Made by a program: the position numbers and the translations under genes. The notes beneath the pieces are model-generated. The model made no database searches and had not been told where the DNA came from. It worked only from the letters and a program-made list of their open reading frames with translations. Below are positions 1 to 47,735 of a stretch of DNA of 47,735 bases, piece by piece. Each line of letters starts with the position of its first letter. Position 1 is the first letter of the stretch. Origin of the DNA: Thiotrichales bacterium (GTDB lineage: Bacteria > Pseudomonadota > Gammaproteobacteria > Thiomicrospirales > Thiomicrospiraceae); the NCBI GenBank assembly GCA_016936535.1, contig JAFGXP010000007.1, positions 1-47,735 on the forward strand, read 5' to 3'.

Positions 1-1241
1 CACTCAAGCGGTGCGCGCCAGTCGGAAATGAGGTCTTTTGAGTCGGGTAAAAAATCCGACCAAGCATCGCCGACCACCAATCCCGGGGTTTCGGAAACCA
101 CTTCAAACTGTCCGTTTTCTTGGATTTCGCCAATCAATACCGGCTTGGTGATGTGGTGGTTCGGCATCATCGCCGAGTAACCGCCGGTTAGGTTGGGGAC
201 ACTAATACCGATCATGGCATCGACCACTGCTTGCGGATCGGCGGTGCCGGCTTTCTCGACCGCTTTCACCCACATATTAAAGCCGATGTAAGTTGCTTCC
301 ATCGGATCGTTGGTGACGCGTTTATCGTTCTTAACGAATTTTTTCCAGTTGGCAATAAATTCGCTGTTGGCATCGGCCTCGACGCTTTGGAAATAGTTCC
401 ATGCCGCAAGATGTCCGACCAGCGGTTTGGTGTCTAGGCCGGAAAGTTCCTCTTCACCGACCGAGAAAGCGACCACTGGAATGGCTTCGGCAGAGATGCC
501 TTGGTTGCCCAATTCTTTATAGAAAGGCACGTTGGCATCGCCGTTGATGGTGGAAACCACCGCGGTTTTCTTACCGGCCGAACCGAAGGATTTGATATCC
601 GAAACGATGGATTGCCAATCCGAGTGACCGAACGGCGTGTAGTTGATCATGATGTCTTTTTCGGCTACGCCTTTAGACATGAGGTAGGCTTTAAGGATTT
701 TGTTGGTGGTACGCGGATAAACATAGTCCGTACCGGCGAGCACCCAGCGTTTTACACCGATTTCGTTCATTAAATAATCCACTGCGGGAATGGCTTGCTG
801 GTTTGGCGCAGCCCCGGTGTAGAACACGTATTTAGAAGACTCTTCGCCTTCATATTGAACCGGATAAAAAAGCGGCGTTTTCAGCTCTTCTACTACCGGT
901 AAAACCGATTTACGCGAGACCGATGTCCAGCAACCAAAAATGGTCGAAACCTTATCGTTCTGAATCAAGCCGCGCGCTTTTTCGGCAAAGAGCGGCCAGT
1001 CTGAGGCAGGATCGACCACAACGGCTTCAATTTTTTTGCCGAGCAGCCCGCCTTTTTTATTCTGTTCATCCACCAGCATCAGTACGGTATCTTTTAGCGT
1101 GGTTTCAGAAATGGCCATAGTACCGGAAAGCGAGTGCAAAACACCGATTTTGATAGTGTCGGCAGCGTGTATCGCGCCAGCCGCTAATAGACCAAGGGTT
1201 AAAGCGCCGATTTTAAAGGTAGTGTGTAGTGGGGATGACAT
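1..1241 (-). CDS. urtA: Urea ABC transporter substrate-binding protein (3' end outside window)
   Basis: Periplasmic binding protein of the high-affinity urea ABC transporter (UrtABCDE). The reading frame is open from ATG at 1241 to the left edge, so the C-terminus is missing; 413 codons are present. A signal peptide of about 27 residues ends near AGAIHAAD, followed by the family start IKIGVLHSLSGTMAISE. Further UrtA-type stretches are TIFGCWTSVSRK, PLFYPVQYEGEESS, YVFYTGAAPNQQ and NHHITKPVLIGE. The start is supported by GGAG about ten bases upstream. The rest of the urt operon would lie to the left. Family assignment is confident; urea as ligand rests on similarity only. A nitrogen-source role is expected for an autotroph, but I found no convincing sigma-54 promoter upstream. 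Confidence 0.88.
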   Translation of the reverse strand, partial: MSSPLHTTFKIGALTLGLLAAGAIHAADTIKIGVLHSLSGTMAISETTLKDTVLMLVDEQNKKGGLLGKKIEAVVVDPASDWPLFAEKARGLIQNDKVSTIFGCWTSVSRKSVLPVVEELKTPLFYPVQYEGEESSKYVFYTGAAPNQQAIPAVDYLMNEIGVKRWVLAGTDYVYPRTTNKILKAYLMSKGVAEKDIMINYTPFGHSDWQSIVSDIKSFGSAGKKTAVVSTINGDANVPFYKELGNQGISAEAIPVVAFSVGEEELSGLDTKPLVGHLAAWNYFQSVEADANSEFIANWKKFVKNDKRVTNDPMEATYIGFNMWVKAVEKAGTADPQAVVDAMIGISVPNLTGGYSAMMPNHHITKPVLIGEIQENGQFEVVSETPGLVVGDAWSDFLPDSKDLISDWRAPLE

Positions 1242-1545
1242 ACAACAAAGCTCCAAAATAAAGGGAAAGAGAGGATTCATCCTTTATTAAGCTTTTATTA
1301 AGCCTATATATTAAAGTCTATATAAATCAATAAGATAATGATTTTTTTATTGTTTGCGTGCGAGTTTTTAAAAGAATTTGATTGGTAGTGGTGCTTTTTA
1401 TGATTTTTTTGGTGCGATTTTTGATAAGCGAAACCTGAGGTAAAGCGAGAGCCTTTCTCGGCTTAATAGAACACGTTTTAGAGAGACTATTCTGTCGAAT
1501 AGAAGCGCTTGTTTAGAAGGGGGTAGGGTGTAGGATGGAAAAAAC
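1242..1545. other. Intergenic region upstream of urtA
   Basis: About 300 bases between the urtA start and the nrdA terminator, with no convincing gene. It is AT-rich near urtA and contains short direct repeats (TTTATTAAGC twice near 1284-1303; CTATATA twice near 1303-1324). It presumably holds the urtA promoter, but no -35/-10 pair or -24/-12 pair stands out. Confidence 0.4.
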
Positions 1546-1582
1546 AAAACCGCCGCAAAGAAGGTTTCTTTGAGGCGGTTTT
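1546..1582 (-). terminator. Rho-independent terminator of nrdA
   Basis: Inverted repeat with 17-base arms (1546-1562 and 1566-1582), one mismatch and a 3-base loop; the core is AAAACCGCC against GGCGGTTTT. On the minus strand it is followed by a T-rich run. It lies 19 bases past the nrdA stop, so nrdA transcription ends before urtA. Confidence 0.85.
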
Positions 1583-1600
1583 ATTTGTTGTGTGCGAGGG

Positions 1601-3868
1601 CTACAACTTACAAGCACCGCCAGCGCAACCATCATCCTCTTGGTTGTCGTCGGCTCCGTCACGGGTATTGTGATAGTACAGGGTTTTTAAGCCCATTTTG
1701 TAAGCGTATAGCAGGTCTTGCAAAATCACTTTGACCGGCACCTTATCTTCAGCAAATCGCGAAGGGTCGTAATTGGTGTTGGCAGAAATTGCTTGATCCA
1801 CAAACTTCTGCATAATGCCAACCAGTTGCAAATAACCTTGATTGCTGGGGATTTGCCACAGCAATTCGTAGTTATCCCGCAATTCTTTAAACCCAGGAAC
1901 CACTTGTTTAAGAATCCCATCTTTTGATGCTTTCACCGAAACATAGCCACGCGGTGGCTCAATGCCATTGGTGGAGTTGGTGATTTGCGATGAGGTTTCG
2001 CATGGCATCAAGGCGGTGAGGGTTGAGTTGCGTAGCCCCTGTTGTTGAATCTGGCTGCGTAACTGCTCCCAATCTAAGTGCAACGGTTCACTGCAAACGC
2101 TATCGACTTCTTTTTTATAGGTATCAATTGGCAGTAAGCCTTGAGCGTAGGTGGTTTCATTAAAGTACTCACAGGCGCCCAGTTCTTTTGCCAGATGGGT
2201 CGAGGCTTTGAGGAGGTAATACTGAATGGCCTCAAAGGTTCGGTGGACCAAGGCGTTGGCCGAACCGTCTGAGTAACGCACTCCATTTTTCGCCAAATAG
2301 TAGGCAAGATTGGTCACCCCGACCCCAAGTGTTCGGCGTCCCATACTGGCGCGTTGAGCAGCGGGTACTGGGTAGTCTTGATAGTCCAGCAGGCTATCTA
2401 GGGCACGAACAATTAAGTCTGAAAGTTTTTCCAGCTCCGAGAGGTCGTCCAGTGCACCCAAGTTGAATGCCGACAGGGTACAGAGAGCAATTTCTCCATT
2501 TGGGTCTTCGACTGAGTTGAGCGGTTTGGTCGGCAAAGCGATTTCTAAGCACAGGTTGGATTGATGAACCGGTGCAACCTTGGGGTCAAATGGACTGTGT
2601 GTGTTGCAGTGGTCAACGTTTTGAATGTAAATTCGACCGGTTTGCGCACGCTCTTGGGCAATGGTGGTAAAGAGTTCTAGGGCCTTAATCTGTTTTTTAC
2701 GAATGCTAGGGTCGGCTTCGTAGATTTTGTAGAGGCGCTCAAACTCAGGCTGGTCAGCAAAGAAGGCATCGTATAGGCCGGGCACGTCAGAAGGGCTAAA
2801 TAAAGTAATTAAGCCGCCTTCCATCATCCGCTGGTACATCATTCGGTTGATTTGCACACCGTAATCCAAATGACGAGCGCGGTTCTCTTCCACGCCGCGA
2901 TTGTTTTTGAGCACAATCAAGGATTCGACTTCTAAATGCCAAATCGGGTAAAACAGCGTGGCAGCGCCACCGCGTACTCCGCCCTGCGAGCAAGATTTCA
3001 CCGCCGTTTGGAAGTGTTTAATAAATGGAATCATCCCTGTGTGATAGGCTTCACCGCCACGGATTTCTGAGCCGAGTGCGCGAATGCGGCCAACATTGAC
3101 GCCGATACCGGCACGCTGAGACACGTATTTCACAATCGAAGATGAGGTGGCATTAATCGAATCCAGCGAATCACCGCATTCAATCAAAACGCAGGAGCTG
3201 AATTGACGCGTTGGTGTGCGAACCCCCGACATAATTGGCGTTGGTAAAGACAATTTAAACAGCGAGGCCGCGTCATAGAAGTCTTTGACATACTGCATCC
3301 GTGTTGTTTGCCGATAGTGGCCGAACAGACACATCGGAATTAGGATGTAAATGAATTGTGGGCTTTCGTAAATCTGCTTGGTGACGCGGTTTTGCACCAA
3401 GTATTTGCCTTCTAGCTGTTTGACAGCGGCATAACTGAAAAGCAAATCACGGTTGTGATCCATGTAGTCGTTGAGTTCTTGCAGTTCTGCGGGGTTATAG
3501 TCACGCAGAATCTGCGGGTCGTAAACGCCTTTGGCCGTTAGGGTGGCAAGGTGCGTCTGTAAGTGCGGGGGTTCATATTGGCCAAAAGCACGTTTACGTA
3601 AATGAAAAATCGCCAAGCGTGCCGCCAGGTGTTGGTAGTCAGGCGAGCGCTCAGAAATTAAATCGGCAGCAGACTTGATAATGGTTTCGTGGATGTCCGA
3701 GGTTTTGATGCCTTCATAAAACTGAATATGCGAGCGCAGTTCAACTTCGGAGACCGAGACGTTTTCTAACCCTTCGGCGGCCCAGGTAATAACCCGGTGA
3801 ATTTTTTCCAAATCAATGGCTTCGGTACGGCCATCGCGCTTGGTAACTTGGATGTTTGGCTGACTCAT
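1601..3868 (-). CDS. nrdA: Class Ia ribonucleoside-diphosphate reductase, alpha subunit
   Basis: Catalytic subunit of aerobic ribonucleotide reductase, reducing NDPs to dNDPs together with the radical-bearing NrdB subunit. The length of 755 residues matches the family (E. coli 761). An N-terminal ATP-cone (about residues 5-95, starting VTKRDGR) suggests allosteric activity control. Active-site cysteines are visible: C226 in RQFSSCVLIE, the thiyl-radical cysteine in SNLCLEI (about 441) and its partner in IALCTLSAFN. The C-terminal thioredoxin-reducible pair is in DDGCAGGACKL. nrdB is not next to it: a terminator follows directly and urtA comes next. The upstream region carries a sigma-70 promoter, two NrdR boxes and three DnaA boxes, described separately. 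Confidence 0.97.
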   Translation of the reverse strand: MSQPNIQVTKRDGRTEAIDLEKIHRVITWAAEGLENVSVSEVELRSHIQFYEGIKTSDIHETIIKSAADLISERSPDYQHLAARLAIFHLRKRAFGQYEPPHLQTHLATLTAKGVYDPQILRDYNPAELQELNDYMDHNRDLLFSYAAVKQLEGKYLVQNRVTKQIYESPQFIYILIPMCLFGHYRQTTRMQYVKDFYDAASLFKLSLPTPIMSGVRTPTRQFSSCVLIECGDSLDSINATSSSIVKYVSQRAGIGVNVGRIRALGSEIRGGEAYHTGMIPFIKHFQTAVKSCSQGGVRGGAATLFYPIWHLEVESLIVLKNNRGVEENRARHLDYGVQINRMMYQRMMEGGLITLFSPSDVPGLYDAFFADQPEFERLYKIYEADPSIRKKQIKALELFTTIAQERAQTGRIYIQNVDHCNTHSPFDPKVAPVHQSNLCLEIALPTKPLNSVEDPNGEIALCTLSAFNLGALDDLSELEKLSDLIVRALDSLLDYQDYPVPAAQRASMGRRTLGVGVTNLAYYLAKNGVRYSDGSANALVHRTFEAIQYYLLKASTHLAKELGACEYFNETTYAQGLLPIDTYKKEVDSVCSEPLHLDWEQLRSQIQQQGLRNSTLTALMPCETSSQITNSTNGIEPPRGYVSVKASKDGILKQVVPGFKELRDNYELLWQIPSNQGYLQLVGIMQKFVDQAISANTNYDPSRFAEDKVPVKVILQDLLYAYKMGLKTLYYHNTRDGADDNQEDDGCAGGACKL

Positions 3869-3885
3869 GAGCGGATTTTTTAACC

Positions 3886-3894
3886 TGTGTATAA
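3886..3894 (-). promoter_or_regulatory. DnaA box in nrdA leader
   Basis: TTATACACA read on the minus strand, an exact match to TTATNCACA. It lies 18 bases upstream of the nrdA start codon, inside the predicted 5' leader. Confidence 0.5.
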
Positions 3895-4018
3895 ATAAAA
3901 CGTGGTTAACAAGAGTGTAATCAACAGATTTATTTTCGATTTCATAGGCTTAGCGCCTAAAGAAGCAGTGACTTGTGAACTCTTGGCCTTAATTGCAAGT
4001 GTGTTAAGTGCCAAAGCT

Positions 4019-4034
4019 CTACAACATATGGTGA
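4019..4034. promoter_or_regulatory. NrdR box, distal copy
   Basis: CTACAACATATGGTGA matches the NrdR consensus (ACACWATATATWGTGT) at about 11 of 16 positions. It begins exactly 31 bases from the second box, three helical turns, which is the tandem arrangement NrdR uses. It falls just downstream of the predicted nrdA transcription start. Confidence 0.6.
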
Positions 4035-4049
4035 TACGTCTGCTTAGGT

Positions 4050-4065
4050 GCACAGAATATAGTGG
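4050..4065. promoter_or_regulatory. NrdR box overlapping the nrdA -10 element
   Basis: GCACAGAATATAGTGG matches the NrdR consensus at about 12 of 16 positions and covers the -10 hexamer of the predicted nrdA promoter. NrdR, an ATP/dATP-sensing repressor, typically binds such paired sites and blocks RNA polymerase. Confidence 0.65.
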
Positions 4066-4084
4066 AAATTTGAAATCGGTGCAA
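4056..4084 (-). promoter_or_regulatory. Predicted sigma-70 promoter of nrdA
   Basis: On the minus strand TTGCAC (4084-4079), a 17-base spacer and TATATT (4061-4056). The predicted start near 4049 gives a leader of about 180 bases to the nrdA ATG at 3868. Its overlap with an NrdR box supports the assignment. Confidence 0.6.
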
Positions 4085-4116
4085 GCTTAAAGAAATCCAC
4101 AGGCTGTGCGTAAAAC

Positions 4117-4193
4117 TTATCCACAGAGCTGTGGAAATCTGGATTAAAACCCGATTTTTAGCGGTTTTGTCCTGCGAATAAAGATGTGGATAA
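4117..4193. promoter_or_regulatory. Two DnaA boxes upstream of the nrdA promoter
   Basis: Perfect TTATCCACA on the plus strand at 4117-4125 and on the minus strand at 4185-4193, with weaker TCCACA-containing matches near 4093 and 4130. DnaA is known to regulate nrdAB in E. coli through boxes upstream of the promoter, and the placement here (about -70 and -140) is similar. No neighbouring gene suggests a replication origin. Confidence 0.6.
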
Positions 4194-4292
4194 GTGTGTG
4201 AATAGGCAAAATGTATCGCGCAAAATTTTTTTATTGAGTTCTAAATAAAATTAGGGTAATAGTTGGTGTTATTGGTCGATGTGAGAAACAAA

Positions 4293-4317
4293 AAAAGAGC
4301 CGCATAAGGGCTCTTTT
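4293..4317 (-). terminator. Terminator of the DUF2892 gene
   Basis: Stem AAAAGAGCC / GGCTCTTTT with a 7-base loop, followed on the minus strand by a run of T. It lies 18 bases past the stop of the gene at 4335-4538. Confidence 0.8.
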
Positions 4318-4334
4318 CGCTGGGTAAATCGGAC

Positions 4335-4538
4335 TTATTTAGGGTACTTGATGTTTGCGTGCACTGGGCAGGTTTGAATGCCAAGAAGTGTGTACATTGG
4401 ACACCATTTTATCAGGCCAGTGATAAGCGGCACGATACCGATGTACCCCCAAGCACCAAGAATTTCCATATAAGCTAAGGCAATCAAGAGCGCACCCAAG
4501 CCAATTCGTAAAATACGATCAATTAATCCAATATTCAT
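4335..4538 (-). CDS. DUF2892 (YgaP-like) small inner-membrane protein
   Basis: 67 residues starting MNIGLIDRILRIGLG, typical of the DUF2892 / YgaP transmembrane family. Two hydrophobic segments (about 10-27 and 31-43) are followed by CPMYTLLGIQTCP, the family's conserved cysteine-containing loop. These proteins occur alone or fused to rhodanese domains and are often found near sulfur-transfer genes; the function of stand-alone members is unknown. It has its own terminator and a good ribosome site (AGAGGTGAG) before the ATG, so it is probably monocistronic. It is divergent from the ModE-like gene across 171 bases. Confidence 0.85.
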   Translation of the reverse strand: MNIGLIDRILRIGLGALLIALAYMEILGAWGYIGIVPLITGLIKWCPMYTLLGIQTCPVHANIKYPK

Positions 4539-4709
4539 TTCTCACCTCTGATTGTAAAAAGATCATGCTTTTTGATTATAGCCGAGCCGCTGATTAAGTT
4601 GGATGGAATCCTTCTTTGCGCTTTTTTGGAGGGCGCTCAGTCGAGCATTGTCGTGACTTTTTTGATACATTAAAGGCCTTTTTCTAAGAAGTCACGGAAG
4701 AATAGGGCC

Positions 4710-5174
4710 ATGAATCAAATATCGTCATCCGCTGAAAAGAGTTCGCCAGAACTGACGGAGCCAGAAAAAATTCCGGGCGGCGCTTACTCGGAATGGATTC
4801 ATGCACGCTTTTGGATTAAAGGCAAAAATGCGAGTTTTGTTGGTATTGGCCGAGTGCAGTTGCTGGAACACATTCAGCGCTACGGTTCTATGAATCGTGC
4901 GGCGAAAGAGATGGGCATGTCTTATAAAAAAGCCTGGAAACTGGTGGATGAATTGAATGAAATCTACGAGCAGCCTTTAGTGGTTAAGGCCCAGGGCGGA
5001 AAATCCGGTGGCGGCAGTTTATTAACGCCTAAGGGATTGGCATTAATTGCTTTGTTTCGTGAAATGGAGCAGGAGATGCGGGCGTTTTTAGATCAGGCCA
5101 GCATTAAGGTTCAGGCTTTTAATGAACAAGATCTTGGCTCCAAGGTTGCAGAAAACCGCGCCGAAAAAGACTAG
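4710..5174 (+). CDS. ModE-family winged-helix DNA-binding protein without molybdate-binding domain
   Basis: 154 residues. Residues about 28-125 match the N-terminal DNA-binding domain of ModE / LysR-type winged helix: ARFWIKGKNASFVGIGRVQLLEHI, then GSMNRAAKEMGMSYKKAWKLVDELN, then GGKSGGGSLLTPKGLALI. Full ModE adds two TOBE (molbindin) domains that sense molybdate; these are absent and the protein ends in a charged tail. A separate single-domain Mop protein is encoded at 34573-34782. The target genes are unknown; by family it could regulate molybdate or tungstate uptake or molybdoenzyme genes. Start at ATG 4710 with AGGG upstream. Confident on the domain, not on the effector. Confidence 0.85.
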   Translation: MNQISSSAEKSSPELTEPEKIPGGAYSEWIHARFWIKGKNASFVGIGRVQLLEHIQRYGSMNRAAKEMGMSYKKAWKLVDELNEIYEQPLVVKAQGGKSGGGSLLTPKGLALIALFREMEQEMRAFLDQASIKVQAFNEQDLGSKVAENRAEKD

Positions 5175-5196
5175 GCGCGGCCTGTGCCTAGCACTT

Positions 5197-6672
5197 TTAA
5201 CGAATTAGCGGCTTTTCCAATTCACTCGTGGACTCTGGTTTAAGCTCGAAAGCATTTATTAACGGGCTGTGTTCAGCGAGGGTTTCTGTTTTCGGGCCAG
5301 ACGGATTCGTGAACTGGTCATTCAGTTTTTGAATCGTCTGCTTAGAGGCTTGAGTAACCTTAAACAGTATTTTTTGACTGCGACTGCCCCAGCCTCGCGG
5401 TTGGCTGAAAACAAGGCTACGCCAAGCGCGCGTACTGTGGGCCAGTGCTTTTGCTAGCGGGACAAGGCCTTGTTTGTGCAAGCTTTTTTGTTGCCACTGG
5501 CTGAGCTTTTCTCGGGCAAAAAAATGCACTGCAAAGACCGATAATACACCAACAATCAGCCCAATAAAGCCCCAGCCGCCTTCTGCTTGTTGCGCCGCTA
5601 CCTGCGAGACTTCTTGCGTTGGGGATAGCAAAAACCATCCTACCGCCAGTGCAGCAATCGCGCTTAAATCCGCTAATAAGACACGTTTTCGCCAAAGGGT
5701 TAGTTCGGTTTGCAGGCGAGGCATCCACTCCTGTTCAATTTGTTGCGCGATCGTTTCCAATGAACGGGTAATTCGATAGCTGCGTTCAATTCCTACCTTG
5801 TCAATTCGCTGCAAAATCTTATCTAAATCGCGTGTACTGCGTGCGGCAAAACGAGCACGAACAACCGGATCTTCGATTTGAGAGGCTTGATCATTGTAAA
5901 TTGCATAAAAGTTGCCACCGGTTAATCCTTGAGAGGAGAGTGCACGTTGCCAAGAGCCAATAATTTCTTCTAGGTTGTCTTCTTTAGCGGCGGTATCAAT
6001 CTGGTTCAAGACATAGAGCATTTTGTCGGCATCATGTCGTTGCCGGGTTGCAGCGACTAAGTGCTCAAGCGTATCGCGCATCGCGCCCGGCTCTGGGTGG
6101 CGGGCATCAAAAAAGACCAGTACTAAATCAGAGAGATCAATGATGTGTTTCGTCACTCTAAGGGTGGCATCGCGTTGTGAATCGGCATCAAATCCCGGAG
6201 AATCAATCAAAATCTTACCGAGTAAAGGCGCGGCCTCCAATGTTTTCAGTTGCAGGTAGCTGTCAATGCGTTTGCCTTCGCCGCGAGCAACCTGTTCAAT
6301 TTGTGCGCTCATACCATAAAAAGGAAAGCGAGGGTCGGAGTCGAGAGCTAAGCCGGGAAGGGTTGTGATTTCAGGTCGATTACCATGACAAATTACCGTA
6401 AATTTATCATCGACAGCCTGATTGCCGGTGGTTTGTACACTACGTCCTAGATAACGATTGATAAAACTCGATTTTCCAGCAGAGAAGGTGCCCAGCAGAG
6501 AGATTAGCGGCCACCATGAAATCTGTTGCGCATAAGATTCTTGAGGGGACAGTAAGCCGGTTTTATGGCCTACTTTATCCAGCAATTGATAGTAGCTCAG
6601 GGTTTCTTCCAGCAGAGGATTTTCTTGATGGAGCAGATGTTGCAATTTCTGGTAGCGCTCTTTGGGGGTCAT
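5197..6672 (-). CDS. Dynamin-like GTPase, membrane-associated
   Basis: About 491 residues. The G domain carries the P-loop GTFSAGKSS (about residue 60), the G3 motif DSPG (about 155) and the G4 motif NQID (about 225). A conserved PEPGAMRDT segment lies between G3 and G4. Two hydrophobic helices near residues 325-345 and 365-385 flank a short loop and would place it at the inner membrane. Bacterial dynamin-like proteins act in membrane remodelling or repair, but this subgroup is uncharacterised. The second ATG (6672) has the better-spaced AGGA; the ATG at 6678 is the alternative. It is convergent with the ModE-like gene, 22 bases apart. Confidence 0.8.
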   Translation of the reverse strand: MTPKERYQKLQHLLHQENPLLEETLSYYQLLDKVGHKTGLLSPQESYAQQISWWPLISLLGTFSAGKSSFINRYLGRSVQTTGNQAVDDKFTVICHGNRPEITTLPGLALDSDPRFPFYGMSAQIEQVARGEGKRIDSYLQLKTLEAAPLLGKILIDSPGFDADSQRDATLRVTKHIIDLSDLVLVFFDARHPEPGAMRDTLEHLVAATRQRHDADKMLYVLNQIDTAAKEDNLEEIIGSWQRALSSQGLTGGNFYAIYNDQASQIEDPVVRARFAARSTRDLDKILQRIDKVGIERSYRITRSLETIAQQIEQEWMPRLQTELTLWRKRVLLADLSAIAALAVGWFLLSPTQEVSQVAAQQAEGGWGFIGLIVGVLSVFAVHFFAREKLSQWQQKSLHKQGLVPLAKALAHSTRAWRSLVFSQPRGWGSRSQKILFKVTQASKQTIQKLNDQFTNPSGPKTETLAEHSPLINAFELKPESTSELEKPLIR

Positions 6673-6920
6673 CGGCATTTCCTTTGAGATGGGCGTACTT
6701 CATTGTAGCGGTTGAGAACCCAAATGCCTATTTCCGTCTTGAGTATTGTGAACGAGAAGACTGTGTATTTTTCGATTCATTAATGTATCCTTTTATAAGT
6801 GATACGATTGCTTTTTATAAAAAAGTTTAGCTCCAATAAGTTGAGTAAAAGCGGTATAAATTGACTGTGTAGATTTTTCTATTCATTTAAGTGTTTTTTA
6901 GTCAATTTAAAAGGAGCGTT

Positions 6921-7175
6921 ATGATGCGTGCTTTAATTTTGCTTTTGGCGTTATTTTTTAACCAAGCCATTTTGGCGGCGCCAGTGAATGTGAATACGGC
7001 AACAAGTATTGAGGTCGCTAATGCGTTAACTGGCATTGGTGAAGCCAAAGCGATGAAAATTACCGAGCATTGCCAAGCGGTAAAGTGCAAGCAACCTGAG
7101 GATTTATTGCAAGTTAACGGCATTGGTGAAAAGACCTTAGAGAAAATTAGGGCTGATTTGCGTTTTGAGGACTAA
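6921..7175 (+). CDS. ComEA-like helix-hairpin-helix protein, secreted
   Basis: 84 residues with a signal peptide (about 1-20, ending ILAAP) followed by one (HhH)2 unit: VNVNTATSIEVANALTGIG and DLLQVNGIGEKTLEKI. This is the ComEA / YbaV pattern of small periplasmic double-stranded-DNA-binding proteins involved in natural transformation. Two cysteines (EHCQAVKCK) may form a disulfide. AAGGAG sits just upstream of the ATG at 6921; a longer in-frame start at 6891 lacks a ribosome site. The next gene, a secreted DNA ligase, begins 7 bases after the stop, so the two are very probably co-transcribed and act on the same extracytoplasmic DNA. Confidence 0.87.
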   Translation: MMRALILLLALFFNQAILAAPVNVNTATSIEVANALTGIGEAKAMKITEHCQAVKCKQPEDLLQVNGIGEKTLEKIRADLRFED

Positions 7176-7182
7176 GCGTTTT

Positions 7183-8157
7183 ATGTCGATGCAAAGCTGC
7201 TTTCCCGTACGCCCAGCCTTTTGGTTGGGCGTTTTGCTTCTCGGTTTCATGATTCCCATTGAGGCGGATTTGATGGCCGCAGAGCGCCCGGCGCTGTTCT
7301 TGGCGAACCAGGCAGAGTTGGAGCAGCTTGGCGATTTAATCGAAAAAGAAGCAAATAACCCGCAGGTGCAGTGGGTAATGAGTCGCAAATACGATGGCGT
7401 TCGGGCTTTTTGGGATGGCCAACAGCTGCTCAGTCGCAGTGGCTTAACGATTAAAGCGCCGTCCTGGTTTTTGGATGCCTTGCCGCCTTTTGCTATAGAT
7501 GGTGAATTATGGATAGCGACAGGGGCTTTTGCGCAAGTTAACGGCTTACTCAAACGTACCTCAATCACGCCAGAAAACGAGTTGCTTTGGCGTCAAGTTC
7601 GGTATTGGATCTTTGAAGTGCCGAATTATTCCGGAAATTTATTTGCGCGTTTACAGCCTTTAGCCTCTTTTTTACAACAGCAACCCGATTCCCCGATTCG
7701 GATTGTTGAACAGCGTGTTGTGAAGCGGAGCGCCGATTTACAAAGGTTTTATCAAGCGCTTTTGGCGCTAGGCGGGGAGGGGGTGATTGTCCGTGATGCA
7801 GCGCTTCCTTATTTAACTGGGCGCTTGTCAAGGGTCTATAAGCTTAAACCTTATCATGATGCTGAGTGCATTGTACGCGCCTATAAACCGGGTAAAGGGC
7901 GCTTGCAGGGCAAGGTTGGAGCTTTGGTGTGTGAATTAATCGCAGAGCAGCAAGCACGATTATTTCCAAAACTGCCTCAGCACCGGCCGGTTCTGATTGC
8001 ACTTGGCTCAGGTTTGAGTGATCAGCAACGCAGTGAGCCGCCGTTAATTGGTAGTTTGGTAACGTTTCGTTATCGTGGCTTGACCGAGAGAGGATTGCCC
8101 CGTTTTGCTGTTTTTATGCGTGAGCGAGCGTTGGATGCAGGCGAAGCCATTGATTAA
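7183..8157 (+). CDS. ligE: Secreted ATP-dependent DNA ligase (LigE type)
   Basis: 324 residues. An N-terminal hydrophobic signal sequence (about 10-33) is followed by an ATP-dependent ligase core. The nucleotidyl-accepting lysine is in SRKYDGVRAF (about residue 69). Further motifs are IDGELW, the aromatic motif YWIFEVPN, GGEGVIVRD and RVYKLKPY, and a C-terminal OB-fold (from about 230, GKVGALVCEL, to LVTFRYRG). LigE enzymes of Proteobacteria join nicks and are predicted to be periplasmic; a link to competence or extracellular DNA has been proposed. Pairing with a ComEA-like gene fits this. ATG 7183 is chosen because GAGG lies upstream; TTG 7165 is an in-frame alternative overlapping comEA. 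Confidence 0.87.
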   Translation: MSMQSCFPVRPAFWLGVLLLGFMIPIEADLMAAERPALFLANQAELEQLGDLIEKEANNPQVQWVMSRKYDGVRAFWDGQQLLSRSGLTIKAPSWFLDALPPFAIDGELWIATGAFAQVNGLLKRTSITPENELLWRQVRYWIFEVPNYSGNLFARLQPLASFLQQQPDSPIRIVEQRVVKRSADLQRFYQALLALGGEGVIVRDAALPYLTGRLSRVYKLKPYHDAECIVRAYKPGKGRLQGKVGALVCELIAEQQARLFPKLPQHRPVLIALGSGLSDQQRSEPPLIGSLVTFRYRGLTERGLPRFAVFMRERALDAGEAID

Positions 8158-8224
8158 GTAAGTTAAGTACGTAAGACGGTTGTGTGCTGAACAACTTGGG
8201 TGCAAAAACACACTAACCTAAATC

Positions 8225-8251
8225 AAAAAAGGGGCAAGTTGCCCCTTTTTT
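8225..8251. terminator. Bidirectional terminator between ligE and the aminotransferase
   Basis: AAAAAAGGGGCAA / TTGCCCCTTTTTT is a nearly perfect palindrome with T runs on both strands. It lies between convergent genes and can serve both. Confidence 0.85.
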
Positions 8252-8279
8252 ACTTTTTTGACTTGGTGAAAAACACAGT

Positions 8280-9461
8280 CTAAGCACGCATGTAGTCTTC
8301 AATCCGATCGAGAGCAGCGACTAAGTTTTCCATGCTGGTTGCAAAAGAGATGCGTAGGTGGCCTTCACTGCCAAAACCGGAGCCAGGTACCACGGCAACA
8401 AACTTCTCTTCCAGCAGGGCGCTGGCAAACTCGGCATCACTCGCAAAACCTTTGTGTTTCATCGCTTCTGAAACGTCCATAAACGCATAAAAGGCGCCTT
8501 GGGCTGGTAAACATTTAAAACCAGGAATTTGGTTAATTCGTTTGACCACATATTGGTGGCGCTGTTTAAATGCGACCAGCATGGTTTGGATACATTCTTG
8601 TGGGCCATTGAGCGCGGCGACCGATGCTGCTTGTGAAATGGAGCAGGGGTTCGAGGTACTTTGTGATTGCACTTTGCGCATTGCTGCGATGATTTCCACA
8701 GGGCCGCCCGCATAACCAATTCGCCAGCCGGTCATGGAATACGCCTTGGAAACGCCGTTGAGTACAATCGTGCGATCATAAAGATCTGGTGCAACTTCTA
8801 GAATGTTGGTGAAAGGCAGCTCGCTGAGCATAATATGCTCGTACATATCGTCTGAGGCGATAAGAATCTGAGGGTGTTTACGCAATAGCTCAGCCAGTTC
8901 ACGCAACTCTTCGGCACTATAAACCGCGCCGGTTGGGTTGGATGGGCTGTTAATCACCAATAATTTTGTTTTTGGCGTAATCGCCGCCGCAATTTGCGCA
9001 GCGCTGACTTTGAAACCCTGTTCAATGCCCGCATGAATAATCACCGGTTCACCGCCGGCCAATAAAGCCATATCCGGATACGATACCCAATAGGGGGCGG
9101 GAATAATGACTTCATCACCATCATTCAATACCGCTTGGCAAAGGTTGTAAAAACTTTGCTTACCGCCAGAGGAAACTAAAATCTGATTGGCAGCGTATTC
9201 AATTTTGTTATCGCGTTGAAATTTAGCCTGAACCGCCTGCTTGAGTTCTGGGGTACCATCCACCGCCGTGTAACGCGTCTGACCGTTCTGGATCGCTGCA
9301 ATACCTGCCGCTTTGATATGATCGGGGGTGTCGAAATCCGGCTCACCGGCACCCAGACTGATGATGTCTTTGCCCGCGCGTTTCATTTCAGCGGCTTTGG
9401 CGGTAATCACGAGGGTTAGCGATGGTTTGACTCGGCCAACTCGATCAGATAAACGGGACAT
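8280..9461 (-). CDS. Class I PLP-dependent aspartate aminotransferase
   Basis: 393 residues from MSRLSDRVGRVKPS. It follows the AspAT subgroup I-gamma pattern: LGAGEPDFDTPDHIK, YTAVDGTPELKQA, SPSNPTGAVY, the PLP lysine in NGVSKAYSMTGWRIGYAGG (about 235), and PGSGFGSEGHLRISFA near the end with the carboxylate-binding arginine. It transfers the amino group of aspartate to 2-oxoglutarate; related enzymes also use prephenate or alanine. The ATG at 9461 gives the usual family length; an 18-codon upstream extension in frame lacks family similarity. Divergent from uvrB. Confidence 0.9.
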   Translation of the reverse strand: MSRLSDRVGRVKPSLTLVITAKAAEMKRAGKDIISLGAGEPDFDTPDHIKAAGIAAIQNGQTRYTAVDGTPELKQAVQAKFQRDNKIEYAANQILVSSGGKQSFYNLCQAVLNDGDEVIIPAPYWVSYPDMALLAGGEPVIIHAGIEQGFKVSAAQIAAAITPKTKLLVINSPSNPTGAVYSAEELRELAELLRKHPQILIASDDMYEHIMLSELPFTNILEVAPDLYDRTIVLNGVSKAYSMTGWRIGYAGGPVEIIAAMRKVQSQSTSNPCSISQAASVAALNGPQECIQTMLVAFKQRHQYVVKRINQIPGFKCLPAQGAFYAFMDVSEAMKHKGFASDAEFASALLEEKFVAVVPGSGFGSEGHLRISFATSMENLVAALDRIEDYMRA

Positions 9462-9714
9462 TGTATTGTTGTACTCCACACTATTTTCGAGCTTGTATAA
9501 TAAGCTTGCCGCCAATCTCCGTCGGTGTCACAAAAAACACCCCCCGCTGACGGAAATAAAACTCAGCTACCGTTTTCGCCAAAAAGCGTTGAAAAATCGG
9601 TAACTTATGCGTGATATGGCTGCAACAAATCATGGGCACTAATCTGGCCAGCTCTGTTACAAAAAGATTACCGCGCATTTTACTGGATTTAACCTTGGTT
9701 AAAAAGGAATAATT

Positions 9715-11757
9715 GTGGCCCAAACCGCTAAGAAATTTGAACTGGTGAGCACCTATTCGCCAAACGGCGATCAGCCCAGTGCTATTGCACAACTTGTTGC
9801 CGGCTTGCATGAGGGTGAAGCTTTTCAAACTCTATTAGGCGTTACCGGTTCTGGTAAAACCTTCACGATTGCCAATGTCATTGCTCAAGTGCAAAGACCG
9901 ACCATTATCTTGGCGCATAATAAAACCCTTGCGGCGCAATTGTATGGCGAGATGAAAGGGTTTTTTCCTAACAATGCGGTGGAATATTTTGTCTCTTATT
10001 ATGATTATTATCAGCCAGAGGCTTATGTCCCTGCTTCTGATACCTATATCGCCAAAGACTCTTCGGTCAACGAGCAAATAGAGCAGCTGCGATTATCGGC
10101 AACCAAAGCGCTGATTGAACGCGAAGATGTGATTTTAATTGCCACGGTTTCCGCTATTTACGGTCTAGGCGATCCGCAAATGTACTTAAAAATGATTGTG
10201 CAATTGCGCCTTGGCGATGCGATTACTCAGCGTGAATTGTTGGAGAAGCTCACCGCGATGCAATACAGTCGCAATGATATCGAGCTTTGGCGGGGTACGT
10301 TTCGAGTGCGCGGAGAGGTCATTGACATTTTTCCGGCTGAAGCAGAAGAGTATGCGGTGCGCATCGAGCTGTTTGATGATGAAGTGGAGCAGATTACGTG
10401 GTTTGATCCCTTAACGGGTGAAACCTTAAGCAAGCCGACGCGCGTCACCATTTATCCGAAAACACACTATGTCACACCGCGCGAACGAATTTTAGAAATG
10501 ATTGAGCAGGTCAAGGTTGAGTTGCGCGAGCGGCTGGAAGAGCTCCGAGCGCACGGAAAACTGGTTGAAGCTCAACGTCTGGATGAGCGCACAAAGCTTG
10601 ATATCGAGATGATGATGGAATTGGGTTATTGCCAAGGCATCGAAAACTACTCGCGGTATCTTTCTGGACGCGGGCCCGGCCAACCGCCGCCAACCTTAAT
10701 CGACTATTTGCCAAAAAACGCGTTGATGGTGATTGATGAAAGCCATGTCACCATTCCGCAGATTGGCGGGATGTACAAGGGAGATCGATCCCGCAAAGAG
10801 AATCTTGTCACTTACGGTTTCCGCCTACCGTCGGCGCTGGATAATCGGCCGTTGAAATTTGAAGAGTTTGAAGGCTTAATGCCACAAACCCTTTTTGTTT
10901 CCGCGACACCCGGAAAGTATGAGGCGGAGCATACAGACACGGTGATTGAGCAGGTTGTTCGTCCCACCGGCTTGGTGGACCCGCAATTAGAAGTCCGACC
11001 CGCTTTAAGCCAAGTTGATGATTTATTAGGTGAAATTCGACGTCGTACCGTGAAAAATCAGCGCATTCTGGTCACGGTTTTGACCAAGCGTATGGCCGAG
11101 AATTTAACCGAATATTTAGAAGAACATCAGATTCGGGTACGTTATATGCATTCGGACATTGATACGGTTGAGCGAATCGAAATTCTTCGCGATTTGCGTC
11201 TCGGCGAGTTTGATGTGCTGGTGGGCATTAATTTGTTGCGTGAAGGTCTAGATATTCCGGAGGTTGTCTTGGTCGCGATTCTTGATGCTGATAAAGAAGG
11301 TTTTTTGCGCTCTGAACGCTCGTTGATTCAAACCATTGGCCGAGCGGCACGTAACTTGGAGGGCAAGGCGATTCTGTATGCCGATAAAATGACGCGCTCG
11401 ATGCAAGTGGCCATTGATGAGACCGAAAGACGTCGCGCTAAGCAAATTCTTTTTAACCAGCAGAACAATATCGTGCCACAGGCACTGAATAAAAAAGTAT
11501 CTGATATTTTGGAAGGTTCGCCCTATGCGAGCAAGAGCGCTAATGGGCGACAAGGTGCGCAAAAAGTAGCGGAAAGACCGAGTGCTTATTTGCAAGGAGA
11601 GAAAATGACACCAGCACAAATTACCAGTCAGATCAAAAAGTTAGAGAAGAAAATGTATCAAGCCGCCAAGGATTTGGATTTTGAGCAAGCAGCCGGTTTG
11701 CGTGATGAGATTAAGTTGCTTAAATCGGCTATGGTCGGGGTCGGGGATTTAGGCTAG
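9715..11757 (+). CDS. uvrB: Excinuclease ABC subunit B
   Basis: 680 residues, GTG start preceded by AAGGA. DNA-damage-verifying helicase-like subunit of UvrABC nucleotide-excision repair. Visible motifs: Walker A GVTGSGKT (about 41), the beta-hairpin [12 protein letters not shown] (about 95-106), the DEAH-like box VIDESH, SATPG, the helicase motif QTIGRAARN, and a C-terminal UVR domain ([24 protein letters not shown]) that contacts UvrC. It is complete. I found no canonical LexA site (CTGT-N8-ACAG) in the 250 bases upstream, so SOS control is not evident. A TATAAT at 9496-9501 could belong to its promoter. Confidence 0.97.
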
Positions 11758-11797
11758 AATAACGGTTTTGATGGAATTTTTTTACTTTAGGGTGCCG

Positions 11798-12853
11798 ATG
11801 TTCAACCAGTCTTTTTATGCCTTTCGACAGGCGCTTATTCCTTCTTCTCGAACCGCGTTGCTGGCGACTTGCTTGGGTTTTGTCTTACTGAGTCAACCTG
11901 CTGTAGCCGCGGTGGCGCCCAGTTCAAAACCCTTGACGGTTGAGCAGCAGACGCAAGCTTTTCAAAAAGGCTTGCAAGCGGCACAACAAGATAAGTTGAA
12001 CCAAGCCTATGAAATTTGGCATAAGCTGAGTCAGAATCCTTCCAATCCTCCGCAGTTGCAGCGCGCACTTGAAAATAATTTGGCAGTCATCTTGATGCGC
12101 CAAAAAAAATACGATGAAGCTCAAAAACGGTTGGATGCGGCACTGCAAGCCGATTACCAAGTCGCGAAGACCTTGGATAATTTGAACCAAATCTATGCTT
12201 ATCAAGCCCAAAAGGCTTATAGTCGAGTGTTTGAAAAAACCAAGCTAAACGAGCCTAAGGGCGATTGGCTGTCGTTGAATCAAGCGGATTTAGAGGCAAT
12301 GCAACTGGCGATGGCTCCTGTTGAGCCTGCTCCGGCAGCTATCGCAACACCTGCTCCTGTCTCGAAGGTAGAACCCCCTAAAGCTGAGATTCGTCCACCG
12401 CAAGCGGTTGAAACGAAACCCGAGCCCAAGCCGGCGAAAGAGGTTGTCGTAAAACCGGCCGCAAAACCCGTTCCCGCTAAGCCGGCGCTCAGCGGCAGCG
12501 CTTTTGAGGTGATTGGCTTGGTCGAGTCTTGGCGGCAAGCTTGGTCAGGACAAGACGTGGATCGTTATCTCAGCTTCTATGATGCGCGCCGCTTTTCACC
12601 AAAAGACGGTATGAGCTATACCGCTTGGGAAAAAAGTCGTTACCGCAGTCTAAAAAACCCCGGTTACATTAAACTCTATTTGGATGATGTGCGGGCGTCG
12701 CAGGTCACAGAGAGTCGCGTTCGGGTTGAGTTTACTCAGCGCTATGAATCGGACCGCTTTAAAGATACGATTCGTAAAGCCTTGGTTTGGCAAAAAGACC
12801 AAAATGATTGGAAGATCGTGCAAGAGGACGTGATCTATGCGGATCAAAATTAA
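11798..12853 (+). CDS. Secreted TPR protein with C-terminal NTF2/SnoaL-like domain
   Basis: 351 residues. A signal sequence (about 15-38) ends near AVAAVAP. A TPR-like helical repeat region follows (about 50-150, e.g. NNLAVILMRQKKYDEAQKRL), then a proline- and lysine-rich linker (about 180-235, many PA and KP repeats) and a C-terminal domain (about 240-351, FEVIGLVESWRQAWSGQD ... YLSFYDARRF) of the NTF2/DUF4440 kind found in envelope proteins. The gene overlaps the L,D-transpeptidase gene by 17 bases, so it is probably its periplasmic partner in cell-wall work. ATG 11798 is favoured; TTG 11768 and ATG 11771 are in-frame alternatives. Exact role unknown. Confidence 0.75.
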   Translation: MFNQSFYAFRQALIPSSRTALLATCLGFVLLSQPAVAAVAPSSKPLTVEQQTQAFQKGLQAAQQDKLNQAYEIWHKLSQNPSNPPQLQRALENNLAVILMRQKKYDEAQKRLDAALQADYQVAKTLDNLNQIYAYQAQKAYSRVFEKTKLNEPKGDWLSLNQADLEAMQLAMAPVEPAPAAIATPAPVSKVEPPKAEIRPPQAVETKPEPKPAKEVVVKPAAKPVPAKPALSGSAFEVIGLVESWRQAWSGQDVDRYLSFYDARRFSPKDGMSYTAWEKSRYRSLKNPGYIKLYLDDVRASQVTESRVRVEFTQRYESDRFKDTIRKALVWQKDQNDWKIVQEDVIYADQN

Positions 12854-13913
12854 ATCGAAACTCGCTTTGAGTTTGTCGCTGGCGTTAATAACTCCGGTGA
12901 TGGCTGATGATGTATTGTTGGCGGAGCAGCGTTTACTGGCTGGATTGCAGGCGATGAACAGCTTGTCCTTGGATCAGGCGCTGAGTAATTTTGAGCAGCT
13001 CAGTGAGCAGCATCCTACCTATAAGTTGGCGAATTTAGTCAAAGCGGATTTGCTGGCCTTGAAGGCCGGGCAGTCGGATATTTTGACGCAATATCGCAAA
13101 AGTCACGCCAGTGATATCGATAAGTTGGAAGATGAGGCTCGGGTACGTTGGCAATTTGCTCAGGGGGCGCTGACCCAAAATTCCGGCTTGGACCACTTTA
13201 TTCTCAAGTCTGGTGTGCAAAAGTATGTCGTGATCGTCAATCTGCATGAAAGTCGCCTCTATCTTTTTGGCCGAAATGCGCAAAATAAAATGGAGCAGTT
13301 AGCCGATTATTACATTGCAATCGGCACCAAAGGAGCAGGAAAACTGCGGGAAGGTGACCAAAAAACGCCGATTGGGGTCTATCACGTGGTTGATATGATT
13401 GCCGATGATAAGCTACCGGATCTTTATGGGGTCGGCGCTTTACCCTTGAACTATCCAAACAAATGGGACAAGTCACTCGGCCGCACTGGCTCAGGTATTT
13501 GGTTGCATGGCGTTCCGCGTGACACCTACGCGCGCCCGCCAAAATCAAGCCGTGGCTGCGTGGTTCTTACCAATAATGCCATGGAAAAACTGCTGACCGA
13601 CTACCAGTTGCCACTGAGTACACCGATTATTATTGCCAATGAAAGCCAAGACGACGTCAGTTTGAATATGGATGGTAAGTATCTGGTGAAAGAGGTCAAA
13701 GCTTGGTTGGAAGACAATCAACAGAACGTTGATTGGCAGCAGGTCAGTGTTTATCAGTATCCAAGCGAAAAGAATCTTTATTATGTGACCTATCCGGCTG
13801 CAGACAAAGACAAGATGGTGCACCAATTTTGGCGAAGAGGTCTAGAAGGTGATTGGCGCGTGGTTTTGCAAGATGTGGAACATACTGAAATTAAGTATGT
13901 TTTTCGCCGTTGA
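12837..13913 (+). CDS. L,D-transpeptidase (YkuD domain), periplasmic
   Basis: 358 residues with a signal peptide (1-23, ending VMADD), an N-terminal helical repeat-like region (about 25-110), then the YkuD catalytic domain. Catalytic signature: His in IWLHGVPRDT and Cys in SSRGCVVL (about residue 242). A C-terminal NTF2-like region (about 275-358) resembles the end of the preceding gene's product. L,D-transpeptidases make 3-3 crosslinks in peptidoglycan or attach proteins to it; the YafK/ErfK group is the nearest I can name. AGAGGA precedes the ATG inside the upstream gene. An imperfect hairpin at 14032-14051 downstream may be its terminator, but its U-tract is weak. Confidence 0.85.
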   Translation: MRIKIKSKLALSLSLALITPVMADDVLLAEQRLLAGLQAMNSLSLDQALSNFEQLSEQHPTYKLANLVKADLLALKAGQSDILTQYRKSHASDIDKLEDEARVRWQFAQGALTQNSGLDHFILKSGVQKYVVIVNLHESRLYLFGRNAQNKMEQLADYYIAIGTKGAGKLREGDQKTPIGVYHVVDMIADDKLPDLYGVGALPLNYPNKWDKSLGRTGSGIWLHGVPRDTYARPPKSSRGCVVLTNNAMEKLLTDYQLPLSTPIIIANESQDDVSLNMDGKYLVKEVKAWLEDNQQNVDWQQVSVYQYPSEKNLYYVTYPAADKDKMVHQFWRRGLEGDWRVVLQDVEHTEIKYVFRR

Positions 13914-14172
13914 GAGAATTTGCAACTTAGCGCATCTTTAGAAATTGGTTAAGTTGTACGTTCTAAGGTTGACGTCCTAGGTTGCAGATTCCATTTTAAA
14001 GTACAAGGCGCAAGCCATTGTCTTTGGTCTTAGGCAAGCTTCAGCTCGCCTTGTCTTAGTTCCATTTTTATCGGTCTCGAATGGCTTTAAAAGCGTAGGC
14101 CAATATCTGTCAACCTGAGGGCTTGCGCGGTTTAAGTCCATCCACTCGCCCTTTGATACAGGTTGGGGGAGT

Positions 14173-15087
14173 CTAAAAATCTCGGTCTGGGTTCTGAATC
14201 TTCTCGTTTGACCAAGCTTCAATATCTTGCCACATCTTAATGATTTCACCTTCTTTGGGCATAGTGCCGGCAGAGAGCAGTTCTAATGTTAGGACTGGAA
14301 TCCCTAAATACTCTCCAGCATAACGGCCAAGCGAACCGGGATAAGTCCCAAGTTCACGGTGTTTGAGCATGCCAATTTTGGTTGGCATGGCGTGCTCGGG
14401 GCCATCATAATCCAGCAAGCCGTAAGGGGCGTGCACGGAGACAATTGCATCAGGTTGAAAGCGACGAATGGTGTCAACCAGCCACTGAGTTTCGATCTCA
14501 GAGGCGGCATGCGGGCCTGGATAGCGGCGTTCATTTTTACCGGTGTATTGCTGCCAATATTTCAAGGCGAGTTCATCCCAGTCTGGGCTTGGAAAGTTGC
14601 GGTTCATATCTACGCCGCGTGCATTGGTTCGGGTAGCTGGATCGCTACGAAATAGGCCGTCTGGGTTTGCAATAGGTAAAAACAGCCAATGATGTTTTAA
14701 GGCGTGTTGGTTATTCACCATGGCTAACATCCATAAATAGGTGATGCTGATTGCCGAATATTCATCGCCATGAATACCACTAATAAACAATATTTTTCCG
14801 CGCGGCCGTATGACTTCGCCACTTTCGCCCTCTTTGGTTTGTGGGATAAATTCGCGGAAGGTGAGCAACCGGTTTTCAAAGCTGCGTATATCGGCGGCTT
14901 GTAAATCCAATTTTTTGCAGCCGTTGTACTGAACCGTTCGCAGTTTTTTGGCCCATTCTTGGCAGTAGCCATCAAGGGAAGTTTGATTATTTTGCGCGCT
15001 ACTGAGGGTTGGCGTAACAAGCCAACTTAAGCTAATGATAGCCAATAAAAGAGGGTGCTTTGTTTTTTTGAAATTTAAACGAGTCAT
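14173..15087 (-). CDS. Secreted M14-family zinc carboxypeptidase
   Basis: 304 residues with a signal peptide (about 1-31, ending LSSAQ). Zinc-ligand motif GIHGDEYS (HxxE, about 104), NARGVDMNRNFP (substrate-binding Asn-Arg), the third ligand in VSVHAPYG, and the catalytic glutamate in LTLELLSAGTMP. It resembles MpaA-like or DUF2817 peptidases that cut amide bonds in murein peptides. Its ATG lies 2 bases after the pilU stop, so it is translated from the same message. Substrate not determined; a peptidoglycan-peptide role is inferred from the family and export signal. Confidence 0.82.
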   Translation of the reverse strand: MTRLNFKKTKHPLLLAIISLSWLVTPTLSSAQNNQTSLDGYCQEWAKKLRTVQYNGCKKLDLQAADIRSFENRLLTFREFIPQTKEGESGEVIRPRGKILFISGIHGDEYSAISITYLWMLAMVNNQHALKHHWLFLPIANPDGLFRSDPATRTNARGVDMNRNFPSPDWDELALKYWQQYTGKNERRYPGPHAASEIETQWLVDTIRRFQPDAIVSVHAPYGLLDYDGPEHAMPTKIGMLKHRELGTYPGSLGRYAGEYLGIPVLTLELLSAGTMPKEGEIIKMWQDIEAWSNEKIQNPDRDF

Positions 15088-15089
15088 GA

Positions 15090-16229
15090 TTAAGTCGATG
15101 TATTTCTGAGAGTAAAACCGAGATCGCTCGAAGCATCGGCAGGTTGGCCTAACTTACTGTTAAGTTTAATGTTCAATCGTAAGTCGTTCATCGCATCCGC
15201 ATTGCGCAGGGCCTCTTCGTAACTGATTTGTCCGGCTTCGTAGAGGGTAAACAGGTGTTGGTCAAAGGTTTGCATACCTTGCGCCGTTGATTTGGCCATG
15301 ACCTCTTTGATTTCACTGACATTGCCTTGTAAAACGAGTTCGCTAATCCGTGGCGAATTAATGAGCACTTCAACCGCCGCAATCAAACCACCGCCAATTT
15401 TTGGAATCAAACGCTGCGAAATAATAGCACGCAGATTAAGGGAAAGGTCGAGTAAAAGATGGTTTTTGTTCTCAACGGGAAAGAAATTGATGATGCGATC
15501 GAGTGCTTGGTTGGTATTGTTGGCGTGCAAAGTGGACAGACACAAATGTCCCGTTTCGGCAAAGGCAATGGCGTGTTCCATGGTGTCGCGCGCGCGAATT
15601 TCACCAATCAAAATCACATCCGGCGCCTGACGAAGGGTGTTTTTAAGAGCATTTGCGTAGGAGTCGGTATCCACGCCCACTTCACGTTGGGTCACAATGC
15701 AGCCAGCATGGCGATGAATAAATTCAATCGGATCTTCAATGGTAATGATGTGCCCTTGGGTTTCGTGATTGCGCACACCAATCATACTGGCTAAGGTGGT
15801 AGATTTTCCCGATCCGGTGCCGCCCACAATCAAAATCAGCCCGCGCTTTTTTAAAATCAGCTCGTGGAGGATTGGCGGTAAATTGAGCGAGTGAAAGTCG
15901 GGAATATCGGTATTTACCGAGCGGATCACCATGCCTGGTGTTCCACGTTGAACAAAGACATTCACCCGGTAGCGAGCGCGGCCAATCAGACGGTAAGCAA
16001 AGTTGGCTTCAGAGGTGGTTTGAAAGGTGGTGAGCTGATCGTGATTCATCAACTCATAACATAGGTTACGCGCCAGTTCAGGGGTGACAATTTCTTTGGT
16101 TAGATTGATGAGTTGCCCATCTTTTTTCATGGTGATTGCTCGACCGGCCGTAATAAACAGATCGGAGCCTTTCTGGTCAGAAAAGTGCACTAACAGTTTT
16201 TGGAAATCGGAAAGGGTTCTGTCTTCCAT
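15090..16229 (-). CDS. pilU: Type IV pilus retraction ATPase PilU
   Basis: 379 residues, PilT/PilU subfamily of secretion ATPases. Walker A is GGTGSGKST (about 136), the PilU variant of the PilT GPTGSGKST. The Asp box is in TIEDPIEFIH, Walker B in DVILIGEIR and the His box in TGHLCLSTLHANN. PilU assists PilT in pilus retraction, twitching and DNA uptake. It follows pilT by 9 bases. With ComEA-like and LigE proteins in the same window, natural transformation is plausible in this organism. Confidence 0.93.
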   Translation of the reverse strand: MEDRTLSDFQKLLVHFSDQKGSDLFITAGRAITMKKDGQLINLTKEIVTPELARNLCYELMNHDQLTTFQTTSEANFAYRLIGRARYRVNVFVQRGTPGMVIRSVNTDIPDFHSLNLPPILHELILKKRGLILIVGGTGSGKSTTLASMIGVRNHETQGHIITIEDPIEFIHRHAGCIVTQREVGVDTDSYANALKNTLRQAPDVILIGEIRARDTMEHAIAFAETGHLCLSTLHANNTNQALDRIINFFPVENKNHLLLDLSLNLRAIISQRLIPKIGGGLIAAVEVLINSPRISELVLQGNVSEIKEVMAKSTAQGMQTFDQHLFTLYEAGQISYEEALRNADAMNDLRLNIKLNSKLGQPADASSDLGFTLRNTST

Positions 16230-16238
16230 AAAAGTTCC

Positions 16239-17276
16239 TTAGCTAAAGTTCTGCTTATTAACGGCTTTGGCCCGTGCAGCCTCAAGGGTAATGAGGCCGT
16301 TATCCACCAAACGTTTCAAATCTTGGTCAAGGGTTTGCATGCCCAGTTGATTTGAGGTTTGAATCACCGAATACATCTGAGGAATTTTACCTTCGCGAAT
16401 GAGATTGCGAATGGCGCTGGTTGCCAGCATGATTTCATGGGCAGCGATTCTTCCGCCAGAGGTGTTTTTGAGTAAGGTTTGTGAGATAACCGCGCGCAAA
16501 GATTCTGAGAGCATTGAGCGCACCATGTCTTTTTCAGCGGCTGGAAAAACGTCGATAATCCGGTCAATGGTTTTGGCAGCGGAGCTGGTATGCAGCGTAC
16601 CAAAGACCAGGTGACCAGTTTCCGCGGCGGTGAGCGCTAGGCGAATGGTTTCAAGGTCGCGCATTTCGCCAACCAGAATGACATCAGGGTCTTCACGCAG
16701 CGCCGAGCGCAAAGAGTTACTGAAGCTTTTGGTATCTCGGTGCACTTCCCGTTGATTGATTAAGCTTTGAATTGGGGTGTGCACAAATTCAATGGGATCT
16801 TCGATGGTCAAAATGTGCGAAGCGAAGGTTTTATTGACAAAGTCAATCATTGCGGCCAAGGTGGTGGATTTCCCGGAACCCGTGGGCCCCGTTACCAATA
16901 CAATCCCCCGCGGAAAGCTAGAGATGTCTTTAAAAATGGCCGGCGTTTTGAGTTGTTCGAGCGTCAGAATGCTGCTTGGAATCGTGCGAAAAGCCGCGCC
17001 AATCCCGCGATTTTGCATGAAGACGTTTACACGAAAACGCGCCAGAGAGGGGATGGCAAATGAAAAGTCTGCCTCTAACTCGGCTTCAAAATTTCGTCTT
17101 TGCGCATCGCTCATAATGTCATAAATCATGAGTTGCAAAGGTTCGGGTTCAAAGTCTGGGGCGTCAATTCGAGTAATGTCGCCGTTAATGCGCAGAATCG
17201 GTGGTTGGCCCGCGGACAGGTGCAAGTCAGAGGCACCTTGTTGGACACTGAAGGTAAGCAGACTGGTAATATCCAT
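16239..17276 (-). CDS. pilT: Type IV pilus retraction ATPase PilT
   Basis: 345 residues from MDITSLLTFSVQQGASDLHLSAG, the standard PilT start and length. Walker A GPTGSGKST, Asp box TIEDPIEFVH, Walker B DVILVGEMRD, His box ETGHLVFGTLHTSS, and the C-terminal AIRNLIREGK segment. It is a hexameric cytoplasmic motor that depolymerises pili. ATG 17276 is preceded by AGGTGA; the longer open frame to 17351 has no family similarity. First gene of pilT-pilU-M14 peptidase. Confidence 0.95.
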   Translation of the reverse strand: MDITSLLTFSVQQGASDLHLSAGQPPILRINGDITRIDAPDFEPEPLQLMIYDIMSDAQRRNFEAELEADFSFAIPSLARFRVNVFMQNRGIGAAFRTIPSSILTLEQLKTPAIFKDISSFPRGIVLVTGPTGSGKSTTLAAMIDFVNKTFASHILTIEDPIEFVHTPIQSLINQREVHRDTKSFSNSLRSALREDPDVILVGEMRDLETIRLALTAAETGHLVFGTLHTSSAAKTIDRIIDVFPAAEKDMVRSMLSESLRAVISQTLLKNTSGGRIAAHEIMLATSAIRNLIREGKIPQMYSVIQTSNQLGMQTLDQDLKRLVDNGLITLEAARAKAVNKQNFS

Positions 17277-17432
17277 AAGGTCACCTAGTTGGCGCGTAAA
17301 AGAGAAGTTGATTATAGAAGATGGCTCTTTGGGGCGAGGATGAAATGTCAATGGAGCTAAGGGAAATCATCTTTTCGCTTCGATAAATGCGAGCAGGGTG
17401 GGTAGGCCAATTTTACAACCGGATTTTAGAAC

Positions 17433-17882
17433 TTAATTTGAGAATCCAATTTTGTGTAGCAAGGGGGTAATGTCATTTTGTTGATAGGCTTTCCAACGCT
17501 GACGACCTTTTTGCACCAGGTAATCGGACTGATCCAGGATTTCAATAGTACGTTGATAGCTAGAGAAGGCTGGGTAAAACTCAGGGTGAAGGTTAATCAG
17601 CACATCCTGACAAGGGTGGGGGATGCTTTGGGGATACAGTTGAATCGGCGCGGGCTGCGCCTGTTCTAAAGCATGCGGAATAAACGCAGTGTTTTGCCAG
17701 TTCCATAGGGTTAAGTCAAAACGCTGCGCTTGATGTAGATCGGCAAATCGTAAGTCGCAACGCCTAGATTGCTGGTAAATTTTGTTTACCAGCTGACAGC
17801 AGAATCGTTCAAAAGACTGCGGGTCGGTGCTGTTTAAGAGATAGAACAGCACCTCGGGTTGAGCGATAGACGAAGCCGACAT
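17433..17882 (-). CDS. holC: DNA polymerase III subunit chi
   Basis: 149 residues, matching HolC: EVLFYLLNS at the start, then FCCQLVNKIYQQSRRCDLRFAD and DLTLWNWQNTAFIPH. Chi links the clamp-loader complex to SSB. Its ATG shares one base with the pepA stop (TAATG), so translation is coupled. pepA-holC is a conserved gammaproteobacterial order; valS, which often follows, is absent here and pilT comes next. Confidence 0.88.
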   Translation of the reverse strand: MSASSIAQPEVLFYLLNSTDPQSFERFCCQLVNKIYQQSRRCDLRFADLHQAQRFDLTLWNWQNTAFIPHALEQAQPAPIQLYPQSIPHPCQDVLINLHPEFYPAFSSYQRTIEILDQSDYLVQKGRQRWKAYQQNDITPLLHKIGFSN

Positions 17883-19363
17883 TAGGCCTGCGCTTGTTGC
17901 AATAAAAATTCAACCAAAGCCGGAACTGGCCGACCACTCGCACCTTTTTCTTTACCACTCACCCACGCGGTACCGGCAATGTCTAAGTGCGCCCAAGGAA
18001 CTTCGCGAGTAAAGCGTGCTAAAAATTGTGCAGCGGTAATGGTTCCGCCGGCACGACCGCCAATGTTAGCCATGTCGGCAAAGTTGGATTTGAGTTGTTC
18101 GTCCCACTCTTCGCCCAGCGGTAGCTGCCAGAAACGGTCATAGGTGGTCTGGCCGGCTGCCAACAGTTGATCGACCAAGGTTTGATCATTGCCTAAAACA
18201 CCGGAAACATGGTTACCCAGTGCAATAATGCAAGCACCGGTCAGCGTGGCCATGTCCACGATTTTTGCTGGCTGATAGGTTTGCTGCACATAGGTTAGGG
18301 CGTCACATAAAATGAGACGACCTTCAGCATCGGTGTTGAGAATTTCAATGGTTTGGCCTGATAAAGAGGTGACCACATCGCCGGGTTTGGCAGCATGCCC
18401 ATCGGGCATGTTCTCGGTTGCGGGAATCACGGCAACCACGTTTAACGCTGGTTTGAGTTCGCCCAGTGCTTTAAAGACACCAAGAACTGTTGCGGCGCCG
18501 CCCATATCAAATTTCATTTCATCCATCGCCTCGCCCGGCTTGAGTGAGATTCCGCCGGTGTCAAAGGTCACGCCCTTGCCAACGAGGGCAATCGGCGCGC
18601 GGTCATCTGCACCGCGATATTCCAGACAGATCATTTTGGGTGGGGTTGGTGTGCCTTGGGCGACGGCCATAAACGCGCCCATTCCCATTTCCAGCATCTG
18701 TTCACGCTCTAAGATATGCACTTTAAAGCCATAATCGTTGGCTAGGGTTTGCGCACTCTGCGCGAGGTAAGCGGGGGTGCAGAAGTTGGGTGGAAGATTG
18801 GCAAGATCTTGAGTTAACGCCATGCCTAATGCGGTTGCTTGCGCTTGTTGTAGCGCCTGGAGGCTTACGGCTTGAGTGAAGGCCATTTGGTTGAGCTTGG
18901 CCGTTTCTGCCGTGAATTTGCCACGACTTGGGTGTTGATATTGGTACAGACTGCGCTGAAAAATCAAGCTGATTTGCTGTGCGGCCCATTCGCGGCTGCG
19001 TCCGTTTGGCGTGGCTTCGGCTAAGCCATTGAGCACTGCTTTGGCACCACTGGCGTTCACCTGTTTGGCCACATTTTGTACCGTGCTTAAAAAGCCTTTG
19101 TCACTGAGTTGATTTCGATCCCCAAAACCGACGACAAACACGCGTTGTACACTCAAGGCCGCAGGAAGAGCAAGCATTAAGCATTGGCCATTTTTTCCAG
19201 TTAAGTCGCCATTGGTAAGCAGCGTTTGCAGCAAGGCTTTAATGGGTTCTTCGTCGTGCAAGCCCTCGGTGAGTAGAGTTCCTTGTTGATCTACCGCGAT
19301 GATAAGGCTGTCGAAGTCGGTGAGCTGGGTGTTAGCGTGTGCGTCAATTTGAATTTTTTGCAT
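17882..19363 (-). CDS. pepA: Leucyl aminopeptidase (M17)
   Basis: 493 residues. Catalytic domain with the dimetal site: VGKGVTFDTGGISLKPG (Lys and Asp ligands), MKFDMGGAATVLG, and the family signature NTDAEGRLILCDAL (about 345-358), followed by GACIIALGNHVSGVLGND. The N-terminal domain (1-170) is of the PepA type. It removes N-terminal residues from peptides; in E. coli it also binds DNA in site-specific recombination and in carAB control. Divergent from lptF, as in many gammaproteobacteria. Confidence 0.95.
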   Translation of the reverse strand: MQKIQIDAHANTQLTDFDSLIIAVDQQGTLLTEGLHDEEPIKALLQTLLTNGDLTGKNGQCLMLALPAALSVQRVFVVGFGDRNQLSDKGFLSTVQNVAKQVNASGAKAVLNGLAEATPNGRSREWAAQQISLIFQRSLYQYQHPSRGKFTAETAKLNQMAFTQAVSLQALQQAQATALGMALTQDLANLPPNFCTPAYLAQSAQTLANDYGFKVHILEREQMLEMGMGAFMAVAQGTPTPPKMICLEYRGADDRAPIALVGKGVTFDTGGISLKPGEAMDEMKFDMGGAATVLGVFKALGELKPALNVVAVIPATENMPDGHAAKPGDVVTSLSGQTIEILNTDAEGRLILCDALTYVQQTYQPAKIVDMATLTGACIIALGNHVSGVLGNDQTLVDQLLAAGQTTYDRFWQLPLGEEWDEQLKSNFADMANIGGRAGGTITAAQFLARFTREVPWAHLDIAGTAWVSGKEKGASGRPVPALVEFLLQQAQA

Positions 19364-19555
19364 AGTGATAAGTCAACCTCTAAAAAACGGCGACAAGCGC
19401 CAATGTTGTGCAGAGAAAAATCAGAATTTGCTTATTGAAACACAAAAGCGCGCGAATATCAGCAGCCTTTTCGGTCGGCGCCATTCGCGCAGATTTGTCA
19501 GAGGCTTATCGCTATAATAAGCCTCATTTTCGAGCTTGGCAGAGGGGTTGGGCGA

Positions 19556-20716
19556 GTGCGAATACTCGATAAAATGCTCTACAAAGAGCTGATTTCGGCT
19601 TTTTTCGCGGTGTTGATTGTTTTATTGCTCATCACCTTTGGGGCGGAAGCCACCAAACTTTTGGCGCGCGCGGTAGAGGGCAAGGTACCGGTTGCAGCGG
19701 TGGGTCAATTGCTATTACTGAGGCTGCCGGATGCCTTGGAGTTGGTTCTGCCTCTGGCTGTGCTGATTGGCGTAATGCTGACGTTTGGCCGTCTTTATCA
19801 GGAACAGCAAATGGCCGTGCTCCATGCCTGTGGGATTGCACCCGGTTATTTCCGCAGTCTTTTGTTGAAGTTTTTACTGCCACTGACCTTGATTGGCATG
19901 GCGATTTCGCACTATTTCATTCCTTATGCTCAGCAGTATCAGCGTCAGCTTTTGTTACAACAAGAAGTGGTTTCGCCGGTGGCGGCGCTGATTCCCGGCA
20001 AGTTCAATGCGCTTCCCGGCAATCGCGGTACCTTTTACGCCAAAAGCATTGCGGCGAATGGCGATTTGGAGGAGGTCTGGGTGACCTATCGCGAGGGCGA
20101 AAATGATTGGATTTTGCTTGCACCTAGAGGCCAGTTTGTGCAACGAGACCAGCAGATGATTTTGCGTTTGCAAGAGGGATGGCGATATCAAAGTTTGCAT
20201 TTGGCTTTAGAGCAGGGCGCAGAAGCGCCTTTGTCGCGGCCATTAGAAGTTCAACGTTTTGCTCTATTTGAAGGGGTGATACCGCAGTTAAATGCCAGTG
20301 AAAAAGCTCCGAAAGAAGAGGAGTTATACACTTGGCAATTATGGGGCAGTGATTCTGTGACTCAGCAGGCTATTTTGCAATGGCGTTTGGCCGCGCCTTT
20401 TGGGCTTTTGGTGCTGGGGCTGATTGGCCTGCAATTGTCACGCAGTGGACCGCGTCAAGGACGTTTTACCAAGGTCTTTCTAGCGATTGTTCTGTTTATT
20501 TTATTTAACCAATTATTGGTTGCTGGTCGTAATGCGATTGAAGCGGGATATTGGCCGGCGCAACTCACCTTACTGTGGATTCCGCTGCTGTTTTTATGGG
20601 TTGGCTTGGGCGGCTTTGCGGCCTTGCGGTCGCGCTTAAGTCAGGTTTTAAGCGTGCGATGGTTTGGTAAAGCTAAAGCTAAAGCCACGGGAGGATCTCG
20701 TGATGAATCGGATTGA
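19556..20716 (+). CDS. lptF: LPS export ABC transporter permease LptF
   Basis: 386 residues with GTG start (GAGGGG upstream). It opens MRILDKMLYKELISAF, then has transmembrane segments near 14-34, 55-75, 100-120 and three more at about 280-365, with a large periplasmic domain between. HACGIAPGYF is the cytoplasmic coupling region. LptB2FG extracts LPS from the inner membrane for the Lpt bridge. A TATAAT at 19513-19518 may be its -10, but no well-spaced -35 is visible. It overlaps lptG by 14 bases. Confidence 0.93.
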   Translation: MRILDKMLYKELISAFFAVLIVLLLITFGAEATKLLARAVEGKVPVAAVGQLLLLRLPDALELVLPLAVLIGVMLTFGRLYQEQQMAVLHACGIAPGYFRSLLLKFLLPLTLIGMAISHYFIPYAQQYQRQLLLQQEVVSPVAALIPGKFNALPGNRGTFYAKSIAANGDLEEVWVTYREGENDWILLAPRGQFVQRDQQMILRLQEGWRYQSLHLALEQGAEAPLSRPLEVQRFALFEGVIPQLNASEKAPKEEELYTWQLWGSDSVTQQAILQWRLAAPFGLLVLGLIGLQLSRSGPRQGRFTKVFLAIVLFILFNQLLVAGRNAIEAGYWPAQLTLLWIPLLFLWVGLGGFAALRSRLSQVLSVRWFGKAKAKATGGSRDESD

Positions 20717-21833
20717 ACGCTATCTTGGCCGTACCCTGGTGAGCGCGACCCTGTTGGTGTTGATGGTATTAGTTTCCCTGTTGGCGTTTTTTGAAGCGAT
20801 CTATCAATTTGGCAAATTGAATGAGGGTTATACCTTTGCCAAGGCGACACTCTATGTCAGTCTAAAGCTTCCCGGTTATGTTTACGAACTCTTTCCCGTG
20901 GCTTTACTCATTGGTACTTTGATGGGGCTTGGTGCCTTAGCCAACCATGCCGAATTAACCATCTTACGCGTAACGGGGTGGTCGGTAAGGCGCATCTTGC
21001 TGGCGGTGGCAAAAAGTGCTTTTTTGCTTTGGTTGGTCGTGATGCTGATTGGCGAATTTGTGGCGCCTCAGACCGAGTCTTATGCGCAAAAAGTACGTGT
21101 AGAGGCCTTGAACAAAAGTTTATCGCTTGGCAATGCGCAGGGTTTTTGGGTAAAGGATGGCAACCGTTATATCAATATTGGTCAAGTGATTTCCGCACAT
21201 GAGCTGCATCGGGTCACCGTTTACCAATTTGAGCAAGGACGCTTGCAACAGGTATGGCGCAGCCCACAGGTGATTTATCAGCCGGAGCAAGGGTGGTCGA
21301 TGCCGCAAATTCAACGTCTCGAGCTGAATTTTACGCCTTTGCCGACAGGCATTACCGAGGCACTTCACGCTCAAAACCTCCCCTTTCTTGGCTTGTCGCA
21401 ATTGCAACTACACCCGAAAAGTTTACAAAATCAGCCTCTGGCGATGCCCTTCACCCCAGATGATTTACGTAAGCTCGACATAGATAGCCGCTATCTGAGT
21501 GTGATGGATCTCTATGCTTATATTCGATTTTTGCAACAGAACGAACTGGATTCGCGCCGCTTTGAGCTCGATTTTTGGCGAAAATTGACCATGCCACTGG
21601 TTGCGTTTGCGATGTTGGCGATCGCCTTTCCCTTAATCTTTGCTTCACAGCGCCAAGTGAGCATGGGACAGCGAATTTTTATTGGTATTTTGATTGGCTT
21701 AGGCTTTCAGCTGTTGAATCTGTTGATTGGTAACTTGGCACTGGTTTATCAGTTGCCGGTTGCTTTGGGCGCGATTGCGCCTGCGGCCTTGTTGTTGGCC
21801 GCTACCTTAGGGTGGATGCAGCGGCTTCGTTAG
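20703..21833 (+). CDS. lptG: LPS export ABC transporter permease LptG
   Basis: 376 residues from MNRIERYLGRTLVSA, with GGAGG upstream inside lptF. Six transmembrane segments (about 15-40, 60-80, 100-120 and three from about 290) frame a periplasmic beta-jellyroll domain. TILRVTGWSVRRIL is the coupling helix region. Partner of LptF in LPS transport. It ends 4 bases before the convergent manB. Confidence 0.93.
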   Translation: MNRIERYLGRTLVSATLLVLMVLVSLLAFFEAIYQFGKLNEGYTFAKATLYVSLKLPGYVYELFPVALLIGTLMGLGALANHAELTILRVTGWSVRRILLAVAKSAFLLWLVVMLIGEFVAPQTESYAQKVRVEALNKSLSLGNAQGFWVKDGNRYINIGQVISAHELHRVTVYQFEQGRLQQVWRSPQVIYQPEQGWSMPQIQRLELNFTPLPTGITEALHAQNLPFLGLSQLQLHPKSLQNQPLAMPFTPDDLRKLDIDSRYLSVMDLYAYIRFLQQNELDSRRFELDFWRKLTMPLVAFAMLAIAFPLIFASQRQVSMGQRIFIGILIGLGFQLLNLLIGNLALVYQLPVALGAIAPAALLLAATLGWMQRLR

Positions 21834-21837
21834 AGAC

Positions 21838-23196
21838 TTAACCGTGCGCGTGAATAATCGCTTCGACTTCGCGGACCTTGTCGGCGACCCATTGCGCATC
21901 CCCGCGACTTTCAATATTGAGTCGTAACAGTGGCTCGGTATTGGAAGTGCGAATATTCATCCGCCAATTTGCAAACTCTAATCCTAAGCCATCCGTTCGA
22001 TCTTCTATTGGCTGCTCTTTGGCATAAAAAGCTTGGATAGCGGCGATAATTGCCACGCTATTGTGGACTGGGTAATTGAGCTCACCGCTGCAAGGGTAGG
22101 CTTGTTCGCGCTCGTGAATTAACTGGCGCAAGGTTTTACCGCTTTGGCTCATCAGCTGTGCGATTAAAAGCCAAGGAATCATTCCGCTGTCGCAGTAGAA
22201 AAAGTCTTTAAAGTAGTGATGAGCCGACATTTCGCCGGCATAGAGTGCATCGATCTGGCGCATTTTTTCTTTAATAAACGCATGTCCGGTTTTGGATTGC
22301 ACTGCCACGCCGCCGGCTTGTTCGACTTGTTCTATGGTGTTCCAAGTCAAACGTGGGTCATACACAATGGTCGCGCCGTGATGGGTTTGCAGCAGTGTTT
22401 GTGCCAGTAAGCCAACCAAATAATAGCCTTCAATGAATGCGCCCTGCTCGTCAAACAAAAAACAGCGGTCAAAATCGCCATCCCATGCCACGGCAAAATC
22501 TGCCTGATGGGCTCGCACCGCTTCGGCAGTGGTTTGACGATTGGCAACGAGCATCGGGTTAGGCACGCCATTGGGAAAGTGGCCGTCGGGTTGATGTTGT
22601 AGGAGAATCCAGTCAAATGGTAAATATTTAGCGAGTGCGTCAAACGTTGGGCCTGCCGCTCCATTACCGGCATTGACGACGATCTTGAAGGGGCGTAAAG
22701 AGGGGAGGTCAACATAACTGAGCAGTTTTTGGATATAGGCGTGTTTGTCGTTTTTTTGGACAATCACTGCCGGAACGGTGCTTTTGGCACAAAAATCCTG
22801 TTGTTGGATGCGGCGAGCAATCGCCTTAAGCCCTGAGTCGCCGCTGATCGGCTTTGAGCCAACGCCAACCATTTTCATGCCGTTGTGCCCTTTAGGATTA
22901 TGGCTTGCGGTAATCATAATGCCACCATCACTGGCGTAGTGACTGGTTGCGAAATAGACTTCTTCGGTGCCGCACAACCCCAGTTGCCAGACCTCCACGC
23001 CACTGTCGGTTAACCCCTGGCACAAAGCATCACGCAAGGCTTCGCTTTCAAGACGAATGTCATGCCCAACGACGATCGCATGAGGCGAAAATTCGCTGGC
23101 AAAGGCTCGGCCAATTTGATAGGCGAGTTCGGTATTCAGTTGGGTGGGCACTTCACCACGAATGTCGTAAGCTTTAAAACAACTCAGGTCGTACAT
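21838..23196 (-). CDS. manB: Phosphomannomutase / phosphoglucomutase
   Basis: About 452 residues, alpha-D-phosphohexomutase family. Phosphoserine loop TASHNPKG (about 97), Mg site DGDFDRCF (about 240), sugar-specificity loop GEMSAHHYF (about 320) and phosphate-binding RTSNTEPLLR (about 420). It interconverts mannose-6-P and mannose-1-P (and probably glucose phosphates), feeding GDP-mannose for surface polysaccharide. The GEMSAHH loop is typical of CpsG/ManB/AlgC. ATG 23196 is used; TTG 23202 is in frame. Last gene of the galU-pgi-ugd-like cluster, after a gap of 92 bases. Confidence 0.9.
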   Translation of the reverse strand: MYDLSCFKAYDIRGEVPTQLNTELAYQIGRAFASEFSPHAIVVGHDIRLESEALRDALCQGLTDSGVEVWQLGLCGTEEVYFATSHYASDGGIMITASHNPKGHNGMKMVGVGSKPISGDSGLKAIARRIQQQDFCAKSTVPAVIVQKNDKHAYIQKLLSYVDLPSLRPFKIVVNAGNGAAGPTFDALAKYLPFDWILLQHQPDGHFPNGVPNPMLVANRQTTAEAVRAHQADFAVAWDGDFDRCFLFDEQGAFIEGYYLVGLLAQTLLQTHHGATIVYDPRLTWNTIEQVEQAGGVAVQSKTGHAFIKEKMRQIDALYAGEMSAHHYFKDFFYCDSGMIPWLLIAQLMSQSGKTLRQLIHEREQAYPCSGELNYPVHNSVAIIAAIQAFYAKEQPIEDRTDGLGLEFANWRMNIRTSNTEPLLRLNIESRGDAQWVADKVREVEAIIHAHG

Positions 23197-23288
23197 CAAC
23201 AAGTTCCGTCAATCAAAACGCCGTCTTGGCCGAAACCGAAACGGCGAGTAAACATGTAAAAAGGTGTAAAAAGGACCGGTATCGGCGG

Positions 23289-24533
23289 TTAGCGGCCAAC
23301 GCCATAGTAAACAAAACCACTTTCCAGCAAATCCGTCTTGTCATAGAGGTTGCGCCCATCGAGAATCAGCGGTTGTCTCATACGTTGGCGAATCTGGGTA
23401 AAGTCGGGGTTCCAAAAGGCCTTCCACTCGGTTAAAACACAGAGTGCATCGGCTTGATCTAGGCAGTCGTACATGGCGCTATGCAGTGTCACTCTCGCAG
23501 CCTGTTCAGGCAGCAGTTGCGTTGACAACCAGTGTTGAAACAGGTCATCGAGTTTTGGATCGAACAGGTGCAGCTCGCACCCTTGATGCAGCAAAGCTTG
23601 AATCATGACTAAGCTCGGCGCGCCCTCAATCGAATTGGTGTTGGGTTTGTAGCTGATTCCCCAAATCGCCACCTTTTTCTGCTCTAAATTGCATTCGTAA
23701 TGGCTCCACAATTTGCGGAATAGTAGCTCTTTTTGTTGCTGGTTAATATTGTGTACGGCCTTAAGTAGGTTTTCGCCCGAGCCGGTTTGGTCAATCAAGG
23801 CTTGTACTCGCTCAAGATCGCGTTCAAGGTAAGCGCCACCAAAGCCGACGCCAGGGTAGAGATATGAAAAACCGATACGATGGTCAGAGCCCATGCCTTG
23901 GCGGACCTCTTCAATATCAGCATGCATCTGCTCAGCAACCAAGGCCAGTTCGTTCATTAAGCTGATGCGGGTTGCGATCAGCACGTTGGTGGCATATTTG
24001 GTTAGGATGGCCGACTCCGGCGACATTTGAATAATGGTGTCGCGAAAGCGATTGAACGGTGCCATCAAGCGGCGGAAGCGTTTGATGGCTTGACCATCCG
24101 TTGCGCCAATAATAATACGGTCCGGGCGTTGAAACGCTTGGATTGCCGAACCTTCTGGTGCAAAGTCTGGGTTGATCAGAATGGGCATCCGAGCCGTGGC
24201 AATAATCTGGCGCATAATGTGAACGCTGAAATTGGAACGAATCACTAAAGTGCTGTGTTCTTGTGCTTCTTGTGCCAACTGTTCCGTTAGTTCGAGTGCC
24301 TGATTGCAGTCGCCGTCACCATAAGAAAAAATGTGAAAATCAGCGTCCACTTGATGTTTGTCGCTGACGATTAAGGTGCCAAGATTAAGTTGTTTATTGA
24401 GCAGTTTTTTTAAACCAGGTTCTACCATTTCTTTAGGCAGCTGGCCAATTAGGGTGACTTGATTCCCCGTTTCGGCCAAACAAGCGGCGGTAACCAGTGC
24501 GCTGACGGTGGCGCCAAATACGTTGATGTTCAT
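23289..24533 (-). CDS. UDP-glucose 6-dehydrogenase homologue lacking the catalytic cysteine
   Basis: About 414 residues, alignable along its length with UDP-glucose/GDP-mannose dehydrogenases: NPDFAPEGSAIQAF, LTKYATNVLIATRISLMNE (Lys179 and Asn183 kept), GVGFGGAYLERD, and VAIWGISYKPNTNS. In active enzymes the third motif reads GFGGSCFPKD, with a cysteine forming the thiohemiacetal. Here that position is Tyr235 (codon at 23829-23831). The N-terminal NAD motif GxGxxG is also altered, to GATVSA. It therefore may not oxidise UDP-glucose. The ATG overlaps the pgi stop (ATGA), so it is made with pgi and galU. Homology certain, activity doubtful. Confidence 0.85.
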   Translation of the reverse strand: MNINVFGATVSALVTAACLAETGNQVTLIGQLPKEMVEPGLKKLLNKQLNLGTLIVSDKHQVDADFHIFSYGDGDCNQALELTEQLAQEAQEHSTLVIRSNFSVHIMRQIIATARMPILINPDFAPEGSAIQAFQRPDRIIIGATDGQAIKRFRRLMAPFNRFRDTIIQMSPESAILTKYATNVLIATRISLMNELALVAEQMHADIEEVRQGMGSDHRIGFSYLYPGVGFGGAYLERDLERVQALIDQTGSGENLLKAVHNINQQQKELLFRKLWSHYECNLEQKKVAIWGISYKPNTNSIEGAPSLVMIQALLHQGCELHLFDPKLDDLFQHWLSTQLLPEQAARVTLHSAMYDCLDQADALCVLTEWKAFWNPDFTQIRQRMRQPLILDGRNLYDKTDLLESGFVYYGVGR

Positions 24534-26089
24534 CGATTGTGTTCCCAAATTTGCTGCAGAATGCCTTGTGTGGATTGGTCGAGATGCGCGGCATCGTGCC
24601 GGTCAATCGATTCCAAAATGGACAGAGCAATTTTTTTGCCCAGCTCTACACCCCATTGATCAAAGGGGTTAATCTCCCAAATCACGGATTGAGTAAAAAC
24701 TTTATGTTCGTAAAACGCCACTAACATTCCCAAATGATAAGCATCAACCCGGGTCATCAGTAGGGTGCTGGAAACTTGGTCACCGGGATAATGTTTATGG
24801 GCATCGTCACTTTGTTGGCCAACCATCATCGCTCGGCTTTGGGCTAAGCAGTTGGCAATATTGAGGTTTTGGTGGTAAAGCGCGCGCTCGTCTTGACCTT
24901 GCCCCTCTTTAAACAAAATAAAATCAGACATCACCCGTTCGGTGCCTTGGTGCAGCAGCTGGTAAAACGCGTGTTGTGCGTTTGGCCCGACTTCGCCCCA
25001 GAGAATCGGACAGGTGCGATAATCGACAAAGTCACCGTTACGACGCGTGTGTTTGCCGTTGCTTTCCATTTCGAGCTGTTCCAGATAGCCAGCAAAATGT
25101 TTGAGTCGAGAATCGTAGGGTAAGATGGCTTGTCCGGCCAGATTTAGGAAGTTGGTATTCCAAATGCCAATCAGCCCCATCAGCGCTGGGATATTTTCAT
25201 GCAACGGTGTGTTTTTAAAATGGACGTCTGCGGCGTGTGCACCGGCCAACATCTGTTTAAACCCTTCCATACCTAATTGCAAGGCAATGGTTAAGCCAAT
25301 GCTTGACCAAAGCGAAAAACGTCCGCCAACCCAATCCCAAAATGCCAGTTGCATTTGCGGCAGAATACCCCATTCCTTCATTTTGTCTGGGCTGGCTGAG
25401 ATGCCGATAAAGTGCCGCATTCGGCTTTGTGGTGAAGCGCACTTTTGTTTCATCCACGATTTGGCGGTTTCGGCCAAAGAGAGGGTGTCGATGGTGGTAA
25501 AAGATTTGGACGCGACAATAAATAAGGTCGTCTCTTGGTTGAGTTTGGCCAGCAGTGATTGCAATTGGCGACCATCCAGAGTCGAAACAAAGTGAATATC
25601 TGGGCTGTCGGGATGTTTTTGCATCTCCAAGGCATGCGTAATCATCAAGGGGCCCAAATCGCTGCCACCCACGCCGATGTTAATGACATCGGTAATCGGT
25701 TTGCCAGAAAAACCGCGCAACTGTCGCTGGTGCATTTCATCAACAATAAACGCCATTTTCTGCCACTGTTCTTGCACTTCCGGTAGGGGGTGACTGAGAT
25801 CACGCAAGGCGGTGTGCCACGCTTTTCGGCCTTCAGTATGGTTGAGTTCGTCTCCGCTAAGCAGGCGATCAATCCACGTTTTTAACTGAGCTTCTTCCGC
25901 CATTGCGACCAGTCCGTCTAACACCTCGGCGGTAATTTTTTGTTTCGAAAAATCGAGCATGGCCCCTGGCATTTGGCAATGAAACTGAGCGAAACGTTGA
26001 GGGTTATCTGCAAATAATTGGTTGAGATGAATCGGTTTCAGGCGCTCGGCCAAGGTATTGAGTGGGGCATAGGTGGCGAATTGTTTCAT
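24530..26089 (-). CDS. pgi: Glucose-6-phosphate isomerase
   Basis: 519 residues from MKQFATYAPLNTLAERL. Typical motifs: INIGVGGSDLGPLM, ASKSFTTIDTL, WDWVGGRFSLWSSIG (family signature 1), MESNGKHTRR, GEVGPNAQHAFYQLLHQGT with the catalytic histidine, and near the end INPFDQWGVELGKK (signature 2). It interconverts glucose-6-P and fructose-6-P, linking central metabolism to hexose phosphates for nucleotide sugars. ACGGAG is 5 bases before the ATG, which overlaps the galU stop as ATGA. Confidence 0.96.
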   Translation of the reverse strand: MKQFATYAPLNTLAERLKPIHLNQLFADNPQRFAQFHCQMPGAMLDFSKQKITAEVLDGLVAMAEEAQLKTWIDRLLSGDELNHTEGRKAWHTALRDLSHPLPEVQEQWQKMAFIVDEMHQRQLRGFSGKPITDVINIGVGGSDLGPLMITHALEMQKHPDSPDIHFVSTLDGRQLQSLLAKLNQETTLFIVASKSFTTIDTLSLAETAKSWMKQKCASPQSRMRHFIGISASPDKMKEWGILPQMQLAFWDWVGGRFSLWSSIGLTIALQLGMEGFKQMLAGAHAADVHFKNTPLHENIPALMGLIGIWNTNFLNLAGQAILPYDSRLKHFAGYLEQLEMESNGKHTRRNGDFVDYRTCPILWGEVGPNAQHAFYQLLHQGTERVMSDFILFKEGQGQDERALYHQNLNIANCLAQSRAMMVGQQSDDAHKHYPGDQVSSTLLMTRVDAYHLGMLVAFYEHKVFTQSVIWEINPFDQWGVELGKKIALSILESIDRHDAAHLDQSTQGILQQIWEHNR

Positions 26090-26955
26090 GCAAACTCCGT
26101 TTCCAACCAAGTTTTAAAGGATTTGCCGAGTTCAGGGTGCTTAAGGGCAAATTCGACGGTCGCCTTGAGGTAGCCGAGCTTATCGCCGCAGTCGTAGCTC
26201 TTGCTGGTGCTCAGATAGGCTTGTGCGCCACGCTCTTCCATCAGCATGGCAATCGCATCAGTCAGTTGAATCTCGCCGCCGGCCCCTTTTGGGGTGGTGT
26301 GTAACAGGCCAATCACGCGATTATCTAAAATATAGCGCCCAGTAACGGCGAGGTTCGATGGCGCTTCATCGTTTTTGGGTTTTTCAACCATCGCGACCAT
26401 ATCGGCCGATTCTCCTGGCTGTAAATGCGCGCCTTGGCAATCGACCACACCGTATTTATGGACTTCTTCATAGGCGACCGGTTCAACCATAATCTGACTT
26501 TTGCGGCTGGTTTGATAGGCTTGTACCATTTGCGCCAAATCGGTGCTGTCGCCGTTCAAAATAACATCGGGCAGAATAACCGCGAAATCGTCGTCTCCAA
26601 TAATCGGCGCGGCACACAAAACCGCATGGCCCAATCCTAAAGGGCCGGGTTGACGAATAGAAATAATATTGGCATCGCTAGGAAGGATGTTGTCCACAAT
26701 GGCAATCAGGTTGTGTTTGCCTTTGTTTTCTAAGGTGGTCATTAACTCAAAGTTATGGTCAAAGTGGTTTTCAATCGCACCTTTAGAAGCATGAGTCACT
26801 AAAATAATATCAGTGAAACCCGCGCTAATCGCCTCGCAGACCACGTATTGAATCAGTGGTTGGTCTACTAAGGTAATCATCTCTTTGGGAATGGCTTTGG
26901 TGGCAGGTAAAAAACGGGTGCCGAGGCCGGCAACAGGAATCACAACTTTTTTCAT
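26086..26955 (-). CDS. galU: UTP-glucose-1-phosphate uridylyltransferase
   Basis: 289 residues from MKKVVIPVAGLGTRFLPATKAIPKEM, the nucleotide-binding signature. Further motifs are QPGPLGLGHAV, FAVILPDV (metal Asp), MVEKPK, GRYILDN and YDCGDKLGYLKA. It makes UDP-glucose from UTP and glucose-1-P. First gene of galU-pgi-ugd-like-manB, consistent with exopolysaccharide or LPS precursor supply. An upstream in-frame extension to 27027 has no family match. Confidence 0.95.
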   Translation of the reverse strand: MKKVVIPVAGLGTRFLPATKAIPKEMITLVDQPLIQYVVCEAISAGFTDIILVTHASKGAIENHFDHNFELMTTLENKGKHNLIAIVDNILPSDANIISIRQPGPLGLGHAVLCAAPIIGDDDFAVILPDVILNGDSTDLAQMVQAYQTSRKSQIMVEPVAYEEVHKYGVVDCQGAHLQPGESADMVAMVEKPKNDEAPSNLAVTGRYILDNRVIGLLHTTPKGAGGEIQLTDAIAMLMEERGAQAYLSTSKSYDCGDKLGYLKATVEFALKHPELGKSFKTWLETEFA

Positions 26956-27186
26956 TAAAAAACTCTTAATTGGGTCAGTGGACAGGGGTCGCCGCAGCGC
27001 TGAAAGGCGTGCTTTCATTCTAACCAATAATTGTTGAAATGCTATGAATGCCTACAGAAAAACTTAACTGAACAGGTTTGTTCTGCGTTTGCTGAGTGGC
27101 GCGGGCGATGCACGACTCGTTTCTGAGTTCGCGTTTTTGATTTCAAAAGCCATACGGCTGGGTAGACTCTTGAAATTTAACGACCG

Positions 27187-27768
27187 CTAGAATTGGTGGA
27201 TGCACGCGGTGACCACGCCCCAAATCACCATATCATTTTCTTCACTCACGGGGATTTCTGGATAGTCAGGATTTTCGGGCAGCAAAAAAGTGCCCTGTGG
27301 GCGAATCGCAAGCCGTTTTACCGTCAGTTCACCATCTAAGGCGGCAATCACAATTTTACCGTTTTGCGGGCGCAAGCTACGGTCAATCACCAAAAGGTCA
27401 CCATCGAAAATCCCCGCATCGCGCATTGAATCGCCTTGAACCCGCAATAAGAATGAGCTGTGTCGATTGGGAGCGAGTTTTTCATTAAGATCCAATCTCG
27501 CTTCGATAAAGTCATCGGCAGTCGAGGGAAAGCCGGCAACAACTTTATGGCCATAGAGCGCGAGGCCGCGCTCTCGATTTTCACCGTGTTCAAGAACGGT
27601 CTCCGAGCCCTTTTCTGGACTGAGTTGTTGCTTATAGTTTTCTAACCACTGTTTTACCGCAGCAATTTGCGATTGGGGAATCCGTAAAACTTTGGTTGTC
27701 TCACCAAAGGCACCACTGCCTTTTTTGCGTCCGGCACCGCTGCGTTTGCCGCCATGTCCTGTTGTCAT
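27187..27768 (-). CDS. umuD: UmuD-type translesion polymerase subunit (S24 autoprotease), long form
   Basis: 193 residues, longer than E. coli UmuD (139). A basic N-terminal segment (HGGKRSGAGRKKGSGAFGE, about 5-23) and a helical region precede the S24 domain. The self-cleavage site is Ala78-Gly79 in VVAGFPSTADD, the serine is Ser114 in QGDSMRDAG and the lysine Lys151 in GELTVKRLA. RecA-stimulated cleavage would give UmuD', which pairs with UmuC in polymerase V. Long forms with the GGxRxGAGRKxGS segment are a known subgroup. It is divergent from umuC rather than upstream in one operon. Confidence 0.9.
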   Translation of the reverse strand: MTTGHGGKRSGAGRKKGSGAFGETTKVLRIPQSQIAAVKQWLENYKQQLSPEKGSETVLEHGENRERGLALYGHKVVAGFPSTADDFIEARLDLNEKLAPNRHSSFLLRVQGDSMRDAGIFDGDLLVIDRSLRPQNGKIVIAALDGELTVKRLAIRPQGTFLLPENPDYPEIPVSEENDMVIWGVVTACIHQF

Positions 27769-27804
27769 AAAACGCTCTCTGTTGGGTTGGCATCACGCCG
27801 TTTT

Positions 27805-27833
27805 GCGGGAAGTGCATTAGGCGCATTTTCCGC
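27805..27833. promoter_or_regulatory. Imperfect dyad between divergent umuD and umuC
   Basis: Arms GCGGGAAGTGC (27805-27815) and GCATTTTCCGC (27823-27833) pair at 9 of 11 positions across a 7-base spacer. It sits 37 bases above the umuD start and before the putative umuC promoter. No CTGT-N8-ACAG LexA box is present in the gap, so this is the best operator candidate. GCATT recurs at 27814, 27823, 27864 and 27883. Confidence 0.35.
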
Positions 27834-27851
27834 TAGGTTTTTAGTAAGTCG

Positions 27852-27879
27852 TTGCTTTAAAATGCATTTTGGATATTGT
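27852..27879 (+). promoter_or_regulatory. Possible umuC promoter
   Basis: TTGCTT (27852-27857), a 16-base spacer and TATTGT (27874-27879), followed by AAGGAG at 27890 and the umuC ATG at 27905. The hexamers are only moderate matches. Confidence 0.35.
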
Positions 27880-27904
27880 AACGCATTTCAAGGAGCGCAG
27901 TCGC

Positions 27905-29272
27905 ATGGAGTCTATTTTTGCACTGGTTGATGGCAACGCCTTTTATGCGTCTTGCCAAATGGTGTTTGAACCCAGTTTGCAAGGGCGGCCGGTTGTGGTG
28001 CTGTCCAACAATGATGGGTGCATTGTCGCGGCCAATGCCGAAGCCAAACAGTTGAATGCCGAGCTCATGGCAAGGGTGCACTCCTTGGGTTCAGGAGGCT
28101 ACGCCTCTGCGATGCCAGACAATATGATGTTTCAGCCGTATTTTAAAGTCAAATGGCTGCTGGATCGTCACCATGCCAAGGTATTCAGCTCTAACTACGA
28201 GCTTTATGCCGATATGTCGAATCGGATGCATCAGCTATTGGGGCAGTTTGCGCCGCGCCAAGAGATTTATTCGATCGATGAATCTTTCCTCGAGCTCAGC
28301 GGTTTGCATCCCAGTCTTTATCCGCAAGGGCTCTGTGCCTATGGTCAGCAGATTCGGCATAGGGTGCGTCAAGATTTGGGCTTGCCGGTCGCGGTTGGGT
28401 TTGGTTCAACCAAGACGCTCGCCAAATTAGCCAATCATTTGGCTAAAAAAAAATCGGTTTATCAAGGAGTTTGCGATTTGACTGCGTTTGACGAGACGCG
28501 CTTAAGCGAGTGTTTGGCTCAGGTGTCGGTAGCGGCGGTCTGGGGAGTGGGGAAGCGGTTAAGTGCGCGTTTGCAGCAAGAGGGTATTACGACGGCTCAA
28601 GATTTGCGTTGTGCGAATTCCGCGCGGTTGCGTGCCAAATATGGCGTGGTTTTGGCTCGCACGGCGGCGGAATTGAATGGCCATTCGTGTTTGGCTCTTG
28701 AGGAGGTTGCAGCGGCAAAAAAACAGCTTCGCGTTTCGCGTTCCTTTGCCCATCCGGTGACAGATCGGCAGCAAATGGCTGAGATTTTAGTCTCTTACAG
28801 CAGTCGTGCGGCAGAAAAACTGCGCCGAGAGGGTGCGGTAGCTCAACTGGTCACAGTGTTTTTGCGCACCAACCCGTTCAGTGAAGACCCCTACTATGCG
28901 CCCAGTTTAAGCGTCAGCTTGCACCATCCAACAGATAACAGTATTCAGTTTGCGAAGGTGGTAAAGCGTCTCTTGGTTCAGATTTGGCGCGAGGGGGTTC
29001 GTTTTCACAAAGCAGGCGTTTTATTCAGTGATTTGCAACCTAACAGCCGGCTTCAATACGATTTATTTGCAACACCGGCGCGTTTTGTCGATTCGCCGCA
29101 ACAGACACAGTTAATGCAACTGATGGACGAGCTTAATCACCGACATGGCCGTGGCTCGGTGTTCTTAGCGGCCAGTGGTGCCAGCCGAGCGCAAACTTGG
29201 CCGATGGCTCGAACCCTACTTTCGCCCCGTTACACCACGCGCTGGGAGGACTTGCCGGTAGCTAAGGCTTGA
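27905..29272 (+). CDS. umuC: DNA polymerase V catalytic subunit UmuC (Y family)
   Basis: 455 residues from MESIFALVDGNAFYASC. Y-family polymerase motifs: FALVDGNAFYASCQ (metal Asp), VVVLSNNDGCIVAAN, IYSIDESFLEL (catalytic Asp-Glu), GFGSTKTLAKLANH, and a helix-hairpin-helix region VAAVWGVGKRLSARL. A little-finger domain and the UmuC C-terminal extension (DLFATPARFVDSPQQTQLM) follow. Error-prone translesion synthesis with UmuD'. AAGGAG precedes ATG 27905; the extension to 27869 lacks similarity. Confidence 0.95.
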   Translation: MESIFALVDGNAFYASCQMVFEPSLQGRPVVVLSNNDGCIVAANAEAKQLNAELMARVHSLGSGGYASAMPDNMMFQPYFKVKWLLDRHHAKVFSSNYELYADMSNRMHQLLGQFAPRQEIYSIDESFLELSGLHPSLYPQGLCAYGQQIRHRVRQDLGLPVAVGFGSTKTLAKLANHLAKKKSVYQGVCDLTAFDETRLSECLAQVSVAAVWGVGKRLSARLQQEGITTAQDLRCANSARLRAKYGVVLARTAAELNGHSCLALEEVAAAKKQLRVSRSFAHPVTDRQQMAEILVSYSSRAAEKLRREGAVAQLVTVFLRTNPFSEDPYYAPSLSVSLHHPTDNSIQFAKVVKRLLVQIWREGVRFHKAGVLFSDLQPNSRLQYDLFATPARFVDSPQQTQLMQLMDELNHRHGRGSVFLAASGASRAQTWPMARTLLSPRYTTRWEDLPVAKA

Positions 29273-29364
29273 TCGGCTCTACCAAGCCGCTGAATGTCAT
29301 AAGAGTGTCAAATTGATGGCTTGGGAGTATGGCAAGATGCGCGCAGATTGAACAGGAGGGAGTC

Positions 29365-30111
29365 ATGAATCCGGTGATTGAGCAAGTTCAGCAGCAGCTG
29401 AACCTTTATTTGCAGATTGAAGCGCCGCTCAGTGCTCAAGGCGAAACGCTGCATGAATTGCGTGTGGCGGCACGCCAATTATTGTCGTTGTTTCCCAAAG
29501 AAGAATTTCAACGCCAACTGTTTAAACGAATTATTCAGGCCAGCAATAAAATTCGGGATTTGGATGTGTTGCTATTGGATATCCTGCCCAAAATTGCCAA
29601 AGAGTTCACGCCACAAACGCGAGAGGATTTAGAACAGAATTTATTGGCCGCGCGTGCGCTCTTAGACGATGAATTTAAAAGTTTTTTGCAATTGGATGTG
29701 TTGCCAGAGTTAATTGGCATGAATCCACAGCAGATGCTGCGTGCGCAAACGGCAATGGCTGAAGGGGTTGAGCCATTAGAACAGATTGAGAAACATTTCC
29801 GTCAATTACGCAAACGACTGCTGCTGGTGGATTTGGAAGAGGAACAAATTCATAAAATTCGTTTGAAAGTCAAACGATTACGCTATCAAATGGCGCATCA
29901 TTACCCGCAAGAGCCGTTATTGGACACACTGACGTTTGTACAACATCAGTTAGGACACTTTCATGATTATGCCCAAGCGCGCAAGTTAATTCAGCGCTAT
30001 GCCAGCTCTTTGGATACCAAAACGCGCACAGGGCTAAAAAAACACTTACAAAGCCGACAAGACGCTGTATTGAAAAAAGTAAGAAATACGCTTAAAAAAG
30101 AAACAACGTAA
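29365..30111 (+). CDS. CHAD-domain protein
   Basis: 248 residues, nearly all one CHAD (conserved histidine alpha-helical) domain: LHELRVAARQL, then IHKIRLKVKRLRYQMAHHYP and LGHFHDYAQARKLI, with basic clusters (KHFRQLRKRL, LKKHLQSR). CHAD domains bind inorganic polyphosphate and are often next to CYTH triphosphatases or polyphosphate kinase; neither is present here. It is cytoplasmic and has no signal peptide. GGAGG lies just upstream of ATG 29365. A role in polyphosphate granules is inference from the family. Confidence 0.85.
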   Translation: MNPVIEQVQQQLNLYLQIEAPLSAQGETLHELRVAARQLLSLFPKEEFQRQLFKRIIQASNKIRDLDVLLLDILPKIAKEFTPQTREDLEQNLLAARALLDDEFKSFLQLDVLPELIGMNPQQMLRAQTAMAEGVEPLEQIEKHFRQLRKRLLLVDLEEEQIHKIRLKVKRLRYQMAHHYPQEPLLDTLTFVQHQLGHFHDYAQARKLIQRYASSLDTKTRTGLKKHLQSRQDAVLKKVRNTLKKETT

Positions 30112-30230
30112 TTCAAGTGCAGTTAGATTTCAACCGAATCCGAATCTTGGTTTTGTGATGAAATTCATGCTGTCTTTGCCATGCATCGAGGCGCCTGTCG
30201 ATTCGTTGCTTGGTGCGGCCAAGCCGATGT

Positions 30231-30260
30231 TTGCTTAATCTCGCCTCAACTCTTTATAAT
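30231..30260 (+). promoter_or_regulatory. Predicted promoter of the lipoprotein gene
   Basis: TTGCTT (30231-30236), an 18-base spacer and TATAAT (30255-30260). The start would fall near 30267, giving a leader of about 28 bases to ATG 30295. It rules out the longer in-frame start at 30181. Confidence 0.6.
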
Positions 30261-30294
30261 GCCTAAGCGTTTTTACCAAGAGGAAAGAGCTGTG

Positions 30295-30714
30295 ATGCAT
30301 CATCTATGGGTTCGGTTTAGTGGCTTTCTGCTTGCAGTCGCGGTGCTGGCCATTTCAGGGTGTTCTTCTACCCCACCAAGCGAAGATCGGCCATCGGCAC
30401 AGTTCGCCTTGGCCGTGAATTTGAACGACGCTTTTGCGGGACTTTACCCAAAGGTGTACATTAATAATCAATTGGTATTTCGCGATAAATTATTGCTCGC
30501 GGCTCAGACCCATCAAGTGAAGTTGCAATACCGTAATCGTCAAGGGCAAACGTTGACTCAAGTGATGGACGTCAACTTTCAAGCGAATCGCTGTTATTTT
30601 TTAGCCTATCGTGATCAACAATTCCAGTTTAATATCCAAACCTACCAAGCGGATTACTGTTCGGCATTGATTGACCGAACCCGTTATGAGGCAGTCGGAT
30701 TTAAAAGATCATAA
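30295..30714 (+). CDS. Small lipoprotein of unknown function
   Basis: 139 residues. A lipoprotein signal peptide ends in LAISGCSS (lipobox, Cys about 22). The mature part has the pattern of a small beta-rich domain: NLNDAFAGLYPKVYINNQLV, then LQYRNRQGQTLTQVM and NRCYFLAYRDQQFQFNIQ. Two cysteines (NRC and ADYC) could form a disulfide. I do not recognise a family. AGGAAAGAG precedes the ATG. lapG follows after 236 bases with no clear terminator between, so co-transcription is possible but unproven. Confidence 0.7.
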   Translation: MHHLWVRFSGFLLAVAVLAISGCSSTPPSEDRPSAQFALAVNLNDAFAGLYPKVYINNQLVFRDKLLLAAQTHQVKLQYRNRQGQTLTQVMDVNFQANRCYFLAYRDQQFQFNIQTYQADYCSALIDRTRYEAVGFKRS

Positions 30715-30950
30715 CGGCGGCTCTCTGGCGATATCGGCTTCAGGCCTAAAACCGTTGCAAAAAACTGTTTAAATTTAGAGGGGATTGCCCTTGCAGAATC
30801 GCCGTTTTACGCGAAGTTTATTGTCGATTGTATCGCCAACTTCCTTAGCGCACTGGCAATCCATTTCCGCCACACGCGCCCTGAGCTGGATTGCACGGCG
30901 ATTGTCGTCAATGGCGGCCCATGCTTTCGTCAATTTTCAGGGCCGGTAGT

Positions 30951-31628
30951 ATGCCTCCTTTTCGCCACCTTATGCTCGGCGGAGCGGTTGGTTTGGTCCT
31001 GCTGGGCAGTTTTTCCAAACCTTTATTGAGCAATGTCAGCCTCGATTTCAATCGTTTTTATCAAAGCATCCTCAGCGACTATGGTGAACAGCGGGCCCGT
31101 TTGGCGAATACGTGGCATAAAACACTTGAACAAGCCAAGCCGCTTCCAACCGTGCAAAAACTCAAACAAGTAAATCAGTTTATTAATCAGGTTGTTTTTT
31201 ATCAGTCGGATCAATCAAACAATGGCGTCGCCGATCATTGGGCCTCGCTGGTTGAGACCTTTGGCAAGGGCGCTGGTGATTGTGAAGATTATGCCATTGC
31301 CAAGTATGTGACCTTACGCCTAGCCGGAGTAGAGGATAAGCATCTTAGGTTAATTTATGTCAAAGCGTTGTATGGCGGGCGGACACAAGCCCACTTAGTG
31401 TTAGGCTACTATGCCACGCCGGATGCCATGCCGCTGATTTTGGATAATTTGATCACTGAGGTCAAACCGGCGGATCAGCGTGCGGATTTAACACCGGTAT
31501 TTAGTTTTAATAGTCGTGGGCTTTGGGCGGGGCTATCCAAAGCCACCAACTCTAATCCGATGGCGCGTTTGTCGCGTTGGCAACAAGTGATGACGCAGAT
31601 TGAGCGCGAAGGAATTCGTCTGCGTTAA
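30951..31628 (+). CDS. lapG: Periplasmic calcium-dependent cysteine protease LapG
   Basis: 225 residues, bacterial transglutaminase-like cysteine proteinase family (BTLCP). The triad is visible: Cys111 in GAGDCEDYAIAKY, His148 in RTQAHLVLGYY and Asp165 in LILDNLI. The acidic residues around the cysteine (DCED) match the calcium site of LapG. A hydrophobic N-terminal segment (about 7-20) would export it. LapG cuts the N-terminus of giant adhesins such as LapA, releasing biofilm cells, unless LapD holds it. lapD begins 47 bases downstream. ATG 30951 is favoured by AGGG upstream; ATG 30921 is possible. No LapA-like adhesin is in this window. Confidence 0.88.
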   Translation: MPPFRHLMLGGAVGLVLLGSFSKPLLSNVSLDFNRFYQSILSDYGEQRARLANTWHKTLEQAKPLPTVQKLKQVNQFINQVVFYQSDQSNNGVADHWASLVETFGKGAGDCEDYAIAKYVTLRLAGVEDKHLRLIYVKALYGGRTQAHLVLGYYATPDAMPLILDNLITEVKPADQRADLTPVFSFNSRGLWAGLSKATNSNPMARLSRWQQVMTQIEREGIRLR

Positions 31629-31675
31629 GAGCGACGATGGCAGGGTCACAGCAAGTTTTAATCAAGGAGTAAACG

Positions 31676-33640
31676 ATGTCGTTGGTCAAGCAGTTATGGA
31701 TTGCGATTATTGGCCTGATGATTTTGGTGTTTTTGAGCAGCTTTTTTATCAGTACCTATAGCGCAAAAAGCTATTACATCGAGCAGTTAAGCTTAAAAAA
31801 CAGCGATAACGCCAACTCGTTAGCGCAGATGTTGTCGCAGATGGATAAAGACGAAACCTTGATTGAACTCTTGATTGCGGCGCAGTTTGATATCGGCAAT
31901 TACAAACGCATTGAACTGTTGACGCCAAACGGCGAACAACGTCTGCTGAAAATCCATGAAGGGGCTGCTCAGGCTCAAAGCGTTCCTCAATGGTTTCAGG
32001 CTTTGGTGTCGCTGCAGGTTGAGCCAGGGATTGCAGGAGTACAAGATGGCTGGCAGCAATATGGCACCTTGGTGGTGGAAAGTGATGACCGTTTTGCTTA
32101 CCAATCCTTATGGAAAACCACGCTCCAATTTTTAGGGTGGTTTTTCCTGAGTGCTTTGCTGTTAGGTGCCGTCGGCTCTTGGGTATTGCGCATTTTAACG
32201 CAGCCTTTAGAAGAGGTGGTTCTGCAGGCAGAAGCCATTGGTGGACGTCGTTTTATTACCTCAAAAGAACCGAAAACGTTGGAATTTAACCGTTTAGTCC
32301 GTGCGATGAATACCTTGTCGGAACGCGTGCGAACCATGCTGGAAAACGAAAGCCGACGTCTGGAAGAGTTGCGGTTGAAATCGCAGCATGACCCTTTAAC
32401 CGGGTTGGCGAAGCGTGAATTTTTCTTTGGCAAGATGGAAGCAGTTTTGCAAGACGACGACCCCCATGCACAGAACTTAATGCTGTTAGTCCGGCTCAGC
32501 GATTTACAAAAAATCAATCAAGCGCTCGGGCATGCTAAAACCGATGCCTTGTTGAAAGGCTTAGCCAATCAGCTCAAGCAGGCGCTAGAGGCCCAAACCA
32601 AACACTTTGACGAAAGTATAATTGGACGTTTAGGGGGAGCCGATTTTGCGGTTATTCTCACTCAAGTTGAAGCTTTAAGCACGTGGGCGCAGGGATTAGA
32701 GGTGTTTCTTGCAAATTATCTCAAAACTTACCGCACGCAGGTTGATCTGCAACTGCCGATGGCAGCAATTACCTTTAATAGTGACGACAGTCGTCAAAAT
32801 CTTTTGCAAAAACTCGATGGTTTGCTGGTGCGAGCAGCAAACGAATTGCAGGCCGGTGAACACCCTCGTGGCATCTTGTTGCTCAGCGCCGAGAGCGAAC
32901 AGGCACCGAGTTTGGTTCAGGATGCTCAAGCTTGGCAGCATCTGCTGGACGCAGCTCTGGCGCAAGACGCTATTTATGCTCAGCTTTTTCCGGTGGTCGA
33001 TGTTAAAAACCGCCTCTTGCACTATGAGGCGATGATGCGGTTGCGTTGGCAGGATAAGATACTTTCGGCAGGGGAGCTTATGCCTTGGGCACGGCGCTTT
33101 GAGCGGTTACCGCACTTGGATTTGGCACTGTGTCGTTGGTTATTGGCGCAGATGCAAAGTGGTGATATTCCCGGTACCGTAGCCATGAACTTGACGATGG
33201 AAACCTTAAAATCTTTGGCCATTCGCGATGAACTCGTGTCGCTGATTCAACAAAGTGGATTGGGCCCGCGCGTGTGTTTGGAGTTGCCAGAACACGCTGT
33301 GCTTCAGGCCCTGCCTTACTTTATGGATTTCTGTGAGCAGCTTAAACCTTTGGGCGTCAAAATCGGGCTGGATAAGGGCGGCGCAGGCTTCACCAACATC
33401 CCGCGATTGCAGGAAGTGGGCCTTGATTACATCAAACTCGATCGCACTTTGATTCAAAACTTGGCGAATCAAGATGAACAAACGACTGGATTTGTCCGCG
33501 GTGTTTGTACTCTTGGCCATTCCATCGGTTTAGAGTTGATTGCAGAAGGAATGCAAACTTTCAGCGAGTTGTCAGCGCTTGAAGCCGTTGGATTGGATGG
33601 CGCGACCGGGCCGGGTGTTCCGATGCAAACCCGAGGGTGA
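31676..33640 (+). CDS. lapD: c-di-GMP receptor LapD (degenerate GGDEF-EAL)
   Basis: 654 residues: transmembrane helix (about 8-28), periplasmic LapD domain (about 30-145), second transmembrane helix (150-170), HAMP (about 170-225), GGDEF-like and EAL-like domains. The GGDEF motif is degraded to RLGGADFAV. The EAL domain keeps YEAMMRLRW but replaces the DDFG motif with LDKGGAG and has PEHAVL where a metal ligand is expected. It is thus a binding receptor, not an enzyme. When c-di-GMP is bound, the periplasmic domain sequesters LapG. AAGGAG precedes the ATG. Ends 23 bases before the convergent ABC ATPase gene. Confidence 0.9.
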   Translation: MSLVKQLWIAIIGLMILVFLSSFFISTYSAKSYYIEQLSLKNSDNANSLAQMLSQMDKDETLIELLIAAQFDIGNYKRIELLTPNGEQRLLKIHEGAAQAQSVPQWFQALVSLQVEPGIAGVQDGWQQYGTLVVESDDRFAYQSLWKTTLQFLGWFFLSALLLGAVGSWVLRILTQPLEEVVLQAEAIGGRRFITSKEPKTLEFNRLVRAMNTLSERVRTMLENESRRLEELRLKSQHDPLTGLAKREFFFGKMEAVLQDDDPHAQNLMLLVRLSDLQKINQALGHAKTDALLKGLANQLKQALEAQTKHFDESIIGRLGGADFAVILTQVEALSTWAQGLEVFLANYLKTYRTQVDLQLPMAAITFNSDDSRQNLLQKLDGLLVRAANELQAGEHPRGILLLSAESEQAPSLVQDAQAWQHLLDAALAQDAIYAQLFPVVDVKNRLLHYEAMMRLRWQDKILSAGELMPWARRFERLPHLDLALCRWLLAQMQSGDIPGTVAMNLTMETLKSLAIRDELVSLIQQSGLGPRVCLELPEHAVLQALPYFMDFCEQLKPLGVKIGLDKGGAGFTNIPRLQEVGLDYIKLDRTLIQNLANQDEQTTGFVRGVCTLGHSIGLELIAEGMQTFSELSALEAVGLDGATGPGVPMQTRG

Positions 33641-33663
33641 TAACAATTTGACCGTTTTTTGCC

Positions 33664-34485
33664 TTAGCGATTGAGAGAGACCTCCAGCGGCAATTGATAT
33701 AACTCTCGAAGGTCGGCGGCTTGCAAGATTGCTTTAGGGTCACCTTGCTTTAGAATTTTACCGTTTAGGAAGGTGAGTGCACGTGTGGCGGCGTTGAGAG
33801 CATGCTCCGGATGGTGGGTAGTAAACAGCACGCTGCGTCCATTTTGTTTGAGTTGTTCAATCTTGTCCAATAGCTTAAGTTGATTGCCGTAATCTAATCC
33901 ATTGGTGGGTTCGTCCATTAAGATTAAGCGTGTGTTTTGTGCAAAGGCGCGTGCAATCAATACCATCTGTCGTTGCCCTCCAGACAATTCGGTATAAGGA
34001 CGATGTGCTAAAGCCTCTATTCCTAACCATTCGAGTGCGGCCAACGCTTGCTGTTGTTTATTCGGTGAGGCTTCGATCCAAGAGGCCCGAGGACCTTGCA
34101 GTGCCATCAGCACCATTTGCAGTGCCGAATAGCCAAAAGCTTGTTTGTGATACTGGGGCACATAACTGATTTTTTGTGCAAGGGTTTGCGCGTCAAGTTG
34201 AACTCGATTGACTCCGTCCAGATGAATTTGCCCAGTCTGCACAGGATGTAAACCAAGTAATGTGCGCAATAGCGTGGTTTTTCCACAGCCATTTGGACCC
34301 AGTAACGCGACTACTTCTCCAGCGTGAATCTCAAGATCAATCCCAGAAAAAACAGGGTTTTGGCCATGTCCAGCGCACAGTCCATGGGCGCTTAATAATG
34401 GCTGATTTTGGTGAGTTTCTACATCAGGTAAAGAGCGTGTTTGAGTGCGGTACAGCGGCGTATATTTAAAAAGTTGGGCGAACAT
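33664..34485 (-). CDS. FecE-type ABC transporter ATP-binding protein (orphan partner of the distant permease)
   Basis: About 273 residues. Walker A GPNGCGKTTLL, Q-loop YVPQYHKQAF, signature ELSGGQRQMV, Walker B LILMDEPTNGLDYG, H-loop TTHHPEH. This ATPase class serves iron-siderophore, B12, haem and MolBC-type molybdate importers. No permease is adjacent; the only FecCD permease in the window (40223-41281) lacks an ATPase, so the two probably work together. It follows the mop gene but a terminator separates them, and a perfect 14-base-arm palindrome sits 5 bases before its ATG, so it probably has its own controlled promoter. ATG 34485 is used; TTG 34506 would lie inside the palindrome. Confidence 0.87.
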   Translation of the reverse strand: MFAQLFKYTPLYRTQTRSLPDVETHQNQPLLSAHGLCAGHGQNPVFSGIDLEIHAGEVVALLGPNGCGKTTLLRTLLGLHPVQTGQIHLDGVNRVQLDAQTLAQKISYVPQYHKQAFGYSALQMVLMALQGPRASWIEASPNKQQQALAALEWLGIEALAHRPYTELSGGQRQMVLIARAFAQNTRLILMDEPTNGLDYGNQLKLLDKIEQLKQNGRSVLFTTHHPEHALNAATRALTFLNGKILKQGDPKAILQAADLRELYQLPLEVSLNR

Positions 34486-34489
34486 AACT

Positions 34490-34521
34490 CTATCATTATT
34501 TACCAAAGTAAATAATGATAG
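34490..34521. promoter_or_regulatory. Perfect palindrome upstream of the ABC ATPase gene, probable operator
   Basis: Arms CTATCATTATTTAC (34490-34503) and GTAAATAATGATAG (34508-34521) with a 4-base centre CAAA. The central TACCAAAGTAAA recurs exactly in the promoter region of the TonB receptor operon. It has no G+C-rich stem and no T run, so it is more likely a protein-binding site than a terminator, although as RNA it could also mask the ribosome site. Confidence 0.65.
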
Positions 34522-34524
34522 GAT

Positions 34525-34556
34525 AAAAAAAACCCGAAAGCAATTCGGGCTTTTTT
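34525..34556 (-). terminator. Terminator of mop
   Basis: Stem CCCGAA / TTCGGG (34533-34538 and 34544-34549) flanked by A and T runs. On the minus strand it ends in a run of T. It lies 17 bases past the mop stop. Confidence 0.8.
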
Positions 34557-34572
34557 ATTAAGATCGGAATGA

Positions 34573-34782
34573 TTAGTCCACGGCAACCATGACATTTGAG
34601 GCTTTGATTACGGCATAAGCAGTTTTCCCGACAGCCAGTTCTAAAGCGTGGGCGGAGCTTTTGGTAATGATTGAGATCAGTTCAACGCCAGGTGCAATTT
34701 CAATCACGACTTCTGTGTTGATTGCGCCTTCGTGAATGGCTTTAATTGTTCCCTTAACTTGATTACGTGCGCTGAATTTCAT
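34573..34782 (-). CDS. mop: Mop: single TOBE-domain molybdate/tungstate-binding protein
   Basis: 69 residues: SARNQVKGTIKAIHEGAINTEV, then VELISIITKSSAHALELAVGKTAYAVIKASNVMVAVD. This is the complete molbindin fold; such proteins form hexamers that store molybdate or tungstate in the cytoplasm. AAAGGAT precedes the ATG. It stands just upstream of the ABC ATPase gene, which is the main reason to suspect that the split transporter handles an oxyanion. The ModE-like regulator at 4710-5174 lacks exactly this domain, though a direct partnership is only speculation. Confidence 0.9.
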   Translation of the reverse strand: MKFSARNQVKGTIKAIHEGAINTEVVIEIAPGVELISIITKSSAHALELAVGKTAYAVIKASNVMVAVD

Positions 34783-34960
34783 TTTTTATCCTTTCTTTTT
34801 AATGGCATCTAAGCCATGGTCTCGATGTGAATCTGAATAAATATAACATTAAGGCCATATGTGGCTAAGTATATAGAAAGAAATACAATATCGTGTATTT
34901 CTGTTTGGTATTAAACGTTTAATAGAAAAAAACATCAATACATAGCGCTAATGGAAAATA
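34783..34960. promoter_or_regulatory. mop upstream region with two palindromes
   Basis: No gene is credible here. It holds AGAAATACA-N6-TGTATTTCT (34879-34902, 9-base arms) and a perfect 16-base palindrome TATTAAACGTTTAATA (34909-34924). Between and overlapping them, on the minus strand, TACCAAA (34910-34904) repeats the start of the motif found at the ATPase and TonB promoters. A small ATGGC / GCCAT hairpin lies in the leader near 34802-34817. Probable operator sites for mop; the regulator is unknown. Confidence 0.5.
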
Positions 34961-34967
34961 GAAAAAG

Positions 34968-35001
34968 GCTGTAGAGGGAAACAACGAAAGCCCCCTACAG
35001 C
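34968..35001 (-). terminator. Terminator of the sox-dsrE transcript
   Basis: Arms GCTGTAGAGGG (34968-34978) and CCCCCTACAGC (34991-35001) with one mismatch and a 12-base loop, followed on the minus strand by CCTTTTTCTATTTT. It lies about 120 bases past the dsrE-like stop. Confidence 0.65.
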
Positions 35002-35122
35002 AAACAGACTGAAAAACAGAATGCTATCGATTTTTGCGAAGAACCTTTGGAGTTCGAACGATAGCGCTCTTTTTTTCAAGTGTGATGAGTGGCAATACAT
35101 GGAAATAAATAACGATAAAAAA

Positions 35123-35599
35123 CTATTGAATTTTCAAATAAGCGCTGCCCTCTTTTTGCAATTTTGCCAAGTGAACGACCCCAGAAGGAACCGTTTCCAC
35201 CCCAGGATAAAGGTCTGCTTCGGATAAACCAAAATCCTTAAGCGTATTTGCGCAAACCGCGAGCTTGACTCCTTTTGTGCGTTGTAAGTTCAGCAGACGA
35301 TCATGCAACTCTTTGCGTCGCTCATTAAGACGAGCATCGGTACCGGCCTTAGCCGAGTCTGTTACAAAACGTGCACCCAAGCCAACAAATACAATGCTCA
35401 AATCGTATTCACTGAGGGCATTTTCATATTCGATCAACATATTGTTGACAGAAGTCAGTGTGGCCGAGAAACGGTCTGCTTCCGCAAAATCAACATGATA
35501 GGCGACCTGTTCCAGTTCATTCGCTAAGACCGAAGAACTGACAAGCGGCAAGGCAAAGACCGAACACAGGCCAATAATGGCTAGGGATTTGTTTAACAT
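35123..35599 (-). CDS. Periplasmic DsrE-family protein of the sox cluster
   Basis: 158 residues with a signal peptide (1-26, ending SVLANE). The DsrE/DsrF-like fold is suggested by AYHVDFAEADRFSATLTSVNNML, then DLSIVFVGLGARFVT, and VKLAVCANTLKDFGLSEADL with a single cysteine, ending SGVVHLAKLQKEGSAYLKIQ. Relatives bind or carry sulfane sulfur or are small periplasmic proteins of unknown role. It is last in soxA-soxX-soxH-dsrE. GGAGG precedes the ATG. A sulfur-handling role is inferred from the neighbours. Confidence 0.82.
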   Translation of the reverse strand: MLNKSLAIIGLCSVFALPLVSSSVLANELEQVAYHVDFAEADRFSATLTSVNNMLIEYENALSEYDLSIVFVGLGARFVTDSAKAGTDARLNERRKELHDRLLNLQRTKGVKLAVCANTLKDFGLSEADLYPGVETVPSGVVHLAKLQKEGSAYLKIQ

Positions 35600-35652
35600 G
35601 AGCTGTTTTCCTCCGATGAGTTTGTTAACAGACTAGAACCCGTCTTTATTGC

Positions 35653-36678
35653 TCAAAAAGCATCCATTTCAGCTTGCGTATAAGCAATACTGACAAACTT
35701 GCCAAACTCTTCAAAACCGGCAATCGACTTTGCGTGCTGGTGAATGCGCGGGTCTTTCAGAGCTAATTCTTTGGTTTGTGAAATATCTAAGCCTTCGGCA
35801 ACGCCTTTGACTGCGTTGTCGTAAATGCCATTCATAATGTCTTGATAGGCTTGTAACAGTTCGCCTTTGCCGGGTTTTCCATGTCCTGGTAAAAGCAGGT
35901 GTTCCGGCATTTCGGTTTGAATAATATTCAGGGTTTTGATGTAACCTTTGAATGAAGTCTCACTGGGATTGCCAATCCGTTTTTCCATAATGACATCGCC
36001 AACATATAGGGCTTTATCGTTGACGATCTCAATCATAATATCGACAGGGGAGTGGGCTTGACCGTAGCTATGAACTTTTAATTGAACGCCGCCAAAATCA
36101 AAAATCTGGCCATGCGTCACGCCCTCGGTGGGGGCGACCACTTGCGTTCCTTTTACAGCACCCTCTGTGGCTTTCATCATCTGCTCAAGCCATTCAGCAC
36201 CCACGGCATTTTCAATGGCGATTTTGGCATCGGGGTGGGCATAAATGGGGGCCTCGGGAAATGCTGTTTTAAAGGCGCCATTGCCTAACCAATGATCGCC
36301 GTGATAATGGCTGTTAAAAACGGCAATTACGGGTTGATTAAATTGTTTTTTGATAGCACGAAGTGCCATCTCACCGATGTGAACCGACGTTCCTGTATCC
36401 AGAACCACAATGCCTTTTGGGGTTTTGACAAAGTAAATATTGGCAAAGAACCCCTGATTTTCATGGGTTGGCCAAGCGCCACGGGCCGCCAGCAGATACA
36501 GATGTTCGGTGATTTTCTGGGGTGTTGCATCGGCCACTTTTAGGGAGTCAACCCCAGCATAGGCCGCGTTAAAGGGCAGGTTGGTACAAAGGGTTGCTAG
36601 TGCCGTCACGCCAAAAAGACGTTTGAGAAGGTCACGTCGAACATGGTCAATACGTTGTTGGGTATTACTTAATTGCAT
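35653..36678 (-). CDS. soxH: SoxH-like metallo-beta-lactamase-fold hydrolase, Tat-exported
   Basis: 341 residues. A twin-arginine-like signal (RRDLLKRLFGVTAL, residues 14-27) is followed by the MBL domain. Metal motif NSHYHGDHWLGN (HxHxDH, about 143-150), HSYGQAHSPVD, YVGDVIMEKR and LLPGHGKP supply further ligands. SoxH and related quinoprotein-relay MBL proteins occur in sox clusters; their reaction is unresolved, although thiol or persulfide hydrolysis is suggested by other MBL families. It lies between soxX and the dsrE-like gene with short gaps (38 and 53 bases), so it is in the same operon. Confidence 0.83.
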   Translation of the reverse strand: MQLSNTQQRIDHVRRDLLKRLFGVTALATLCTNLPFNAAYAGVDSLKVADATPQKITEHLYLLAARGAWPTHENQGFFANIYFVKTPKGIVVLDTGTSVHIGEMALRAIKKQFNQPVIAVFNSHYHGDHWLGNGAFKTAFPEAPIYAHPDAKIAIENAVGAEWLEQMMKATEGAVKGTQVVAPTEGVTHGQIFDFGGVQLKVHSYGQAHSPVDIMIEIVNDKALYVGDVIMEKRIGNPSETSFKGYIKTLNIIQTEMPEHLLLPGHGKPGKGELLQAYQDIMNGIYDNAVKGVAEGLDISQTKELALKDPRIHQHAKSIAGFEEFGKFVSIAYTQAEMDAF

Positions 36679-36716
36679 CGCATTTCTCTTTTATCAATCA
36701 AGATCTTGTTAAGGGA

Positions 36717-37445
36717 TTAAGGGTGGCTCAGTTTTTTGACTTCGCCATCTACTTTGGGATTGTTCACCGGTGACTTAGGGTCTAACAAAAAAGCGGTAAT
36801 GTCAGCAACCTGTTCTGCGGTCAGCAGATGGCCTTCCCCACTGCCGAAACGAGGCATCAACGAGCAAGGGTTATAGGCTTTGGCATTAAAAATGTATTCA
36901 TAAGTGTATTTTTGTATGGCGGCACTTTGGCCTCGCAGCTTGCCATAGTTGGTCAAGCTTGGCCCCATATTGCCATGCTGTGGAAAGTTGGGATCTACTG
37001 CATGGCAAGCGTAACAGTTGGCGCCATTTGGTTTGCTTGGGTCATCGGCATCAACAAACCCCGGAAAGCCAATTCGGCCACCGTGCGCACCCTCAACCCA
37101 CATTTGTCCTTTCTGCCAATCTCCCATGTATTGGCCATCTTTTGGCAAGGTGATATTGGCTTTTTCAAGTTTGCGGATGGCATTGGCTTGTTCGATTGAG
37201 GGCTTATCCAAGGTTTGGTTACAGATTTTTAGGGTTGGATCGGTAAAACGTTTCCATTCATCTGGATGGTTGACCAGAAAACTGCTTTTTACCGCTTCGA
37301 GAAATTTCGCTTCGCTCACGGCTTTACCGCGATCCAGATTGTCGTCATTTGCCGCAACCGGTAGGCTGATGCCTGCCAAACACAGGCTGGTGGAAAGTCC
37401 AATCAAGATGGGACGAAATGAATATTGGCAAAAATTGAATTGCAT
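36717..37445 (-). CDS. soxX: Thiosulfate-oxidising cytochrome subunit SoxX
   Basis: 242 residues with a signal peptide (about 1-32, ending LPVAAND). The haem-binding motif is NCYACHAVDP (about 144-148) and the distal ligand methionine is in NPCSLMPRFGSGE, close to the SoxX pattern with GPSLTNYGKLRG between. The region before the haem (about 33-135) is longer than in short SoxX proteins and contains an extra cysteine (LKICNQT) that could pair with the one in NPC. SoxAX couples thiosulfate to SoxYZ and takes up two electrons. 45 bases downstream of soxA. Confidence 0.92.
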   Translation of the reverse strand: MQFNFCQYSFRPILIGLSTSLCLAGISLPVAANDDNLDRGKAVSEAKFLEAVKSSFLVNHPDEWKRFTDPTLKICNQTLDKPSIEQANAIRKLEKANITLPKDGQYMGDWQKGQMWVEGAHGGRIGFPGFVDADDPSKPNGANCYACHAVDPNFPQHGNMGPSLTNYGKLRGQSAAIQKYTYEYIFNAKAYNPCSLMPRFGSGEGHLLTAEQVADITAFLLDPKSPVNNPKVDGEVKKLSHP

Positions 37446-37490
37446 AAAAGTCTCTTTCGATTCATTACATTTAAAAGGGTGATAACGCCG

Positions 37491-38378
37491 CTAAGCTCGA
37501 GGTTTAATGCCCGGTACAGCGATTTTCTCGTCGCTTTCTGACGCCTTTTTCACTTGATACAAAATCAGCGCAGCATCGATTTCGGAGCCGGTTTTCAACC
37601 AAGGTAAGCGCATTGCTAATAGACAGCGCTCGTTACGCCACCATTGTGTGCGAACATTGCCATCTTTATTTACATAGGCTGGAAACGCTCCCATGACTTT
37701 ACCGGCGCGTTCGGGATCGGTCATAACTGGCAGTTCTACGCCCCGTAACACTCGGCCGGGTACAGCGTGACAGTGCGCACAAGAGAGGTCCATCGCTCCC
37801 ATTCGATGCCAAAAAGTTTTTTTTCCAAGTTCATAAGCGTGCTGTTCTTTGGGATGATCCAGTGCGATTTGAAATGGCATTTCACTCGATTTAGATGCGA
37901 CAAACGTCGCCAATTGCGCTAAAGGTGAGACGCGATTGTCCTCTTCGGCCGCATTCAAATAATGGATGTTTAAATACTGCTCTTGAATTTGCTTATCGTC
38001 TAAACCTTGTAGGGTTTTCATGCAGGTCATTAAGCGTCCCTCTAAGCTTTCAACGCGATCGGTATCGCTGAAATAGCGCGGCATTTGGGCGTAAGCGCCT
38101 TCTAAAACGCCAGGACCTAAGCCAAAATCACACTTCTCCAGACTGGCATTTTTAGGCCCCGCTTTTTTAAAGAAAAGGTCTTCGCCATCATCCACCCAAA
38201 ACTCTCCTGGATTCCCGTCGGCAAGTGCATCCCGGTAAGCGGAGAATTTTGCATCATCGGATGCTTGGGCAAACCCTGTGACAACCGTGGTTGAGCATAA
38301 AAAAACCAACCAAGCCTTGCGGTGGGTTGATGCCAACCCTTTCGGCGAAGGACTGGCAGATTTTGACCGTGTTTTCAT
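37491..38378 (-). CDS. soxA: L-cysteine S-thiosulfotransferase subunit SoxA (monohaem)
   Basis: 295 residues, signal region about 20-40 (ending GFAQAS). Only one haem motif is present, CAHCH in DLSCAHCHAVPGRVL. The N-terminal haem of dihaem SoxA is missing, while the disulfide-forming cysteines EKCDF and MTCMK remain. The active-site cysteine is in NERCLLAMRLPW, which carries the persulfide. SoxAX joins thiosulfate to SoxYZ in the periplasm. AAGGAG precedes the ATG. First gene of soxA-soxX-soxH-dsrE; a sigma-54-like promoter and repeats lie upstream, next to a sigma-54 activator gene. soxYZ, soxB and soxCD are not in this window. Confidence 0.94.
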   Translation of the reverse strand: MKTRSKSASPSPKGLASTHRKAWLVFLCSTTVVTGFAQASDDAKFSAYRDALADGNPGEFWVDDGEDLFFKKAGPKNASLEKCDFGLGPGVLEGAYAQMPRYFSDTDRVESLEGRLMTCMKTLQGLDDKQIQEQYLNIHYLNAAEEDNRVSPLAQLATFVASKSSEMPFQIALDHPKEQHAYELGKKTFWHRMGAMDLSCAHCHAVPGRVLRGVELPVMTDPERAGKVMGAFPAYVNKDGNVRTQWWRNERCLLAMRLPWLKTGSEIDAALILYQVKKASESDEKIAVPGIKPRA

Positions 38379-38431
38379 CGATTTCTCCTTCTAAATTCAA
38401 TCGTTATTTCTTTGATTACATAACGAATAAA

Positions 38432-38447
38432 CCAAGAGATATGCCAA
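38432..38447 (-). promoter_or_regulatory. Possible sigma-54 promoter of soxA
   Basis: On the minus strand TTGGCATATCTCTTGG has GG and the -12 TTG at the right spacing for -24/-12 (consensus TGGCAC-N5-TTGC), but the -12 C is G. The predicted start near 38421 gives a leader of about 43 bases. The adjacent sigma-54 activator gene supports it; the imperfect -12 weakens it. Confidence 0.4.
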
Positions 38448-38599
38448 GTTTGTCGATTGATGTAATTGAACAATCAATTAAATTAAATAAATCTTTAATA
38501 ACAATGGGTTATGTATGATTTTCTGTAGGTTTTTTATCTCGCTACAGTGACTTGGTTCGGGCTTAAATCAGCCGATTCATTTCGGCTACACTGGCAAAA
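38448..38599. other. soxA upstream spacer
   Basis: AT-rich intergenic DNA between the putative soxA promoter and the repeat cluster. No gene or clear site seen; consistent with DNA looped between an activator site and a sigma-54 promoter. Confidence 0.3.
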
Positions 38600-38640
38600 T
38601 GCAATTGGAATTGCAGATTGCAATCGTCGTTTTGCAATCG
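38600..38640. repeat. Cluster of TTGCAA-type palindromes, possible activator sites
   Basis: TGCAATT-GG-AATTGCA (38600-38615), the perfect palindrome GATTGCAATC (38616-38625) and a further TTGCAATCG (38632-38640) follow one another. They lie about 160-200 bases upstream of the possible soxA -24/-12 element, a usual distance for binding sites of sigma-54 activators. Confidence 0.45.
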
Positions 38641-38649
38641 GCTAGAAAA

Positions 38650-38669
38650 AAGCCCACAAAAGTGGGCTT
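38650..38669 (-). terminator. Terminator of the sigma-54 activator gene
   Basis: AAGCCCAC / GTGGGCTT with loop AAAA, followed on the minus strand by TTTTTCTAGC. A 15-base unit TGGGCTTAAAAAAGA is repeated in tandem at 38663-38692, overlapping it. Confidence 0.65.
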
Positions 38670-38746
38670 AAAAAAGATGGGCTTAAAAAAGATGAGTGCA
38701 TAAAATGAGCGAGGGCTTGCAGCGCTAAAATCCAATGAATTATTCC

Positions 38747-40129
38747 TTAATTTGATGCTGGACGAAGCAATTTCATTTTTCGCCATAAGGTGCTCGGATC
38801 GATGCCCAAGGCCTGCGCCGCTTTCTGTTTATTGCCGGCAAATTTTTGCAAACTGTATTCAATCCATAAACATTCCACCTCTTGTAGCGTGGCGTGTTCT
38901 GGAAAAAAAGGGTGCGCATCAAGAGGGCGATTAGGTAATTGGATCGCGGTGTTGAAGAGTTCATTGGGTAAATCGGTTACCTCAACGCGTTTTGATTGGC
39001 AGCTCAGCAGAATGCGTTGAACAACATTTTCGAGTTCGCGGATATTGCCTGGCCAAGGATATTTCAATAGCGCATCCAGTACCCCAGGACCACAAGACTC
39101 AACGGACTTTCCCAGTTTTGGGGCATGTTTGAAAATAAAGCGCGCAGCAAGGTGTGAAATATCTTCCAGACGCTCGCGCAGTGGAGGTATTTCAATAGGA
39201 AAAACATGGAGTCGAAAATAAAGGTCTTCGCGAAATGTACCCTCATCCACCAGTTGGCGTAAGGGTTGGTTGGTGGCAAAAATCAGCCGGACATCAACCT
39301 TTACCTCGCTGCGGGCACCCACTCTGAGCAGCGTTCGTTCTTGAATAAATTGCAGCAAGCGGACTTGTAATTCAGCCGAGGCACTGTTGATTTCGTCCAA
39401 GAAGAGCGTGCCGCCATGCGCGGCTTCAAGCAGCCCCGCTTTGCGCTGTGTGGCTCCAGTAAAAGCCCCTTTTTCATAGCCAAACAGTTCGGACTCAAGA
39501 AGTGTCGGGCTTAAAGCGCCGCAATTGACGGTAAGAAAAGGCCCTTCTTTACGTTCACTGTGTTGATGGACATAGCTGGCCAAAACATTTTTACCCGTGC
39601 CCGTCTCACCAATAAGAAGTACAGGAAGCTCGGTGTGTTGAATCTTTTGCAGTTGGTGTAAAGTGTGGCGCATCGCTGGACTCTCGGCAACCGGATGGTC
39701 TGGGTGAGTCTGCGTGTTCAGCGCTTGTTGATAAAAGCGATTGCGGTGTTCAATAAAGCGCACGAGGCGTTGCAAGCTCTGCTCTAGTTCATTTGGATTG
39801 AATGGCTCGAACACTACATCAAAAGCTCCTTGAGTAAAGGCTTGTGCCACAAGTCTGGCTTGGTTTTCGGCCATAATAAACAGCTGCAAAAGCGCGGGGT
39901 TTGATTGAGTCAGCTCGCCGCCCAAATGAAAGAGGGGTCCCCCGAAGGAATCATTCTCCAGGAAGACGGCATCGGCGGATTTCAGTTGTGCTTTTTCAAA
40001 CCGAAGGCGCTGTAACAGGTAAGCGCTGTTGGGATAGGCGATGAACTGAAGGTGTGAGGCCACTGAGCAATTTTGCAGCCTGTTCAGTATTCGTTCCGGA
40101 ACAATTAGTGTGATTTTGTCTTGCGTCAT
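38747..40129 (-). CDS. Sigma-54-dependent transcriptional activator with degenerate receiver-like domain
   Basis: About 460 residues from MTQDKITLIVPERIL. Residues 1-130 look like a worn receiver domain: VFLEND and FDVVFEPFNPNELEQSL keep its shape, but the usual KP lysine is Glu and no clear phospho-aspartate is seen. The AAA+ domain has Walker A GETGTGKN (174-181), the sigma-54 contact loop GAFTGA (221-226), Walker B GGTLFLDE and the arginine region FREDLYFRL. A Fis-type helix-turn-helix ends the protein (NKQKAAQALGIDPSTLWRKM). AGGA precedes ATG 40129. Located directly upstream of soxA, its most likely target. It starts 94 bases after the permease gene with no clear terminator, so read-through is possible. 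Confidence 0.87.
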   Translation of the reverse strand: MTQDKITLIVPERILNRLQNCSVASHLQFIAYPNSAYLLQRLRFEKAQLKSADAVFLENDSFGGPLFHLGGELTQSNPALLQLFIMAENQARLVAQAFTQGAFDVVFEPFNPNELEQSLQRLVRFIEHRNRFYQQALNTQTHPDHPVAESPAMRHTLHQLQKIQHTELPVLLIGETGTGKNVLASYVHQHSERKEGPFLTVNCGALSPTLLESELFGYEKGAFTGATQRKAGLLEAAHGGTLFLDEINSASAELQVRLLQFIQERTLLRVGARSEVKVDVRLIFATNQPLRQLVDEGTFREDLYFRLHVFPIEIPPLRERLEDISHLAARFIFKHAPKLGKSVESCGPGVLDALLKYPWPGNIRELENVVQRILLSCQSKRVEVTDLPNELFNTAIQLPNRPLDAHPFFPEHATLQEVECLWIEYSLQKFAGNKQKAAQALGIDPSTLWRKMKLLRPASN

Positions 40130-40222
40130 TACGGTCCTAAAAGTAAAAAACGATTTCATTATTTCTTTTTGGCTATAACGAGTAAGGCCAAGCGCCAAGT
40201 GTCGCATCCTTTTAAAGGCGAA

Positions 40223-41281
40223 TTACGTGTGCCAGCCCTTTTTGGCGTGTTTAAGCGCCCAAGCAAAGACGGGCAGTCCAATCAAAGCAGTCAGAATTCC
40301 GAGCGGAATTTCAATGCTAAGCGCTAGGCGCGCAAGGTTATCAACCAACAACAGGTAGCTTGCGCCTAGCAGTGCGGAAGCGGGCAGAAGCAAGCGATTG
40401 TCCGCCCCGAGTAAGAGGCGAGCAATGTGTGGAATCACCAATCCCACCCAGCCAATCATTCCGCCCAAGGTAACGGTTAACGCACTTAAAAAAGTCGCGA
40501 TGAGAATAATAATAAGACGTTTTTGTTCGACTTGAATGCCCAGACTGCGTGCCTCATCATCGCCTAAACTGAGGACATTCAAGACATGACCTTGAATGCT
40601 GATTAATAAGATGCCCAATAAAACAAAAGGCACTAACCAATACAGAAGGTCGCCACTAACATTGGCCAGAGAGCCCATCAACCAATAGGTGATTGCCGGC
40701 AGTTTGCTGTAAGGATCGGCCACATATTTAATCACTGAAAGCAGAGCTGCAAAAAGAGCGCCAGTAATCATTCCCCCCAAAACCAAAATGATCATGTTCT
40801 GTTTGAGCTCTCCTTTGGCCAGCAACATTGCCATGCCGACCGCCGCCAACCCAAAGACAAAAGTCAGTGCCTGCATAACCCACAGCTGGTCAGAAAGCAA
40901 AATGCCAAGCGAGGCGCCAAAGGCGGCTCCCGAAAGCACACCTAAGATTCCGGGCGACACCAATGGGTTCATAAACAACGCCTGAAAGGCGGCGCCGCTA
41001 ATCGCCAAGGAAGCGCCAATCAGCATGGCAGCAAGAACTCTGGGCAGACGAACATCCCATAAAATACTCATCAAAACAGGATTCGCTTCTCCTGAAAGAA
41101 TGCCAACGGCTTTTAAGAGCTCCGCTAAAGTGCCCAATGGCGCAAAGTCATAACGCCCTAAACTTAAAGAGAGCAGCATGAGGCCAAGCAGCAGCAAGCT
41201 GAGTAACAGCAAAACCTGTCCGGCACTGAAGTAGTTCAGTAAAAGCGGTTGCGTTTTTGAAGGCGATGTTTTAAGCGGCAT
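40223..41281 (-). CDS. FecCD-family ABC transporter permease
   Basis: About 352 residues from MPLKTSPSKTQP. Nine or ten hydrophobic segments in the BtuC/FecCD pattern: SILWDVRLPRVLAAMLIGASLAISGAAFQALFMNPLVSPGILGVLSGAAFG, ITYWLMGSL, LNVLSLGDDEARSLG (the ATPase-coupling loop) and GMIGWVGLVIPHIARLLLGADNR. It imports a chelated metal, cobalamin or oxyanion from a periplasmic binding protein. The start overlaps the end of the monooxygenase gene by 11 bases. Last gene of the TonB-receptor operon; its ATPase is not here but probably the one at 33664-34485. Confidence 0.92.
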   Translation of the reverse strand: MPLKTSPSKTQPLLLNYFSAGQVLLLLSLLLLGLMLLSLSLGRYDFAPLGTLAELLKAVGILSGEANPVLMSILWDVRLPRVLAAMLIGASLAISGAAFQALFMNPLVSPGILGVLSGAAFGASLGILLSDQLWVMQALTFVFGLAAVGMAMLLAKGELKQNMIILVLGGMITGALFAALLSVIKYVADPYSKLPAITYWLMGSLANVSGDLLYWLVPFVLLGILLISIQGHVLNVLSLGDDEARSLGIQVEQKRLIIILIATFLSALTVTLGGMIGWVGLVIPHIARLLLGADNRLLLPASALLGASYLLLVDNLARLALSIEIPLGILTALIGLPVFAWALKHAKKGWHT

Positions 41282-42287
41282 AAAATTGGTGCATGAGAGG
41301 TTGCCAAACGTCGTGTTGAAAACGTTTGAGTTGTTCATAACGATGTTGATGATTTTGTGTCAGAGGATTGAGCGCAAGATGTTTGACGCCCAGGTCAATC
41401 AACGCTAGCGTTTTTTGTCGAACTTCCTCTGGCGTACCGCACAGCATCATCGGCAAAAGTTCTTCTGGTGTAAGCTTGGCCATTGGACCAGGTTCCTTAC
41501 CCCACAGTTTGGCCTTCTCTTCCCGGAACTGGACGATATGCTCCAATGCGAGCTGTCGAGCCACTGCACTGTTGTCGTCGATAAACAAGCCACGTGCCAC
41601 CATTAAGCTCGGTGGCAAGGGTGAATGTTTTTTATACAGACGAATCTGTTGCTGAATTTTGTCAAGGCCCCAAAATTGAGCGCTCATTAATCCCATTCGA
41701 TTTTGCGCAGCCATATTGACCGTTGTTTCTTCTGCCGTAGCAACAAACAACTGTCCGGAGTTCAGCTTGACTTTAGGCTGTAAGTCAATCTGTTGCCATT
41801 GATAATGTTCACCCTTATGCGAAATTGGCTTTTTACTGTTCCACAGTTTCATCATCGCAGGCAAGGCTTCATTCATCCGCGCGCGACTCAGATCTTTGTC
41901 GGCTTGAAAGGCCGCATTCTGCGCTTCAAAAGGCCCGCCTTTGGCAAATCCAAGCAGCAAACGATTGGGATAAAGGCTTTGCAGTACGGCAATCTGTTCA
42001 CTGATTTCTAGGGGGTTATGAAAGCCAATCAGCAGAGCAGAGGCGCCCACTTTGAGTGTTTCGGTGTGGGCTAAAAAATGCCCTATAAGCGTTAAGGGCG
42101 AGGGTGTTAAGCTTTTTTCATTAAAGTGATGTTCGGTTATCCAAGCATTTTTAAATCCTAAAGCTTCAAGCTTTGGCAGCAATTCGGTATAGGTTTTATA
42201 AGTTTCGGTTGGGGTTTGATGCATTTCTGGTGTCAAATGCAACATTACGCCCAGCTCAGGCTGATGATTGGAACAGAGCATGCTCAT
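41271..42287 (-). CDS. Luciferase-like (LLM) flavin-dependent monooxygenase in the uptake operon
   Basis: 338 residues, luciferase-like TIM-barrel family: ELGVMLHLTPEMHQTPTETY, then GFKNAWITEHHFNEKSLTPSPL, LKVGASALLIGFHNPLEISEQIA, and YPNRLLLGFAKGGPFEAQNAAF. The EHHF motif and the GPF segment are typical. Such enzymes use FMNH2 or F420; members of the family attack alkanesulfonates, chelators (EDTA and NTA monooxygenases) and other compounds. No signal peptide, so it acts in the cytoplasm on whatever is imported or on flavin-linked reduction. Its start overlaps the binding-protein stop (ATGA) and its end overlaps the permease start, so it is an integral part of the operon. Confidence 0.88.
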   Translation of the reverse strand: MSMLCSNHQPELGVMLHLTPEMHQTPTETYKTYTELLPKLEALGFKNAWITEHHFNEKSLTPSPLTLIGHFLAHTETLKVGASALLIGFHNPLEISEQIAVLQSLYPNRLLLGFAKGGPFEAQNAAFQADKDLSRARMNEALPAMMKLWNSKKPISHKGEHYQWQQIDLQPKVKLNSGQLFVATAEETTVNMAAQNRMGLMSAQFWGLDKIQQQIRLYKKHSPLPPSLMVARGLFIDDNSAVARQLALEHIVQFREEKAKLWGKEPGPMAKLTPEELLPMMLCGTPEEVRQKTLALIDLGVKHLALNPLTQNHQHRYEQLKRFQHDVWQPLMHQFYAA

Positions 42288-43360
42288 GATGACAGTCCTT
42301 TTAATAGGTGGTGCGCTTGCGCAGCCGAGAGATCAATCGAAAAAAAGTCGGCAAAAAAGCGTTGAGTTTGTGCAACCGTGTCGAGCGCAGCGATTTCCGG
42401 TACTTGCGGATAGAGCTTCTGCATCAACCATTGTGCGGCCAATAAACGTAAAAAAGAGGGCGGGCGATCCAGCCACCGAAAAGGAATTTGTGGGGCAAAA
42501 AATACCTGCTGATTTTGCACCGCCTTCAAACCGCGCCAAGCAGAAAGATGGTAAACCTGATCATAAAATGCTTTTTCTTGAGTCACTATCGCATCCGGGT
42601 TGTAACTCAGAAGCTGTTCTAAATTAATCGACACCTTGCCAAAGCGTGATTGCTTGGCTTGCTCTGCCGGGCATTGATGAGGATTGATGGCACCTGCCCA
42701 AGGCAGGGTTTCTGCATGAATTGAGCCGCGGCATTCACTGGCTAAACCATTTGGATCTTGCGCGTAATAAACGGTTTTTAATGGAATATTGCGGGTTTTT
42801 AGCAGATCCAGCAGGGCCGATTGCTGAGAAAGAAGCTGTTCAAAATGTTGAGCCAATCGTTCACCGCGTTCGGTTTTTCCTAACCATTGTCCGAGGCTTC
42901 TCAAAGCATGCGGATAGTCGCTCAACTGGTCTAATTGCAGATGACAAACCGGCATGCCCATTTTTTGAATCATCACTTGGCGATCGGTATGCACCGTCGC
43001 ACCAGAGAGAATAACCAGTTCGGGTTTGGTAGCAATCAGCTGCTCAAAGTTTGGCGTTTGACCTTGGCCAAACCAGCCTCCCAGTACCGGTAACTCAAAA
43101 ACACGATCGGGAAAAATACCTTTGGCCTGCGCAGGCGGTGGAAAATTCCAGCCAACCATTTTTTCGGGTGCCATTGCAACCAACAAATAACTGACCACCG
43201 GATTGGCGCCATAGACCCGTTGTGGAATGTCTGATAGGGCACAGTCGGTTCTCTCGTTGATGGCAAAAACTTGAGGACTTTGCGTGGCCAAAAAGACACT
43301 CAGAACCGTTTGTAACAGAACAAGGAAATGAGCGCGCAGCCTAAGTTTAAAATTGGACAT
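42284..43360 (-). CDS. Periplasmic binding protein of a FecB/BtuF-type ABC importer
   Basis: 358 residues with a signal peptide (about 1-33, ending QVFAIN). Class III binding-protein features: RVYGANPVVSYLLVAMAPEKMVGWNF, LPVLGGWFGQGQTPNFEQLIATKPELVILSG, then VSINLEQLLSYNPDAIVTQEKAFYDQVY and WLDRPPSFLRLLAAQWLMQKLYP. Ligands of this class include ferric chelates, haem, cobalamin and, for MolA, molybdate/tungstate; I cannot tell which from sequence. GGAG lies ten bases before the ATG. It overlaps the upstream receptor gene by 14 bases and the downstream monooxygenase gene by 4. Confidence 0.88.
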   Translation of the reverse strand: MSNFKLRLRAHFLVLLQTVLSVFLATQSPQVFAINERTDCALSDIPQRVYGANPVVSYLLVAMAPEKMVGWNFPPPAQAKGIFPDRVFELPVLGGWFGQGQTPNFEQLIATKPELVILSGATVHTDRQVMIQKMGMPVCHLQLDQLSDYPHALRSLGQWLGKTERGERLAQHFEQLLSQQSALLDLLKTRNIPLKTVYYAQDPNGLASECRGSIHAETLPWAGAINPHQCPAEQAKQSRFGKVSINLEQLLSYNPDAIVTQEKAFYDQVYHLSAWRGLKAVQNQQVFFAPQIPFRWLDRPPSFLRLLAAQWLMQKLYPQVPEIAALDTVAQTQRFFADFFSIDLSAAQAHHLLKGLSS

Positions 43361-45302
43361 AATAATCGACTCCGTATGTCAGGCCTTCACTTGGAAAACC
43401 GTAAACCGTTTCATAGGGTTGGTCGCCGAGGTTTTTGGCTGAAAACAGCAGTTTGTGTTGCATGCCTTCGGTTTTAAAAAGATAAGCGAGAGCCGCATCG
43501 TAGCGAGTAAAACCGCCGGCCGTGCCAGTTCCCGCCTGATTGGCAGAAAGGTATTCCCCCATATTTTGAGCCCCTAAACTGTACTGCCACTGGTTGGTTA
43601 AGTAATGCAAGCGTGCGCGGACCAATGTTTCTGGAACATTGACCACGCCGTTAGGAGTTTTGCCAGGTTTTACTTGGCTGAACCCTAACTCGTAATGCAG
43701 CTTGGCATAACGTCCTTTAAGCTCCAATTCCATTCCATAATTTCGCCAGTCTGCATTTGCATAAACATTGATTTTGCTATTTGCGTCCTGTGGATCGTCA
43801 ATTTGAGCAGCAATATAAGCGCCGTTATCGAGTTGCTCATCAAAGCCGGTTAAGGTGGTTGTGAAATGGCCGTGTGCCGCTTGCCACCAGTGATGTTGCC
43901 ATCCCAGTTCGGTCCGTAAGCGCTGCTCTTTGGCCAATTGCCCATCGTTGGCGCTATAGACGCTAAGTGGCTGTTGTTCGGTGTAGAGGCTTCGCGCAGT
44001 GAGCAAGCTTTGGGGCGTTACTTGGAAACTGGCACCCAGTGCAGCCGTAAGGAGGGGGTCGAGACGAACGTCTTCAATCAAGCGGCGTTGTTTGCCAACC
44101 TGTTCATAGCCTTTATCAATGAATCTTTGATCAGCGCGTAGGCCAAAATCCAGTGAAGCACGTTGCGTGCGGAACTCGTTTTGTAAATAAAGTGCATGAA
44201 TGTGCTCTTTTCGCGCAAATCCAGGGTAGTACAACATCCCCGTTGGATTGTCGTAGTGCATAAAGTTATAACCGAACCGCAGTAGGTTTTTGCCTGAAAA
44301 CAGTGAGCGGTTCAGTGCATGACTCAAATCCACATTCGCAAAGTTTTCTTCGGTACGCTCTTCTTTATAGGCATTAACTTGGCTGTGGCTAAATTGTTGT
44401 AAGGTGGCGTCACTCTGACTGTAAGCAAAGCGCACAGCACTGGTAGAGTCTTCATCCCAGTAATAGCCCGCTTGGCCATTGAGCATACGCATCTGCATCG
44501 GTTTATAGCGCCATTTTGCATCGCTGACCCCAGAACTCGGCAGCCCGCGTTGTAGCGCTTGTTCTGCGTCGGCATGCCAAAAGTTCAGCTGCCAATCCAG
44601 TTTTTGATGATAACCTTGCAATTTCCATAAACCGACTTGGCGCTGATAGTCATTAAAATAGTCGCTTGGCCCTTCTTTTTGTTGATGTGCTAACAGCACT
44701 CGGCCGGCAACCGCTTCATTAAATGCATGATTGTGACTGGCATCGACTTCAAACTGTTGGTAAGAACCGATTTTGCTGTGCAACTCCGTTTGTGGCTGGT
44801 CAAAGGCACTGCGAGTTTGAATAACGATAAATCCTTCGGTTCGCGAATTGGTCATGGGCCCGATAATTGAAGTTAAAGGGCCCAGATTCAATGCACTGGC
44901 ATCGCGAACAACCGTCATGGATTCAATCGCGTTAACCGGCAGTTGCATTAGCACTTTAGAGGCTGCTGGAGGTGGGAGATAAGCACCGTCTAAAATGATA
45001 CCTAAATTAGAACCGGCACGAATACTGGCAAAATAAGGTGATTTTCGTCCTTGCGTTTGCGTAAAAGCGCCGGTCGCGTAATCCAGCATTTCATAAGCAT
45101 TGGCAACCGGCAGACGACGAAAATCTTCACGAGTAAAGCGTTGACTGTTGGTAATAAAACTTTTCGGTTGGGTAAAAACATCCTCTGTTTGCAAGCCTTT
45201 GCTGCGTTCAACAGGAACCACGTCTAAGGTAGCGCTCAGTGCAATGCCGCTGAGAAGACTTAGGCTAAAGGTTAACGAAATTCGGTATAAGTAAAGTGAC
45301 AT
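43347..45302 (-). CDS. TonB-dependent outer-membrane receptor (second)
   Basis: 651 residues with a signal peptide (1-23, ending GIALSAT). Plug domain about 45-170: FTREDFRRLPVANAYEMLDYATGAF, SIRAGSNLGIILDGAYLPPP and AIESMTVVRDASALNLGPL. A 22-strand barrel pattern follows, ending in an aromatic residue (VDYYVQF) as needed for outer-membrane insertion. A clear TonB box is not obvious. It differs strongly from the first receptor, so they are not a recent duplication and may take different forms of the substrate. 18 bases downstream of the first receptor gene. Confidence 0.9.
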   Translation of the reverse strand: MSLYLYRISLTFSLSLLSGIALSATLDVVPVERSKGLQTEDVFTQPKSFITNSQRFTREDFRRLPVANAYEMLDYATGAFTQTQGRKSPYFASIRAGSNLGIILDGAYLPPPAASKVLMQLPVNAIESMTVVRDASALNLGPLTSIIGPMTNSRTEGFIVIQTRSAFDQPQTELHSKIGSYQQFEVDASHNHAFNEAVAGRVLLAHQQKEGPSDYFNDYQRQVGLWKLQGYHQKLDWQLNFWHADAEQALQRGLPSSGVSDAKWRYKPMQMRMLNGQAGYYWDEDSTSAVRFAYSQSDATLQQFSHSQVNAYKEERTEENFANVDLSHALNRSLFSGKNLLRFGYNFMHYDNPTGMLYYPGFARKEHIHALYLQNEFRTQRASLDFGLRADQRFIDKGYEQVGKQRRLIEDVRLDPLLTAALGASFQVTPQSLLTARSLYTEQQPLSVYSANDGQLAKEQRLRTELGWQHHWWQAAHGHFTTTLTGFDEQLDNGAYIAAQIDDPQDANSKINVYANADWRNYGMELELKGRYAKLHYELGFSQVKPGKTPNGVVNVPETLVRARLHYLTNQWQYSLGAQNMGEYLSANQAGTGTAGGFTRYDAALAYLFKTEGMQHKLLFSAKNLGDQPYETVYGFPSEGLTYGVDYYVQF

Positions 45303-45320
45303 CAGGTGCTTTCCAATTTA

Positions 45321-47339
45321 CTAAAACGCATAGTTTAGGTTGGCCCAAATTGTGCGACCCGGCATAGGGTCGCCCTCGGCAATCTCGTAGTTTTTGTCTA
45401 AGAGGTTTTTCAAAACCAAGTTAGCTTGCCATTTTGGGTTGATGGTCCAGTGAGCGCGGCTATTAAGTAAAACAAAGCCTGCGGTGGGTCGCGTGCCATC
45501 AAAGCGCGTGTCAGCTGAGGATTGCGCTTGAATATCCAGACCAAACTGCCATGCGCGAGCCGCAAACCAATCGAGGTTCAGGTTTAAACGATGCTCTGGC
45601 GAAAAGGTGGCAACAATGTTTGAATCTGCATAGTCGCGTTTGAGGTAGCTGTAGTTGGCCCCTAAATCGAATGCCGAATTAAGGACCCATTGCCACTCCA
45701 GTTCCACGCCTTGGCTGCTGGCGTTGCCGACATTTTGATTTTGATCGCACTGGGTGCCACCGCAACGGTCACTGGCAACTGCCACGGTTTCAATGGCATC
45801 CTGAATCCGGGCGTAAAACAGGTTACCGCCGTAGCGAAAGGCGCCATGTTGAGCTTTCAGCGCAATTTCATAGTGCAGCGCTTGCTCTGCCTGGAGATCA
45901 AGGTTTGGGATAGCTTGTCCCAAACGGTACGAAACTTGATCTTTGATGTTCGGAAAACGTGATTTTAGACTCAGACCCGCGCTCAGTTGTTGTGCGCCAA
46001 AATCGTGGCGAACTTTGATTTGCCAGTTTCCTTGATTTTGATGACCTTGCGGTTCCGTTGCGGCATCACGGTCATCCGTTTTGGTTAATTGGTACTGATC
46101 CTGTCGATACCCCAGCGTCAATTGAGTGTTTGGGGTTAAGGTAATTTGGTCTTCAAGAGCCAAACTAAACGTTTCTGCCTCAAAAGTCCGCCAGCGGTTA
46201 TCTAAATCTTTGTTATCACTGTCAAGATCGCGCTCTTTGTGCTGATCGACTTTAAGACTAAGAGCGCTCTTAAAATGATGCTGCCCCAAGGGGACGCCAA
46301 ACTCTAAGCCACCACCAATCGATGTATCGTTGTATTGAGAGCGGAACGCATAGCCCTTTGTTACGGTGCGATAGCGATCATCATCATAAGAGTTCAACGC
46401 ATTATCAAATTGGTCGTGATAAAGGCGAGTTTTGAGATAAGAGCCTTTGCGCCATGCGTTAAAGCGGGTCATCCCAACGAAATACAAGCTGCGCTTATCC
46501 CACTGTGGCCAATCCCAATAACGAACCAAATCTTGCGAGCCTGCATAGGGACTGGATTCTTTTGCGCCTTCGGTTTGGTAATAACTTAAGGCGTATTCAT
46601 CGGTTGCGTTGGGAGTAAAGCCGAGTTTGAAGTTTCCACTGAGATTTTCGTTTCCAGAGCGTAAACGTTCACCTTTGGGTTGATATACGGTGCCATTATT
46701 GACTTGGGGTTCAAAGGCTTGCGATAGCGGAAAATTTTCGGTTTGCACAGCGCTTAGGCCGGCTTGTAGGTAAAGTTTTTCGGATAAAACTGCGCCGATA
46801 CGAACCGATTGGCTGTCTTGAAACTTCCCTTTATCTCCTGCTTCAATCGCTGCGCTGATTTCGCCTTCGAAGGATTTTTGGGGGCGCAAGGTCAGCAGGT
46901 TGATCGACCCACCCATATTGTTTGGCCCTTCAAGTAGAGAACCCAAACTTTTCGTGACTTCAATTTGGCTTAAATCACCAAGCATAAAACGCCCAAGATC
47001 GACATTGCCATCATAGGGAACATAAATCGGAATACCATCTAGGTTGAGTGTGATTTGCCGTGAATCAAATCCTCGAATATTGGCGCGAACTTCGGCTCGT
47101 CGTCCGCCGACTTGCAGGCTTACTCCTGGTTCCTTAGCAATCGCTTCCCCCACATGATTCATGCCACTGGCTTTACGTTCATTTAAGTCAATCGGTGAAT
47201 AGTCAGGTATTTCGCCCTCTGCAAAAACATGGATTGAGCCTAGGTTAAACGCCTGTTCATTAGCAAATGCAGTCGTGCCACTAAAGAACAAGCCTAGCAG
47301 CACCCAAGGCGTATAAGGGCGTATAAGACGGTTAGACAT
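45321..47339 (-). CDS. TonB-dependent outer-membrane receptor (first gene of operon)
   Basis: 672 residues with a signal peptide (about 1-26, ending TTAFANE). A candidate TonB box lies in LGSIHVFAEGE (about 33-43). Plug domain: GMNHVGEAIAKEPGVSLQVGGRRAEVRANIRGFDSRQITLNLDG, LSQIEVTKSLGSLLEGPNNMGGSINLL. Barrel to the end at TIWANLNYAF, a terminal Phe. An extracellular loop has two cysteines (DRCGGTQCDQ). CGGAG precedes the ATG. It is driven by a strong sigma-70 promoter about 140 bases upstream and begins the operon receptor-receptor-binding protein-monooxygenase-permease. Substrate unknown. Confidence 0.92.
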   Translation of the reverse strand: MSNRLIRPYTPWVLLGLFFSGTTAFANEQAFNLGSIHVFAEGEIPDYSPIDLNERKASGMNHVGEAIAKEPGVSLQVGGRRAEVRANIRGFDSRQITLNLDGIPIYVPYDGNVDLGRFMLGDLSQIEVTKSLGSLLEGPNNMGGSINLLTLRPQKSFEGEISAAIEAGDKGKFQDSQSVRIGAVLSEKLYLQAGLSAVQTENFPLSQAFEPQVNNGTVYQPKGERLRSGNENLSGNFKLGFTPNATDEYALSYYQTEGAKESSPYAGSQDLVRYWDWPQWDKRSLYFVGMTRFNAWRKGSYLKTRLYHDQFDNALNSYDDDRYRTVTKGYAFRSQYNDTSIGGGLEFGVPLGQHHFKSALSLKVDQHKERDLDSDNKDLDNRWRTFEAETFSLALEDQITLTPNTQLTLGYRQDQYQLTKTDDRDAATEPQGHQNQGNWQIKVRHDFGAQQLSAGLSLKSRFPNIKDQVSYRLGQAIPNLDLQAEQALHYEIALKAQHGAFRYGGNLFYARIQDAIETVAVASDRCGGTQCDQNQNVGNASSQGVELEWQWVLNSAFDLGANYSYLKRDYADSNIVATFSPEHRLNLNLDWFAARAWQFGLDIQAQSSADTRFDGTRPTAGFVLLNSRAHWTINPKWQANLVLKNLLDKNYEIAEGDPMPGRTIWANLNYAF

Positions 47340-47389
47340 AACAACTCCGTTCAGCGTAGATCGGCTCAGATGAGGTGAATCTGCAGCCT

Positions 47390-47401
47390 TTATTTACTGT
47401 G
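47390..47401 (-). promoter_or_regulatory. Operator-like motif, second copy in the receptor-operon leader
   Basis: CACAGTAAATAA on the minus strand differs at one base from CAAAGTAAATAA in the palindrome upstream of the ABC ATPase gene. It lies in the 5' leader of the first receptor gene. Confidence 0.4.
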
Positions 47402-47457
47402 ATACATAACGATAGACGAAAAAGAACTTGCAAACTGCAATCAGAATGAAGTCTTTG

Positions 47458-47469
47458 TTTACTTTGGTA
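47458..47469 (-). promoter_or_regulatory. Operator-like motif shared with the ABC ATPase promoter
   Basis: TACCAAAGTAAA on the minus strand is an exact 12-base match to the centre of the palindrome at 34490-34521. It lies about 10-20 bases past the predicted transcription start of the receptor operon, a good position for repression. Confidence 0.6.
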
Positions 47470-47484
47470 TATATCGAATTGCGT

Positions 47485-47513
47485 ACTATATTCAGCGCGC
47501 TTTTGGCTGTCAA
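47485..47513 (-). promoter_or_regulatory. Sigma-70 promoter of the TonB receptor operon
   Basis: On the minus strand a consensus TTGACA (47513-47508), a 17-base spacer and TATAGT (47490-47485). The start near 47478 leaves a leader of about 140 bases. Such a strong promoter usually needs a repressor, fitting the operator-like motifs just downstream. Confidence 0.8.
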
Positions 47514-47586
47514 GTTGCAAAAACACCGGTTCCGCAAAAAGCGGGCAGATTTGGCAAAATTTAATGCTTTTTGCCAAGCAAAAAGC

Positions 47587-47614
47587 TTGCAATTCGTTTT
47601 TGCCTCACTATAAT
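47587..47614 (+). promoter_or_regulatory. Promoter of tRNA-Asn
   Basis: TTGCAA (47587-47592), a 16-base spacer and TATAAT (47609-47614), about 35 bases upstream of the tRNA. Confidence 0.75.
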
Positions 47615-47648
47615 ACGCATCCGTTCACGACGTTTTACGTCTGATCAC

Positions 47649-47724
47649 TCCCCTATAGCTCAGTCGGTAGAGCAACGGACTGTTAATCCGTGTGTCCCTG
47701 GTTCGAGCCCAGGTGGGGGAGCCA
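47649..47724 (+). tRNA. tRNA-Asn (GTT anticodon)
   Basis: 76 bases with encoded CCA. Acceptor stem TCCCCTA / TGGGGGA pairs with one G-T; the D arm is GCTCAGTCGGTAGAGC, the anticodon loop ACTGTTAAT with anticodon GTT, and the T loop GGTTCGAGCCC. The gene appears complete and ends 11 bases before the window edge. Confidence 0.96.
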
Positions 47725-47735
47725 AATTTTAAACC

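Follow-up and report, generated by a model that had tools for sequence, protein, structure and literature searches.

The window analysed here, 47,735 nt of DNA from Thiotrichales bacterium (GCA_016936535.1, JAFGXP010000007.1; coordinates are positions in the window), raises the question whether a TonB receptor operon that lacks an ATPase gene and an ATPase gene that stands apart from it beside mop form a single uptake system, and what the sox genes between them contribute. The original prediction had placed two TonB receptors, a binding protein, a luciferase-like monooxygenase and a FecCD permease in one operon at 40223-47339, an orphan FecE-type ATPase beside a Mop gene at 33664-34782, and a sigma-54 activator with soxA-soxX-soxH-dsrE between the two parts. 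Open reading frames for all named genes were present on the minus strand, each open over its full length, and domain matches above curated cut-offs together with the gene order bore out this layout (Table 1). Start sites probably differ from the longest frames for the permease, the activator and the ATPase; given the likely permease start, the genes from receptor 1 to the permease overlap slightly or are separated by gaps of at most 18 bp. Scans of eight cluster proteins gave no ModA, ModB or ModC component above the cut-offs. By our reading, the monooxygenase, with no evident signal peptide, would be cytoplasmic and the N terminus of the DsrE-family protein looks signal-like. Because a terminator-like hairpin separates mop from the ATPase gene and the latter has its own operator, these two genes are neighbours and not clearly one operon.

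Table 1. Genes and predicted control elements of the cluster, by position in the window.
Feature	Positions	Strand	Evidence
TonB-dependent receptor 1, plug and barrel	45321..47339	-	PF07715, PF00593 over cut-off
TonB-dependent receptor 2	43347..45302	-	PF07715 over cut-off, plug match only
Periplasmic binding protein	42284..43360	-	PF01497, Peripla_BP_2
Luciferase-like flavin monooxygenase	41271..42287	-	PF00296, Bac_luciferase
FecCD-type permease	40223..41338, likely start 41281	-	PF01032
Sigma-54 activator	38747..40207, likely start 40129	-	PF00158, PF02954
soxA2	37491..38378	-	TIGR04484 over cut-off, 188.3 vs 110
soxX2	36717..37445	-	TIGR04485 over cut-off, 85.6 vs 61
SoxH-like metallo-hydrolase, metallo-beta-lactamase fold	35653..36678	-	PF00753; TIGR04558 below cut-off
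DsrE-family protein	35123..35599	-	PF02635
mop, single-domain molybdate/tungstate-binding protein, 69 aa	34573..34782	-	TIGR00638 over cut-off
FecE/MolC-type ATPase	33664..34506, likely start 34485	-	PF00005
Sigma-70 promoter TTGACA-17-TATAGT (predicted)	47485..47513	-	11/12, best in 33500-47735; promoter-like sites no commoner than in shuffles
ModE-type operator 1 (predicted), starts 7 bp after -10 element	47451..47478	-	18.8 bits; 15/20 to published consensus
ModE-type operator 2 (predicted), before receptor 1	47386..47413	-	19.6 bits; 15/20; genome scan E 0.055
ModE-type operator (predicted), before sigma-54 activator	40155..40182	-	21.6 bits; genome scan E 0.13
TTGCA/TGCAA repeat cluster, possible activator-binding site	38600..38637	-	in 5/5 genomes, simulated p 0 to 0.04 each
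Sigma-54-like -24 element TGGCAT, imperfect -12 (putative), before soxA2 operator	38431..38446	-	
ModE-type operator (predicted), before soxA2	38400..38427	-	29.0 bits; 16/20; top of genome scan, E 0.006
Terminator-like hairpin between mop and ATPase gene	34533..34549	-	found on + strand, minus strand has same stem then T run; terminator-like sites no commoner than in shuffles
ModE-type operator (predicted), before ATPase gene	34492..34519	-	25.0 bits; 16/20; second in genome scan

The proposal that the complementary missing pieces belong to one system was supported by the relatives. An ortholog of the orphan ATPase (50-67% identical) lies 3' of the permease in all 11 relatives' loci with the monooxygenase gene. 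A 12th genome, with the permease at a contig edge, shows the ATPase in that place too. A different ATPase regularly accompanying this permease, which had been named as a refuting sign, was not supported, the one beside it being the orphan's ortholog throughout. These loci come from a monooxygenase search in which 13 of the 25 matching genomes were omitted because all they had were weak matches to other proteins of the luciferase-like kind (best E 3e-18 to 1.3e-4). Receptor 1 has an ortholog 5' of the binding-protein gene in 11/11 loci (49-65% identical; two pieces in L058), receptor 2 an ortholog in 5/11 (in pieces in L058). In two relatives mop sits between permease and ATPase. Standalone mop orthologs were found in 11 of the 61 other family members, and co-occurrence of mop and ATPase with the receptor operon, the absence of which had been named as a sign against a single system, was seen across relatives: mop and permease were both present in 10 genomes, mop alone in 1 (G021), the permease alone in 2 (G057, G060) and neither in 48 (p = 8e-9, kinship not corrected). 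The latter counts cover these 61 genomes only, some of them incomplete, and leave out Mop domains within longer frames and the distant standalone matches of G074 and G089. Linkage to molybdenum genes recurs in two phyla: modEABC adjoins the system in G050, ModD is within the operon of G059, and mod genes lie beside the receptor and oxygenase genes in three Aliarcobacter loci.

The shared operator-like sequence that had been noticed in the two parts is real. Its 28 bp form a palindrome that resembles the ModE consensus from the literature; that consensus, in the available part of its source, has the same length and most of the same letters. Five sites scored 18.8-29.0 bits in 47.7 kb, the sixth 5.6; two of the five precede receptor 1 and one each the ATPase gene, the activator gene and soxA. 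The matrix was built from relatives' sites only, with a seed picked by eye from a listing that also showed window regions. Across 300 simulated windows the best site averaged 7.1 bits with a maximum of 19.6, a value exceeded by three of the five window sites and equalled or just missed by two. In the 4-kb modE-modA stretch of E. coli, the only match above 4 bits stands 45 bp before modA and scores 6.7, reached by 36/1000 simulations. Because the E. coli modA operator is a weak control for the matrix, the published consensus was used in addition; a site with at least 15/20 matches to it occurred in 19/200 simulated windows, and the activator operator is outside its top nine matches. A genome scan (150 of 644 first-look candidates scored), in which single sites are statistically weak (E 0.006 to 1.9), gave five more sites outside the window at other molybdenum loci and two weak ones elsewhere; its sites include moaA next to soxC. 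In the family, modE was preceded in 11/12 loci, and modA in 8/12, by a site scoring more than 9.5 bits, the 99th percentile of shuffles. Campylobacterota carry 24-29 bit sites before the receptor or oxygenase gene in 4/5 loci. The site before the receptor in L039 reaches only 10.8 bits. For mop of the window the matrix scan gave no good operator upstream (best 2.7 bits), and only 6/12 mop genes have a site >17 bits within 250 bp. The genome itself encodes a ModE protein (L118:5606-6472) with HTH_1 over cut-off and two TOBE/Mop domains, which stays below the cut-offs of two ModE-specific models (TIGR00637, 80 vs 98.5; NF007957, 162 vs 369); ModABC and SoxC are also encoded elsewhere in it. We consider it probable, from these sequence features, that in this sulfur-oxidizing gammaproteobacterium the cluster serves ModE-controlled, TonB-dependent acquisition of molybdenum (possibly tungsten) with a MolBC-like inner-membrane part.

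We asked how far such a system resembles known ones. The permease found its best solved match in MolB HI1471 (2nq2_A, 8.3e-72; next 1.9e-47), and the ATPase matched 2nq2_C at 3.4e-40, second to a P-glycoprotein that had no passing single stretch. The type II molybdate/tungstate importer MolBC-A of Haemophilus influenzae (HI1470-HI1472) likewise combines a FecCD-type permease, a FecE-type ATPase and a periplasmic binding protein. The present cluster, in contrast, adds TonB receptors, a flavin monooxygenase, Mop and ModE-type operators, and its binding protein bears only a distant resemblance to MolA: the nearest solved structure was 4pag of Sulfurospirillum, MolA (3psa) ranked fourth in both the profile and the fold comparison, and the structure model gave a fold and no substrate. 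A TonB receptor gene may lie near HI1470-1472 in H. influenzae as well. Since a FecCD-type molybdate importer exists and this permease is closest to MolB, the inner-membrane part is already known in kind. Thus, of the suggestion that an outer-membrane-active route with a built-in oxygenase would be new, the inner-membrane part does not stand, whereas the molybdenum/tungsten reading gained from the ModE-type sites and the mod-gene neighbours. ModABC with ModE shares the regulator and operator type, but is another transporter class without an outer-membrane receptor or oxygenase. Diffusion is the usual explanation for how molybdate passes the outer membrane, and TonB-dependent metal uptake is known from siderophore, zinc, nickel and lanthanide systems; the latter have the order of receptor, binding protein and FecCD/FecE in common with this cluster, which differs in its ModE-type sites and lack of a Fur signal. 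Among the matches listed in open-licence literature there was no report of a TonB-dependent molybdenum route or of a ModE-sox link; in a review on TonB transport from 2024, no word begins with 'molybd'. The published role of MolABC, in the available text, is low-affinity.

The monooxygenase matched PF00296 at 5.5e-49 and no named functional subfamily, all 22 NCBIfam matches being below cut-offs. EHHF and other residues are invariant in 18 sequences. Its structure model, closest to bacterial luciferases, gave the fold and no substrate. EmoA, NmoA and SsuD, the luciferase-like monooxygenases for EDTA/NTA and sulfonates, have the same fold and use FMNH2 and oxygen to open a chelator or break a C-S bond. 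The oxygenase family was not found to be widespread, with 0/397 other sampled genomes of the same phylum matching at E 1e-22 or better.

Other accounts of the uptake genes were weighed against this evidence. Receptor 1 matches siderophore and heme receptor models, the permease and the binding protein match iron and B12 models, all below cut-offs, and among solved receptors the pyochelin receptor alone was matched, as would be expected if iron-siderophore, heme or cobalamin uptake genes lay near molybdenum genes by chance. However, the Fur consensus was no better than shuffles in 12/12 receptor upstream regions, by which Fur control of these promoters was rejected, whereas the ModE consensus in each of the 12 was reached by at most 2/100 shuffles; with MolB far ahead of the next solved match to the permease and the molybdenum linkage repeated in two phyla, this account is quite improbable. 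A ModE-controlled importer whose cargo is tungstate (or vanadate) and not molybdenum is unlikely, the site at moaA lying next to soxC, the gene of a molybdenum enzyme. In its favour, a Calothrix relative of the oxygenase adjoins a nifH gene and a nifE-like fragment, and MolA binds tungstate also, according to the available text of PMC4031551. It is very improbable that the orphan ATPase serves another permease while the receptor operon is a decaying remnant. The mop-ATPase pair does stand apart here, with a promoter region of its own, but the frames are open throughout, both parts carry predicted operators and the ATPase is 50-67% identical to those beside the permease elsewhere; moreover, of the genome's four FecCD matches only that of the window is without an ATPase match within about 1 kb (looked up from the FecCD side). 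Chance or decay as the cause of the split was not supported, the adjacency being conserved in relatives.

The sox block had been seen as an interruption of the system, which was not borne out. Its soxA2X2 is the second soxAX set of the genome (the other SoxA is at C22), and in 5/5 genomes soxA2 directly follows an activator gene; in all of them it is preceded by a predicted operator, irrespective of gene order, and has mop within about 7 kb. The sox block is no random interruption. The activator gene has a strong site of its own in 2/5 genomes, the window and G023 only; the activator matched AAA+ and Fis-type HTH domains and no receiver domain. Within 35123-38378 there are only soxA, soxX, soxH-like and dsrE genes, with none for SoxYZ, SoxB or SoxCD, and since SoxYZ and SoxB are absent the block cannot be a whole pathway. 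SoxC, encoded on C16, is a molybdenum enzyme, and perhaps the block is a molybdenum-sparing branch. An ordinary sulfur role with no functional tie to molybdenum, the promoters being shared by neighbourhood, is conceivable but doubtful. The missing SoxYZ and SoxB, the positional nature of the evidence for a role, and the restriction of this soxA to 5 of 113 genomes searched, all related, would agree with it. The predicted operator before soxA2 in all five genomes, whose copy in the window comes top of the genome scan, and the constant proximity of mop argue against it, as does the other SoxA, which has no site among those listed in that scan (150/644 candidates scored). The same predicted switch on uptake and sox genes suggests one coordinated response to molybdenum shortage. 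In Azotobacter vinelandii, according to the available text, ModE acts on vnfA1 and anfA, the genes of sigma-54 activators for alternative nitrogenases. ModE sites there likewise precede a sigma-54 activator for a metal-sparing enzyme; unlike in Azotobacter, the candidate target here is a second SoxAX set in place of a nitrogenase, and soxA2 is itself preceded by a predicted operator.

For the ModE-controlled molybdenum importer, we propose that the TonB-dependent receptors would bring the metal over the outer membrane, probably chelated or in some other form that diffuses poorly, and that the binding protein and MolBC-like permease/ATPase would pass it on to the cytoplasm. In that compartment the flavin monooxygenase could modify co-imported material, most likely, if we may speculate, by oxidizing the carrier so that the oxyanion is released, and Mop may buffer the released metal. 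Under metal-replete conditions, molybdate-bound ModE would occupy the operators and keep the receptors, the ATPase, the activator and soxA2 off. Scarcity of the metal would lift this block and let the activator switch on soxA2X2-soxH-dsrE at a sigma-54-type promoter, a branch that might, speculatively, back up the molybdenum enzyme SoxCD. Only tentatively do we extend this to a molybdenum-scarcity programme of sulfur oxidizers, in which ModE derepresses TonB-dependent uptake of molybdenum in complexed form (metallophore- or thio-molybdate), a dedicated FMNH2 monooxygenase opens the carrier in the cytoplasm, and the activator-driven second SoxAX-SoxH-DsrE branch handles sulfane sulfur without SoxCD, as a sulfur-cycle counterpart of alternative nitrogenases. 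A ModE-controlled receptor system would give an orphan receptor family in two phyla a concrete substrate class and make molybdophore or thiomolybdate use testable. If the link of the sox2 block is true, molybdenum supply would steer sulfur oxidation, which could bear on SoxCD-containing Hydrogenovibrio that, in the available text of PMC5733100, still make extracellular sulfur.

Two further elements lie upstream of soxA2. The TTGCA/TGCAA repeats have comparable clusters elsewhere in the window, at 13866, 20118, 29033 and 47515. The sigma-54-like promoter is poor in its -12 part and differs in spacing in G023; TGGCAC (TGGCAT in the window) occurs once per genome in 5/5, 10-22 bp ahead of the soxA2 operator.

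All genes named in the original prediction were found on the minus strand with open frames. The genes from receptor to permease (TonB receptors 1 and 2, a binding protein, a luciferase-like flavin monooxygenase, below the oxygenase, and a FecCD permease) are packed end to end; mop, for a single-domain molybdate/tungstate-binding protein, and the orphan FecE/MolC-type ATPase gene lie ~5.5 kb downstream, separated from the permease by a sigma-54 activator gene and soxA-soxX-soxH-dsrE. The window's own genome (G000; 2.12 Mb, 49 contigs, 97.5% complete) holds three further FecCD matches over the cut-off, of which two are weak; all three have an ATPase match within about 1 kb. As judged from the FecCD side, by ATPase matches near each FecCD match, the window's permease is the only one of the four lacking such a partner. 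A tRNA-Asn gene occupies the end of the contig, next to the receptor promoter. The relatives of G000 seem to form a family of Thiomicrospira/Hydrogenovibrio type.

When 113 genomes, G000 included, were searched with the oxygenase gene, orthologs were found in 11 relatives (E 6e-105 or better, 49–66% identity). Gene order, read from 20 kb around each, was receptor 1, (receptor 2 in five), binding protein, oxygenase, permease, ATPase at all 11 loci, except that at one (L058) the receptor matches come in pieces. The proposed association of mop and ATPase with the receptor operon was observed among relatives: the ATPase beside the permease is 50–67% identical to the window's orphan at all 11 loci, and of the 61 other family members 10 have both standalone mop and the permease, one has only mop, two have only the permease and 48 have neither (Fisher p = 8e-9, kinship and incomplete genomes uncorrected). 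A twelfth relative, G008, carries permease and ATPase, the permease bordering the end of its contig. The mop gene sits between permease and ATPase in G050 and G059, in the latter together with ModD; since G059 continues downstream into activator, soxA, soxX, soxH and dsrE, it and the window differ mainly in the position of the mop-ATPase pair. In Aliarcobacter a receptor-oxygenase-binding protein-permease-ATPase series (L039, L044) or a receptor-oxygenase pair (L038) lies directly 3' of mod genes, which is evidence independent of gammaproteobacterial kinship.

The shared operator-like sequence also held up, as a predicted 28-bp ModE-type palindrome (matrix consensus ATCGTTATGTACTTAAGTACATAACGAT). 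It has the same length as, and nearly identical letters to, the published E. coli ModE consensus (ATCGNTATATA-N6-TATATANCGAT; PMC545781). The matrix was trained only on sequences 5' of the receptor genes in the 11 relatives, although its seed was chosen by visual inspection of a listing in which the window also appeared; it gave five window sites of 18.8–29.0 bits, the sixth-best reaching 5.6, while the best site per simulated window averaged 7.1 and at most 19.6 bits (300 windows). The published E. coli consensus alone ranked four of the five among the window's five best matches (two at 16/20, two at 15/20, the latter tied with position 35089); scores of 16 and 15 arose in 3 and 19 of 200 simulated windows, respectively. 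When the matrix was run on the 4-kb modE-modA region of E. coli, its sole match >4 bits lay 45 bp 5' of modA, with a modest score equalled by 36 of 1000 simulations. Within the window's family, sites >9.5 bits, the 99th percentile for shuffled sequence, lie 5' of modE in 11/12 and of modA in 8/12 loci, and sites >17 bits precede mop in 6/12 cases; the matrix scan gave no site >17 bits upstream of the window's mop. Campylobacterota loci L038, L040, L042 and L044 carry 24–29-bit sites 5' of the receptor or oxygenase gene, and L039 one of 10.8 bits only. The first receptor 1 site (47451) starts 7 bp past the -10 element of the stretch's best sigma-70-type promoter, by sequence a predicted repressor position.

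Predicted sites and other located features (window coordinates unless a locus in G000 or Calothrix is named)
Feature	Location	Context	Score
ModE-type site	38400	5' of soxA2	29.0 bits, window best
ModE-type site	34492	5' of ATPase	25.0 bits
ModE-type site	40155	5' of activator	21.6 bits
ModE-type sites	47386 and 47451	5' of receptor 1	19.6 and 18.8 bits
Genome-scan place		between modC and TauE-type gene	
Two genome-scan places	L171:3510-3635 (G000:C16)	between soxC region and moaA	
Two genome-scan places	L172 (G000:C42)	5' of porin-modA2-modB2-modD	
Two genome-scan places	L173:6167-6194, L174:4530-4549	5' of RND-type efflux genes	weak
TTGCA/TGCAA repeats	47515-47590	5' of receptor 1	
Equal TTGCA/TGCAA density	13866, 20118, 29033	elsewhere in window	
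tRNA-Asn	47649-47724	contig end	
Truncated oxygenase-gene relative beside nifH and nifE-like fragment	L048:9878-11896	Calothrix	

Fur control of the receptor promoters was rejected: at all 12 the Fur consensus did no better than shuffles (reached by 18–96 of 100), and the ModE score there was reached by at most 2 of 100. In our estimate the cluster probably serves molybdenum (or tungsten) uptake under ModE. A TonB-carried complex is somewhat favoured over the free oxyanion as cargo; that the oxygenase opens the carrier is a more doubtful proposition.

G000 encodes ModE and ModABC. A genome scan with a sequence model from 20 relatives' sites (150 of 644 candidates scored) listed 12 distinct places at E of 10 or better, the window's five sites among them; ten lie at the window cluster or other molybdenum loci, though single-site E-values span only 0.006 to 1.9, and G000's own modA site (14.3 bits by matrix) is absent from the list. 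SoxC, encoded near moaA, is a molybdenum enzyme; the following gene is soxD by position alone, having no model match. The predicted sites there (L171) would link cofactor synthesis with the molybdenum sulfane dehydrogenase. We read moaA as followed by moaE- and moeA-like genes. The weak sites before RND-type genes may reflect chance or some further link. A second molybdenum cluster (L172:3600-7261) comprises an Alginate_exp-type porin gene, preceded by its two predicted sites, then modA2, modB2 (slightly under its model's cut-off, 174.8 vs 182.6) and modD; a ModE-controlled anion porin, if true, would be a second outer-membrane route.

G000 has two SoxA genes, one on contig C22, for which no site was listed among the 150 of 644 candidates scored, and one in the window. 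The window type (80–84% identical) occurs in 4/112 relatives, all carrying permease and mop. In all five genomes soxA2 is directly preceded by an activator gene and has a ModE-type site 5' of it (22.4–29.5 bits), with mop within about 7 kb; only in the window and in G023 is there also a strong site for the activator gene itself. Each soxA2 upstream region contains a single element resembling a sigma-54 -24 box, TGGCAT in the window and TGGCAC elsewhere, with a weak -12, located 19, 22, 10, 20 and 21 bp upstream of the ModE-type site. TTGCA/TGCAA repeats lie ~100–190 bp further upstream in 5/5 genomes (simulated p 0 to 0.04), equal density occurring at three other places in the window. Similar repeats also cluster 5' of receptor 1, which makes that region a possible further target of the activator. 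The layout of site and activator resembles that in A. vinelandii, where the promoters of two genes for alternative-nitrogenase activators, vnfA1 and anfA, contain ModE sites (PMC9542535). We infer, at slightly below even confidence, that the sox2 block could be a molybdenum-sparing branch.

Outside the family, the Calothrix oxygenase-gene relative lies directly 5' of nifH and a nifE-like fragment; the same 20 kb also contains FecCD, binding-protein, modABC-like and mop genes. A gene for a SAM methyltransferase is found close to the oxygenase or its transporter at L036, L039, L040 and L043, and the last of these, from Propionibacteriaceae, additionally has an HmdB/BioB-type radical-SAM gene.
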